Source: Cymodocea nodosa | Lineage: Eukaryota; Streptophyta; Magnoliopsida; Alismatales; Cymodoceaceae | Assembly (NCBI GenBank): GCA_036874045.1 | Contig: JAZBRI010000008.1 | Span: 4,665,001-4,729,000, forward strand | DNA: 64,000 nt | Direction: 5' to 3' | Part shown: piece after piece, positions 1 to 64,000 of the stretch | How the letters are laid out: each line of letters opens with the position of its first letter | Numbering within the stretch: position 1 is the first letter of the stretch | Notes under the pieces: generated by a model | The model's input: the letters and a program-made list of their open reading frames with translations, nothing else | Databases searched by the model: none | Told to the model about the DNA's origin: nothing | Position numbers and translations under genes: made by a program

Positions 1-3000
1 GATTGCAGATGGTTAGATCACATGAACAACAAATGAATTATATTCAATATAATAGAGCTGAGTATGAGAATCCTATAGTTTACCCAACTAATGGTCAGTT
101 TAAAACGTGTAATATGTTGAGAGACAAGGAAGTTTGGGATAGGTATGACAAACTGGAGCGTAGTTTAGACTAAAATATGGACAAACTAGAACAATACATG
201 TGTCAGCAACAAGAAGTCAACCAATTAAATTATAGGGAAGAATATACAAAACCTAAAATTGATATCACATACAAAACTGAAAAAACCATAATGAAAATTG
301 ATCAAAAATTGAATGCAATGAGATTAGATGACTTGGAAAGAAAACTAAAAGCATTGGACGAATTTACGATGAAATTATAAGTTATGCAATAGGAAAACAC
401 AAACGAAAACTTTAATGTTACAGATTTGCATAATTTGCAAGACATACAGACAAAAGAAAATACCAATGCAATAGAATTTAAAGAATGTAAGTTAAAACTA
501 AAAACAATTGAAGATCAAAATTATGAAAATGAAATATAAGAACATCATGAAAGTAATGAAAATCTGGAAGATGTATGTATAACATTAAGATCTAGAACTA
601 ATATACCACCAAGAATTCAAAAAGAAAGTAATATGAAGGTGGATAAAAACAAAATTCTAAATGATAATGAAAATGTAATATCTGAAAATATAGAAATCAA
701 TGAAGAAAAAACTCAATATGAAAATGAGACTAAAAATGATCAAACGAATGTAATGAAAGAAAAAGAATCTTGTAAATCACAATCATTAGCACCCTATCCT
801 AAAAGATTACAACAAACATTTCTTGAAAAATAAGAAAAAATTAGAGAAATTTTTGAAAAAGTACAAGTTAACATTCCTTTGTTAGACTTATTGTAGAAAA
901 TGCTATCTTGTGCTAAATTTCTTAAGGATTGGTATACTAAGAAAAGAGAGCAAAAAGTTTTAAGGAAAGTCTTTTAGTTGAGCAAAGTAGTTCCTTATTT
1001 CTACCACAAATTCCTAAAAAGTTATTTGGTCTTGGAATCCCTATTATATCATGCACCATAGGAAATACCATTATAGAAAGAACCTTAATAGACCTAGGTG
1101 CAGGTATAAATGTTATGCCGAGTGATATATTTGCATCCTTAGGATTAGAAGGCTTAATCCCTACTAGGATTGTTATTCAATTAGTTGATAGAAGTATAAG
1201 ATACACTAGAGGTAAAATAGAGGATGTCCTAATTAAAATCAAAAACTTCATATATCCTATTGATATTGTGATTTTGGATTCCCAACAAATTAAGCATCAA
1301 AATTGTGATATATCTTTAATTTTGGGAAGACCACTCTTAGCAACATCAGGGGTTGTTATAAATTGTAAAATTGGAGTGATGAAGTTAGCATATGATAATG
1401 AGGATACTCAATTAAACATTTTCAAACAAGAAAAGTTTGAGGAGTTAGAAATGTCCTTACATACTATAGACTTTTTAGAGGATGAAGGAGATATGCTAGA
1501 TGATGTGATTCAAGAAGAATTAAATAGGTAACTAAATTCTAAAACTTTAGAAGTGAAAGTATAAATGTAGAAGGAGATCAAGAAGAGATTTATAAAGAAG
1601 ATGAAAATGTTCAATTAGAAGCTCTAGCTTCTAATGGTCAACATTTAGATTTAAAACCTTTACCTCCTAAATTAACCTATATATTTTTGGAAGAAAATGA
1701 ACATGTCCAATCATTATTGCTTCAGATTTAAAAGGGGATCAAATTACTAAATTAAAGATGTAGTAAAAACTTATAAAGAAGCAATAGGATGGACTATGAC
1801 AGATATAAAAAGGTTAAGTGCAACTTTAAGCTATCACCACATATATTTAGAAGAGAATCCTAAACCAGTTAGAATTCCTGAGAGGAGATTAAATCTAAAC
1901 CTTAAAGAAGTAGTTAGGAAGGAAATAGTGAAATGGTTAGATAATGACATAATTTATTCGATTTCTGATAACTCATGGGTTAGTCCAATCCATGTAGTTC
2001 CCAAGAAATCGGGATTAACTATTATTAGGAATGAAAGTCAGGACTTGATACCTACTAGAATTCAATTAGGCTGGAGAGTGTATATAGACTATAAAAAGCT
2101 GAATGTTGTGACTAGGAAAGATCATTTTCCTTTACCTTTCATAGATCAAATGTTAGAGAAATTATTAGGGCAAGAATATTTTTGTTTCCTAAACAGGTAT
2201 TCAGGATATCACCAAGTTCTAGTAGTATTAGAGGATTAAGAGAAAATAACTTTCACCTGTCCTAATGGAACTTATGCTTTTAAGAGAATGTCATTCGGAT
2301 TATGCAATGCGCCAGCCACCTTTCAAAGGTGTATGTAGGGCATATTCACTGGAATGACTGAAGATTTTTTAGAAATATTTATGGATGATTTTACTGTATA
2401 TGGAACTTCATATGAAGTGTGTTTAAACAATTTAGACCAAGTATTAAAACGTTGTGTGGAAAAAAAATCTGATTCTAAATTGGGAAAAATGTCACTTCAT
2501 GGTTAAACAAGGAATAGTCTTGGGACATGTTGTTTCAAAGAAAGGGTTGGAAGTACATAAAGCTAAAATAGAAGTAATTTCTAATCTACTAGAACCTAAA
2601 TCAATAAAAGATATTAGATCATTTCTAGGACATGCTGGATTTTATAGAAGATTTATTAAAGATTTTAGCAAAATAGCTAGACCTTTAACTAATCTATTAA
2701 AAGATTTCCCATTCAACTTTGATAAAAATTGCAAAAAAGCATTTTTCAAGCTTAAGACTAGCTTAATTTCAATTCCTATAATACAAGCACCTAATTGGAG
2801 CAATCCATTTGAAATAATGTGTGATGCATTTGATTTTGCTGTAGGAGTAGTTCTGGGAGAAAAGATAGAAAAATCTCCTAAAGTGATTGATTATGCAAGC
2901 AAAACATTAAATGATGCTCAAGCTTATTACACAACTATTGAAAAAGAGCTATTAGATGTTGTGTTTGCCTTAGAAAAGTTTAGATCATATCTGATTGGAG

Positions 3001-4530
3001 CTAAAGTGATAGTATACATGGATCATTCAGCTTTAAAACACCTAATAGAAAAGAAAGAGACTAAACCTAGATTGATTCGATGGATATTATTATTACAAGA
3101 ATTTGTTTTAGAAATTAAAGATAAAAAAGGTTGTGAGAATGTAGTAGCAGATCATTTATCAAGATTACAAATAGGAAAATCAAATATTGAAATTAAGGAT
3201 AATTTTCCTAATGAACAATTAATGACCATCAACACAATGTCTTAGTATGCAGACATAGTTAATTACTTAGTTATTGGTTTAACACCTAAGGATTGGAATC
3301 GACAGGATAAGAAATTGTTCTTTTCAAGAGTAAAATATTACTGTTAGGAAGACCCATACTTATTTAAGAAATGTCCTGATCTGGTTTTAAGGAGGTGTGT
3401 TCCTGAAATTGAATATTAGAACATATTGTCTTTCAGCCATGACCAAGCATGTGAAGGGCATTTTGGTTTAGGGAAAATTGCTGCAAAAATTCTACAATGT
3501 GAATTTTATTGGCCAACACTATTTAAAGATGCTCATAAATACTACTTAAGTTGTTTAAGATGTCAACAAATAGGAAGAATATCAAAGAGGAATATGATGC
3601 CTCTGAATCCTATTGTTGAGGTTGAAATCTTTGATGTGTGGGGAATAGATTTTATGGGTCCATTTCCTATGTCTAATTAATTTAATTATATATTGTTGGG
3701 GGTGAATTATGTATCTAAATGGATAGAAGCTATTCCTACAAAAACTAATGACAACAAAGTGGTAATACAATTTATAAGAACTAATATAATTTCCAGATTT
3801 GGAATACCTAAAGCTATTATCAGTGATAGAGGAACTCATTTCTGTAATAGAAGTTTTGAAGCCTTAATGAAAAAATATGGAGTAAATCACAAAATTGCAA
3901 CATCATATCATCCGCAAACAAGTAGACAAGTAGAAAGTGAAAACAAACAAATTAAGTTAATCTTAGAAAAACTAGTAAATCCTACTAGAAAAGATTGGGC
4001 TAATAGATTAATAGATGCACTTTGGGCTTATAGAACTACTTATAAGACAAGCTTAGGTATGTCACCTTTTAGGCTAATATATGGAAAAAGTTGTCATTTA
4101 CTAGCTGAAATTGAACATAAAGCTTATTGGGTATTAAAAACTCTGAACACTAATTTAAATCAAGCTGCTAAAAACAAGAAAATGCAATTGATTGAATTAG
4201 AAGAATTTAGGAATGAAGCTTATTCGAAAACTATAAGAGAAAATGAAGTTCTAGCATGACAAGAAAATTATTCCAAAAACCTTTGAAATAAGACAAGAAG
4301 TATATCTTTACATGACTAAACTCCATAACCATCTAGGAAAATTAAGATCTAGATGGGCAAGACCTTATATAATTCAAAATATTTATTCCTATGGAGCTAT
4401 TGAAAATCCTAAAAATCAGAATATATTTAAAGTAAATGGACAAAGACTTAGACCTATTCTGAAGATTCCAAAAAGTTTCTTTGGAATTATAGAAGAAGTA
4501 AAAGTAGAGGACTCATCGAGCTTTACTTAG
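1..4530 (+). pseudogene. Athila element X: pro-pol region (protease, RT, RNase H, integrase)
   Basis: Left part of a Ty3/Gypsy Athila-lineage element; the window opens about 200 bp inside its 5' end, because base 1 aligns with base 20063 of copy Y. Parts in order: an acidic, Lys/Glu-rich spacer after the zinc knuckle (1-1000), an aspartic protease with an LIDLGAGIN active-site segment (about 1085-1530), reverse transcriptase with IDYKKLN and FMDDF (about 1796-2500), RNase H (about 2600-3190), integrase with its zinc-binding region near 3430-3580 and the IDFMGPF and SDRGTHF catalytic segments (about 3630-3840), and the integrase C-terminus (to about 4530). Family assignment rests on the DLGA protease, the RT and integrase sequence, an ORF3 downstream and an Asp-tRNA-type PBS in the sister copy. 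The region is broken, with roughly ten or more breaks. Confidence 0.93.
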
Positions 4531-5254
4531 TAAGAAATTATCTAAGTATTGTGAAAGAAAAAAACCTTATTTAAAAATAGTCATGGTTCAACCGAAAGAA
4601 ATTATTGGTTTGACCAAAACATATATTAAAAAGAAAAAAATTGTTGTGATTCAACTGATAGGATCCATCGGTTTGATCGAAACATAAAAACATAAAAAAA
4701 TCTATATATTATTAAGTAAAAATGTCAATTTTACCAAAGCATAGTATAGGTTCAACTAGTAGAAAAAGAAAGTATTTAATTTCGATTCGACCGAGGAATA
4801 TAACGGTTTGGCCAAAATTCTAAAATATTGAAAAATTAAGAATCGATTAGACCAGAAATTCTTCGGTCTTGATCGAAGTAAAAATTATTATTATAAGTAT
4901 TTTTATTAGTTATAACTTTATGGGAGGTTCGTTGAGTTACGCTTAACTCAACGAACTTACTTCGTTGAGTCTAGGATAAGTTAACGAACTTACCCCATTG
5001 AGTTAACTATAAATCAACAGAGTATTGTAGTTAAGTCCACAGACTTAGTCTGTGGAGTTACGATTAACTCTACGGAGAAGTGAGTGAAAGAGCGAGAGTT
5101 TGCGTAGGAAAATGACCCGATTACCTACCTAAAACTTAGGGTTTATTTATACTAAAACTTAGGATTTGGGGGCATTATCCGTAGAATCATTTAGAACGTA
5201 GAATAGTAGAGATCAGAGCGATTTCGTTCCATTCCGTCAAACCACGAAGTCAAG
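4531..5254 (+). repeat. Non-coding spacer of element X with two hairpin-repeat blocks and an ORF3 leader
   Basis: No coding sequence. 4565-4890 holds about four A-rich units spaced roughly 80 bp apart, each with an imperfect inverted pair of the type ggttcaaccga...ttggtttgacc. 4925-5075 holds a second hairpin family built on taactcaacgaa / ttcgttgagtta. 5095-5254 looks like a leader: a telo-box-like tagggttt (5137-5144), then TATA-like tttatttatac, then a GC-richer stretch ending at the ORF3 ATG (5255). A separate promoter for ORF3 is inference. Confidence 0.6.
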
Positions 5255-7475
5255 ATGACGCCTGAGTTCTAGGCAGCAATTGACACCACGAGATTCCTCA
5301 AAGAGTTCGAAGAATGGCATACAAGACAAAAGATCAAGAACACGACAAGGGAAAAAGAACTAGAAAAGGTAGAATCTGACATCTTCTATTGGAGGAAAGT
5401 TTTAGTAGATTTAGATATTAGAATACCTCAGATTGTAGAAATAAGGATTAAAGTAGCAATAGAAGTTACTGTGAATAGAGAAAGGAAAATAAGATCAAAC
5501 AATGAAGTTGCCCTAAAATTGATCCAACGCAAGGCCAGATTATGATTCTTATGAGAAATTGCTGGTTGTGCAAGGGGTGAAATTAGGTGGCAACAATAGA
5601 GGAAAGTAGCTGAAGAACCTGCAATTGCAGAGCTAGCTGTTGAAAAACCAGTTACTAAGGAACAGTAGCTAGGACCATCCATTCCATTGCTGAGACCGAT
5701 CGAAAGAGCAGCATTTTTGGGGCCATCAACGCTAAAGGAATGGAGAGAATTTGTAGAGCTTGTTAAAGTTGCCAAGAGCCAAGGAAATTCTAAGGATATG
5801 GTTGTGGCAAAAATGCATTTGCTATACGATGCACTCTACAAGAAAAGGGCCGTAGATAAGTTGAAGGCCCAATATAAAATTAAAGTAGAGCAACATTAGG
5901 AAGCAGCTAGATCAATGGCTGCAAGAGAAACTAAAGTTGGTCCTTCGAGACTAGTAATTATAGAAAAAGTAAAACTGGAAGAACTAGTACCTATGGCTCG
6001 AGGGCCTAAAAAGCCTATTTTTGTAGATTTAATCTTAGAGGAGGAAGAGAAAGACCAGACACAGCTATTTAGAAAAAGGAAAGGAAAAGAGATAGTCCTA
6101 AAGCTCCTGTAGAGATTAAACCTGAGTTGAAAATATCAGAAGGGCCTAAAGAGCCCATTTTTGTAGACCTGCTATTCGAAATTGGGGAGGAGTAGGAGCA
6201 GTAGTAGCAAGAGCAAAGAGAAGAAGAAAAACATGTAGTCTACTGAAATTAGTCTGCAACCTATACAAACAAAAGAAATTGAAGTTAGGGTAGAAGCTGA
6301 TTTGCCTATGACTCCATCCCATTCTGCCACAGAATCAAAAAAAATAGTGACAATGCAGATTGGTAGTCAAGAGGAAGAAGAAATAGAAGAAATTGAATAA
6401 GAAGCTAAACAAAAGCATATGGAACAAGAAGGAAATATCTCGACAGATTCCATTGAAGAGAGAGAGACTCTTCTGCAAATTTTTGAGAGGATTCAAGAAA
6501 GAAGGGTGGAGAGTTCTACCGGCTCTCCACCATAGATAGAAAGAGGAGCTGAAATGTAGGAATCTCCATATCATTTCCAACAAGCTCAAGTTCAGCAAAT
6601 TGAGGAAGAATTTCAAGAACAAACCCCTTTAGAGCAACAAATTCAAATTCCTGACCTAGCTGAAGCAACAGTTCTAAATGAAGTATACTTTTGGAGTTAG
6701 GAAGCATACAATAAATATCAAGAGATTAGGGGTTATGATATTATATATAGTAGACCAATAAACTAGGACGGTATGAATGATATTAAAAAATTATTTAAGT
6801 TCTAGGGTCTACTACAATTTATTTCTCAACAGAGAGGGCATGCTGTATATGAAAATTTAGTGCCCTATTTTTATGCAAACTTGAGAGAGGAAGAAGGAAA
6901 TTTAATTTCCAACATGGAAGAAGTTAATGTACAGATAACACCAGAGCTTCTCCACAACATTTTTGGATTGAAAAATGAAGGGATAGAAATTCTAGAGAGC
7001 ACAACTGTAGTCGAGTAGATAGAACATGAAATAAAGGACTATTTAGCTATCAATTCTGGTGTGCCATTATTAAACAGATTGAAGCACTTAAATGGTAAAG
7101 CACACATGGTAGCTAACATTTTGATTAAAAATGTCTACCAACAATAAGGCCATGATATTGAACTAAGTCAATTTGTTAAAAGGGCCACATATGCAGTTGT
7201 GAACAGAATTCAAATTAATTGGTACAATGTTTTTATCTCCAAGTTGAGAGTAGCAAAGAAAAAACTATTTTATGGAGATCTGATTCCACTACTAATGGTG
7301 GATAATATTGACTTTATGAAATGGACATCCAAAAGGATAAAATCTAGAGCCATTTTAGTGAAGGAGTACAGAAATTATAATGCTGCAGCTGCTGAGATAT
7401 CTAGACGTTCTAGAGACATTATAAGAGTTGTTGAATGGATAAATCAGTTAGAACAACAACTAGAAAAGCACTAGA
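5255..7475 (+). pseudogene. Element X ORF3 (plant transposon-protein domain)
   Basis: Third reading region of Athila elements, downstream of integrase where env-like genes lie in this lineage. The N-terminal half is charged, with a Lys/Arg/Glu helix-like stretch (5290-5480) and a long Glu/Gln-rich linker (5900-6650). The C-terminal half (about 6750-7400) matches the family annotated in plant genomes as 'putative plant transposon protein'; key segments are GLKNEG, NRIQINWYNVF and KLFYGD. The same segments recur in Copia elements A and C of this window. I see no signal peptide or transmembrane segment supporting a true envelope. Its function is unknown. It is broken, with about ten breaks. Confidence 0.8.
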
Positions 7476-8497
7476 AGGAAGTAGATGAACTTAGGAAAAA
7501 TGACTAAATGTATTGTTCGTCTACTTATATTTGTATTGAAAAAATATCTGACTGTATGTAAATGTAAACTATTTATATAAATGAATGCTTGAATTTTAGA
7601 TGTTTTTGAATTCGTGTTTGTGAATGCATGATATCATTGAGAACTGTATTGAATTGAATATTATATAACTGTTTAAAGATGTGCAAGACTGTTTAAAAGT
7701 TTTACAATTTTGTGAATGACATGTTAAATGCATGATAATTAGTTAATGCTTGAATATATTTGCATGCTGAAAAGTAAAATATAAATTCTGCATAACAGGA
7801 AATGAACTGTAAGTTAAATATGCATATATTGTTCAGATTTAAATGAGTTTAAATTAGAACACTACATTAATGACATGTATTTAACTTTAATTAAGTTGAC
7901 AAAATGCAGTAGAGAAAAAAATTTATAGAAGTTAATACAAGGAGTAAGTTTTAGAAAAATTTGCTAAGTGTTAACTCAACGAAGTTAGTCCATTGAGTTA
8001 CCCTTAACTCCACAAGGTCAAGAATAAAATATAAGGTCACTCCGTTGAGTTATCTGTAACTCAACAAAGTTAGTCCGTGGAGTTAGCAAATAGGCAACGA
8101 AGCTAGTCCATTGAGTTAACTTTTACTTAACGAGGTTAGTTCGTGGATTAAGTTGAACGGTTATTCTTTTAGCCACGAACGAAACTTTGTGGGTTTAGCG
8201 ATTATTAAAATTTGAAATAAGAAGTGTAACACATATCCATAAAAATAGGAACCATATTGCACGTTACAGACATGTTCTTGCAACGAGATTCATTTGCCTT
8301 ATGGACGTGCATTATAAATATATAATAGAATGTTATTTTCAAGTTACCAGCACTTGAGGAAAGAAAAGAAAATTCATTGGGGAACTAGAAGGAGAAGTAG
8401 TTGATTCAACTTCATTCGTCAACAACTATTTACTGAAAACAAAGCATCAGATTGGTATGTAATTAATCTTTTGCTACTTTACTTTATGTTAAGAGTT
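7476..8497 (+). promoter_or_regulatory. Spacer between ORF3 and gag of element X, with hairpin words and a TATA-like promoter
   Basis: No coding region. 7500-7960 is AT-rich without clear repeats. 7970-8170 carries several copies of the gttgagtta / taactcaac hairpin word. 8190-8340 looks like a core promoter: G-box-like cacgtta and gacgtg elements, then a TATA box attataaatatata (about 8308-8321), then a likely start region near 8345. I looked for an Asp-tRNA or Met-tRNA PBS and for similarity to the X LTR here and saw neither, so there is no evidence of an LTR between ORF3 and gag. Promoter activity is inferred. Confidence 0.5.
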
Positions 8498-9848
8498 TAT
8501 GAGCACAAGGATTCATTCTCCTAGCACTAAATGATTAGTAAGAACACCTACACAGGATTATTCAACACAAAGGCATATTGAAATATTTTCTGAATTAGAC
8601 TTTAACGAAATCCTTAAGCATGTAGCGAACCTTTCTTTAAAAGAGAACGAAGCTATGACTACTCTAGTAGAAAAACCATTAGGGGAAATTCTATATCTTG
8701 AACTAGTTAATGAACCTTCATGAATTCAATTGCCAAACTTTGAGAGAGATAGGTTTGAACTGAAATCTAATTATATTAGTCAATTGCTACACTTTCATGG
8801 ATTAGAAAGAGAAGATACCTATTATTTCCTTAGAGAATTTAACGAAGTTTATCAAATGATGAAAATACCAAACATGAGTATTGATGCTATTAAACTTAGA
8901 TATATCCCTTTTACTTTAAAAGACACAGCTAAGAGATGGTTATATACTCTATCGCCTGATTCAATTTCTGCATGGACTGAATTTTGTTATGTTTTTCTGG
9001 AAAAATATTATCCAACACATCAAACGATTAAAAAGAAAAAGGAAATATTAATGTGTAGCCAAAAACAGGAAGAATCATTCTGGAAATATTTTGAAAGATT
9101 TAAAGATTTACTAACTCAATGTCCACATCATGCAATGAGTAAAGCATAATTAATAGGTATAATTTATGAAGGCATAGATGTTTCAACTAAATCTTTATTA
9201 GAATCTACTTGTTAGAATGGATTTTTAAAATTGTGTAGTGAAGAAGCATGGGCATATTTAGAAAACTTTGCAAAAAGAACTACACAATGGGAAAACTCGA
9301 TTGAAGCTATTACAGATAAAAGAATATTGCCAAGGGAAATGCATGAAATAGATTCAAGCACTATGCTTGAAGTTAAATTAACTGAATTAACAAAGAAAAT
9401 AGAAGAGTTATTATTAAATCAAAAGCTAGCAGAAAAGAATGCAAACATTAATGACTTAGATATTATTTATGCTAGAAACTAGAAAGATAACTTTGGAAAT
9501 TCTTATAATCCTAATTGGAGAAATCACCCGAACCTATCTTAGAGAAATAACAATTTCTAGGGAGGAAAAAATATAAATGATAAAAATATAAGTTATGAAG
9601 CATTAATTGAACAAAGATCTAGAATAGAGAAGTTAGAAAAGATAATTCAATAATTAAACAATCATCTAGATCATGTATTTGAAAATGCTGCCATTCAAAA
9701 TCAAAATATGAATAGAAATATACCCCCTAGATAGAAGGAATCAATAGAAGTTAGACCTACTGGAGGACTGCCAATGCAAGTAGTACCTAACCCTATCAAC
9801 AAAACTGTTAATGAAATTGATACCTCCTATGAGAGGGAAGCTGAATGA
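8498..9848 (+). pseudogene. Element X gag (Athila capsid-type domain) located after pol and ORF3
   Basis: Begins at MSTRIHSPSTK (8498). It contains the Athila retrotransposon gag domain at about 8730-9210: ELKSNYISQLLHFHG, a KLRYIPFTLKDTAKRWLYTL core and YYPTHQTIKKKKEI. A helix-rich tail follows (9230-9480), then an Asn/Pro stretch with YNPNWRNHPN (about 9500-9530) as seen at the gag C-terminus of Athila relatives. No CCHC zinc knuckle is visible; the knuckle sits instead at the start of pro-pol (see 19960). In other Athila elements gag is the first coding region after the PBS; here it follows pol and ORF3. Broken, with a handful of breaks. Confidence 0.85.
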
Positions 9849-10063
9849 AGCAGTATAACTAAAGTAACTATGTATAATATAGTAAGTAGAAAAATATAAA
9901 AAGAAAAAAATGTAAGTTTAATTATAGTTAGTAATATCGTAGAGTTATTACTTAACTCAACGAACTTAGTTCGTTGAGTTATGACCTAAGTCTACGAGGG
10001 TAAGTAGTTGTGTTAATTTTATCTCAGTTAAATTTTTGTTTATGTTATATAGAATCACAACAA
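9849..10063 (+). repeat. Spacer with a perfect 13-bp-arm hairpin
   Basis: Non-coding link between gag and the F-box peptide. 9953-9965 (taactcaacgaac) and 9969-9981 (gttcgttgagtta) form a perfect inverted repeat with a 3-base loop. A pyrimidine-rich run leads to the F-box ATG. Confidence 0.75.
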
Positions 10064-10174
10064 ATGGAATTGATGAAATTACCACTAGATGCATTGAGGG
10101 AAGTACTGAGTAACTTATCAGCTAAAGATCTATACAGATTGTGTTGTGTGTCAAAAGAAATTAAAGACTGTGTT
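10064..10174 (+). pseudogene. F-box-like peptide at the 3' end of element X
   Basis: An open stretch of about 37 codons from ATG 10064 reads like a complete F-box core: LPLDALREVLSNLSAKDLYR, then LCCVSKEIKDC. The pattern LPxDxLxxxLSxLSxKDLxRLxxVSKxxKD is the classic F-box signature (Skp1 binding in SCF ubiquitin ligases). There is no visible substrate-binding domain after it, and the coding stretch runs into the start of the 3' LTR. It lies inside a retroelement, between gag and the polypurine tract, so it is treated as an element part. Origin by host-gene capture is inference; chance resemblance is possible because the domain is only about 35 residues. Confidence 0.6.
10152..10168 (+). promoter_or_regulatory. 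Polypurine tract of element X
   Basis: Purine-rich caaaagaaattaaagac directly before the LTR start. The LTR boundary is supported by the solo copy at 48945-50777, where homology begins at the same tgtttagaatg and is flanked by a TSD. The tract overlaps the F-box reading region. Confidence 0.55.
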
Positions 10175-10700
10175 TAGAATGAAAAAGTGCATAATATTAA
10201 TGATTAAATGATGGTTAATTACGTAATATTTAGTTTATCATAGGAGAATTAAGTCATTATGTTATAATTACACTATTATATGCTTTAATGAAAAAATCTG
10301 CATAATTTCATGGAATTAGTGTTAATTAAGTACATTTCTAAATTGTCGATAAATTGCAAGTTTTTAATTCTTAAGTATCTAAATTTTCTGTTATTTCGAA
10401 GAGTTACATTTTATGTACCGGACAGTTATGTTTTAAATGCTAAAAGAATATTCAGGTACACAGTAACAACTCGTTGAGTTAAAGGCTTAAAGGTGTAAAA
10501 AGTACAAGTAACAACTCATTGAGTTACTGAGTAAAAACCGTAAGTTGTATATTTGAACTCGTTAAGTTAGAATTTGCACGTGTTGAATTTAAATACTTTA
10601 GTATATCACGTGAATTACACATGTATAACTCGTTAAGTTAGCATAACTATACACGTCGAGTTACTTGTAATACACTAAGGTAACGCAATGTGTTAGTGTT

Positions 10701-11907
10701 TGTAGGATCATCTGTATCACAAGAGGAGGGGTGAATTGTGTCTTTAGTAATTAAATACTAGCGGATAAAACAAGAGCACAAAACACTCATAAATGAAATT
10801 CTATTCTTTATTTTTAAAAAAAATTTACAATATCTTTTCAGCTCAATTCCCTTCTTGAAGGTTTTGATACAGTAATGTTCGATATACAATTCAAATAGAG
10901 AAACAAAGCTCTTATTCAAAACTAATTTTGAATTGTATAAAACTTGATCTTTATGCACACAGCTTCTTTCTTTCTCTTTGCTCAGCTTCTGTATCTCTTC
11001 TTCTCTAGTTGTCGAATTTTCAAATTTCTTGCGTTTGCAACTCCTTTTCTAAAATTGCTTGGAATTTCGAACTTCTTCTAATGTTGGAGAATTTTTCAGA
11101 ATATGAATATTCAAACTTAACTTTTCAGTTAGGGATCCAAATTGAATATTCAGACTTGGTTTTTGAGATTGGGATCCTATGTTGTAATGTAGCTCGTACT
11201 CTCTATTAGTAGTCGAACTCTGTTGTCTTTCACGTTCAGCGTGTTCATCCACTTAATCCATAATCCATGTACTAATTTTTTCTTTAATCCAAATTACTAT
11301 CTTTTTGAGTTTCCACTTTCTCCACAATCATTTTGAATTTCCACAATCTCCACTCGTAGATACATCGAGACTTTTTTTCTTTCTGGAGTCTTGTAGAATA
11401 TCTTCTAAGTCTTTGATTTAGTCGAACACTTATCATTTAAGTCTTGTAAAAACTCGAACACTTATCTGTAACTCTTCGAGTTTTTGCACCTGCAAAACAC
11501 GTGACTAAACATAGCAAACTTATCTGTTCGTTAGTCATTTTATAAAACTTGAACAGTTATCTATCCATGCGTATAAAAACTCGAACAGTTATCTAACTAT
11601 TTGATTTTCATTACCGAACGCACATGGAAAACATGTGACAACTTAAAATATTAAAAACACATGTGCAGATAACTTAACTATACGAGTTTTTAACATAAAC
11701 TATTCGACAAAAGGAAACGTTAACTATCCGAAAGTTTAACTATCGAAAATCTAACTCTTTGGAAATCTTTAACTTATCCGACATAAAAATGAAACTTTTC
11801 GATAATCTGTTAACTATTATACTTAGAGAAATATACTTAGAGAATATTATTTAGACTTATTTAAAAACATTAATAAAGCATATATCATCAAAACAAAATT
11901 CCTAACA
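10701..11907 (-). repeat. 3' LTR of Copia A
   Basis: 1207 bp. In element orientation it begins tgttaggaattttg and ends gatgatcctaca. It contains many words of the type cgaatagtta and ttcgagttt. It is preceded by the PPT at 11908-11922 and flanked outside by the TSD. Confidence 0.88.
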
Positions 11908-11922
11908 ATCTCCCCCTTTTTA
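11908..11922 (-). promoter_or_regulatory. Polypurine tract of Copia A
   Basis: In element orientation aaaaagggggagatt abutting the LTR start, the usual PPT of SIRE-type plant Copia elements. Confidence 0.85.
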
Positions 11923-12239
11923 ATGATGTCAAAACTTAATAAGTCAAAAATAATCTATCTCTTCTCCCCCTTTTGGCATTATAAAAAAGTAAATAAAATG
12001 TAAGGAAGAAAAAGATTCTAAGTACATATCGTTCAAAAAGATTTTAAACATGCATAACTGTCGTGGATTAAGCATAAACTGTTTAAATATAAACTGTGAA
12101 AAATAATCACATGAGTATTAAATTGTAGTAAACAGTTTACATAATATTTTTGGTAACAAATTACAATACATAAATCATGTAATACATAATTTGTATAATT
12201 ACAAGCATCTTTGTCTTCGAAAAATACTAATCAAAGTGT

Positions 12240-14787
12240 TTGAAATTTGCTTTGCAATTTCTATACTTACTCTGTTTATCTGATCAATTACTACTTGATC
12301 TAAATTATTTTGTGAAACTTGTGATGGTTGCTGTAAAAATTCAATATGGATGTCTGTATGTATACTTGTATTTGTATCTGTTTGTGTACTTGTATTTATA
12401 TCTGTATGTATATTGGTATTGATATCTGTATGTTGCTGTTGTTCTGAAAATTGTGTTGATTGTTGCTATTGCTGTTGGGATTAAGTTTGTCTATCCTGTT
12501 GTTGTCGGACTACAGGTGTATCTATTGCCTAGTATTTTTGGAGTTCCTTTGCAAAGAAAGATCTTGATTTTAATCTTTTCTGTGGCCAAGGTGTAATATT
12601 GGTTTGACTTGCCACAATTCTCAAAATCGTATCACCATAAAATAATTTACTCTGCAAATGTAAGATATGAGAAATAAAAATATCATACCAGTTCACCTGT
12701 ATATGGTTAATTAATGCATATGTAGCATAAAGACAACATCTACCAACTTCTGCACCATGACCAAACCTCTGAAACAATGAAGCATGCAGTATTTTTGCAA
12801 TAAAACGTGCTTGGCCATTTAAGTCATTTAGTAACCTCAATGGTTTGTTGGCAATTGGATCTTTGGCTAAAGTTTGAATGTCTCATCCCAAATGATAAAC
12901 CTGTTTTCAGACCAAGTACTTGATAAAGTAAATCGGGAGTTAAATATATGTCATTTTCTTGTATATTGGAAACAGGAATACCGTCTTCCACTATTAAGTT
13001 TGAGTAAAAATAACTGATAAGTTCGGGTATAACAAGATGTCCTAGCAGTTGTGGAAGTAGAGTCAATAAGCCTTGAAATTCAAACATTTCTTGTATATGT
13101 GCCATCCCTTCAAACTTAACTGGTCTTGAATATAAAACTGTAAAAGTTTTATATGTTTGAAATTTGTCATAACATGAACTATTTTCGAATCATAATAATG
13201 TATTTTCATCTAAACTCTATTTAGGATTAGGTATTTTCCTATCATGATGTTCTGATCTGGGACTTGTTTCAATATTATCAACAGCATCTATATTTTCAGA
13301 TCTTTCAGAACTGGTGGAATTTCCATCAAAACTAGTATAAATGTCTGAAATATCTGTTATTGTCGTATCAATAATCTGCTAAAATTCTTTTGTTTGTTCT
13401 TTTGGAAACATTTCAGTAGCAACTGTATCTGTATCAATCTGTCTATCAGCAACATGTATGTCTATAATTGATCTATACAACAACTGTCTCTATATGAAAG
13501 AATGTTCTATATCTGTCTATATAATAGAATCATCTTGTATTTCTGAAATTTCTATTCTTGAGACATAGGCAGTGTGATATTCAATCTGTAACTATGTATG
13601 TTGTTGATTATATACATTTATCAACAAGTATATTATATACTGTAACAGATATAACCATATGTATAAACTGTAGTATAAGCAACTATACCAAAAATCAAAA
13701 TTTTCTATCCGTGATACACTTAGAGGAAGAATATCTGTACATTCCTCTTTAGATGAAATATCTTCTATATTCATAGACTTAGTGTCCATATCATCAAAAA
13801 TATCATCAAAATTGATATCATCTATATATGTATCATCAAAATTTCCTACATGTTCTCTTTCCATAGGAAAAGAATGTGTGCTTGCAATATGATGTGAAAA
13901 ACTGTCCATTGTATTAAAAGATACATTATGCACTAATGTGACACAATACCTTAGAGTGTATGCTTGTAATCCAATATTGTTCACATCTGCTAGGATTCCT
14001 GACACAAATGTCTGTTCAGCTTCTGCAATGGAACATAGTTTTCCATTTTTCAATGATTCTTCTTTTTGCTGCATTATTCCTTCTACACCTGCAGTTAGTC
14101 CAAAATATTCTAATGTATTTTTCTTTTTCCGACTATATGTCTGCAGTGTTTCTTGTTGTTTAGGAGGTTCTAAAATTTTCTTAATTTCTCCTGTTAAAGG
14201 CTCCTGGGGTCTTGATGGTCCTTCACCATGATGCCTAGGTAGTAATAATGGAATATAGAGTTTTAAGCTCTCCACCTCTGCCATTTTAAGTTGATAAACT
14301 CTTTGTCCTTCACTTCGAAGGCCCATTTTGCTAATGGCAGTTTTCTGTTCATTTATGTACTGTTAAATGTCATCTAAAACAGCCAAGGGAAAATAATGTT
14401 GGGAATACAATGTTTCTAATTCCCTATTTGCATTTTCTATCATTGGTCCCCATTTTTTCCATAATAAGTGATAGACTATACCAATTTTTCAGGTATCTGT
14501 CCAGAACTTGTAACAACCGCAGGGTTAGGTTGTAAAGTTTGTTTCCATAGTTGTAATGCGAAAAGTTCAGTCTGTTTTAGTCTAAACTGTGTTTCAGCAT
14601 AATTGCGAATAAACTTCCAACAGAAATTTTTCTCATCTTGAACAACTTTTCTAATTTCATGCAGTATTTCATTTGTAAAAGTGTACCTTGAATAGATGTC
14701 GTTGATTTCGTTTTGCATTTTCTAAAGTTCGAGCTCTCTTTTCTGTACTTTTGTCATTCTACCACGTCCTCTTCCATGTCCTGACAT
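12240..14787 (-). pseudogene. Copia A ORF3 (plant transposon-protein domain)
   Basis: Minus strand, starting MSGHGRGRGRMTKVQKRELE (14787). The N-terminal part is charged and helix-like (14720-14480, with FRLKQTELFALQLWK), followed by a long polar acidic linker (14330-13200). The conserved domain lies at about 13105-12520: EFQGLLTLLP, GLKTG, ARFIAKILHASLFQ, HIQVNWYDIF, KLFYGD. The end is Gln-rich with low-complexity repeats (12350-12470). It matches ORF3 of Gypsy element X and of Copia C over the same segments. It sits after the place where pol would be, as extra ORFs do in SIRE-lineage Copia. Broken, with several breaks. Confidence 0.78.
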
Positions 14788-14839
14788 TGTCGATTAAGCT
14801 TCGTTGTGCACTATAGAACTTAGTGGAAGTGAAGATTAC

Positions 14840-15650
14840 GAAACTAGGGTTTTACCAAGGTAGAAACATGAAAGGTTGTTAGTAAAACATTTATAACTCT
14901 TCGAGTTTATAAACGGATTCAATCATTGAAATCATAAATATAAGATCTGTTACTAATAAATAACTCGAGTGCTTACAATAACTGTACGAGTTTTACAACC
15001 TACAAAAGCAGAATACTTAGCGTAATTGTTCGTGCAAAGAAAATAACTTCTAGCTAAGTGAAAAGTGAGAAAACTCGAAGACTTATGATAACTATTAGAG
15101 TTTTGTGAGCAGTAAAGCATATAACTATACGACAAACATGAAAAGTTATTGTCAAAGATTAAGTCTTTCAAAAAATATAATAATATTAAGTTAACTGTTC
15201 TAGTTTCTCGAATGGATAGGTGTGAAAGTTGAAGAGTTAAACATAACTATTCGAGTTTCAACTGAGACATTATAAAGCAATGAAATTCAACACGTGCATA
15301 ATTCTAACTTAAGGTGTTCAGATATTTTCAGATACTTATAGACCTAACTATCCGATGCTTAGATGCATTTCGGAGAGTTACCAGATAACTTACCGAACAT
15401 TCACTTAAGATATGCATTCAAGAAATAATAAAATATTCTATTGATCATTTAAAACATAACTGTCCAATATATATATACAATAGTCTTCCGAAATCACAGA
15501 AAATTCAGACACTTAAGAATTAAAAAGCATGTATTTTACCGACAATTCAGAAATGTACTAAATTAATGTTAATTTCCTGAAATTATGCAGATTCTTTCAT
15601 GAAAACATATAATAGTTCATAAGAGTTGAATTATTATATGAGAAATTACT
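14840..15650 (-). repeat. Athila-X-LTR-like segment inside Copia A
   Basis: In Copia A orientation, the start of this stretch matches the beginning of the X LTR (about 10230-10620): shared words include aatctgcataatttca, ttttaattcttaag, ggacagttatgttttaaatg and gcacgtgttgaattt. The later part is rich in ttcgagtt hairpin words and carries a telo-box tagggttt (14845-14852 on the plus strand) just upstream of ORF3. Confidence 0.6.
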
Positions 15651-16729
15651 CTCCCTACATAAATGTAGTCTAAAGAATCTATGGCATACTTAAACTAGGT
15701 TGTCAAGCCCTAAATAGATTTGGCTTTAAAAAGTCAAATAGCTTACTTAAAAAGGATGCTAAGCCTTAAATAGATTTGAGTCTCTCTAAATTTTTTTTTT
15801 TATTTTAAATATGAATTAAATACAGAAAGAAGTAGTAGATTTAACAATTTAGACTTTCTGGCTTTTATCTTATTCAAATTACAAAAGATAATTCATAAAG
15901 ATATACCTTCAAGAACTTAAAAGAATTCAATAATGAGTACACAAACTTAAGACAATAAATATCGTACATTATGTATAAAGAGTAGATAATAACAAGAAAA
16001 AAATAAAGATTATATGCACAAATTATGGTAGGATTGTTATAACACCTTGAAAGATAAATTAAGCTTGAGTACATTGTACCTTTTTCCTTTTTTTTTTTGT
16101 TTATATTCATATATATTTTATGTAATACCTCCCACAATATCATCTCTTTACGTGATCACAATCCCTTGCTTAGGGGAAAGATAACCAGTTACTTAATGAC
16201 AAGTGAGAACAAGTAAATTATTTTTTTTTTTAATTGTAATCTGAATTACTTGCAAAATGAGTTTTCAATCAGCACATCCCAAACCAGTTGGTTTAAGTGA
16301 CTAGGGTTTAAGATCCCCCAACGGACTTAATTACTCAAGTAATTGTAGACAAAAACAAACAAAAAATAAAACAAGACAGTAAATTAAATTAAAGGCAACC
16401 GCAAGACTTAATTTTTCTAACAGAATGTTAATAACTTTCCTTTAATAAAAAGTATATACTTTCTATGTATTTTTTTGTTAAAATCTCTATAATAGTATAT
16501 ACATAAGTAACAAAAATATAGTTAGCACTCACATTGAATCAATTTAACATTCCCTAAGTAATCTTTTCTGAATTTTTCTTAAATAAATTGACTTCAATAA
16601 AAATCAGAATTTCATAAATTCTTAACTACTAGAAAACTATAATTCGAAAATAGATATTTTATTTTGTTTTTTTTTAATAATAAAGACATTAAATTCTAAA
16701 ACTACCTTTATAACAAAACAGTCAAAAGG
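15651..16729 (-). other. Unidentified AT-rich DNA inside Copia A
   Basis: Long T and A runs (15788, 16085, 16218, 16665). No domain, LTR end or inverted repeat was recognised. It may be a further decayed insertion or non-coding element sequence. Confidence 0.4.
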
Positions 16730-17640
16730 AGATTTTATCTCTTGGAACCTATTTTTGAGTGGATCCAAGAATTTTAGAGAGAGTCATATCAAAATAATCT
16801 GTATTTTTAGACTTCAAATTATCTATTTTCTGATAATTATTTTTTCGTTTCTTTCTCTTAGTGTTATAATTATCAGAACATTTATCTCTATGTAAACTAG
16901 AGTTGAAATTTTCATTTCTAACTTTATTTGATTTCTAATATCCAATATTCTTTAAATATGAAGAAAATTGATCAAAAATATTAAGATTCTCAAATGACTT
17001 AGCTTGATTTTTCTGAAAATTTCTTTTGACATTTTTGCATCGTGTGCTATCATTTATATGTTGCATTTTATCAACTTGCACATATTTTTCTCCCTTTTTA
17101 ATTACACACGGAATAGTTTTTCTCTTACTATTCTTAGTACTGGAAATAAAGACATTATTTTTAACAGTACCACATGCAATATATAATTTTCAGAAGATGC
17201 ATCGTGTAAACCAATACCATGCTTTTCTATATTTGATATTTTACTACTAAGTTCATTTGTTATAGTTTGACTATTATTCCATTTACTTAATATAGCCTTT
17301 TGATCGCAGATCTTAATCTTTAGCATATAAATTTCTGAATTTAAATCAGTAATAGTCAATTCCAGTTTTTCAATTTCACAAATCATTTTCTTCTTATCAG
17401 CAATTAAATTTTCACAATTAGCATGCAATTTTCTTTCTATTGCAGTAAACTTTAAAATTTCCTGTGCATGCCTTTGATTTTCTTCTTTAAATTTACTCAA
17501 TGTAGAGTTCAGAAAATCAACCTTATTTTCAGATTCATCTAGCATTTTCCTAGTGTTCTTTCCTTCTATTTTTACTTTCTTATATTGTCTGGCCAGTCTA
17601 TTGTATTCAACAAGTAATCCATCAAAACTATCAAAGTTAG
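16730..17640 (-). pseudogene. Copia A gag C-terminal coiled-coil region
   Basis: Minus strand. 17545-17200 reads as a long Lys/Glu/Leu/Ile coiled coil (ENKVDFLNSTLSKFKEENQR, then IEKLELTITDLNSEIYMLKI), typical of the gag C-terminal half in SIRE-type elements and comparable to 55830-56140 of Copia C. No further domain is seen toward 16730. Confidence 0.6.
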
Positions 17641-17651
17641 CATTTTCAAAC

Positions 17652-18382
17652 TTGGCTTTTGAAATTGGGATCCTATGTTGTAATGTAGCTCGTACTCTCT
17701 ATTAGTAGTCGAACTCTGTTGTCTTTCACGTTCAACGTGTTCATCTACTTAATCCACGTACTAATTTTTTCTTTAATCCAAATTACTATCTTTTTGAGTT
17801 TCCACTTTCTCCACAATCATTTTGAATTTCCACGATCTCCACTCGTAGATACATCGAGACTTTTTTTCTTCCTGGAGTCTTGTAGAATATCTTCTAAGTC
17901 TTCGATTTAGTCGAACACTTATCATTTAAGTTCTGTAAAAACTAAAACATTTATCTGTAACTCTTCGAGTTTTTGCACCTGCAAAACATGTGACTAAACA
18001 TAGCAAACTTATCTGTTCGTTAGTCATTTTATAAAACTTGAACAGTTATCTATTCATGCATATAAAAACTCGAACAGTTATTTAACTATTCGATTTTCAT
18101 TACCGAACGCACATGGAAAACACGTGACAACTTAAAACATTAAAAACACACGTGTAGATAACTTAACTATATGAGTTTTTAACATAAACTATTCGACAAA
18201 AACGAAACGTTAACTATCTGAAAGTTTAACTATCGAAAATCTAACTCTTCGGAAATCTTTAACTTATCCGACATAAAAATGAAACTTTCCGATAATCTGT
18301 TAACTATTATACTTAGAGAATATTATTTAGACTGATTTAAAAACGTTAATAAAGCATATTCATCAAAACAAAATTCCTAACA
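17652..18382 (-). repeat. 5' LTR of Copia A (partial)
   Basis: About 730 bp matching the first part of the 3' LTR (10701-11907) in the same orientation, ending next to the TSD gtgtt. Only part of the LTR is present; no PBS was seen. Confidence 0.85.
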
Positions 18383-19860
18383 GTGTTATAAGCTTATAAG
18401 CTATTTCTTTATTGCATGTGTTTTATAGTTGAATTAACAAAGTAAGTCTGTTGAGTTAGCTATAACTCCACAGACCATTTATTTTCTAACATGCCACTAT
18501 AGCAATTGCAGAAACAGGAAATTCGAAGGAAAACCACGATTGCACGTATCACATAGGAATTCACTTGTGGAATGAAGAAGAAATCACCATCGTTGATATG
18601 AATGAAGGAAATCCAACTGATCATCTAAGCAGAAGTAGTTACTACTGAAAGAAATATAAAAGAAGAGGAGAAAGACGAAGAAAGTGTGTGTGTAGAGGTG
18701 GAAAACCACGCTAACTGTAGGAAGCATTGGAAGTTCCCCAAAGCTCCACACCACCACCAAAATCATCAACCGTCGAAGGTCTGTGATGATACTTTCTAGA
18801 TGTCAGGTCGATTCCCAACCAAACACAGTGACTAACAACCACTGTGAGGAGTGATCACATCATGGGAAGGGAAGCCATTTTCACCAAGCACCAACTCATA
18901 TCTCAGGAGATCATAAAGCTTCTGGCCTTGGTTTCAAGTTGATGCAAGTATGCTAAAGAGAAGATCATCTTACAATTCTTGATTTGCGATTCTATAGGGA
19001 GAGGAGGCAAGATTGTAAGTAATTAAGTTTTTAGTGGTGTAATCGCGTCGCATGTAGTGACGAAAGTTTTTACTATCGATAGAGATTTTTACATTTCACC
19101 TTTTGTTCCTCTTCAAGAACATATCAAAACAAAAAATACCAAAAACAACAAATTATCTATTTTTACATTTAGTATTAAAGTGTTGTATTGTTTGTTTTGT
19201 ATCGTGATTAATGTTATCATTATCAGTATTGCGAATGTTTTACGTTTGTTTAATTCAGAAAATAGAAAATAGTTTTATTGTTTACTGAAATTGATTCGTT
19301 CCAAATGCTTAAAGATTTTAATGGTTACTGTTTGAAATATCTGAATGTTAGTGTTGCTTAATGATAAATCTAATATTAACTAACATTAAAGAGCTTAATT
19401 GATGTTATTTACATTCTGTGGAACTACCCAATGGTTAGCCAAATTCCTCTGTAAATAGCAGTATTTAACTAGAAAGGTAAGCTCGTGGAGTTAACTTAAT
19501 TCCATGAGGTTAGTTCGTTGAGTTAACCATAAGTCCAAGAACTAGGTCCATTGTGTTAACTGTAACTCAACAGAGTGCTTAACTGAACACATATAAACTC
19601 CAACATAAAAATAAAAACAGTACACAATTCTTACTCAATCTCTATGGGATCGACCTGTACTTACACACAAATACAATATATATTGTACACTTGTAGTTAA
19701 AAATACAAATTGGATTTAATATCTAATTTGTGTGAAAGGTTGTTTGTTTACTTTTAAAAGTAATTATTTATATAAGCATAAGAACAAATTAAATAAGTTT
19801 TTCTAGCACCGTTGTATAAACAAGTTTATGATTTAAATTTTCACAACCAAACAAGTTTTC

Positions 19861-19878
19861 TAGCGCCGTTGTCGGGGA
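19861..19878 (+). promoter_or_regulatory. Asp-tRNA-type primer binding site of copy Y
   Basis: tagcgccgttgtcgggga differs by only two bases from tggcgccgttgccgggga, the PBS known for Athila elements (complement of the tRNA-Asp 3' end). A near copy, ctagcaccgttgt, lies about 58 bp upstream (19803-19815). Confidence 0.8.
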
Positions 19879-19959
19879 TTGAGAAGTTAAGCAACTGTGA
19901 GCATTGTTTTGTTTTTACAACAGAAGGAGTGTTGTGTGTTTTATTTTCTAATTGAGAAT

Positions 19960-22048
19960 ATGGCATATGCTTATGCTCAAAGATTTCTGAAACCTATAGT
20001 TAGCATATGTAAATTCTGTAATTTGGAAGGTCACGACATCTCTAATTGTTTGAAACTGAGACGATTGCAGATGGTTAGATCACAAGAACAACAAATGAAT
20101 TATATTCAATATAATAGAGCTGAGTATGAGAATCCTATAGTTTACACAACTAATGGTCAATTTAGAATGTGTAATATGTTGAGAGATAAGGAAGTTTGGT
20201 ATAGGTATGGCAAACTAGAATATAGCTTAGAGTAAAACATGAACAAACTGGAACAATACATGTGTCAGTAACAAGAAGTCAACCAATTAAACTATAAGGA
20301 AGAATATACAGAACCTAAAATTGATATCATATACGAAACTAAAAAAACCATAATGAAAATTGATCAAAAATTGAATGCAATGAGATTAGATGATTTGGAA
20401 AGAAAGCTAAAAGCATTGGATGAATTTACAATGAAATTACAAGTTATGCAATAGGAAAACACAAATGAAAACCTTAATGTTACTGATTTGCATAATTTGT
20501 AAGATATACAAACAAAAGAAAGTACCAATGCAATAGAATTTAAAGAATGTAAGTTAAAACTAAAAACAATTGAAGATTAAAATTATGAAAATGAAATACA
20601 AGAACATCATGAAAGTAATGAAAATCTGGAAGATGTATGTATAACATTAAGATTTAGAATTGATATACCTCCAAGAATTCAAAAAGAAAGTAATATGAAG
20701 GTGGATAAGAACAAAATTCAAAATGATAATGAAAATGTAATATCTAAAAATATAGAAATCAATGAAGAAAAAACTGAATATGAAAATGAGACTAAAAATG
20801 ATCAAACGAATGTAATGAAAGAAAAAGAATCTTGTAAATCACAATCATTAACACCCTATCCTAAAAGATTACAACAAACATTTCTTGAAAAACAAGAAAA
20901 AATTAGAGAAATTTTTGAAAAAGTACAAGTTAACATTCCTTTGTTAGACTTATTGCAGAAAATGCTACCTTGTGCTAAATTTCTTAAGGATTGGTGTACT
21001 AAGAAAAGAGAGCAAAAAGTTTTAAGGAAAGTCTTTTTAGTTAAGCAAAGTAGTTCCCTATTTCTGCCACAAATTCCTAAAAAGTTATCTAATCTTGGAA
21101 TCCCTGTTATATCATGCACCATAGGAAAAAACATTCTAGAAAGAAGCTTAATAGACCTAGGCGTAGGTATAAATGTTATGCTAAGTGATATATTTGCACC
21201 CTTAGGATTAGAAGGCTTAATTCTTACTAGGACTGTTATTCAATTAGCTGATAGAAGTATAAGATATCCTAAAGGTAAAATAGAGGATGTCTTAATTAAA
21301 ATCAAAAACTTCATATATCCTATTGATATTGTGATTTGGGATTCCAAACAAATTAAGCATCAAAATCATGATACATCTTTAATTTTGGGAAGACCATTCT
21401 TAGCAACATTAGGGGCGGTTATAAATTGTAAAACTGGAGTGATGAAGTTAACATATGGTAATGAGGATACTCAATTAAACATTTTCAAACCAGAAAAGTT
21501 TGAGGAGTTAGAAATGTCCTTACATACTATAAACTTTTTACAAGATGAAGGAGATATGCTAGATGATGTGATTCAAGAAGAATTAGATAGACAACTAAAT
21601 TCTGAAACTTTAGAAGTAAGTGAAAGCATAAATGTAGAAGGAGATCAAGAAGAGATTTATGTAAAAGATGAAAATGTTCAATTAGGAGCTCTAGCTTCTG
21701 ATGGTCAACATTTAGATTTAATACATTTACCTCCTGAATTAACTTATATATTTCTGGAAGAAAAACGAACTTGTGCAATCATTATTGCTTCAGATTTAAA
21801 AGAGGATCAAATTTCTAAATTAAAAGATGTAGTAAAAACTTATAAAGAAGTAATAAGATGGACAATGACTGATATAAAAGGGTTAAGTGCAACTTTATGC
21901 TGTCACCACATATATATTTAGAAGAGAATGCTAAATCAATTAGAATTCCTAAGAGGAGATTAAATCCAAACCTTAAAGAAGTAGTTAGGAAGGAAATAGT
22001 GAAATGGTTAGATAATAACATAATTTATCTAATTTTTGATAGCTCATG
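19960..22048 (+). pseudogene. Athila copy Y: zinc knuckle, protease and start of RT
   Basis: Begins about 80 bp after the PBS with MAYAYAQRFLKP. A CCHC zinc knuckle CKFCNLEGHDISNC lies at 20008-20049, followed by the same acidic spacer as X, the aspartic protease (about 21140-21480, SLIDLGVGINVM and LILGRPFLA), and the start of RT, where Copia A2 interrupts it. No gag capsid domain lies between the PBS and the knuckle. Y is less decayed than X: one open stretch covers the protease region for about 400 codons. Clear nucleotide identity with X (base 20063 = base 1 of the window) runs to about 22048. Broken, with few breaks. Confidence 0.88.
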
Positions 22049-22258
22049 TGTTAGGAATTTTGTTTTGAAGATATATGCTTTATTAAAGTTTTTAAATAAG
22101 TCTAAATAATATTCTCTAAGTATAATTGTCACGTAATTAAATGTTAACAGATTATCAAAAAATTTCATTTAAAATTTCGGATAGTTAGATTTTCAAATAA
22201 TTAAATTTTCAGATAGTTAGAATTTCGAACAGTTAAACTTTTGGATAATTAACATTTC
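22049..22258 (+). repeat. Head of an A-type Copia LTR
   Basis: 210 bp beginning tgttaggaattttg, matching the first part of the LTR that follows. It interrupts the RT of Y just after gatagctca. Best explained as an LTR into which a second element of the same family inserted, or as a duplicated LTR head. Confidence 0.75.
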
Positions 22259-23457
22259 TGTTAGGAATTTTGTTTTGATGATATATGCTTTATTAAAGTT
22301 TTTAAATAAGTCTAAATAATATTCTCTAAGTATAATAGTTAACAAATTATCGAAAAGTTTCATTTTTATGTTGGATAAGTTAAAGTTTTCCGAAGAGTTA
22401 GATTTTCAATAGTTAAACTTTCGAATAGTTAACGTTTCATTTTTGTTGAATAGTTTATGTTAAAAACTCGTATAGTTAAGTTATCTGCACGTGTGTTTTT
22501 AATGTTTTAAGTTGTCACGTGTTTTCTATGTGCGTTCGGTAATGAAAATCGAATAGTTAGATAACTGCTCGAGTTTTTATACGCATGGATAGATAAGTCT
22601 TCGAGTTTTATAAAATAACTAACGAACAGATAAGTTTGCTATGTTTAGTCACATGTTTTGCAGGTGTAAAAACTCGAAGAGTTATAGATAAGTGTTCGAG
22701 TTTTTACAGGACTTAAAGGATAAATGTTCGACTAAATCGAAGACTTAGAAGATATTCTACAAGACTCTAAGAAGATAAAAGTCTCGATGAATCTACGAGT
22801 GGAGATCGTGGAAATTCAAATTATAGTGGAGAAAGTGGAAACTTAAAAAGATAGTAATTTGGATTAAAGAAAAATTAGTACGTGGATTATGGATTGTGGA
22901 TTAAGTGGATGAACACATTGAACGTGAAAGACAATAGAGTTTGACTACTAATAGAGAGTACGAGCTACATTACAACAGAGGATCCCAATCTCAAAAACCA
23001 AGTCTAAATATTCAATCTAGATCCCTAATTGAAAAGTTAAGTTTGAATATTCATATTCTGAAAAATTTTCCAACATCAGAAGAAGTTTGAAATTCCAAGC
23101 AATTTCAGAAAAGGAGCTGCAAACGCAAGAAGTTTGGAAATTCGACAACTGGAGAAGAAGAGATACAGAAGCTGAGCAAAGAGAAAGAAAGAAGTTGTGT
23201 GCATAAAGATCAGGTTTTATATAATTCAAAATTAGTTTTGAATAAGAGCTTTGTTTTTCTATTTGAATTGTATATCGAACATTATTGTATCAAAACCTTC
23301 AAGAAGGGAATTGAGTTGAAAATATATTGTAAATTCTGTCTTTAAATAAATAATAGAATTTCATTTACGAGTGTTTTGTGCTCTTGTTTTATCTACTAGT
23401 ATTTTAATTACTAAAGACACAATTCACCTCCCTTCTTGTAATACAAGCGATCCTACA
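22259..23457 (+). repeat. 5' LTR of Copia A2
   Basis: 1199 bp, from tgttaggaattttg to gcgatcctaca, with a Met-tRNA-type PBS next to it (agtatcagagc, 23461-23471). Same family as the LTRs of Copia A and of 50825-51698. It carries cgaatagtta and ttcgagttt hairpin words in its first half. Confidence 0.88.
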
Positions 23458-23552
23458 ACTAGTATCAGAGCATCTTATCTTAATTAAGAGCTTTTATTTC
23501 TCTATTTAGGAATCAGTTTTTCCTATCATTTTCTTAGGATCATCTATTTAAA

Positions 23553-23836
23553 ATGGATAATACTGAAATCTTAGTTATGACTGAGGGACAGACCACTAAT
23601 CGTCCTCCTATGTTTGAAGGTAGCAATTATGGCTATTGGAAATATAAGATGAAAGTATTCTTTCAATCAATCGATTTCAAATTATGGCATATAATTAGCA
23701 ATCCTATAGTATTAGTTACGACTCCATATGATACTTGGACTTTTGATGAAAAGGAGAGAATGACACTGAATGCTAAAGGTTTAAACATCTTGTTTTGTGC
23801 TTTATCTCATGATCAATTTAATAAAGTTTCTGCATA
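23553..23836 (+). pseudogene. Copia A2 gag N-terminal region
   Basis: From ATG 23553: RPPMFEGSNYGYWKYKMKVF, then LNAKGLNILFCALSHDQFNKV, the typical N-terminus of SIRE-type Copia gag (compare 63754 and 54772). Coding similarity stops at about 23836, where unrelated AT-rich DNA begins. Confidence 0.85.
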
Positions 23837-24899
23837 TTGTAAAGTATCAATTTGTGCATTTTATATATGTTAATTCATGCATATTAAGGATTATAAGTCA
23901 TCATTATATATGTTCTTATGAAAGATTACATGAAAATCATATTTTAGAACTATGCATGTTTTATTGGTTAAATAGTCAATAATGCACAAATTTATACTTT
24001 ATTAAATTAACACCTAATCAATTAGCCTATGTGTAGATATAAGTAATTTATATATTGATTTCATGCATATCTTAAAAGAATTATCATTAAGATATGAAAT
24101 TAAATAATCCTCAATTGAGCAAGCAATATATTATGCACATTTCATTTTTGCTTTATAATTGAGTAGCAATTTATGTGTAATGTGCATATGCATTTAATGC
24201 TATCTTTTGAGTTGTTGTAGGTGAGGACATGGACCCTTAGATTAAATCATGGGAAATCAACAACCCATGGTCGTCCATCACACACTTCCAATCCTTGAAG
24301 ATATCAATCAATCAACCATCAAGACTTGCTTAATTTAGGAGGCCACAAATTGGAAGGTGTTTGAATTCTTTCCATAGATGAATGACAAGGGAAGAGAAAA
24401 GTGCATGGCCGACCAAGGAAACATCTCATCTCCTTTCTCCTCCACGCAAAGGGCCAAGCAAAGAACTCCAAAGAAAAATTTCGTCCTCCCTTCTTCTAAC
24501 CAAGGTTGTGGACAAGCTCTCCTCCAAGGTTGGTGAGCTAGGTGTCTTCCCCCTCATATTAGAAGACCTCCTTCTCTCCACTCCAAGTCGACATACGGAA
24601 GGACCTCCACAGGTGAAATCGGTGGTATTGGAGGCACGTGTGCAACATTGGAAGAGCTTGGGACATGATCTTCAAGATGAGGTAATAGGAAGCATCAACA
24701 TTGAGAGGAAAGCCAACAACTTCATACATCTTGGAAGTGGTTGAAGACGTGCAACCACCACTTCAAAGCAACCCTAGAGACCTCTTTTGGACGTGCTACA
24801 GGTGGTGCAACCGCAATGTTTTACAACATCATAAAGGTTTATATACTACCCAACTTAGGATTTATAAACCTTTAATTACATACAAGTCATTACAGTAGA
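23837..24899 (+). mobile_element. Unidentified LTR-like insertion in Copia A2
   Basis: It starts near tgtaaagtatcaatttgtgc inside gag. The first 370 bp are AT-rich, then from ttgttgtaggtgagg (24213) it becomes GC-richer, with a passage reading like the transcribed part of plant Gypsy LTRs (24380-24800). It resembles the layout of 25912-27550. A 120-codon open stretch (24382-24744) has no recognisable domain. Ends are not certain. Confidence 0.35.
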
Positions 24900-25560
24900 G
24901 AAACAATGCTTTAAAGAAAAGACTCTTAATTTCGAAGCATTAACTTCTTAACTTTTCGAAATCTACAACATTTCGGATAGTTATAGACTTAACTATTCGA
25001 AAAGAATATTCTTTCTGAATGGGCGGTACTGTACCAGGCTAACTGTCTAAAGAGATTCAATATTTCGGATAGTTACTAACTTAACTGTCCGAAAAGTCAC
25101 TTACTTCTCTCTCTTTGTCCTTTTGGAAGGTTATGCTGATAACTCTCTGAAAACTACATGTCTTTCGGATAGTTACATCTTAACTATCCGAAAACTCACT
25201 TAAGTGTCTTTTTAGGCATTTTGAAAGGTTTTGTCAATAACCCTCTAAAAAACTTATGAACTTCGAATAGTTACTGCCTAACTATCCGAAGATCCACTTA
25301 AGCCACTACTTTCCAGATACTTGGCTTCTTAACTATCTGAAGATCCACTTAAGTGTCCTTTAAGTCATTTCGGATAGTTACAGCCAGTAACTCTCTGAAA
25401 TCTTCTGACTTTCAGATAGTTAACTTAAAGCCTCCGATTGAACTTTTATTTCCAGATACTTAGGTCTGTAACCTACCGAAAATGTATAACTGCCGAATAC
25501 TTACTATTAACAAGCTTTCGATTGAACCTGGACTACTTGTGACATACTCCACACCTGTAA
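24900..25560 (-). repeat. Array of tttcggatagtta / taactatccgaaa hairpins (LTR-C-like, minus)
   Basis: About eight inverted pairs. The clearest is 25163-25175 with 25181-25193: perfect 13-bp arms, 5-base loop. Read on the minus strand it resembles the hairpin-rich part of Copia LTR C (51830-52000 and 53600-54130). Probably a fragment of such an LTR. No coding sequence. Confidence 0.6.
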
Positions 25561-25734
25561 TACTTGCCCTAACATATCGATCCTAATAGTATAAAGCACC
25601 CTCCTACTTCTTCATTCTTGTCAGCCTCGTTATACATTTATTAAAATCTTTCCTTATACTTGTTATCCAAATCTTAGACTTTACAATACAACTAAATTCC
25701 AGTTCTAATCTACTTCTTGTTTTTACTTAGGATA

Positions 25735-25911
25735 TGCTGGTCTTTCAATATATTTAGAGGTTGCATATGCTTATAACCCATAACTCAATGAATTTGCATC
25801 TCTAGGGATGTAATTTTTAATGAAACAGATTTATCTATAGTATCTAAATTAAATCCACAAACTACTTTGATAGAATAGCAATTCATGTCATGCAACAACC
25901 AGACTATGTGA
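25735..25911 (+). pseudogene. Copia pol fragment (integrase-RT linker)
   Basis: The segment ICISRDVIFNETDLS matches the conserved ISRDVxFNE motif downstream of integrase in Copia polyproteins. Only this small piece is recognisable; it stops where the next LTR-like sequence starts. 25561-25734 holds nothing I recognise. Confidence 0.6.
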
Positions 25912-27550
25912 TGTTATGTGTTCAAGCTTTAATTTTGCCCATTTTTAATGAATTTTATAAGTAATTTTGCATGATATTATATATCTATGATGGATAAATG
26001 ATATTAATTATGGGTAATATAAGTCTTGAAATATAGTGCAATATAGAAATTTAATTAACAAGTGCATCCCCCATTGGATATAATTTTACATGAAACACAT
26101 TGATTTATTTTGCATGTCCTATGTTAGCTAACGTCTCTTGGAGTTCAACTTCCATTAATTGTAGGTAACATATATATGGGAGGAGCTTAATGCAAAAGAC
26201 CAAAGAAGATGTAAAGAATCAAAAGTTGGTGGACTAAACTTTAAAGAAGAGGACATGCCAACACCTTATTGGCCCTCCTAGATCTATGGCATCTTATTGG
26301 CTTGGTGATAAAACCAAGGTGCCACATCAAAGAGAGAGAAGACAAAACAACATAAATACAAGGGGAGAGGATTTTCGGCCAACACCTTGGTGCTTCCAAC
26401 GAGAGAAAGAAAGAAGAGAAGAAAGCTTGGAGGTGAGGCTTATGCTTGCAAGGAGACCATCCATTGATGCTATTCACCATTCCAAGGGCTAAGGAGAAGA
26501 CGTCCAAGCTTGGAGGTGGATTTGTTGCCAAGTTCCATTGAATTCAAAGCTCTAGAGAAGAAGATAAGAAGCTCCTAAGGTAGTGACAACTCTTAGAGTT
26601 TATTATTTTCTTGTATAGAAGGAAGAATTGATGAGAAATGGTGGTGAACATCTCAATTATATGTCTTCTTAGCTAGATAGAGTTCAATGAATGTATATGA
26701 ATGTTTAATTCTTCTTTTCAACTTCTAATTTGCATCCTCTATTCACATGTATTGTTGGGGCTGTTGGTGAGGCTTTCACATGAGTGAATGACACTCATCA
26801 ATGGTGGCTTGGCGCATTTGAGAAGAAAGTGTGAATTGAAAGAAGAAGAAAATAAGTGTTGATGTTCATTTGAATGAAGAACCTATCACTTATATCTAGT
26901 TGTTAATTTTAATTTCAGTAGTTAATTGATTTTGTTATATCTTATATAGATCACATTTTGTCCTAATCAATCTCCAAAAAGAATTTCTAATGCAAGTAGT
27001 ATAGTATAGTTTAGCTAGATTAGCAAATAGCATAGTTGCATGCATTTAGTATAAATTAGAATAGAGTAGTATAGTCTATTGAACCTTCTTGTTTTATTTT
27101 TCTTTCCTTAATATTGATGCATTGATATCACTTCTGAAATCACGTGGAACTTGTGTGTATGTTATAATTGAATGAGTTGATAGATTTACAAGTAAAGAAA
27201 TTGATTCACATCACCATTTTCCACTACAAATTGCCTTGAAATTGCATGATTTGTGAGCTTGTGTTAACTTTGATTATTCTACATTCACATGTCATTAATT
27301 TACTGAAGTATACCTAAGAGCTTGAAGAACAAGTTGAGTAATAGTTGATTAAGTCATAAACACAATCCTTGTGGAAGAATGACCTGTATTTGCCATGTAC
27401 ACCAAAAGAACTGTGCACTTGCAGTAAAGCTTGAGCTAAAAATATAGCTCAACATTATGTACTTAATGGAATAAAATATATAAATAAATGATTCTTTGAA
27501 AACCTTTGTGTAAAAAAAACAAAAGAATGCAACCATATAGGATGTTGGTA
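25912..27550 (+). mobile_element. Possible solo LTR of a Tat/Athila-like Gypsy element
   Basis: Interrupts the Copia pol scrap. It starts near tgttatgtgttcaagc. The right part (27380-27440) has gacctgtatttgcc, tgtgcacttgcagtaaa, the same kind of passage seen near the end of the X LTR (gacctgtacttacaca, gtacacttgtagttaaa). The middle (26240-26600) is a GC-richer transcribed-type stretch without a domain. No PBS or clear TSD seen. Confidence 0.4.
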
Positions 27551-27558
27551 GTAGTGGG

Positions 27559-29235
27559 TAGAGGTGTCAATGGGTCAGGTTGGGCCAGCCTAACCCAAAA
27601 AGTGGTAGCTCATGCGGGCCACGGGTTGGGCTAGGTCAGGCTGAAATTTTTTCAACTTTTTTTTGACAACCCAATCTAGCTGGAAATTATTTCAAGGCAG
27701 CTCAGCCCAACTTGAAATTTTTTCAGGCTAACCTAACTTGGCTCGTAGCCTACTCCTTTTATAACTTTTTATTTTTTTCTTCGATTTAACCGAAGGTCAA
27801 CTTCGGTTTGATCAATTTTTTTTAGTTTTTTATTTTTTTAACGGTATGACCGTAACTTTACTTCGGTCCAACCGAACTTTTATTTTTTTATTTCCCTTTT
27901 TGGTCTAATTGATGCTTAACTTCAATTGAACCAAAGTTTTTTATTTTTTAAATATTTTATTTTTATTATTTTTCGATCTAACTGAAGTTAAACTTCGGTT
28001 AGATTGAAATTTTTGATTTTTTTAAACATTTATTATTATTATTTTTCTTCAATCTAACCAACATATTTTAATGTTTTAATTTTTTTTCTTTGGTCGAACT
28101 AACGATAAACTTTGGTCACTAAAGCTCTTTAAATTTATTATTTTTTTCTTCAGTCTAATTGAAACTAAGCTCTAGTCTAATTGAAGATTTTTAAGTTATT
28201 ATTTTTTTCCTTCAATCTATCAATCTAATTGAAGATAGGCTTTAGTCTGACCGAAGTTTTTTATTTTTTTATTTTAAATTAAAATAAAAATAAAAAAATT
28301 TACAACATTTCTGATAATCAATTTATCATTTAAACACATTATTTTATTTATAAATACATGAACATCAAACATAAGTCATCATTCATAAATCATTATTCAT
28401 CACATTAACATCAATATCAAGACATCATCAACAAACCATTCATAATTCATCATCCATTAACAGATTCAAACATAAGTTATAAAGTTAAAATAATTATTTT
28501 ATTTCTAAATTTAAATTTAAATTACATTATTTTTATAATTACATCAAATATTTTTACATTTAATGTACAATGTACATAATTATATTTAAACATTTATTAC
28601 ATCAAAATTATATTAATGATAAAATAAGAAATGTGCATTTTTGTGTTTTCCTTTCAATTTATTACACCAAAATCTAGAAAATCAAGATTATCTCTTATTA
28701 AATAGCTATAATTAAAATTATTTAATTCTTTCCCATTTGTTACGATAAATCTCTTATTTAATTTTTTCCCATTTGTTATGATAGATCTCTTATTTAATTC
28801 TTTCCATATTTTGTAATATACATATCAAACATTATTTAAACTTTATTTTACATTTCTAGTTGTTACATCAAGTTCTAGTTTAAACAAGTTTGCATTACAT
28901 TTATTAATTTTTTAACAACTTTTACTTTAACATTTATTTATTTTGTATACATCAACTTTTACGTTTACATTTATTAATGTATATAAGAGAGGTATCATAT
29001 TTTATTTTTTATTTTATGTTGATTTCAACACGACCCAAATTGGCCCATGGGCCAACCCAAGCCCAACCCAAATTGGCCCACGGGCCACCCTAGTCTAACT
29101 CGAATCAGCTTGCACGCCAATCCAACTTGCGAGTTGATTTTCTAATTTATTGTAGCCCAGCCCATCCTGATTTAAAAAATCAGGTTAGATTGGATTGGGC
29201 TCGCCTGCAATGGTCTGACCCAATTGACACCTCTA
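27559..29235. mobile_element. Non-autonomous hAT-like DNA transposon
   Basis: 1677 bp with inverted ends: tagaggtgtcaatgggtca on the left and the complement, tgacccaattgacacctcta, on the right. The flanking 8-bp duplication is gtagtggg / gtaatgga (6 of 8; both differences are G to A). The TAGNGGTGTCAA end and 8-bp duplication fit plant hAT elements. Subterminal regions carry repeated ggttgggcc / ggcccatggg motifs in opposite orientation. No transposase is encoded. 27778-28260 is a hairpin array; 28260-28990 is AT-rich with no features. Confidence 0.8.
27778..28260. repeat. Hairpin array inside the hAT-like element
   Basis: About eight degenerate units spaced roughly 60-70 bp, each an inverted pair on a cttcggttNgaccgaag theme separated by T-rich spacers; the first is aaccgaag-gtcaa-cttcggtt. 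Similar words occur at 4565-4890 in Athila X. Confidence 0.7.
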
Positions 29236-32200
29236 GTAATGGAGTGGTTTTATTTTTTCTTTGATTCATCTTGAAAATGGTATTAAGAGAGAGGAAAGTA
29301 TGGAAAAAAGCGTAGCAAAAGATTCAAGAGAGAGGGGAGAGAGGAAGCTGCTACTATGTATGAAGAGCAAGAGGGGAAAAAAACGTGTAACATGTAAAAC
29401 TATCCATGGCAATTATGGGATTAGATATGTAATTACTTGTGTGCTGTTGTACTTGTGAAAGGACTACAGTGCTAACCAACAGTTATTTCTTTTAGTAAAG
29501 TTGAATACATGCATAGATATACATGTGTGAACCTTCTAATCATGTGACGTGGAATTGAAAATGTTGTCATGCATGTTGTTGTGCTCCTCTAGAGTATTGA
29601 CGCTAACTTTTACTTTTTCCTTGGTAAATTTATTTATGTACTTATATATTCTAGATGCCTTTCTTTTTAAGTTAGAGACATTGTAAATATGAAATGTAAA
29701 AAGCAAGAGTTACGATCTCAGGACTCAAAACTACGAGAGAGTGATATCATGATATTATGCATATAATTATTAAGATTTGATCGAACATAAGGCCCCATCA
29801 TATGGTGATATCTACACTCATGTTGCAAGGTTTGTACGTAGCCATAGCCCAAATACTATAAAATTGTGAGATAATTAAAGGTGTACAAATATAAAATATG
29901 AAAATAAAATGTGAATTAGTTATTGCCTGTTTTCTTTATGTCTTTTTGATAAATTATTTTTCCCCTGAGAACAAAATTCCTATTTAGTAATAAATTGTTT
30001 TTACCTTTCTTTTATAAGTGATTAGCTTATGTGCATTGAATTATTTTCTAAGTTTTATTTCCTTTTTATTATTAGATGACTTGAAAAATACTTATTGGGA
30101 TGTAGCTCCCTTATCGTTCGTTTGTTGTTTAGATCCCAAGACGTAATTAGGTCAGGCGTGGTGCAAAGGAAAGGATGTAATAGACTACTCCAAAGTGGTG
30201 TTTGTTTTTTGACAAAAATGTTAAAGTTGATGTTTTGTTAGAATTTCGATTAGACCTTGTAATTTGCTATATTTTAGAGGTTACCGTGAACTATATATTC
30301 TGTCTATTATATATATCTCATGATTAAGGAATTTTGTATAATATGATGGATTTGTGTTATTTTGGTTTTTTTAGATTTTATTATGAAGCCATAATAAGTA
30401 CTTTTGTGATATAGTATTAGAAAGAAATTTTTATATACTTTTTTATATATATGTGAATTTTCCTATTATCATCACGACGATTGTCGTTCAGCTATAGCTT
30501 ATCGAGGCATGATGCTATATGGCTTTTCCTTTGATTCAGCGTCAACCTCCGGAGACATATTCCAATGCTCTTCAAAGTTCAAAAAATAATACTGGTATAT
30601 TTGCAATGCAAGTTTCTGTCACTCAAGAAGTCACATCTCAGGTTTCCTCTGCACCCCAAGAAGTCCCGCTTTCAGCTCAACGATGCGTAATTAATCACAA
30701 GGTCCATACGTGGTATATATAATCAAGCCTAATCCAAGATACGAATCAAATGTTGAAATTGCTAATTAACACACCCATTGAACCAAGTTTAAATAATAAT
30801 AAAGTACACAAAATCATGAAATTTGGCAATCACATTTGAACACCTGAGTCTTCATATATCTTAAACAAAATACTTTTAAGGGAGTTTTGTACTATTAAGA
30901 AAGTTAGGAATTTAAAACTTTGAAAAAATTTTCTAACTTTTCTAGCATTTGTATCATCTGATATTCTCTAACTTTCTAAGATATAAAAGAAAAGTTATTT
31001 TCAACTTTCAAACTATCAAAGTAAAGAAACACCAAAGATTCCTTCATACATTTTATATTAACATATATGTTAATATATAATAAATATCATTATAGTATTT
31101 AAATATTATATAATATAAATATTTATAATTTGTATAAAGTAATATAAATAGTAATATAGTATATATTAATATTTATAATTATAAAGTAATGTATTATATA
31201 TATATGTATAATATATAAAAATATAATTATAATTATCATTATTTATATACATTATAACTATAACTATAAATATATATGCTACTATTTATTTGTTATTATA
31301 ATTACAATTATTATATTTTAATTTATCATAATTATGTTGATATCTATAACATATTTATTATTTATTATATGTTAATAATTATATTATTATTTATATGATT
31401 ATTATTATATTATAATCAATTTAATTATTAATAGTTTATGATTTATTATAGGGTCAATAATATTAATATTAAAGTTTAAGTTATTCATCAAAACTTTAAA
31501 CTACATAATTTTCCTAATTTTATGATAGTAATACAAACAACTTCAAGTTTCACTCTTCAAACTTTCTTTTTTCTCTATTTCTTAAAATTTTGGTTCCTAT
31601 ATTTTTTTATTTTCTATTTTCTTAATTTCTGTAGTTTCTAATATAACACAAATAGACCCTTAATGACCTTCTCGATAGATATCACATGCATGGAAAACAT
31701 AAAGTCACGCGCAACACCAATGGCTGCCAACATGATGAAATCACAACCAAATGACGGGGAACCACTTCATCATGATCAAGCCATTTACATATAGGAGTGT
31801 GGTTGGGGTTCGTACCATTTCAATTAAAAGAATTTTAATGTATTTAAACGTACACTAGATTATACAATTCTTAGGTATACCGAAATGAAATTCTTGTCAA
31901 TTTCAAGTCTAATTTTAACGATGCAGTTTGAGTAGGAAATGTGAGTCATCAAAAATCACAAAAGATGGCCTTGTTATATTTTTATGGGACCTAACATTAA
32001 GTTAAGTTCTACTTGATTTAAATAATTAAAAACCAAGCTTGATGGGGGATGATATATAGGATAGCACAGTGGATAAAGCAGTAATGTTAAGGAACACTGC
32101 TTTGCATGAATTTGTTACGACAAACTTTGATATTTTTGAACATTTATAACAATATTTCTTAATTTGTAAGATTCATACTTATATATATATATATGTATAT

Positions 32201-32404
32201 ATATATCGTATTCTCAATATTGCTGAAGCAAAGAGGAACATATTAAATATCAAGATTATAAATTACAAGATATTAATTAATTAATTTAGATCGCATTTGA
32301 TTTTATGTTATATACAGAATACTCAAATTATCCAAAATCAAGTCTATTTATTACGATTTGTATATTTCCAGATTTTTTCAACTACATTTTCAATATATTT
32401 AACA
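29236..32404. other. AT-rich intergenic region upstream of the GTE gene
   Basis: No gene recognised. 30519-30722 has a 67-codon open stretch with no recognisable domain. 31030-31460 is extremely AT-rich low-complexity DNA. 32178-32212 is a TA microsatellite. The rest shows no repeats or element ends I can support. Confidence 0.6.
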
Positions 32405-32904
32405 CCTCAACGTCACAGTATACAGTCACATTTTTTTCAATTTTTTTTAATTCCTAACGTTCATTAGGCTTTCCTAGTGGGAAAAAAAAGACGCGAAGAA
32501 TCTCATTCTTTGTAGTTTTCTCGTAAAAAGAACAAGAAGAAAAGAAAAGAATTGGAAAAAAATATTTTTTAATGACAATCCCACGTCACCGACTCGAAAC
32601 ACCACCTCCCATGCGGTGACTCTTAGTGAACGTTCACCGCCATCCCCGACCTCGATCGAAATCCCAAATCCCACCCCAACCGTCCCGACAAGACTTCTCT
32701 GGCCGGCCGAAATCCACAGAATCGCCAAATCTAAACCCTGAAATCCCCAAACCCCATGATCTTCCCTGTCTCCCAGATGCCAAACCCTTGCTTCTCCTTA
32801 GCCAGATCCACCTTCCGGTTTGTCTAGTACCCGAAATCAGTTCCTGATCCGAAAAGTCCGGTCTTTCCAGGCGTCCTCCGATCTAGGGTTCTGTTCATGT
32901 GTGC
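32405..32904 (+). promoter_or_regulatory. Promoter and 5' UTR region of the GTE gene
   Basis: The composition shifts from AT-rich to GC-rich near 32580. It contains a G-box-like ccacgtcac (32581-32589), a CG-rich leader and ctagggtt (telo-box-like, 32883-32890) just before the start codon. No clear TATA box. The transcription start cannot be placed from sequence alone. Confidence 0.5.
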
Positions 32905-33106
32905 ATGGCTTCCGGCCCCCTAGTTGGTGCGGGCGGCGGCGGTAGCGGTGGAGGGAACGGGTCGAGGGAGAAGCACCGCTGGGCGGATAACAAGGTCTAC
33001 ACCAGGAAGTCCCACAAGACGAGCTCAAAGAGTAACCCTAGCTCTCAGCCGCCACCGCAGAACCCGCCGCAAGAGGAGACCCCCAAAGCGAGAATTGATG
33101 GGGTAG
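32897..33106 (+). other. Overlapping upstream ORF of the GTE gene
   Basis: An ATG at 32897 lies 8 bp before the main ATG, in another frame, and stays open for about 69 codons to 33106, overlapping the main coding sequence. If it lies in the mRNA, scanning ribosomes meet it first. Its context (T at -3, T at +4) is weak, so leaky scanning is likely. Confidence 0.5.
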
Positions 33107-35070
33107 ACGAAGATGTGAAGAAGGCGCCGCCAGCTGACTTAGTCGGATCCGATGACGACGTCGCCAACGCCGGGGGTGTGATGAATGGCGACAGTGGTGG
33201 AGGTGGGGGGGAGATGAGGATGCCGGTGCTCCCGAGGAGGCCACTCGTTGTGAGGGAGGTGTCAGTCAGCGGGCAGCAGTGCGTGACGATCAGCCCTGGG
33301 GCTGGCTCCCGAGAGGAGGTAAGGAACTTGAGGAATATACTGGGGGAGGAGTTGGAAAAGGTGAGGGCGTTTTACAGGAAATTGGAGATCTACGAGGCGC
33401 AGTTATCTGCATCGGCTGCAGCGGGGCCAATTACGCCAGGGTATAGTCACTCGCAGCTGTCCGAGACTGGCGGACACCCATTTGCACCACCAGCGAGGAA
33501 GGCAATGAGTATTCAAGAGGGTGGCATGTTGAGGAGAAAGCTTAGTGTTGCTACCGGGCAGGTGGAGAGTTATAGTATGAGTGATGCAACTGAAAAGGAG
33601 AAGAGGACGCCGAAGGCAAACCAGTACTACAGGAATTCTGAATTTGTGCTTGGAAAGGATAGGCTGCCACCTCCGCCATCGACCAAGAAGTCCAAGGCAA
33701 ACGGTGGGAAAAAGCACGGTGGTGGTGGTCATGGGGAACATGTGGCGCAGGATTTGTCAAAGGTCTATGCGCATGCATTTAGGAATTGCAGGTTGCTGTT
33801 GGCAAGTCTGATGAAGCATCAACATGGGTGGGTGTTCAATCATCCAGTAGATGTTAAAGGGCTTGGGCTTCATGATTATTACAGCATCATTAAACATCCT
33901 ATGGACCTTGGTACTATTAAGACAAGGCTCAGTAAGAATTGGTACAAGTTCCCTAAAGAGTTTGCGGAGGATGTGAGACTTACGTTCCATAATGCAATGT
34001 TATATAATCCGAAGGGACAGGATGTGCATTACATGGCAGAGGAACTTTTGTCTATATTTGATGAACAGTGGTCTGTTATAGAGGCCGAACTTACTCTGCC
34101 TTCCTACCCAGTGATGAATAAGAAGACTCCTCCACCCCTTGATATGAAGAGGATACTGGAACGGTCAGAGTCTACAACGCATCCAGCATTGCCAGATATA
34201 ACACCAAAGTCTATAACGCATACACCCCATACTGGGCGGACTCCTGCATTGAAAAAGCCCAAGGCAAAAGATCCACACAAGAGGGACATGACCTACGAGG
34301 AAAAACAAAAGCTTAGCAATAACTTGCAGAACCTTCCACCTGAGAAGTTGGATGTCGTTGTGCAAATTATCAAGAAGAGAAATTCCTCTCTGAGCCAGCA
34401 TGATGATGAAATTGAAGTTGACATTGATAGTGTGGACACAGAAACACTTTGGGAGCTTGATAGGTTCGTGACAAATTACAAAAAGAGTCTAAGCAAGCAC
34501 AAGCGGAAGGCAGAACTTGCTATGCAAGCAAGACAAGAAGCTGAGCAGAATATCCAAGCAAAGGTATTAAAATTTATTGGTACCGGTCTTTCTCTATAAA
34601 ATGGTGTTTTATTTTATTTTATTTACTGTTTAGAACTTGCACGATCAGGAGCCTGCTGTTGTAGAGAAACCAAGTGAAAGTAAGTCAGGTATCTTTCGTG
34701 AAAGCCATTATGTGTGATTTCATTCTTATGCAAATCTTTTGCTGAATCTCTGTTATTAACTTGCTGTACGGGCTGCACAACTTGGACTATAGATAAGCAA
34801 CAAATGTCTCCTCCACCTGTTGTTGAGGAAAAGAAGGGGGATAATGAAAGTAGATCTAGTAGTTCATGCAGCTCAAGCAGTGACTCAGGATCGTCTTCTA
34901 GTGGTATCATTTATAACATTACTTGTTAATTAATTCTATGACTCCTTCAAAATAAGATTGATTTCTCTAAAAAAAATTTTACCTTATTTATTTTTAGTGA
35001 AGGAAATTTAGTTTTGAATCTGTGTTGATTACATCTTGCAGATTCTGATAGTGAAAGCTCTTCTGGATGA
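32905..35070 (+). CDS. GTE4: GTE4-like BET family regulator (bromodomain + NET domain), four coding exons
   Basis: Nuclear acetyl-histone reader; GTE proteins bind acetylated chromatin and influence transcription, and GTE4 is known for a role in the cell cycle. Coding exons: 32905-34563, 34634-34679, 34793-34903, 35042-35070, with GT-AG introns and kept phase, giving about 614 residues. The start is ATG 32905 (MASGPLVG), matching family N-termini. Domains: a basic N-terminus with KVYTRKS; a predicted coiled coil at about 135-172; a bromodomain at about 294-397 with HPMDLGTIKTRL and acetyl-lysine-binding Asn368 in LYNPKGQDVH; a NET domain at about 461-540 with MTYEEKQKL and EIEVDIDSVDTETLWELDRF; then a KRKAE basic stretch and a Ser/Asp-rich acidic tail ending DSDSESSSG. 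It is shorter than Arabidopsis GTE4, mainly before the bromodomain. The LDRFVTNYKK-SLSK-KRKAE stretch favours GTE4 over GTE7 or GTE3, but the exact orthologue is inferred. It looks intact. Confidence 0.9.
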
Positions 35071-37550
35071 CAATCCAAAGTAGGATGATCTTTAGCATTT
35101 TGAAGGTTTGAATCATGGTCTTGTACTCTTTATGTGATCCACATGCGTTATTGATGAAGTGTTCCTAATTTACTTTCTTTTAGTAGGACAGGATTCACTG
35201 ACCTTTGGCACTGTAATAGGATAGATATTTTCTGAAAATCAATTTTTACTCATCTAATTTGACATGTAGTTGTTTAAGAGTAGCTGAGCTATTATTTTTT
35301 TAAAATTTTGAGTTGTACTGATTCTTGGAATTATTGTAGTTTTCTGAATTGTAGTGATAACAGGGCATACCTCTAATATTGTATCATATAGACTTTAGAA
35401 TCCATTAGAGTAGCCTGTTGCAAATGACAGTTACCAAGAAGGGAGATGAATAGCCTGCTCTCCTTAACTAATTCAATACAGAACGTTTGAGCAACAGCAA
35501 TACTATTATAAGTTGGCAAAGAGCTTCTCTGTCTCATGCCTCAACAAGTTATTTCAAACTTGGAACACTGAGTATTCAAAATATGAACATGGGAGGTGTT
35601 GAAACTTGATCTGAGGTTATATATCACAACTCAAGTAGGATTCTTTTCCTATTTTTCATCAAGTTTGGTCACACCAATTTGCCACTGTTATATTTGTGAT
35701 GGAAATTTCTACTGATTCTTGATGTCTATGTCTGTAGTATGCAAAACATTTCTTTTTTTCTGTGATTTGATCATTTCATATGTTATTATTTTTTGTGGAT
35801 GTAATATTTTGCAAGTAAACTGTCCACCATTTATTGATAAGTTTGTTCCTTGCTATTTAGAAATTCTCAGTGGATTTATTCTTAATTTATTAAGCTTCTG
35901 GCCTATGTTAGCAAGGCTGATTATCTTTCTAGTCTCGGTTTTGGACACTAGGATAATTGTTATACTGCTTTCATAATCAATTGGTAATGCAACAAAACAT
36001 TTTTTCCCATGCAGTATCTAAATAGGACGCTTATCTGCAAGAATCTGCCTATGTATTGCCTTAACCAAACTACATCTTAGAATTGTAATTTTGGAACATA
36101 CATAAATAATGAGAAAATAGAACAACCCATAAATAATGGACAAATAAGGTTTCATAGCCAACATTTCAAACAAGCAACCCCATATAGTTTGCAATGTAAT
36201 TATTACTATGGTTAGAGCCTTGGGGTTGTGGGTTCAAGACCATAAGGAATAAAAGATTTTTTTTTTTTGTTGGTCTGATCTATTTCCAAGTTTCTCATCA
36301 CCTGTTAGGATTTTTTACATGAAAATCGTTTCTAAAGTAAAAATGGGAATCACTTCACATGATTGCTGGAGAAGTATATTGGAATAATTTCACATTGGAA
36401 AAAAATGGGGACAAGACATATACACACATACACACGCACATACATACATATGCATATAATTGATTGATTTTGAGTTAGGTGTGCACATTTCAACATAGTA
36501 TCAAACTAGTGAATGGCCGACTATGCTTAAGACTCATTTGAAAAAAATAAGTAAAGGATTTGTGTAGGTATGGAGGAATTTTTTGATGTCTACATTCCAA
36601 CAACCTAAGCATTCAAAAAAAAACGTAGATGTTTTACATGTAATTGAGATACAATGAAGAGTGCAATCATTATTAGGAAACTAGGGAAAAACAGTTGTTA
36701 ACACTGTTTAATTTTTTTGTCTCGATCGGTTTTTTAGGAAAAATGATTGTTTTCTGTTTAAATGGATATTTTTCCCTATTCTTGGAAAATGGGCAATTTT
36801 TTTCCATTTTTTCTCATTTAATGGCTTTTTTAATATTTTAGATTTCATCTTTTGAGTTGTATTCATCGATATAATTTTTCTATTTTGTTACTTTTTTGTT
36901 TATAACTTTAGTTGTACTTTTTACATAGTTATTTCTGTTTTGAGTTTAAGTATTTATTCTTGAGTGATCATTACACATTATAAAAATATGTACCTGAAAT
37001 TGTATTAGAGATAATTGAATTATAATTTATTTTATTTTATTGATCGTCACACTTGCATGTTTGTAAGTATATTAATAGTTATTATTTTTAATTTGTACTC
37101 TTTCAAAAACACTTGTTCAAAACCTCCATTTTCTAAAAGAAATTTTTTAATTTTCAATCCAAATAATGCCCTTCTGTTATTGAAAATTACAATTACAATT
37201 TTGACATAATCTATGGTAACAAGTCAACGACAATGATTGATCTTGTAAATGTGGATTGGGAACATGAATTGTTTGTCATTTTTATCAAACCTTATATCAT
37301 CTTTTTGGGGGTTTTATGTTTATGATTAAGTAATGCCACTTTCTCAATAAATGGCATTTTTCTGAAAAATCTTCATAAAAGTTCTTGCCTTGATGGTGTC
37401 TTTATAAAGGAATATCTAAACTTTTATTCTTGTGTATCCATTTAGTAGTCTATTAAGTTGTTGTGGAACTCTGTATAATTAACAAAAACGGCAATTTCTT
37501 GTTTATTTTATTTGAATGTTTTTTATTACAAGCGTTTTGTTGTGAGCAAC
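35071..37550 (+). other. Downstream region of the GTE gene: possible 3' UTR and intron-like AT-rich DNA
   Basis: No coding sequence recognised. The composition (T-rich, intron-like) and location fit a long spliced 3' UTR, but no polyadenylation site can be fixed. A dinucleotide-rich tract (acacata / cacgcac) lies at 36418-36455. Confidence 0.35.
36190..36275 (+). mobile_element. Possible SINE fragment
   Basis: The stretch atggttagagccttgggg followed by gtgggttcaagacc fits a decayed A box and a good B box (GTTCAAGAC) of a tRNA-derived SINE, with a T run at 36257-36268. No target duplication was seen. Confidence 0.3.
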
Positions 37551-38640
37551 CTTCTTACGGTGTCTTTTACTCTTGCCGGTTGCAGATCTCAGACTATGAA
37601 GCATTTGATGTTCTCCTTTTTGTCAATAATTGCAATGGCATGATGGGACATATTGATGTCTTGCCTACGGCTCGACTAAACTGTATAATCTAATGGGTTC
37701 TCTCTTTTTGGTGGGGGATGGGGATTGCAGGTATAACTTAACTAACATACAATTATTCCTCTTTCATAAAATGACATTAATGTGGCCAAAAATATGGATT
37801 TGTGTTGGGTCTTGTGGCCCATTCATTTTCAGAGGGATATCTGGAGGTAGCTACGATGTGTGATTCATAGGTTCAGAACAATGGATCGGGTTTCTCAAGT
37901 GGATCTTGCTTGCCATTGTATCATTAATCTCTTTTCCCAGTCTGTTTGGGTTCTCCACTTGTTGTAATTATGATGTTGATTGCCACGGGTATTCAGGTTT
38001 GTTTACAGTCTTGAGGCTTTACAGCCAGAGCTTTCGAGCAGCTCTGAAGGTTGGGATTTATATGCTATCAAGATTTACGGTGGTAAATGGCTGGTATATG
38101 AATTACATGATATCAAAATCTGGTGTGAATTTCGCGTTGAAATCCATTTTCATTTGGTACGTCTTGTTTTGGTATTATGGTTTATGGTTGGGACCTGAAA
38201 CGGTTTTGATCTCGTGAGGACTTTTAGTTGCCCTATTGAAAAGATTAAATATACCATCTTCGGAGTAAAGCATTTGTATGTACAGCTTACATAAAGCATT
38301 GTGGTTGGTAGCACCATTTTCACCCTGTTATCCGTCTAAATTTGCCGTACTTTTTCCTGTTAACCTTCTGGCTCTATTATTTTCATGCGAAGGCTATTGG
38401 TAAGGACGATTTTTTAATTGTGCTAGCGGTATTCCGAAATGCAATTATAATGATAAGGCGAGCACCTCTGGAAGACCGAAGGATCAAGCCTTTGTGGTTG
38501 ATGGCGAGGCACCAGACAGGTAAAGTCAACCGAAGGTGGTTGGTTGCTTGGTTGTGGTTGGCTTGTTATAGTTGTGGTCAGATTTATTAATGTTCAATTC
38601 AAATAATGTGAACTTATTAACTTGCTTTAGAGACCAGTCA
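37551..38640 (+). other. Possible distal transcribed exons (3' UTR-like) downstream of the GTE gene
   Basis: More mixed composition than its surroundings, with splice-site-like gttgcag|atctcag (37582) and gattgcag|gtataac (37730). Open stretches (for example 37906-38217) have no recognisable domain. It may be alternative 3' exons of the GTE transcript or unrelated DNA. Confidence 0.3.
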
Positions 38641-39979
38641 AGAAGGTCTATGGGTGTTACGATCATTTTTGGAAGACATTTGACCTATCGGTTAGGGCGT
38701 CGAAGGAAACATGTTACGCACGTTGTTATTTCAGTTGCATGAAGAGACATTTAATTTAGAGATGATGGTATTTTTGTTTGGGTTTTCGCTTAAAAGTTTT
38801 TACATGAAGTACAAGATCCATTATGCCATTTCAGTAATATCTACATTTTCAATAAGGGGAAGCAGCCCATCACAAAAAATAAAGAATTTAAAAGAGAATA
38901 TGTTAGGGAAAGTTAATTACTACAATTAATTAGTGGAAAATACTTCTTAAAGGATTGATGACAGAAAGCATGACAATTGCCTTGAAATGGAAAGGGTTCT
39001 ATCAAATCCATTTGATCTACAAATTGAAATTAGTTTTATTGATCGAAATGATCGATGCCTTTGACTCAAAAAAATTAGAGATGCCCAACATAGAACCCTT
39101 TTTCTTTTTTTGAAATTACTAAAAAGATATGGACACTATAAGGGTGTGCTTGATAATGAATATTTATTCTGACTTTAAAATATAATATTATTTCTCAGTA
39201 ATCATTGTTAAACATATAACAAATTATTATAAGTAGCTTATTTCAATAAGTTCCAATCTGAACTAAATTGTTAATGAAAAAAATAGAGTTGGCAATTTTT
39301 CAAAATGTTAGAGTTTACTTTTCTATATTAGATCTAAAAAGTCATTATCGAATGAATTCAAAGGGGTTTGATTCAAATTATAGTTATAATCAGCCACCCG
39401 ATAATCTAACTGAACAGGGCGTTTAGCGAGAAATGCGTAATCTCACGGCCTTGCTCTAGGGTTGGTTTAATTGAAATATTCTTATGCTTTTTCTTAAAAT
39501 CTTATGTCTTATAAAATGGGGGTGGGGTAAAGATTTAATTGAAGCTGGAACCAAAATTGTGACCAACTTGGGTAGTTGATTGTAATTAGGTTGGTCATCA
39601 ACTAATCAAATTGCTTAGCAGTAGAAATCAAGCAATACTTTTTTTGATACAGGCAGGACTGCTTGGTTTTTCTGGCAAAACTCCTGACAAGTGGTTGTAT
39701 TAATTTTCACTAGAAAATCTCCTCCGATGACGACTCAAGAACAACTTTACTGTTAGTTTTGTTCTCTAAACTGCGTAGAGGAAGAGAGAATAAGTATTAT
39801 TTGATCACAAGTCCAAAAGTTCTAATGAAACTTTCATAAAAGGGTATTTATCAAATTCAAAAGGAAAAAGATATACAAGTAATTATGGAATTTATCAAGA
39901 AAGAATATTTAGTCAAAAATATATATTTTTTTAAACCCTTGCGTTCGTTTGATTTAAATATTGAGTTCTACGTAAAAAA
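38641..39979. other. Intergenic DNA
   Basis: No genes, inverted repeats or element ends recognised. Confidence 0.5.
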
Positions 39980-41452
39980 TGTCCTGAGACCTGTTACGTT
40001 ATAAGTGACGTCAGAAGTGATATCATCAAAAATAAATAATAATAATAATAATATATGTTGAGGCAGTGAAACATCACCGCCTCATATATTTAACTATATA
40101 CTATTATATAAGTACGGTGGTGAATTATTTTCACCGTCGAATGTGAAGAAGAAAAAGATGAGAAGAAGAAAAAAAGAGAAGAAGAGGAAAAAGAAGAAGA
40201 AAATAGGGAATATTATTGTGTTTTTGTAATTTTCTTCTTTAAGTAAGTCTTTTTTCTTTTAGTCCAAAAATAATTTTATTTGAGATTTATGCATGATTTT
40301 CATAATTATAGTGAGTTATGTAATTATATTCATAGTTAATTATAATTAGTGTTATGCATTCTAGAATAATGCATGAATATGGTTATAGTAGTTTTGGTAT
40401 ACATTTCAAATCCATAAGTATAAACACATTAGTGTTTTTGGTAATTTATATTGATTATAGCATAATTACGCATTTATGTAAATATTGAGATTTTGCATAA
40501 CTTCTTAAGATTAGTACATGTTATTATTAGGCCTAAGGTGAAATTTGATATATATTAAACTGAATGAATGTTTAGCTATAAACTTGACTACGAGGGCATG
40601 GTACTGTGATATTGTATATAATAGAGATAGAGTATATGTTTGGCCTTGTCTTAGGCACTTGAGGTATTTGACCTTAGTCACAAAGGAATATGTGATAGCT
40701 AATCCTTATTGTAGAGAGTAAATATGCAATCATAATATTCCTTGGTCAAGGAGTAGTAAATGTGTATTTACACCTACTATCAAACACCTACTTCTGTAAG
40801 AATTTTGGAGTTAACTGTGTTTGAGCAGGAGCAAAACCAAGATGGATGATCATCTAGGAAGTTCTTGTGTAGTGCCTATGTGTAGTAGTGTTAGTTTTGC
40901 TCAAATATTGGCAAGTTAAATATGAAAATGCAATCATAGTATCTAATTGTCTAAGGAGGATCACAAAAAAATTGATGCATTTTTAATTGTGACAAGAACA
41001 CATACTTTTTATTATTCTATTGAGTTAACAGTGCAACCTTCCTTTTCACATGCATAACATATTATATTTTAGACTTATGGTAGAATGACTTATTAGATTT
41101 TAGCTCATATGTTGATATTGTTCCTTTTAGGATACCCAACAGATATTCTAAGGGAACGTAAGTAGAATAAGAGAAGTTAGTCACTTTTTTACTAATTACA
41201 CAAAATATTGTGAATAACAGATTTTGTGGTTTGTACTTCATTTTGTGTTTTCTTTGTTTAGGGTTAGATTGTAAATAACTTTTGTTATTTTTGATGGAAG
41301 TTTATATATATATATTGTGGATTTCTATTGTTATACCTCTTTAGTAGATATAACCTTGTAATATTAAAGGAGGGAGTTTTTCACGCATCGAAATTTTATT
41401 TATGCATATTTTCTTCTCTTTAATATTACCATACCCTTTCTAGGGCATGACA
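39980..41452 (+). repeat. LTR of a Tekay/Del-like Gypsy element
   Basis: 1473 bp, starting tgtcctgagacc and ending gggcatgaca (inverted TGTC/GACA ends), followed by the PBS tggtatcaaagc (41459-41470). It contains an AAT microsatellite (40029-40052) and a GAA-rich purine tract (40141-40205) that may be transcribed leader. No 3' partner LTR lies in the window. Confidence 0.7.
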
Positions 41453-41579
41453 ATTAAATGGTATCAAAGCAAAAAGTTTAACTACAAGAACCCCAATCTA
41501 ATGGAATATGTGAGTGGGGTAATGTAGAGTGAGTAGATGATAGTTAACTAATTTATTGTTGCTCCTATTATCAAATTTT

Positions 41580-42450
41580 GATATAGTTAGAGACGAGTCC
41601 AGTATAGGGCAACTTTTACTTGAGGCCGAAGCAAGAGGAAGAGGTTGCAAAGTGCGAGTGAGAATTTGGGTTTCCTTAAACTATCCCCTCCAATCTTCTT
41701 AGGTGGAAGGAAGGATTCTTAGGAGGCATACTAGTGGCTATGAGATATGGAGAGACTATTCGAGCTCTACCACTGCCTTGATGAAGACAAGGTCAAAGTT
41801 GTAGCTCACATGTGTAAGGGAATGGTAGGAGATTGGTGGGATTCAGTTGATCGACTTCACAAGGTTGTTAGGAAGTTATGGACACAAGGGAATTTTTGAG
41901 ATTTATTTTTACAAAAATATTACCCTCCTAGTATACGAGCTAGATACGAGAATGAATATGAAAAGTTACATTAAGGAAGCATGACTATGGAGAGAAAGGA
42001 AGCTGAATATACCAAGTTATCATTATTCTCCACAGATGTTGCATTAGATGAAAGTAAGAAGATTAAAAGATTCTGTTAAGGTCTAAACTTGTAGATCCAA
42101 TTTACAGTAGTCATGTAGAAGTCGACAACCTTTTTGGTAGCGATAGATTTGGCCATGACCGTAGAGAGTGAATTAGCAGAGTTCAATTTAAAGATAAGAG
42201 CAGGTCAACAAACAAAACCAATTCTAGGGTTTGTTGGAGTTACACACTCAACTTTAGAATCAGTTTTAGTTTCGTAGCCATCCTCGTCATCGAGTAAGAG
42301 ACTTTCTAGCAATCAGTTTAAAGGAAAGAAAATTAAACTAGGACAAGGAATAGTTATATGTCAAAGATGTGGGAGGAATCATCTTGGTTAGTGTATATGG
42401 AAGGGTGGTCGATGCTTCACTTGTGGTTGAGAAGGTCATGTTAAGGATAA
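41580..42450 (+). pseudogene. Gag remnant of the Tekay/Del-like Gypsy element
   Basis: Recognisable gag pieces: ELYHCLDEDKVKVVAHMCKG, GDWWDSVDRL and YYPPSIRARYENEYEKL, then a basic Ser-rich stretch and a retroviral-type zinc knuckle with CFTCG and GHVKDN (about 42410-42450). The order and sequence fit chromovirus gag of the Tekay/Del branch. Similarity ends at about 42450, where another sequence begins; no pro or pol of this element is present. Broken. Confidence 0.75.
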
Positions 42451-43248
42451 TGTTCTTATCCATTAATATGTTTATATTTTGATAAGTGACAAAATTATTT
42501 TTACTTAAGTATGCAAAATGATGAATTTTATAAATAGTTTCAAGTTCATAAGTTTAAGTACAATCGTAAATTTATCTAATGTAAAGAAATGCAAAATGAA
42601 ACTCAATGTCATCTAAATATGCATTCTAATCATTGTTGTAGTTTAACATATTTTTATCAAGTGAAAACCATCAATAGAAGTAAAACAAACTCAAATCATT
42701 CGATTAATACAAGGATAGATCAAATAAAATAAAAGAATCACTAGAACTGTCTTGTTTAAAAATCACTTAAATTAAGCTTAACTCTACACCATTTTCCTTT
42801 CATCTTATAAGATAATAAATTCACTAAAAATACAAGGAAGGAAGGATCATCAAGGTATAAAATAACAAAAGTGATCTCAAGGACAACATCTTCTTAAAGT
42901 GTTGCTAGCAGTTATCTTATCAAGAGAGTGCAAAACAATCTAGATGATTACTAAATTGTACACTTCCAAAAGAAAGGTCATACCTCCTTGAATTCTTCAT
43001 GAAAACCAACAAAATCAAAATCATAGAAAGATAAGTCAATAATCTAACTATTGCTTTTTACAGAACAAGATTTCATTAAATATAGCTCATGAAACACATT
43101 CTTCTTCAAAGCATAAAATCTAGCATCTAGAACAGAAAACAAGGTAATTGCATCTTTGATTTCAAAATTTTAAAACTCTAATCAAATCATTCCAAAAAAA
43201 TCCACAAATTCTATAATATAAGTCTACATGAAAAACATTCAAAATAAC
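42451..43248. mobile_element. Unidentified LTR-like sequence D (left part)
   Basis: Starts tgttcttatccattaatatg directly after the gag remnant, suggesting an LTR start. AT-rich and non-coding. It continues after the Tork element at 48559, because the Tork target duplication joins the two sides. The family is unknown; SIRE-like is a guess from the hairpin words at 48606-48935. Confidence 0.4.
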
Positions 43249-46200
43249 TGTTATGCCGAGAGGTCACAAGAAACAGGACATCCAAGGACACGTGGAGAAG
43301 AGAATCACGTGGGAAAGAGGTGAGCGAGTGGAGAATCAAAAGAAGAACAATGAATATATGTGGTTCCCCAACACGGGTACGCCCACGGGTGATCAATCCT
43401 TTGCTTGCTGTATGGCTGCTGGTACAAGAAGGGAGGAAGACGAGAAAGCTAGGGATTTGGCATCCCTCTCTTGGTCGGCCAACATTCCCTTTTATATTAT
43501 GTTAGGAGCAACAATGGGTAATACCCAAAAGACAAGTTTGCCCCTTTACAAAATATCAAATAAATACAACCATATACAATGACAAATACATATACATGAT
43601 GGAAGACACAAGTATCACAAATCTCCACCTTGTCTTTCATCAATCTTCATCACAATCAAGTGATAGATCACCAAAACCCAACGTGGGTTAGCAGCAACAA
43701 TAGACGTTGAGTAAGTCCAAGCAATGCTTGAACTTGCTCTCCACAACGCCCTTTGTAAACATATCAGCCGGGTTGTCCTTTGTGTTGACTTTCATAATCT
43801 TTATCTTGTCTTCATTCCTTAGGAAGTGATATTTAACATCAATATGTTTAGTTCTATCATGAAAGACATTATCTTTGGAGAGACAAATAGCACTAAGACT
43901 ATCACAAAAGATGTCAGCTTTATCAATGCACCAACCAAAATCTCCATGTAAACCTTTCAACTAGATCCCTTCCTTTGCAGCTTCTATCATAGCCACATAT
44001 TCAGCCTCAGTTGTAGACAAAGATACGGTAGGCTGAAGAGTTGATTTCCAACTCACAATAGAACCTGCAAAAGTAAAGACATAACCAGATAATGATCTCC
44101 TTTTGTCAACATCTCCTACATAGTCTAAATCTGTATAACCAGCCATAGTACAACTCTGATCTGTTGTATACATTAAACCAATGCCTAAAGTTCCTTTCAA
44201 ATATTTGAATATCCTTTTTACTACTCTCTAATGTTCCCTGCTCAGATTGGACATAAACCTGCTAACAACACTCAAAGGATATGCCAAATCAGGCCTAGTG
44301 CATACCATAGCATACATAAGACTTTCAACTGCTTGAGCATAAGGAACTCGTTGCATATCAAGCTTTTCAGATTCAATTTGAGGACACATAGCAGATGACA
44401 ATTTAACATTTCTATCATAAGGCGTGCTAATGGCTTTGCATGAAGCCATACCAAATCTGCTAAGGATCTTTTCAATATACTTTTGTTGATTTAAAAACAG
44501 CTTACTGGAATTTCTTTCACGCCCAATCTCCATTCTAAGAATTCTGCCAGCTGGACCAAGATCCTTCATATCAAATTCTGATTTTAAAGTGTCCTTCAGC
44601 TCCTGTATTACTTCAATATTCTTTGCAGCTATAATAATATCATCAACATACAATAACAAATAAACATGTATATTCTTATCAAGAGTTTTAACATACACAC
44701 ATGAATCATAATTGTTGCGTCTAAAACCAACTTTAACTATAAAGGCATCAAACATCTTGTACCATTGGCGTGATGATTGTTTAAGTCCATACAAGGACTT
44801 ATTTAATTTGCACACCTAATTAGATTTACCTTTTACCACAAACCCTATTGGTTGTTCCATCCAAATATTTTCTTCTAACTTACCATGCAAGAAGGCTGTC
44901 TTTATATCTAGTTGCTCCAACTCTAGATTCTACGCTGCAACAATAGATAACAAAATTCTAATAGATGTATGATGTACAACAGGAGCAAATACCTCATTGA
45001 AGTCAATTCTTTCTTGCTGTGAATAACCTTTGGTGACTAATCTTGCCTTGTGCTACACACCTGCATTGCCTTGAGTCCCAATCTTCTTCTTGTAGACCCA
45101 TTTGCAGTCAACAATGTTTGTGTTCTTTGGACGTTTTACCAGTTCCCAAGTCTTGTTCTTATGGAGAGATTGGAGTTCCTCCTCCATAGTAGTCATCCAA
45201 AGACCAGCTTTTGAATTTTTCATTGCAGCTTCATATGTAGGTGGATCAATAGAATCCTCCACCTCAACTACTACCTGTAAGGCAAAAGCAACCAAACTGT
45301 CGTAGCCATATCTACTAAGAGGTCTAACGTCCCTTCTAGGACGATCTTTGTCAATGGTTCTTAGTGGTGGTTGCTCCACCTCTTCCTCCTCAACTTCATT
45401 TTCCTGAGTTTCAGATGAGTTTTCTCTATTTTCAACCTGATCAGTGATAAGTGACTGTTGTGCGTCATCAAACTCCATCTGTTCAGGAATGGTGTGCTCA
45501 GTTTCTAGTGATGTATCTACCAGTCTATCAGTTGTCTACAAAAGAGAATTCTCATTAAAAGTAACATCACGACTATATATTACTTTGTGAGATTCAATAT
45601 CATATATTCTGTATCCCTTTACACCAACACCATAGCCCACAAATATGCCTTTCTTTGCATGTGGTTCCAGCTTGCCATTATTCACATGATAATAAGTTGG
45701 ACACCCAAAAACTCTGAACTTTGAATAACTAGCAGATCCTTTCAGCCATACCTCAAGAGGTATCTTCCCACCTAAGGCACTAGAAGGGGACCTATTCACC
45801 AGATAGGAAGCTGTGTTAACAGCTTCTGCCCAAAATTTCTTGCTCAAACCTACATGAGACAGCATACAACGTGCCTTTTCTAGGAGTGTTCTATTCAATT
45901 TTTTAGCCACTCCATTTTGTTGAGGGGTATATCTAACTGTGTTGTGTCGTGTAATGCCTTCATCTCTACAGAAATTATCAAATTCTTGAGAACAAAACTC
46001 AAGATCATTATCAGTTCTAAGATATTTTACCTTTCTATCTGTTTGGTTTTCTACCTACTTCTTCCAATGCTTGAAGCTAGTAAAAGCTTCACTTTTGTCC
46101 GTAAAAAAGAAAACCCAATTCATTCTTGAATGACAATCAATGATAGAAAGAAAATATCTAGAACTTGCAATAGAAGGCTGATATGAAGGTCCCCAACAAT

Positions 46201-48558
46201 CAGCATGAATATAATCAAGAACTCCCTTGGAGCTGTGCTGACTACGTGCAAATGATACTCTTTTTTGTTTACTAGAAACACAATGCTTGCACATTTCAAT
46301 GCAAGTAACCTTGTGCCCATCAAACTTGCCCAAACTACTCAATTTCTACATTCCTTTTTGTCCCAAATGACCCATCCTTGAGTGCCACATGATAGAAAGA
46401 TTATGCTGACCAGATATAGCTAATGTAGCTGCGCCAACAATTGGAGTGCCTTGCAAAATGTATAAGGGACCAGATTTGGTTCCTTTCATGACAACCAAAG
46501 AACCTTTCAGTATAGAAATTTTCCCCTCACCACTTGTATACCTGTAACCCTTAGAATCAAGGGCCATCAACGAGATCAGACTTTTGCCAAGCTTTGGAAT
46601 GTGTCAAACATCCTTCAGAATTCTAACTGTGCCATCATGCAGTTTAAACTTTATAGTGCCCACACCAACTCTAGAACACATATCATCATTGGCCAAGGTC
46701 ACTTGACCACCCTCCACCTGCTCGTAGGTGTCAAAATACTCCCTAGTAGGAGTCATATGATGTGAAGCTCTTGAGTCCATAATCCACTGATCATCTGAAT
46801 AGGCACTGCAACAAATTGTAAGTGAGAAGTCATCACCTGATGCAGAACTGGTTTCTACCACTACAGCCTTTCCTTTGTTTATCAACTTGGGACAATGTGA
46901 TTTCCAATGTCCTTTCTCCCTATAGTAATTGCAAGTATCCTTAGAATACTTGCCCTTTGACTTTCATCTACTTCTATTTTTCCCTCCACCTTATCTTTAG
47001 CTTCTTCCTCTGTTCTATTGCTGTTAAGCTGAGAGGCCAACACCACTTGCCTCATTTCTTTCTTGCACCATGTGCCTAAGCTCCTTGGTATGAAGACTGG
47101 ACCTCATCTTCTAGTGTAATTGTGTCTCTTCTAACTACACAGGACTGAATAAAAGTTTCATAACTCAATGGAAGTGAACAAAGCAAGATAAGAGCTGCAT
47201 CTTCATCTTCTATGATCACTCTAGTATTCTTGAGTTCCATCAGAATAGCATTTAGCTGATCTAAATGCTGCTTGAGAGGTACACCTTCCTTCATCTTTAA
47301 AGAAAACAATCTTTGCTTTAACAACAATTTGTTTGTTAAAGACTTAGTCATATACAATGACTCAAGTTTCTGCCAAAGACCTGACGAGGAAGATTCATCT
47401 GCAACTTCTATTATAACTTCATCAGACAAACACAACAAGATAGTGGAGTGAGCTTTCTCCTCCTGCAATTCAAATTCTGGCGAATATCTGTTCAAAGTAG
47501 TTTCCTTATTCAAAGGAACCCAAATACCTTGTTGCTTTAGAAGTGCTTTCATCTTAATTTGCCATAAGCTGAAGCTATTCTTACCATCAAACTTTTCTAT
47601 CTTCAACCCCGAAGTATTCATATTTTTCAAATCAACAAACAACCAGCAATACGCACAATATATAGTCTGATTTCAACAAACACAATTCTGCAGCAAGATA
47701 CACAATGGTAAGCAATATTTTGACAACAATATGCTACTGAAAACTACTGATTTCAATGAAATGGAATTAGCCACAAGCCAAGTACAGTATTCAGCACAAA
47801 ATAGTAGCAAATACTCGCACAAGTCAAGCACAAAAATCACAATCACAAAATGCCCAGAATCTGACAATCAAGAGTCACTTGTCTAGAAAACTATTGTGCC
47901 CTAGGTAGACGCCTCCTATTGTATCTCTCTGAATATGAAACTTCTCACCACGAAATTTTAAAGGTAGGAAGTTCAGGAAGCTTACAACACGTCCTCAAAA
48001 TTTGAGACTCAACGGAGCACGGACGAGGAAAGCGCACGAGTTGGCGTTAGAGTGTGCAGACTAGCACCAACGACGACGGCAATTGCGGCAATGTTGAAAG
48101 CTCTTGCGGAAATGGCTTGACCTTGATGAAACTCTTCAAAACTTCAGATGCACATTTGGAGATGTCCAACCTCGCTCTAATACCAGTTGTTATGCTGAGA
48201 GGTCACACGAAATAGGACATCCAAGGACACGTGGAGAAGAGAATCACGTGGGAAAGAGGTGAGCGAGTGGAGAATCAAAAGAAGAACAATGAATATACGT
48301 GGTTCCCCAACACGGGTACGTCCATGGGTGATCAATCCTTTACTTGTTGTATGGCTACTGGTACAAGAAGGGAGGAAGACGAGAAAGCTAGGGATTTGGC
48401 ATCCCTCTCTTGGTCGGCCAACATTCCCTTTTATACTATGTTAGGAGCAACAATGGGTAATACCCAAAAGACAAGTTTGCCTCTTTACAAAATATCAAAT
48501 AAATACAACCATATACAATGACAAATACATATACATGATGGAAGACACAAGCATCATA
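43249..48558 (-). mobile_element. Structurally complete Tork-type Copia element
   Basis: 5310 bp with two 371-bp LTRs (43249-43619 and 48188-48558), perfect 5-bp target duplication ataac (43244-43248 and 48559-48563), PBS tggtattagagc (minus, 48174-48185) and PPT gacaaggtggagatt (minus, 43620-43634). LTRs differ at about 13 of 371 sites by eye (3.5%), 12 of them transitions, suggesting one to two million years at a commonly used plant rate. All Copia parts are present in standard order on the minus strand. It looks whole in structure but its coding region is broken, with about eight to ten breaks. Confidence 0.92.
43688..47642 (-). pseudogene. Tork-type Copia gag-pol
   Basis: Minus strand, in order: gag from 47642 (KIEKFDGKNSFSLWQIKMKA) to about 47076 with a CCHC knuckle near 46900; protease (WIMDSRASHHMT, about 46790); GAG-pre-integrase (HSRMGHLGQKGM, about 46360); integrase (about 46330-45540, with WGPSYQPS and the LEKARCMLSHVGL region); RT (about 45200-44500, YGLKQSSRQWYKMFD and LLLYVDDIIIA); RNase H (about 44200-43750, TEAEYVAMIEAAKEGI and DSLSAICLSKDNVFH). 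The gag start and RNase H end fit the Tnt1/Tork lineage. Coding is interrupted about eight to ten times. Confidence 0.88.
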
Positions 48559-48605
48559 ATAACATTAAGAAATACACAAAAACTCTATTGAAAACTTGAT
48601 TTTCG

Positions 48606-48935
48606 AATGAGTTAAGTTTCACTCAATTAACTCAACGAACTTAGTCTGTTGAGTTACTAGTTAACTCAATGGACCTAGGCATAACTCTATGGACTTAGGC
48701 TTAACTTTACGGACCTATCCGTTGAGTTACGAGATAACTCTATGGACTGGGGTTTAACTTTATGGAATTGTTTGTTAAGTTACGATGATAACTCTATGAA
48801 CTTGGGCTTAAGTTTATGGACCTATCTATTGAGTTACAATGATAACTCTACGGACCTGGGCTTAACTTTATGGACTTGTCTGTTGAGTTACGATGTTAAC
48901 TCTATGGACTTGGGCTTAACTTTATAGATTTGGTA
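48606..48935 (+). repeat. 60-bp minisatellite of gttgagtta / taactc words
   Basis: About five to six imperfect 60-bp units, each with ttgagttacgat-gataactctatgga and a cttaactttatgg segment. Its translation is also periodic, so the 61-codon open stretch here is a repeat artefact, not a gene. It belongs to sequence D. Confidence 0.75.
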
Positions 48936-48944
48936 ATGGGTCAC

Positions 48945-50777
48945 TATTTGGTGAATTTCGTTTGCTTAAATATATGTTTATAATTTCTTTTAGAAGTAAA
49001 CAAATAATTTTCACAAATTAGATATTAAATCCAATTTATTTTTAATTGTAAGTGCATAGTGTCTATTGCATAAATGTGCAAGTACAAGTCAATCCCATAG
49101 AGACTGAGTAAAAATTTTGTACTATTTTGATTTTTACAGTTTGAGGTTTTTATGTGTTGAATTACGCACTTCGTTGATTTACTACTAACTCAACGGACTT
49201 AGTTCATTGAGTTACAGTTAATTCAATGGACTATCATCGTGGACTTAAGTTAACTCCACAAGCCTCATTAGTAACTTCCAATTAAATTTGATATTCACAA
49301 AGAACTTCAACCATTCATTAGGTAGTTCCACAGAATATAAACAACATTAATTAAGCTTTTAATGTTAGTTTATATAGTATTTATCATTAATAAACACTAA
49401 CATTCAAATATTTCAAATAGTAACCATATTAATGAGGATTACAGAATTGTATACGAACTAGTTTTAGTAATCGGTAAGACGATTTTCTATTTTCTGGAAT
49501 GAAATAAACATTCAACAATACTAACAATACTAACATTATTGACAATAGAAAACAAATGATACAACACTGATTTGATAAATATAAAAACATATAATGAGTT
49601 TTTGGTTTTTCTTTTTTTGATATACTCTTGAAAATGAATGAAAGGTGAAATGTAAAATTCTTTATTGATAGTTAAAACTCCTATCACTACATGTGACACG
49701 ATTACACTATTGAAAACTTAATTACTTACTATCATGCATCCCTCTTCCTATAGAATCGTGAATTGAGACTTTATAAGTTGATCTCCTCTTTAGTATCAAG
49801 GCATCAACCCAAAACCAAGGCTAAAATATTTACTATCTCTTAAGAGATGATTCAATGCTTAGTGAAAATGGTTTTCCTTCCTACAATGAGATCACTCCTC
49901 ACAATGGTTGTCAGTCACCGTGTTTAACTTGGAATCGACCCGACATCTAAAAAATATCCTCATAGACCTCCAATGGTTGGTAATTGGTGGTGTGGTTTTG
50001 GTGAAACTTTAGGGAATGACTGATGCTTGCTATAGTTAGCGTAGTTCTCCACTTCCTTCTTCTTTATTTCTTTTTTCCTTTTATATTTCTTTTAGTAGTA
50101 ACTACTTTCACCTAAATGGTTGGATCTCCTTCATTTGTATCAACGATGGTGATTTCTTCTTCCATGATTTAAATCTTGTGTGATACGTGTAATCATGGTT
50201 TCCTTTGAATTTCCTATTTCTGCAACTAATCACAATTGAATATTAGAAAATAACTAGTCCATGGAGTTAGTGTAACTTAACGGATTTACTCTGTTGACTT
50301 AACTGTAACTCAACAAACTTACCTCATCGAGTTAAGCTTAACTCAACGGACTTGTTCAATTCTATAGTTTAATAAAATAAACATTTTTATAACATTTAAC
50401 ATTTAATATGCAAAAGAAGTAATTCTTAATTATTTAAAAGTTGATGTGTGAAATAATTCCTAACTTTACGAGGTTTCGTAAACTTACCTAAGTAATTTTA
50501 CAAGGGTTTGTAAACTTATCAGTGTAACATTACGAGGGTTTGTAAACTTAACAACATAATATTATGAGCTTCTGTAAAAAATCACACGTACTAAGCTTTT
50601 AATCTTTTAGAAATGATATTTAATTAACACTAATTCCTTGAAATTATGAATATTCTATAATTAAGGCATGTAATTGTATTTTATAACATAATAGCTTAAT
50701 TCTCATATGATAAGCTAAATATTATGTAATTAACCATTCATTAACTATTAATATTATACACTTTTTCATTCTAAACA
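48945..50777 (-). mobile_element. Solo LTR of the Athila X family
   Basis: 1833 bp, minus strand, flanked by a perfect 5-bp duplication gtcac (48940-48944 and 50778-50782). In its own orientation it starts tgtttagaatgaaaaagtg and ends with a form of ccaaaca. It aligns with the X LTR (10169-10700, 18388-19853) throughout but lacks the PBS-like duplicate seen near 19803. No internal sequence remains, so it is a product of LTR-LTR recombination. It fixes both LTR boundaries of the family. Confidence 0.85.
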
Positions 50778-50824
50778 GTCACTAAAGAAATTCATGCTTG
50801 GTCTTGCATTGAACTATGACATTT

Positions 50825-51698
50825 TGTTAGGAATTTTGTTTTGATGATATATGCTTTATTAAAGTTTTTAAATAAATCTAAATAATATTCTCTAAGTATA
50901 ATTGTCACGTAATTAAATGTTAACAGATTATCAGAAAGTTTCATTTTTATTTTGGATAGTTAAAGTTTTTTGAAGAGTTAGATTTTTGATAGTTAAACTT
51001 TCGGATAGTTAACGTTTCATTTTTGTCAAATAGTTTATGTTAAAACTCATATAGTTAAGTTATCTGCACGTGTGTTTTTAATGTTTTAAGTTGTCACGTG
51101 TTTTCCATGTGCGTTCGGTAATGAAAATCGAATAGTTAGATAACTGTTTGAGTTTTTATACGCATGGATAGATAAGTCTTCGAGTTTTATAAAATGACTA
51201 ATGAATAGATAAGTTTGCTATGTTTAGTCATGTGTTTTGTAGGTGCAAAAACTCGAAGAGTTGCAGATAAGTATTTGAGTTTTTATAGGACTTAAAGGAT
51301 AAGTGTTCGACTAAATCGAAGAGTTAGAAGATATTCTACAAGACTCTAGGAAGATAAAGTTTTGGTGAATCTACGAGTGGAGATCATGGAAATTCAAAAT
51401 TATAGTGGAGAAAGTGGAAACTCAAAAAGATAGTAATTTGGATTAAAGAAAAAATTAGTACGTGGATTATGGATTAAGTGGATGAACATGCTGAACGTGA
51501 AGACATAGTTCGACTACTAATTGAGAGTACAATCTACATTACAAATAAGGATCCCAATCTCAGAAACCAAGTCTAAATATTCAATCCAGATCCCTAACTG
51601 AAAAGTTAAGTTTGAATATTAATATCCTGAAAAATTCTCCAACATCAGAAGAAGTTCGAAATTCCAAGCAATTTTAGAAAAGGAGCAGCAAACATAAG
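50825..51698 (+). repeat. A-type Copia LTR (interrupted by Copia C)
   Basis: Starts tgttaggaattttg and matches 22259-23125; continues until Copia LTR C begins. The remaining part of this LTR would lie beyond C, outside the window. Confidence 0.82.
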
Positions 51699-54600
51699 TG
51701 AAAGGACCTCTAGATTTTGATAATGCAAAAATCAATGTAAGGTTTTGAATTGTATTTATCAGGTTTAGTCAGTACAGCATAAAGATCAGAAATACAGAAC
51801 AGAAGCTTAAAGGACTTGTTAGAGAGTTAGATAACTATCCGAGTTTTCTTTTCGGAGAGTTAGATAACTATTCGAGTTTTTCAGTGAATTATATGTATAA
51901 CTTTTCGGAACTTAAGTCATCTTATTACGCATGTGCAGAATGGAGAAGTCGGTAGTCAAAAGCTTAAAGGAAAAATTGAAGAGTTAGATAACTATTCGAA
52001 ATCTCAAAGAGAGTTTCTGTAGGATCGTATGGCTACACAAGAGGGGGGGTGAATTGTGTATTTTTAATATTTTCTTAAATATAATTGAAACTTTAAAACT
52101 CAAAAACAAGTCGAGACATTGTTTTCATAAAATCATTTTTATTCAAGGTTTCAATTACAATATACAATTCAATTCTCCTCAAAAATTGTAGATGCAATTA
52201 TATTTCGATACCATGTATCATCTAAACAATTTCATAACAGAGAAAATTAATTTGTGAAATTTAAAACTTTTCTCTCTGTTTGAGATCTTTCTTCTTCTTC
52301 TTTTTCTTCTTCAGCAATTCTTCAGTGACGAATATCTTGTCTTTTCATGCTTCACCGAATTTGCTTTCTTTTGATACTTCAAATCTTCAATGACGAAAAT
52401 CTTACCTTTTTATGCTTCACTGAACTTTCTTCCACTTGAGAGATTTTTCTCGAAGAGGTGTTTTTGATCCTTGAAAAAAATTTTTCTTTTGGTGTGCAGG
52501 GATGGTTTGATCCTTGAAAAGATTTTTCATTTTGTGTGCAAGGATGAATTGATCAACAAGAATTCTATGCCTTTTATACTGTATCTTCATTTCATGCATA
52601 TCCTTCATGTTTAACCACCACCAGTTTTCCACTTCTCCACGTCTTTTCTTTTTCCTTCATCGAAACACACACGTTCTAACCCACATTTATATTTCAAATT
52701 TTCTTTAATCATCAGTCTTGGATCTTTGAAAATTTTCCTGCAAAATAAACTTTCTCGTCCAAAAGTTTTTCATCAGTGTAATAAGAAGTCGTTACTTTAA
52801 TGTTAACTAAACGAGTAACACAAGTATATATATAACTTAACATTTCTAACTTAACGAGTTCCTCATGTGCCATTTCATGTGACAAGTACTGTAGCTAACT
52901 CAACAAACTATGTCCGTGGTGTTATGCTATCTCAACGAACCATCTCCGTTGTGTTATGATAACTCAATGAACTAGTAATAAACAAATGTTTTTATAATAA
53001 GAATTTTACCACGTGCAAAAATAACAACTTAAGTTTATAACGCTAACCTAACGCGTTGCCTTAGTGTTCAATATAGCAACTCAACACGTTTAGTTATGTT
53101 AACTTAACAAGTTAAACATGTGCACCTCACGTGATACAATACAACATTCGTAACTTATAATTTCACCATGTGTATGACACTAACTTAACGAGTTCGTCTC
53201 TTCTTTTACTCACTAACTTAACGAGTTATCACGTGACCTATTTTAACCTTTAAGTCTCTAACTTAATGAGTTCTCACGTGACCTCTATACAAACAAAACT
53301 CTAACTTAACGAGTTGTCTAAACATGCACTGTTCATGATACATAAGATATAACATTAAAACATATCATGCTTTTCAATAAAAACACACGTTAACTTAACG
53401 TTTAGCTAAATGAGAAATTAATGCAACGAAACGACTAGTTATTAACTTCATATCCAATACAGACAAGTATTTATATCAGTAAGCTTTTTCTGTATTAATT
53501 GATGATTTTAATTTCTTTTCACAAGCAATAGTAGTTGAGTAAATATGATTATTTTCATTCAGCACACATCATCAAAACAAAAATACTCAACAGTTTAGGT
53601 GAGTTACAGTTTAACTATCTGAAACTTAAGTCACTGAATTTCCCACATGCAGAATTCCAGACAGAAGTTCATATAAGATTTCGGAGAGTTAGAAAGATAA
53701 CTATTCGAACATTCAAAAGAGTTTCGGTGAGTTACAGTTTAACTATCCGAAACTTAAGTCATTGAATTTCCCACGTTTAGAATTCTAAAGAGAAACTCAA
53801 ATAAGTTTTCGGAGAGTTAGAAAGATAACTATCCGAAATCCTAAAGTGTTTGAGTGAGTTACATGGATAACCATCCGAAACTTAAGTCAATCTTTTATGC
53901 ACGTGCTGAATTAAAGCAATCGGAAAGTTAACGGAGGGTTATTGTAGCCAACTATCTGACAGTTAAATAACTGTTTGGTAAGTTACAGTTATAAGTATCC
54001 GATTGAATGACAGCTCATAGTATATATTCTGGAATCCTATATGGCAGAAAGGTTTAAGTGATTTTACGATGAGTTATAGATATTCTTTAGAGAGTTATAC
54101 AGTTAACTATCCGAAAGGTTAAGAAAATCGGAAGGACATCTTGAACTAACTTTCTAAACAGTAACTTACCATATTTGGGACTGAAGTCTAATCAAGTACA
54201 GTAGAATACATCCGTTGGAAGAAAATATGATCGTTACACATGTTTGGTATATATACAAGATACAGACAACATATTTAGCTTAGCTTTTGCTCATATACAT
54301 ACTTACACCAAGCTCAACAGAAGAAAAGCTTTAGAGATCAAATCATCTTCAACGTTTACAGACTGAATTTCAGAAGCTCATCACGCACTCAACTCTGTTG
54401 CTCACAAGCTAGTGTTTACTGAAGTACACGGATCAAAACTTTAGAGAAAGGATTGATTGAAGCTTCAACAAGGAAGCTCAAGTGAATGGTTGGTTGGTTC
54501 TTGCTTAAACCTTAAAGCAAGTGATTGTAAGTTTGCAAGAGTTTAGTGAAGCCCAAGTATCCCTTGGGGGTGGACTAGCCGTTAGTGGTGAACCACCTAA

Positions 54601-54721
54601 AAATCTCTATGTGAATTCTTTTATCGTGTGCTTGCTATCTCTTTACATTAAACTACTTCTAAAAGATTAAGAAACGAATTATTACCATTCACCCCCTCTA
54701 GTAAGCCTTAAGGTCCTAACA
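51699..54721 (+). repeat. 5' LTR of Copia C, carrying a solo B LTR
   Basis: Starts tgaaaggacctctag, ends aaggtcctaaca, followed by the Met-tRNA-type PBS tggtatcagagc (54724-54735). Net length is about 1.44 kb after removing the solo LTR at 52018-53592. Rich in cggagagttagataactatccga hairpin words on both sides of the insert. Confidence 0.8.
52018..53592 (-). mobile_element. Solo LTR of Copia family B
   Basis: 1575 bp, minus strand. In its own orientation it starts tgttgagtatttttg and ends cgatcctaca. The target duplication is gtttc / gttta (one difference) within LTR C; a parallel uninterrupted copy of the target word is at 53728. It matches LTR B at 61940-63552 over its whole length. Confidence 0.88.
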
Positions 54722-54771
54722 ATTGGTATCAGAGCAAGGTTGATCTCGTTAATAGATTTGACCATCTGAGA

Positions 54772-56150
54772 TCATGACTTTCCACACTGTAGAGGGTCAG
54801 AATATCCATCGACCTCCCCTCTTTGATGGTAGCAATTATAGCTACTGGAAAAATAGAATGGAGTGGTTTCTTAGGAGTATAGATGTGAAGCTTTGGAGAA
54901 TGGTTGTACATGGTACACCAACTCCAATTAGTCATGAAAGTGACTAGACTGAGGAGGATGAAAGAATCATCTAGATGGATGCTCATAGGCTTAATTCCAT
55001 TTACTGTGCACTAACTGGTGAACAGTATAATAAAATATCTGCTTGTAAATTCTCCCATGAAGCTTGGAAGATCCTTCAAATTACATATGAAGGAACCAGC
55101 CAAGTTAAAGATACTAAAATTAGCATTTTGTTAAGAAAATATGAATTATTCAAAATGCTTGAAAAAGAAAGTATCACTGAAATGTTTTCTAGATTTACAG
55201 AAATTGTGAATGAACTAAGAGGCTTTGGGAGGAGTTTTTCTAATCGTGAATATGTACAAAAGATCCTAAGGAGCCTGACAGTCGAATGGAAGCAGAAGTC
55301 TACTTCCATATAAGATTCAAAGGACCTGAATAACTATTCAGTTGAAGATCTGCTGGGAAACCTTCTAGCCCATGAAGTCCAAATGAAGGAATGAAAAGAA
55401 GAAGAAGGAGTCACTGAAAGAAAAGCAGAGAAAAAGAAAGAACTAGCTTTTCCCTCAACAGAAGATCAACTAAGCTTGGATGAGGATGAAGTGCTATTGC
55501 TGGCCAGGAACTTCAAAAGGATGATGAGACAAGGAGGCAAAGCCAGCTCCTAAAAACCAAAAGTCCCTACATGCTACAAGTGTAAGAAATTGGGACACAT
55601 TCAACTTTACTGTCCTTTTCAATAGGAGGAGGACAAACAGAAATGGAAAAGGAAGAATAAGAAGAAAATGGCCTTGAAAGCCACTTGGGATGGTAGCAGT
55701 TCATCCAGCAACTCATCAGACTCAGATGAGGAGGCATCTGTAAACGTGTGTTTTGCTGCACAAGAGGTATGCTCTACATCTCTCTATTACTCAGAAAAAG
55801 AAAATGATGATGTAGATATAGATAGTCTTCTCTGTATAGTAGATAACTTATATGTAAAATGTAACAAGTATAAGAAAGAATTAAAGAGTTTAAATTCCTA
55901 TCTAGAAGATGTTTTTGCTGAACTAGAAAAAGCCCTAGTTGATAATAGGGAATTAGAAACTAAAATGGATAGCTATAGTTGTAAAAATTTTGATCTGAAA
56001 GAAGAAAATAAAAATCTGTTATCTGAAGTTACTGATTTAAAGAAAACTGTATGTAAATTTACTAAGGGTGTAAATAGTTTAAACAAAATCATAGGATATC
56101 AAAGAATAGGAAGAAGTAAATTTGGCCTAGGGTATGTTGTAACATAGGAA
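54772..56150 (+). pseudogene. Copia C gag
   Basis: The N-terminus has RPPLFDGSNYSYWKNRM; the UBN2-type core (54975-55310) has EAWKILQITYEGTSQVK; a CCHC zinc knuckle, CYKCKKLGHIQLYC, is at about 55573-55615; then a Ser/acidic stretch and a C-terminal coiled coil (55830-56080). Standard for SIRE-type gag. Broken, with a few breaks. Confidence 0.85.
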
Positions 56151-59100
56151 ACCCCTTACTGTGGTGGAAAAATTAGATCTTACAAAGATGACACAACTAT
56201 GTTTGTCATTAAGAAGAGATCTACATCTATATGGCTACCAAAAGGTAACAGGTTTAGTATACAGAGGACTAACAGTGATGGACCCAAGAAGATATGGGTA
56301 CCAAAAGTCTTAATTTCAACATGACTTGCAGGATTGCATGGACAAGAAAGCTCAAACGTCCAAGTGGATCATTGACAATGGTTGCTCAAAGCATATGACA
56401 GGTAAGAAAAAACTTCTGGAATCTGTTAAATCAATAAATTCAGGATCTGTTAAGTTTGGTAACAATGAAAAATGTAGAATTACTGCAATAGGAAATGTTG
56501 CATCTGAAAATGGAAAAATAGAAAATGTTTTACATGTAAATGGTTTAAAACAAAATCTGCTAAGTGTAGGTCAATTATGTGACAAAGGTTACAATATACT
56601 TTTTACTACAGAAAACTGTTTTATATTACAACAGGATACACATGAAATCAAATTTACTGGATATAGAAATAATTCAATTTATACATTGAAATTTCCATGT
56701 GATATTATATCTAGTGATGCATGCTTAGTTGCTTCTAATGAAGATAAATGGTTATGGCATAAAAGATTAAATCATACAAACATGAGACTTATAAGAAAAT
56801 TGACCAAACATGATCTTGTTAGAGGTGTGCCTAAGCTCAAATTCAAGAGAGATAAATTGTGTAGTGACTGTACAATTGGAAAACAAAAGAAATCAACACA
56901 CAAGAGTATTAAAGACATTGCCACACGTCAACCATTGGATCTATTGCATATGGACCTGCTTGGTCCTACACAGACAGCTAGTTTAGGAGGAAGAAAATAT
57001 ACCTTAGTGGTAGTTGACGATTATACAAGATTCACTTGGGCTATTTTCTTAACACACAAGAATGAAGCCTGTGATGAATTCAAACATCTCTGTATTAGAA
57101 TTCAAAATGAAAAAGAATCAACCATGAAAAAGATCAGAAGTGATCATGGAGGTGAATTTGAAAATTCAGAATTTGAAGAATTATGCAATTCTTTTGGCAT
57201 ACTGCATGAATTCTCATGTCCAAGAACTCCTGCTCAGAATGGAGTTGTAGAGAGGAAGAATAGATCAGTACAAGAAATGGCAAGGATAATTCTTAATGCA
57301 TCTGATCTACCAAAGTCTTTATGGGCTAAAGCTGTAAATACTGAATGTTATTCTATAAATAGAACTCACCTTAGACCTATCCTACATAAGACACCTTTTG
57401 AACTATGGTATGGTAAAATACCAAATGTTGGATATTTTAAGGTCTTGAATCAAAATGTTTTGTGCTTAATACTAAGGATCAGAAGGACAAATTTGATGTA
57501 AAATCTGATCTTGCTCTACTTGTTGGATACTCTTCAAGAAGCAAGGCCTACAAGGTCTATTTCGATCATGAAAGAAGAGTAGAAGAGTCAATAAATGTAT
57601 TCTTTGATGAAGACATGGTAGGAAAATTGAAGAGGCTAACAATAGACAGTGAAAGTGAAAGTGAATTAATAAATCAAAAAATTCCTCAGAAAAAAGATAG
57701 TTTAACACTGCCTACACCTATTGAAACAGAAAAAGCATGGAAGACAAAGTCTGAACATCCCATTGGACAAATTATTGGGAATATAAATCAAGGTGTTCAA
57801 ACAAGAAGCAAAATTCAAAATATTTGTAATTATTGTGCTTTTGTGTCTGAACTTGAACCTTCAATAGTTGAAGATGTCTGTAACGATGAATACTAGATCA
57901 TGGCCATGCAAGAGGAACTAAATCAGTTCAAGAAAAATGAAGTCTGGAACTTGATTGAAAGGCCCATCGAAAAATCAATTATTGGTACTAAATGGGTGTT
58001 TAAGAACAAACTTGATAATAATGGTAGTATTATCAGAAATAAAGCTAGATTTGTTGCTCAGGGATACAACCAATAGGAAGGAATCGACTATGAAGAAACT
58101 TTTGCACCTGTTGCAAGACTTGAAGCAATTAGAATGTTACTTGCCTTTGCAAGTAGTATGAAAATCAAGCTTTATCAGATGGATGTTAAAAGTGCATTTC
58201 TTAATGGCATTCTGTAAGAAGAAGTATATGTAGAACAACCACCAGGTTTTGAAGATGAAGAAAATCCAAACCATGTATACAAACTAAATAAAACTCTCTA
58301 TGGTTTGAAGCAAGCACCACGTGCATGGTATGATAAACTGAAGAGTTTCCTTCTTGAGAATCAGTTTAACATAGGAACTGCAGACAACACCTTATTCATC
58401 AAATCTGAAAGTTCTCATATGTTGATTATTCAAATCTACGTGAATGATATCATTTTTGGTGCCACACATGAGAAACTATGTCATGATTTTCAAATCTAAA
58501 TGAAGAATGAATTTGAGATGAGTCTTATGAGAGAATTAAAATTCTTTCTAGGATTACAAATTCATCAACTTCAGCATGACATTTTCCTGAATCAAGAAAA
58601 ATTTTGCAAAGAGATTCTCTTCAAATTTAGTATGGATAAATCCAAAGCAGCAGGTACTCCCATGAACTCAAATGAAAAACTTGATAAGGACATTTCTAGC
58701 ATTCCAGTAGATCAAAAGAAATACAGAGGCATGATTGGATCACTTCTATATCTAACAGCTAGTAGATTAGATATAATGTTTAGTGTTTGTGCTTGTGCAA
58801 GATATCAAGCCTCTCCAAAAGCATCACACTTAAAAGTAGTTAAATGTATATTTAAATATCTACAGGGTACCAAAGACTTTGGCTTATTTTATTCTTCATA
58901 GAATCAATTGATATTAGTAGGATATAGTGATGCAGATTATGCAGGATGCAAATCAGAACGAAAAAGCATTAGTGGGACTTGTCAGTTGCTTGGTCATTCA
59001 CTTGTTTCTTAGTTCAACAAGAAACAAAACTCTATAGCTCTATCCACCACTGAAGTTGAATATATGGCAGCAGGCCTATGTTGTGCACAGATCTTATGGA

Positions 59101-59414
59101 TGCAACAAACTCTAGTAGATTATAAGCTAAATTTTCAGAATATCATTATTTACTGGGATAGCAGTAGTGCCATCAATCTCTCCAAAAATACAGTTCTACA
59201 CTCTAAAGCAAAACATATCGAGATTAGGCACCACTTTTTAAGAGACCATGTTGAAAAAGGTCATATTTCCTTAGAATATGTCTCTGCTAAAGAACAACTT
59301 GTAGATATCTTCACCAAACCATTATCTGAAGCTGCATTTAATCATATTAGACAAAATTTAGGGATTTGTTCTTTATATGATTTACCAAAATATTACATAC
59401 ATTGGTATTCGTAG
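56150..59414 (+). pseudogene. Copia C pol (protease, integrase, RT, RNase H)
   Basis: Protease near 56350 (KWIIDNGCSKHMTG), GAG-pre-integrase HKRLNHTNMRLI (about 56760), integrase about 56900-57420 with LHMDLLGPTQ and RSDHGGEFEN, RT about 57900-58900 with [21 protein letters not shown] and [14 protein letters not shown], RNase H about 58900-59414 with HIEIRHHFLRDHVEKG. The long integrase region is open for nearly 400 codons. Overall broken, with several breaks. Confidence 0.88.
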
Positions 59415-59436
59415 TAAATTTGATAGAGAATACAGA

Positions 59437-61254
59437 ATGAAATGTGTTGAGATTGCATTTTTGGAACAATATGCAAAATATTTGGAAAAAGGTGTAGGTT
59501 CATCAAATAGAACTCCTCAAACTCCTATAAACGGTACAAGACTACATGCATTTGAGGAAGAGCATGAATTAGCTATGCCTACTCCTTTATATTCAAAACA
59601 AGTAGAATCAGATATTGCTGTAGACAAAACAAAAGTTGATAGTCTTCGAAAGGCCGTTGCAATAGAAAGTGCCTTAGAAGAATTAAAGTAGAAAACTTTT
59701 ATGGAGCAATTTGAAAAGAAAACAGCAATACTTGAAAAGGAGAAACAAAAATGTTATAGAAGAAGAAAAGTCAGAAAAATTATGTCTAAGGAAACAAAGT
59801 CTATTGAAAAAGGAAAATCAGATGAAAATTTATTTCCAAAGGACAATGTATGTCTAGACATTGTACCTTATTGTGCATTTGATAAAGTCATCAGTTCCGA
59901 ACACACTGAAACTGATGAAGATAATGAGACTTTATTTTCCCTTGCTAGAAAACTTGAGAAGAAATCCAAGTCAAATATGAGCTCAAGTTTTTCTATTAGT
60001 ACAAGTCTTGATGATGTAGAAATTGACAAATCAGAGCATTAGGCACCTGACATTGAACAAGTTATTGCAGATATAATTGACAATGTTGAGGTAGCAACTA
60101 GTTTAAAGGCTAAATTGTTTGGAGTAGCAGATATTGAAAATGTTAAGACTCCAGAAGAGCTAAAAGTTAACCAGCCTTCTACAGAATCTATAGAAGTAGA
60201 GTCTGAGAATTCACAACATGAATCAATGGAAATATCTGTTGAATAAAATGAACAATTACAGACAGATACACCGGTTGTAGAATTTGTGGAAAAATTGTAC
60301 TTTGAACATTCTATAGAGACTGAACAGATGAATGTTAAGCATATTGACAATGTTTCTAACACTGTTGAAGCTGAAGAATCAAGCTTACCTGAGCAGCTTC
60401 AAGATAATATTTTGGAAGAGGAACAACATGACATTCATTTTGCAGAAGAGGTTCCTGAAGATGAATTAAACTCTGAATCACGGCTTCAGGTATCACCTTC
60501 TTTGTGTACAATATTAAAAATTCAAGATAATGCAATTCATTTTAGATCTGAAGAAGCATTGCAGAAATACAATAATCTGATTACATGTCAGATTCTGCAT
60601 GCTCGTCTAATAAAATTCAGAAATTTGATGGAAATAAGAGATCTATTTGAGTTTCAAGGCCTCATTAAATTCTTGCCAGTAGGAACGAAATGGAAGCAAT
60701 ACACAGAGCTTATTGCAGCTTTTTATAGCAATCTGGTCAAGAGTGGAAATTTTCTGAAAACTCAAATAAATGAACAGGAGTTTATATTGTCTCCTGAGTT
60801 AATTTTTGAAGTTTTCAAATTAAAGAATGAAGGCGTTGTTGTTACCAATAGATTTGACATAATAAGACAACTGGAATGGAACATTCAGTCTTTATCAAAA
60901 ATTCCAGATGTATATTCTAAAATGAGATTAATGGAAAATCTGAATGCAGAGGCAATGTTTATTGCAAATATATTGCATGCAAATTTATTTAAGAGAGTTG
61001 GACACAATTTGGAAGTCAGTAGAAGCTGTCTATATGCAACTTATGGCCTGCTGAATAGAATTCAAATAAATTGGTTTGATGTTTTTATGTCTCAACTACA
61101 GCATATGAGTTCAAAGTTATTTTATGGTGATGCTGTATGTAGAATCCTTGCAAGCCAATTGAATTTATCCGACTGGCCCTTTGAAACTAAAGGCATGAGA
61201 GCATTTAGTGTCAAAGATTTGCAAAAATTCCAGGCCATGCATACACCTCAATGA
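59437..61254 (+). pseudogene. Copia C ORF3 (plant transposon-protein domain)
   Basis: Extra coding region after pol. The N-terminal 300 or so residues are acidic and polar. The C-terminal domain (about 60586-61230) has LFEFQGLIKFLP, FKLKNEG, AMFIANILHANLF, NRIQINWFDVF and KLFYGDAV, matching ORF3 of Athila X and Copia A. No signal peptide or membrane anchor is visible, so an envelope role is unsupported. It ends in a CAA-repeat stretch at 61254-61273. The domain half is a single open stretch of more than 300 codons; the whole region has a few breaks. Confidence 0.82.
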
Positions 61255-61939
61255 CAACAACAACAACAACCTGATACAGACCATATACAACAATAAAAAA
61301 GTTATTCAGTTCAAGCAGAACAACAAACCCAGCTACCTCCTGACTTAGATGTAGTGCTTAACGACATCAGAAATGATATTAGGCATCTAGGAGATAAAAT
61401 ATGTAATGCTATAAGTGATATACTTAGGAGGGGTCGCTAACTGTTTTTGTTTGTTTCTGAATACAAAATGTAATGTTTGTATTACTTGTTTGATTCATTG
61501 AACAATACATTTTTTTGTAAATGTGTTCAATTATTATTCTTGTTGACAGAAATTGTTGTTGTAATTCTCTTATATATGTATATATATTCTTTGTAATTAT
61601 CTTTTTGATTAATGACAAAAAGGGGGAGAAATATTATAAAAAGATGATTATGATCTTAATTGCATATATATATATATTATAAAAGGAGATGCTATTGAAT
61701 GGTTATTGTAATCTAACAGATGATAATTAGAAAACTGATACTTATATAATTATTGACATTTGAGAGTTTTAATTTTGAGAGGTAAAATTTACTCAAACAA
61801 TAGAAATAAGCTTAAGTGAACTTAAGTCAACAAACAAGTTTGTTGAATTAAAAGTTAACCCAACGAAGGCACTTTGTTGAGTTATACATATTTCATAATT
61901 GATTTAATATGGTTTTGTCATCATCAAAAAGGGAGAGAT

Positions 61940-63552
61940 TGTTGAGTATTTTTGTTTTGATGATGTGTGTTGAATGAAAATAATCATATTTGCTCAATTA
62001 CTATTGCTTGTGAAAAGAAATTAAAATCATCAATTAATACAGAAAAAGCTTACTGATATAAATACTTGTCTATATTGGATCTGAAGTTAATAACAAGTCG
62101 TTTCGTTGTATTAATTTCTCATTTAGCTAAACGTTAAGTTAACGTGTGTTTTTATTGAAAAGCATGATATGTTTTAATGTTATATCTTCTGTATCATGAA
62201 CAGTGCACGTTTAGACAACTCGTTAAGTTAGAGTTTTGTTTGTATAGAGGTCACATGAGAACTCGTTAAGTTAGAGGCTTAAAGGTTAAAATAGGTCACG
62301 TGATAACTCGTTAAGTTAGTGAGTAAAAGAAGAGACGAACTCGTTAAGTTAGTGTTATACACGTGGTGAAATTATAAGTTACGAATGTTGTATTGTATCA
62401 CGTGAGGTGCACATGTTTAACTCGTTAAGTTAACATAACTAAATGCGTTGAGTTGTTATATTGAACACTAAGGCACGCGTTAGGTTAGCGTTATAAACTT
62501 AAGTTGTTATTTTTTGCGCGTGGTAAAATTCTTATTATAAAAACATTTGTTTATTATTGGTTCGTTGAGATATCATAACACAACGAAGATGGTTCGTTGA
62601 GTTATCATAACACAACAGAGATGGTTCGTTGAGATATCATAACACCACAGACATAGTTCATTGAGTTAGCTATAGTACTTGTCACGTGAAATGGCACATG
62701 AGGAACTTGTTAAGTTAGAAACGTTAAGTTATATATATACTTGTGTTACTTGTTTAGTTAACATTAAAGTAACGACTTCTTATTACACTGATGAAAAACT
62801 TTTGGACGAGAAAGTTTATTTTGCAGGAAATTTTTCAGAGATTCAGGACTGATGATTAAAGAAAATTCAAAATATAAACGTGGGTTAGAACGTGTGTGTT
62901 TCGATGAAGGAAAAAGAAAAGACGTGGAGAAGTGGAAAACTGGTGGTGGTTAAACGTGAAGGATATGCATCAAATGAAGATACAGTATAAAAGGCATAGA
63001 ATTCTCGTTGATCAATTCATCCTTGCACACAAAACGAAAAATCTTTTCAAGGATCAAACCATCCCTGCACACCAAAAGAAAAATCTTTTTCAGAGATCAA
63101 AAACACCTCTTCAGGAAAAATCTCTCAAGTGGAAGAAAGTTCAGTGAAGCATAAAAAGGTAAGATTTTCATCACTGAAGATTTGAAGTATTAGAAGAAAG
63201 CAAATTCGGTGAAACATGAGAAGACAAGATATTCGTCACTGAAGAATTGCTGAAGAAGAAAAAGAAGAAGAAGAAAGATCTCAAACAGGGAGAAAAGTTT
63301 TAAATTCAGCAAATTAGTTTTCTCTGTTTGTAGTTTTGAAATTGTTTAGATGATACATGGTATCGAAATATAATTGCATCTACAATTTCTGAGGAGAATT
63401 GAACTGTATATTGTAATTGAAACCTTGAATAAAAATGATTTTATGAAAACAATGTCTCGACTTGTTTTTGAGTTTTAAAGTTTCAATTATATTTCAGAAA
63501 ATATTAAAAATACACAATTCACCCCCCTCTTTTATAGCCATACGATCCTACA
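61940..63552 (+). repeat. LTR of Copia family B, shared between two internal regions
   Basis: 1613 bp, from tgttgagtatttttg to cgatcctaca. PPT directly on its left, PBS tggtatcagagc (63555-63566) on its right. 62210-62680 is a dense array of taactcgttaagtta and cgttgagtta words and closely resembles 10466-10700 of the Athila X LTR. Confidence 0.88.
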
Positions 63553-63753
63553 AGTGGTATCAGAGCCTTTGTTAATAATCTTTGATATAAAATCGATACC
63601 AACTTATTTAATATCATTGCTTATTCTACCTTTCTTGTTTTTAAACAGAAATTAATATTTGAGCATACATTTAACTTTCTTGATTTAAGGCTCAAATTGT
63701 TTTAAAGTTTTTAGACAGTTTAAAATCAAATAGGTTGAAAAATCTAAGGTAAA

Positions 63754-64000
63754 ATGGCTACTGGAAATGGTAATTTTTCTTTATATGAAGGCCAAAATCT
63801 TAATCGTCCTCCTTTATTTGATGGAATACATTTTGAATATTGGAAATATAGGATGACTATTTTTCTTCAAAGTATAGATCATAAGTTGTGGTTCATGATT
63901 TCTAAACCATATACTCCGTTAACTACTCCTTATAATACTTAGACAATTACTGAAAAAGAAAATGAAACTCTGAATGCTAAGGGCTTAAATATTTTATTTT
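63754..64000 (+). pseudogene. Gag start of Copia B (runs off the window)
   Basis: ATG 63754: MATGNGNFSLYEG, then RPPLFDGIHFEYWKYRMTIF and LNAKGLNILF, the SIRE-type gag N-terminus, close to A2 gag (23553) and more distant from C gag (54772). The rest lies outside the window. Confidence 0.85.

What the first reader, a model, noticed from the sequence alone, without database searches (positions are those of the whole stretch)
1..19878. Athila element with gag after pol and ORF3
Seen: in X the order is pro-RT-RNaseH-integrase (to 4530), ORF3 (5255-7475), gag (8498-9848), F-box peptide (10064), PPT, LTR. Copy Y shows what follows the LTR and PBS: zinc knuckle and protease with no gag capsid domain. 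No PBS or X-type LTR was found between ORF3 and gag. Known: Athila elements place gag first after the PBS. Together X and Y define an LTR-PBS-knuckle-pro-pol-ORF3-gag-F-box-PPT-LTR unit, an order I do not know from any described Gypsy lineage.
Basis: partly seen in the sequence, partly recalled or inferred. Interest (0 to 1): 0.88.

Follow-up and report, generated by a model that had tools for sequence, protein, structure and literature searches.

The report
Plant retrotransposon with relocated capsid gene
A large family of jumping elements in a plant genome carries its capsid (shell-protein) gene near the far end, after the enzyme genes, instead of first, apparently because one gag gene was duplicated and then split into two complementary halves.

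Summary
The gene order is real and recurs across the genome. X's own 5' LTR and decayed PBS lie just outside the window and lead straight into the knuckle ORF; then protease, RT, RNaseH, integrase, ORF3, gag, the start of an F-box gene, and the LTR at 10171. In the source genome (374.6 Mb) 40 of 40 scored hits to the ORF3-gag junction are colinear (39 besides X), and 40 of 40 scored LTR-PBS hits run into the knuckle without capsid. One further locus shows LTR-PBS-knuckle-pro-RT-RH-INT-ORF3-gag-F-box in order. The 3' gag lacks just the knuckle segment and stops where the canonical polyprotein enters LRSGK-protease; the 5' ORF has knuckle and protease but no capsid: complementary halves. Corrections: the LTR at 10700+ is a Copia-type element (10701-18382, TSD GTGTT) inside the Athila LTR; X and Y share one LTR; X lost about 2.9 kb (most of the F-box gene, tail, PPT). 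Part of the ORF3-gag spacer weakly resembles the LTR's first part, so a collapsed tandem array is a possible origin. Separate expression of capsid is inferred only.

The parts
1..1750 (+). X: linker and protease region of the knuckle ORF (its start, PBS and 5' LTR C8:4662786-4664797 lie outside the window, in L064)
   Evidence: 93% to Y; homologs; 5' LTR, PBS and ATG in L064
1751..3245 (+). RT and RNaseH
   Evidence: PF17917 5.8e-31 and PF17919 1.1e-25 in 2448-3242; RT read from the sequence only
3246..4530 (+). integrase
   Evidence: rve PF00665 5.5e-12 in 3681-4256
4531..5254 (+). IG1, intergenic, with palindrome 4927-4956
   Evidence: found in copies
5255..7475 (+). ORF3 (broken by stops); similar to ORFs in two Copia-type elements of the window
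   Evidence: PF20167 E=6.5e-4, below its cut-off
7476..8498 (+). IG2: first half weakly like the first part of the LTR, motif repeats 7972-8140, TATAAA at 8313, T-rich stretch ending in AG before the gag ATG
8499..9848 (+). gag: capsid domain and C-terminal part without zinc knuckle, 449 codons with stops
   Evidence: PF03732 5.6e-17; alignment; 39 other copies at 93-94% over nearly the whole length
9849..10063 (+). IG3 with palindrome 9953-9981
10064..10170 (+). start of the F-box gene; the rest with tail and PPT (about 2.9 kb) is missing in X
   Evidence: PF00646 7.5e-10; longer ORF in other copies
10171..10700 (+). first part of the Athila LTR (3' LTR of X and 5' LTR of Y)
10701..18382 (-). 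inserted Copia-type element (TSD GTGTT), not part of the unit
   Evidence: Copia type from the iMet-like PBS behind a related LTR at 23460 and recalled motifs, no Copia pol scanned
18388..19853 (+). rest of the Athila LTR, ends ..CACAACCAAACA
19861..19878 (+). primer binding site (TAGCGCCGTTGTCGGGGA)
   Evidence: tRNA-Asp type is recalled
19960..22048 (+). Y: knuckle ORF without capsid, linker, protease, start of RT; then cut by another LTR

Best explanation
This is a high-copy Athila-like Ty3/Gypsy family with a split gag. Shown: the order LTR-PBS-[knuckle-protease-RT-RH-INT]-ORF3-[capsid gag without knuckle]-F-box-PPT-LTR, pieced from many loci and read nearly whole at one. Inferred origin: gag came to be present twice, perhaps when two neighbouring units of a head-to-tail array collapsed into one (the first losing its capsid, the second its pol, with a remnant of the LTR's first part left in IG2), or by template switching; each gag half then kept what the other lost. 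Inferred working: capsid is made from its own shorter mRNA, from a promoter in IG2 (motif block followed about 190 bases later by TATAAA at 8313, as in the LTR) or by splicing to the AG before the gag ATG, which sets capsid over enzyme yield without frameshift or stop read-through; the knuckle on the pol polyprotein would tie enzyme to genomic RNA. The F-box protein would act as an SCF adaptor, possibly against a host defence factor.
For: Order. TSD TCCAT around the LTR outer ends of C9. Complementary domain content; no knuckle in the gag of 10 of 11 listed copies, the eleventh (C5) frameshifted there. A separate, uninterrupted protein, P0028, begins with Met and knuckle and has no capsid. F-box ORF over at least 377 of 379 residues in 108 of 108 scored hits, 8 without a stop. 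TATA and AG in nine of nine leaders aligned. Head-to-tail arrays sharing an LTR: X-Y, and C16. LTR-like signal in 7476-7970: 0 of 300 shuffles reach the score against the X/Y LTR first part. Recombination among Athila elements: PMC2410132 (passages).
Confidence: 0.68

Rival explanations
1. The family is non-autonomous: the working gag (capsid plus knuckle) was lost, the particle comes in trans from gag-first Athila elements, and the gag after ORF3 is a passenger piece picked up by recombination.
For: All 11 gag copies listed carry stops and show no codon-position constraint. Arabidopsis Athila includes many non-autonomous forms and recombinants (PMC2410132, passages). Whether gag-first elements exist in this genome is unknown (the search with P0004 did not complete).
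Against: Gag stays in one 449-codon frame without length change in most listed copies (C5 and C10 are one base short), so the burst probably came from an open frame; loss of just the knuckle from one half and of the capsid from the other looks like division of labour.
Confidence: 0.22
2. Gag belongs to a second element in tandem with, or nested in, a pol-ORF3 element; the LTR between them has decayed.
For: IG2 shares the motif with the LTR, and 7476-7970 resembles the first part of the LTR above shuffles. One gag copy (C13) has a minus-strand LTR joined to its cut IG2, and one (L063) has a 1.6-kb insertion in IG2 with a 233-base minus-strand match to the LTR (73%).
Against: 40 of 40 scored junctions colinear; 40 of 40 scored LTR-PBS hits lead to the knuckle; no PBS-like site in IG2 of X; ORF3 ends about 1 kb before gag in most copies examined, too near for a 2-kb LTR; C9 has gag inside TSD-flanked LTR ends. 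At most this describes the origin of the unit, not its present state.
Confidence: 0.06
3. Assembly artefact or chance juxtaposition in this window.
For: Tandem and nested copies make assembly hard.
Against: Same junctions at 40 scored places each, on many contigs, at 83-92% identity, so not copies of one error.
Confidence: 0.02

Closest known systems
Athila lineage of Ty3/Gypsy (Athila4, Diaspora, Bagy-2, Cyclops-2 as listed in PMC6317226)
   Same: Gag type, PRO-RT-RH-INT order, an ORF between pol and 3' LTR, LTR of about 2 kb, PBS resembling the recalled Athila PBS.
   Different: Capsid gag after ORF3 instead of first; knuckle fused to protease-pol; an F-box gene before the PPT.
Plant LTR-retrotransposons with extra ORFs between pol and 3' LTR (PMC7264820, part 1 of 3 read)
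   Same: Sense ORFs after pol.
   Different: There gag stays first; here the capsid gag itself lies in that region.
Foamy viruses (recalled, no call)
   Same: Gag and Pol made separately rather than as a fusion, if the inference holds.
   Different: Gag is still first there and no knuckle sits on Pol.
Ogre (gag-pro and pol parted by an intron; PMC6317226 section 13)
   Same: Two-ORF control of the polyprotein.
   Different: Order unchanged; capsid not moved behind pol.

Membership tests
Ty3/Gypsy LTR retrotransposon | PRO-RT-RH-INT order | tested here: met
   RNaseH 2448-3242 before integrase 3681-4256; protease region by homology; RT by reading
Ty3/Gypsy LTR retrotransposon | LTRs TG..CA, PBS, PPT, short TSD | tested here: met
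   LTR TGTTTAG..ATACA and TSD TCCAT in C9, LTR ends and PBS-like site in L065, PPT in seven copies
Athila lineage | RT/INT phylogeny | not tested
   no tree built
Athila lineage | Athila-type gag | tested here: met
   27 proteins at E<=1e-3, best 3.4e-59, 26 of 27 with PF03732; that they are Athila gags is recalled
Athila lineage | gag first after the PBS | tested here: not met
   40 of 40 scored LTR-PBS hits run into the knuckle without capsid; gag follows ORF3 in 40 of 40 scored junctions
Athila lineage | PBS for tRNA-Asp | tested here: inconclusive
   site seen; tRNA identity recalled, tRNA not compared
Athila lineage | ORF3 (env-like) after pol | tested here: inconclusive
   position met; PF20167 E=6.5e-4 below cut-off
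F-box proteins | F-box domain | tested here: met
   PF00646 1.8e-9, residues 4-44 of L010:3073-4209; C-terminal part unmatched

The most novel reading that the evidence does not exclude
A plant-wide sublineage of Athila in which capsid and knuckle-pol are separate, separately transcribed genes in reversed order, born from a collapsed tandem array whose inner LTR remnant became the capsid promoter, and armed with an F-box protein against host silencing; surveys missed it because elements with unexpected domain order were discarded as prediction errors.
Probability: 0.3. Interest if true: 0.9.

Novelty: new variant of a known kind. Interest (0 to 1): 0.77.

Why it matters
Gag-first order is treated as a fixed trait of LTR retrotransposons, and a large plant survey removed every element with an unexpected order as likely mispredicted (PMC6317226 section 6). 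Here a family with thousands of first-look candidates breaks that rule, with gag split into complementary halves. It makes testable how capsid and enzyme amounts are balanced without a Gag-Pol fusion. It also carries an F-box gene; the word F-box occurs 0 times in two papers on extra ORFs (PMC7264820, listing; PMC11963269).

Tried and rejected
A decayed LTR in IG2: sought by alignment with shuffles. The motif is shared; 8140-8498 shows nothing; 7476-7970 shows a weak recurring signal to the LTR's first part (0 of 300 shuffles for X/Y, 432 aligned pairs, 296 identical, 38 blocks), so a fossil is kept open and only a present-day boundary is rejected. IG1 and IG3 also scored above all 60 shuffles against LTRb and Z, through the motif as far as I can tell; those alignments were not printed. 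A 39-nt intron before gag: dropped as short. Purifying selection on gag and F-box: not seen (F-box five copies against C9: 0.086/0.084/0.091). Viral-contig scans: nothing. F-box protein: none of 2259 candidates at E<=0.001; one hit at E=0.6 in the PDB. Literature: (listings only) showed no gag-after-pol plant element to me; only CC-licensed PMC papers are searched. The control search for gag-first Athila in this genome (protein P0004) did not complete. The query 3900-5600 (integrase-ORF3 junction) did not complete either. The organism was not identified. Of 39 gag hits besides X, C8:12481406 was not examined for ORF3.
Full report
What was checked. The window is plant DNA; the assembly holding it has 374.6 Mb in 28 contigs and the window is C8:4665001-4729000. 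X begins inside the window within its knuckle ORF and is 93% identical to Y over 2 kb. Domain calls: RNaseH and integrase, Retrotrans_gag E=5.6e-17, F-box E=7.5e-10; frames of ORF3 and gag (gag has ten stop codons, the terminal one counted).

The repeat at 10701-11908 / 17642-18382 is the LTR of another element on the minus strand, inserted with TSD GTGTT. I call it Copia-type from the iMet-like PBS behind a related LTR (23460) and from recalled motifs. It sits inside the Athila LTR, which starts at 10171 and resumes at 18388, so X and Y are contiguous and share one LTR. Another LTR copy, Z, lies at 50777-48980, minus strand (76% over its larger part). The F-box peptide of X ends because X lost about 2.9 kb: in seven other copies the LTR follows about 3 kb after the F-box start (in C3 the F-box start itself is missing) and is preceded by ..TATGGGGGAAG or near variants.

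X is itself a test case. A search with 19700-20400 (LTR end, PBS, knuckle) returned C8:4664645-4665338, which runs into the window start. The fetched stretch shows X's own 5' LTR (L064:1387-3398), a decayed PBS, and ATG with the knuckle, no capsid between. Within one locus the order LTR-PBS-knuckle-pol-ORF3-gag-F-box(part)-LTR is thus read directly.

Order in the genome. Ten gag copies with about 17 kb of context: ORF3-IG2-gag in 7 of 10; in C3, C10 and C13 IG2 is cut by other DNA, in C13 by a minus-strand LTR. Nineteen more, in 600-base pieces ending 801 bases before gag: 17, and an eighteenth once a 1.6-kb insertion in IG2 was spanned (L063; that insertion holds a 233-base minus-strand match to the LTR's first part, 73%). 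Nine more: 8. Together 33 of 38 examined, of 39 hits besides X (4599 first-look candidates). The two outright misses have other repeats upstream (L062, L057). ORF3 ends about 1 kb before gag, which leaves no room for a 2-kb LTR; the last 800 bases were not fetched for most of the 28 later copies. The junction query gave 40 of 40 scored hits reaching from ORF3 into gag (39 besides X; 5276 candidates). The 5' query gave 40 of 40 spanning LTR end, PBS and knuckle (X and Y among them; 5004 candidates).

Whole units. C16:9083300-9103000 reads LTR 828-2671, PBS-like site 2679, knuckle-protease, RT (with a 1.2-kb insertion), RNaseH, integrase, IG1, ORF3, IG2, gag, IG3, F-box, tail; its 3' LTR is replaced by inverted repeats. 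C9 has LTR outer ends and TSD TCCAT inside the ORF3 of an inverted copy; its 5' LTR is cut short, and PBS, pol and most of ORF3 are missing (LTRs 89.4% over 1029). C16:6250618 has an LTR on both sides of (part of protease)-RT-RH-INT-ORF3-gag-F-box, with a foreign piece behind the 5' LTR, and lies in an array: a PPT end upstream, PBS-knuckle downstream.

A split gag. Canonical proteins run capsid, knuckle, YNPGWRNHP, LPSQ..PNPR, LRSGK, protease (P0004, P0014, P0015). The 3' gag aligns from the N-terminal part of gag through YNPNWRNHP to LP..VPNP..VNEIDTSYEREAE-stop, with a gap at the knuckle. The 5' ORF of Y starts with Met, knuckle cysteines at 17, 20 and 30 and histidine 25, its own linker, then LRF and the protease region. 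P0028, from a JGI contig of 2210 bases, is uninterrupted with the same layout: Met, knuckle from residue 20, no capsid. It is against a mere local deletion in Y, but its flanks were not seen and where its capsid gene lies is unknown.

Origin. Members stand head to tail sharing an LTR (X-Y; C16). The first half of IG2 (7476-7970) scores above 300 of 300 shuffles against the first part of the X/Y LTR, but less clearly against Z (6 of 300 reach it) and LTRb (25 of 300); AT-rich pol as control gives 15 of 300. In seven copies against five LTRs the signal recurs for X/Y, L064 and C9 LTRs (0-12 of 100) and not for Z (10-62 of 100); these copies are relatives, so the tests are not independent. In IG2 the last motif lies about 200 bases before TATAAA (8113, 8313), in the LTR likewise (18463, 18655). 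A collapsed array, leaving an LTR remnant before gag, is therefore a fair but unproven origin.

How it may work. TATAAATA and a T-rich run ending in AG before the gag ATG are present in nine of nine leaders aligned, among close relatives. Transversions between 11 gag copies are even over codon positions (0.0114/0.0116/0.0118), all changes 0.081/0.059/0.064; F-box likewise. This fits decay after a burst and does not prove function in this place.

The F-box gene. C9 has an open 379-codon frame. In the genome 108 of 108 scored hits cover at least 377 of 379 residues, 8 of them without a stop (7031 candidates); that each lies in a copy of this element was not checked. No relative at E<=0.001 in the protein search. 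A silencing-suppressor role, as for poleroviral P0 (recalled), is a guess.

Literature. PMC6317226 (sections 6 and 13 read, passages elsewhere): 8453 Ty3/Gypsy elements ordered GAG-PROT-RT-RH-INT; elements of unexpected order were in every case removed; GAG not reliably found in 159. PMC7264820 (part 1 of 3 read). PMC2410132 (passages). PMC11963269 (passages): of 63 Retand clusters seven lack GAG, two lack GAG and AP.

Verdict. Open are how capsid is expressed, whether any copy is autonomous, whether gag-first relatives share the genome, and how far the arrangement extends beyond this species.

Noticed in passing
window 60247-61254 (+) and 12493-13171 (-): Two Copia-type elements carry an ORF similar to ORF3 of this Athila-like family (tblastx 32% over 236 aa; 39-42% over 89-116 aa), so an env-position ORF seems shared across the Copia/Gypsy divide.
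   Followed up: partly
window 4927-4956, 7972-8140, 9953-9981, 18435-19576, 48627-48932: A 33-bp palindromic motif (GTTCGTTGAGTTA..TAACTCAACGAAC) recurs before ORF3, gag and F-box and in the LTR, and repeats in tandem next to LTR copy Z.
   Followed up: partly
window 10171-19853; C16:6245000-6263468: Elements of this family occur head to tail sharing a single LTR.
   Followed up: partly
L010:3073-4212 and 107 other scored genome places: A 379-codon F-box gene without found relatives recurs in the genome in the element's 3' part.
   Followed up: partly
window 8499-9848: In-frame stops are TGA, TAG and TAA as C-to-T changes in CGA, CAG and CAA would give, fitting methylated, silenced copies (inference).
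   Followed up: no
window 43249-48559 (-): A Copia-type element (by reading) with 372-bp terminal repeats 96.5% identical, beside LTR copy Z.
   Followed up: no
window 32887-34599 (+): Open reading frame with bromodomain and BET domain, a likely host gene.
   Followed up: no
G000:C2, 6.6-11.5 kb upstream of the gag at 11914428: A diverged inverted copy (ORF3 75%) has the order INT-ORF3-gag-F-box with only about 0.2 kb between ORF3 and a gag lacking its first 200 bases.
   Followed up: no
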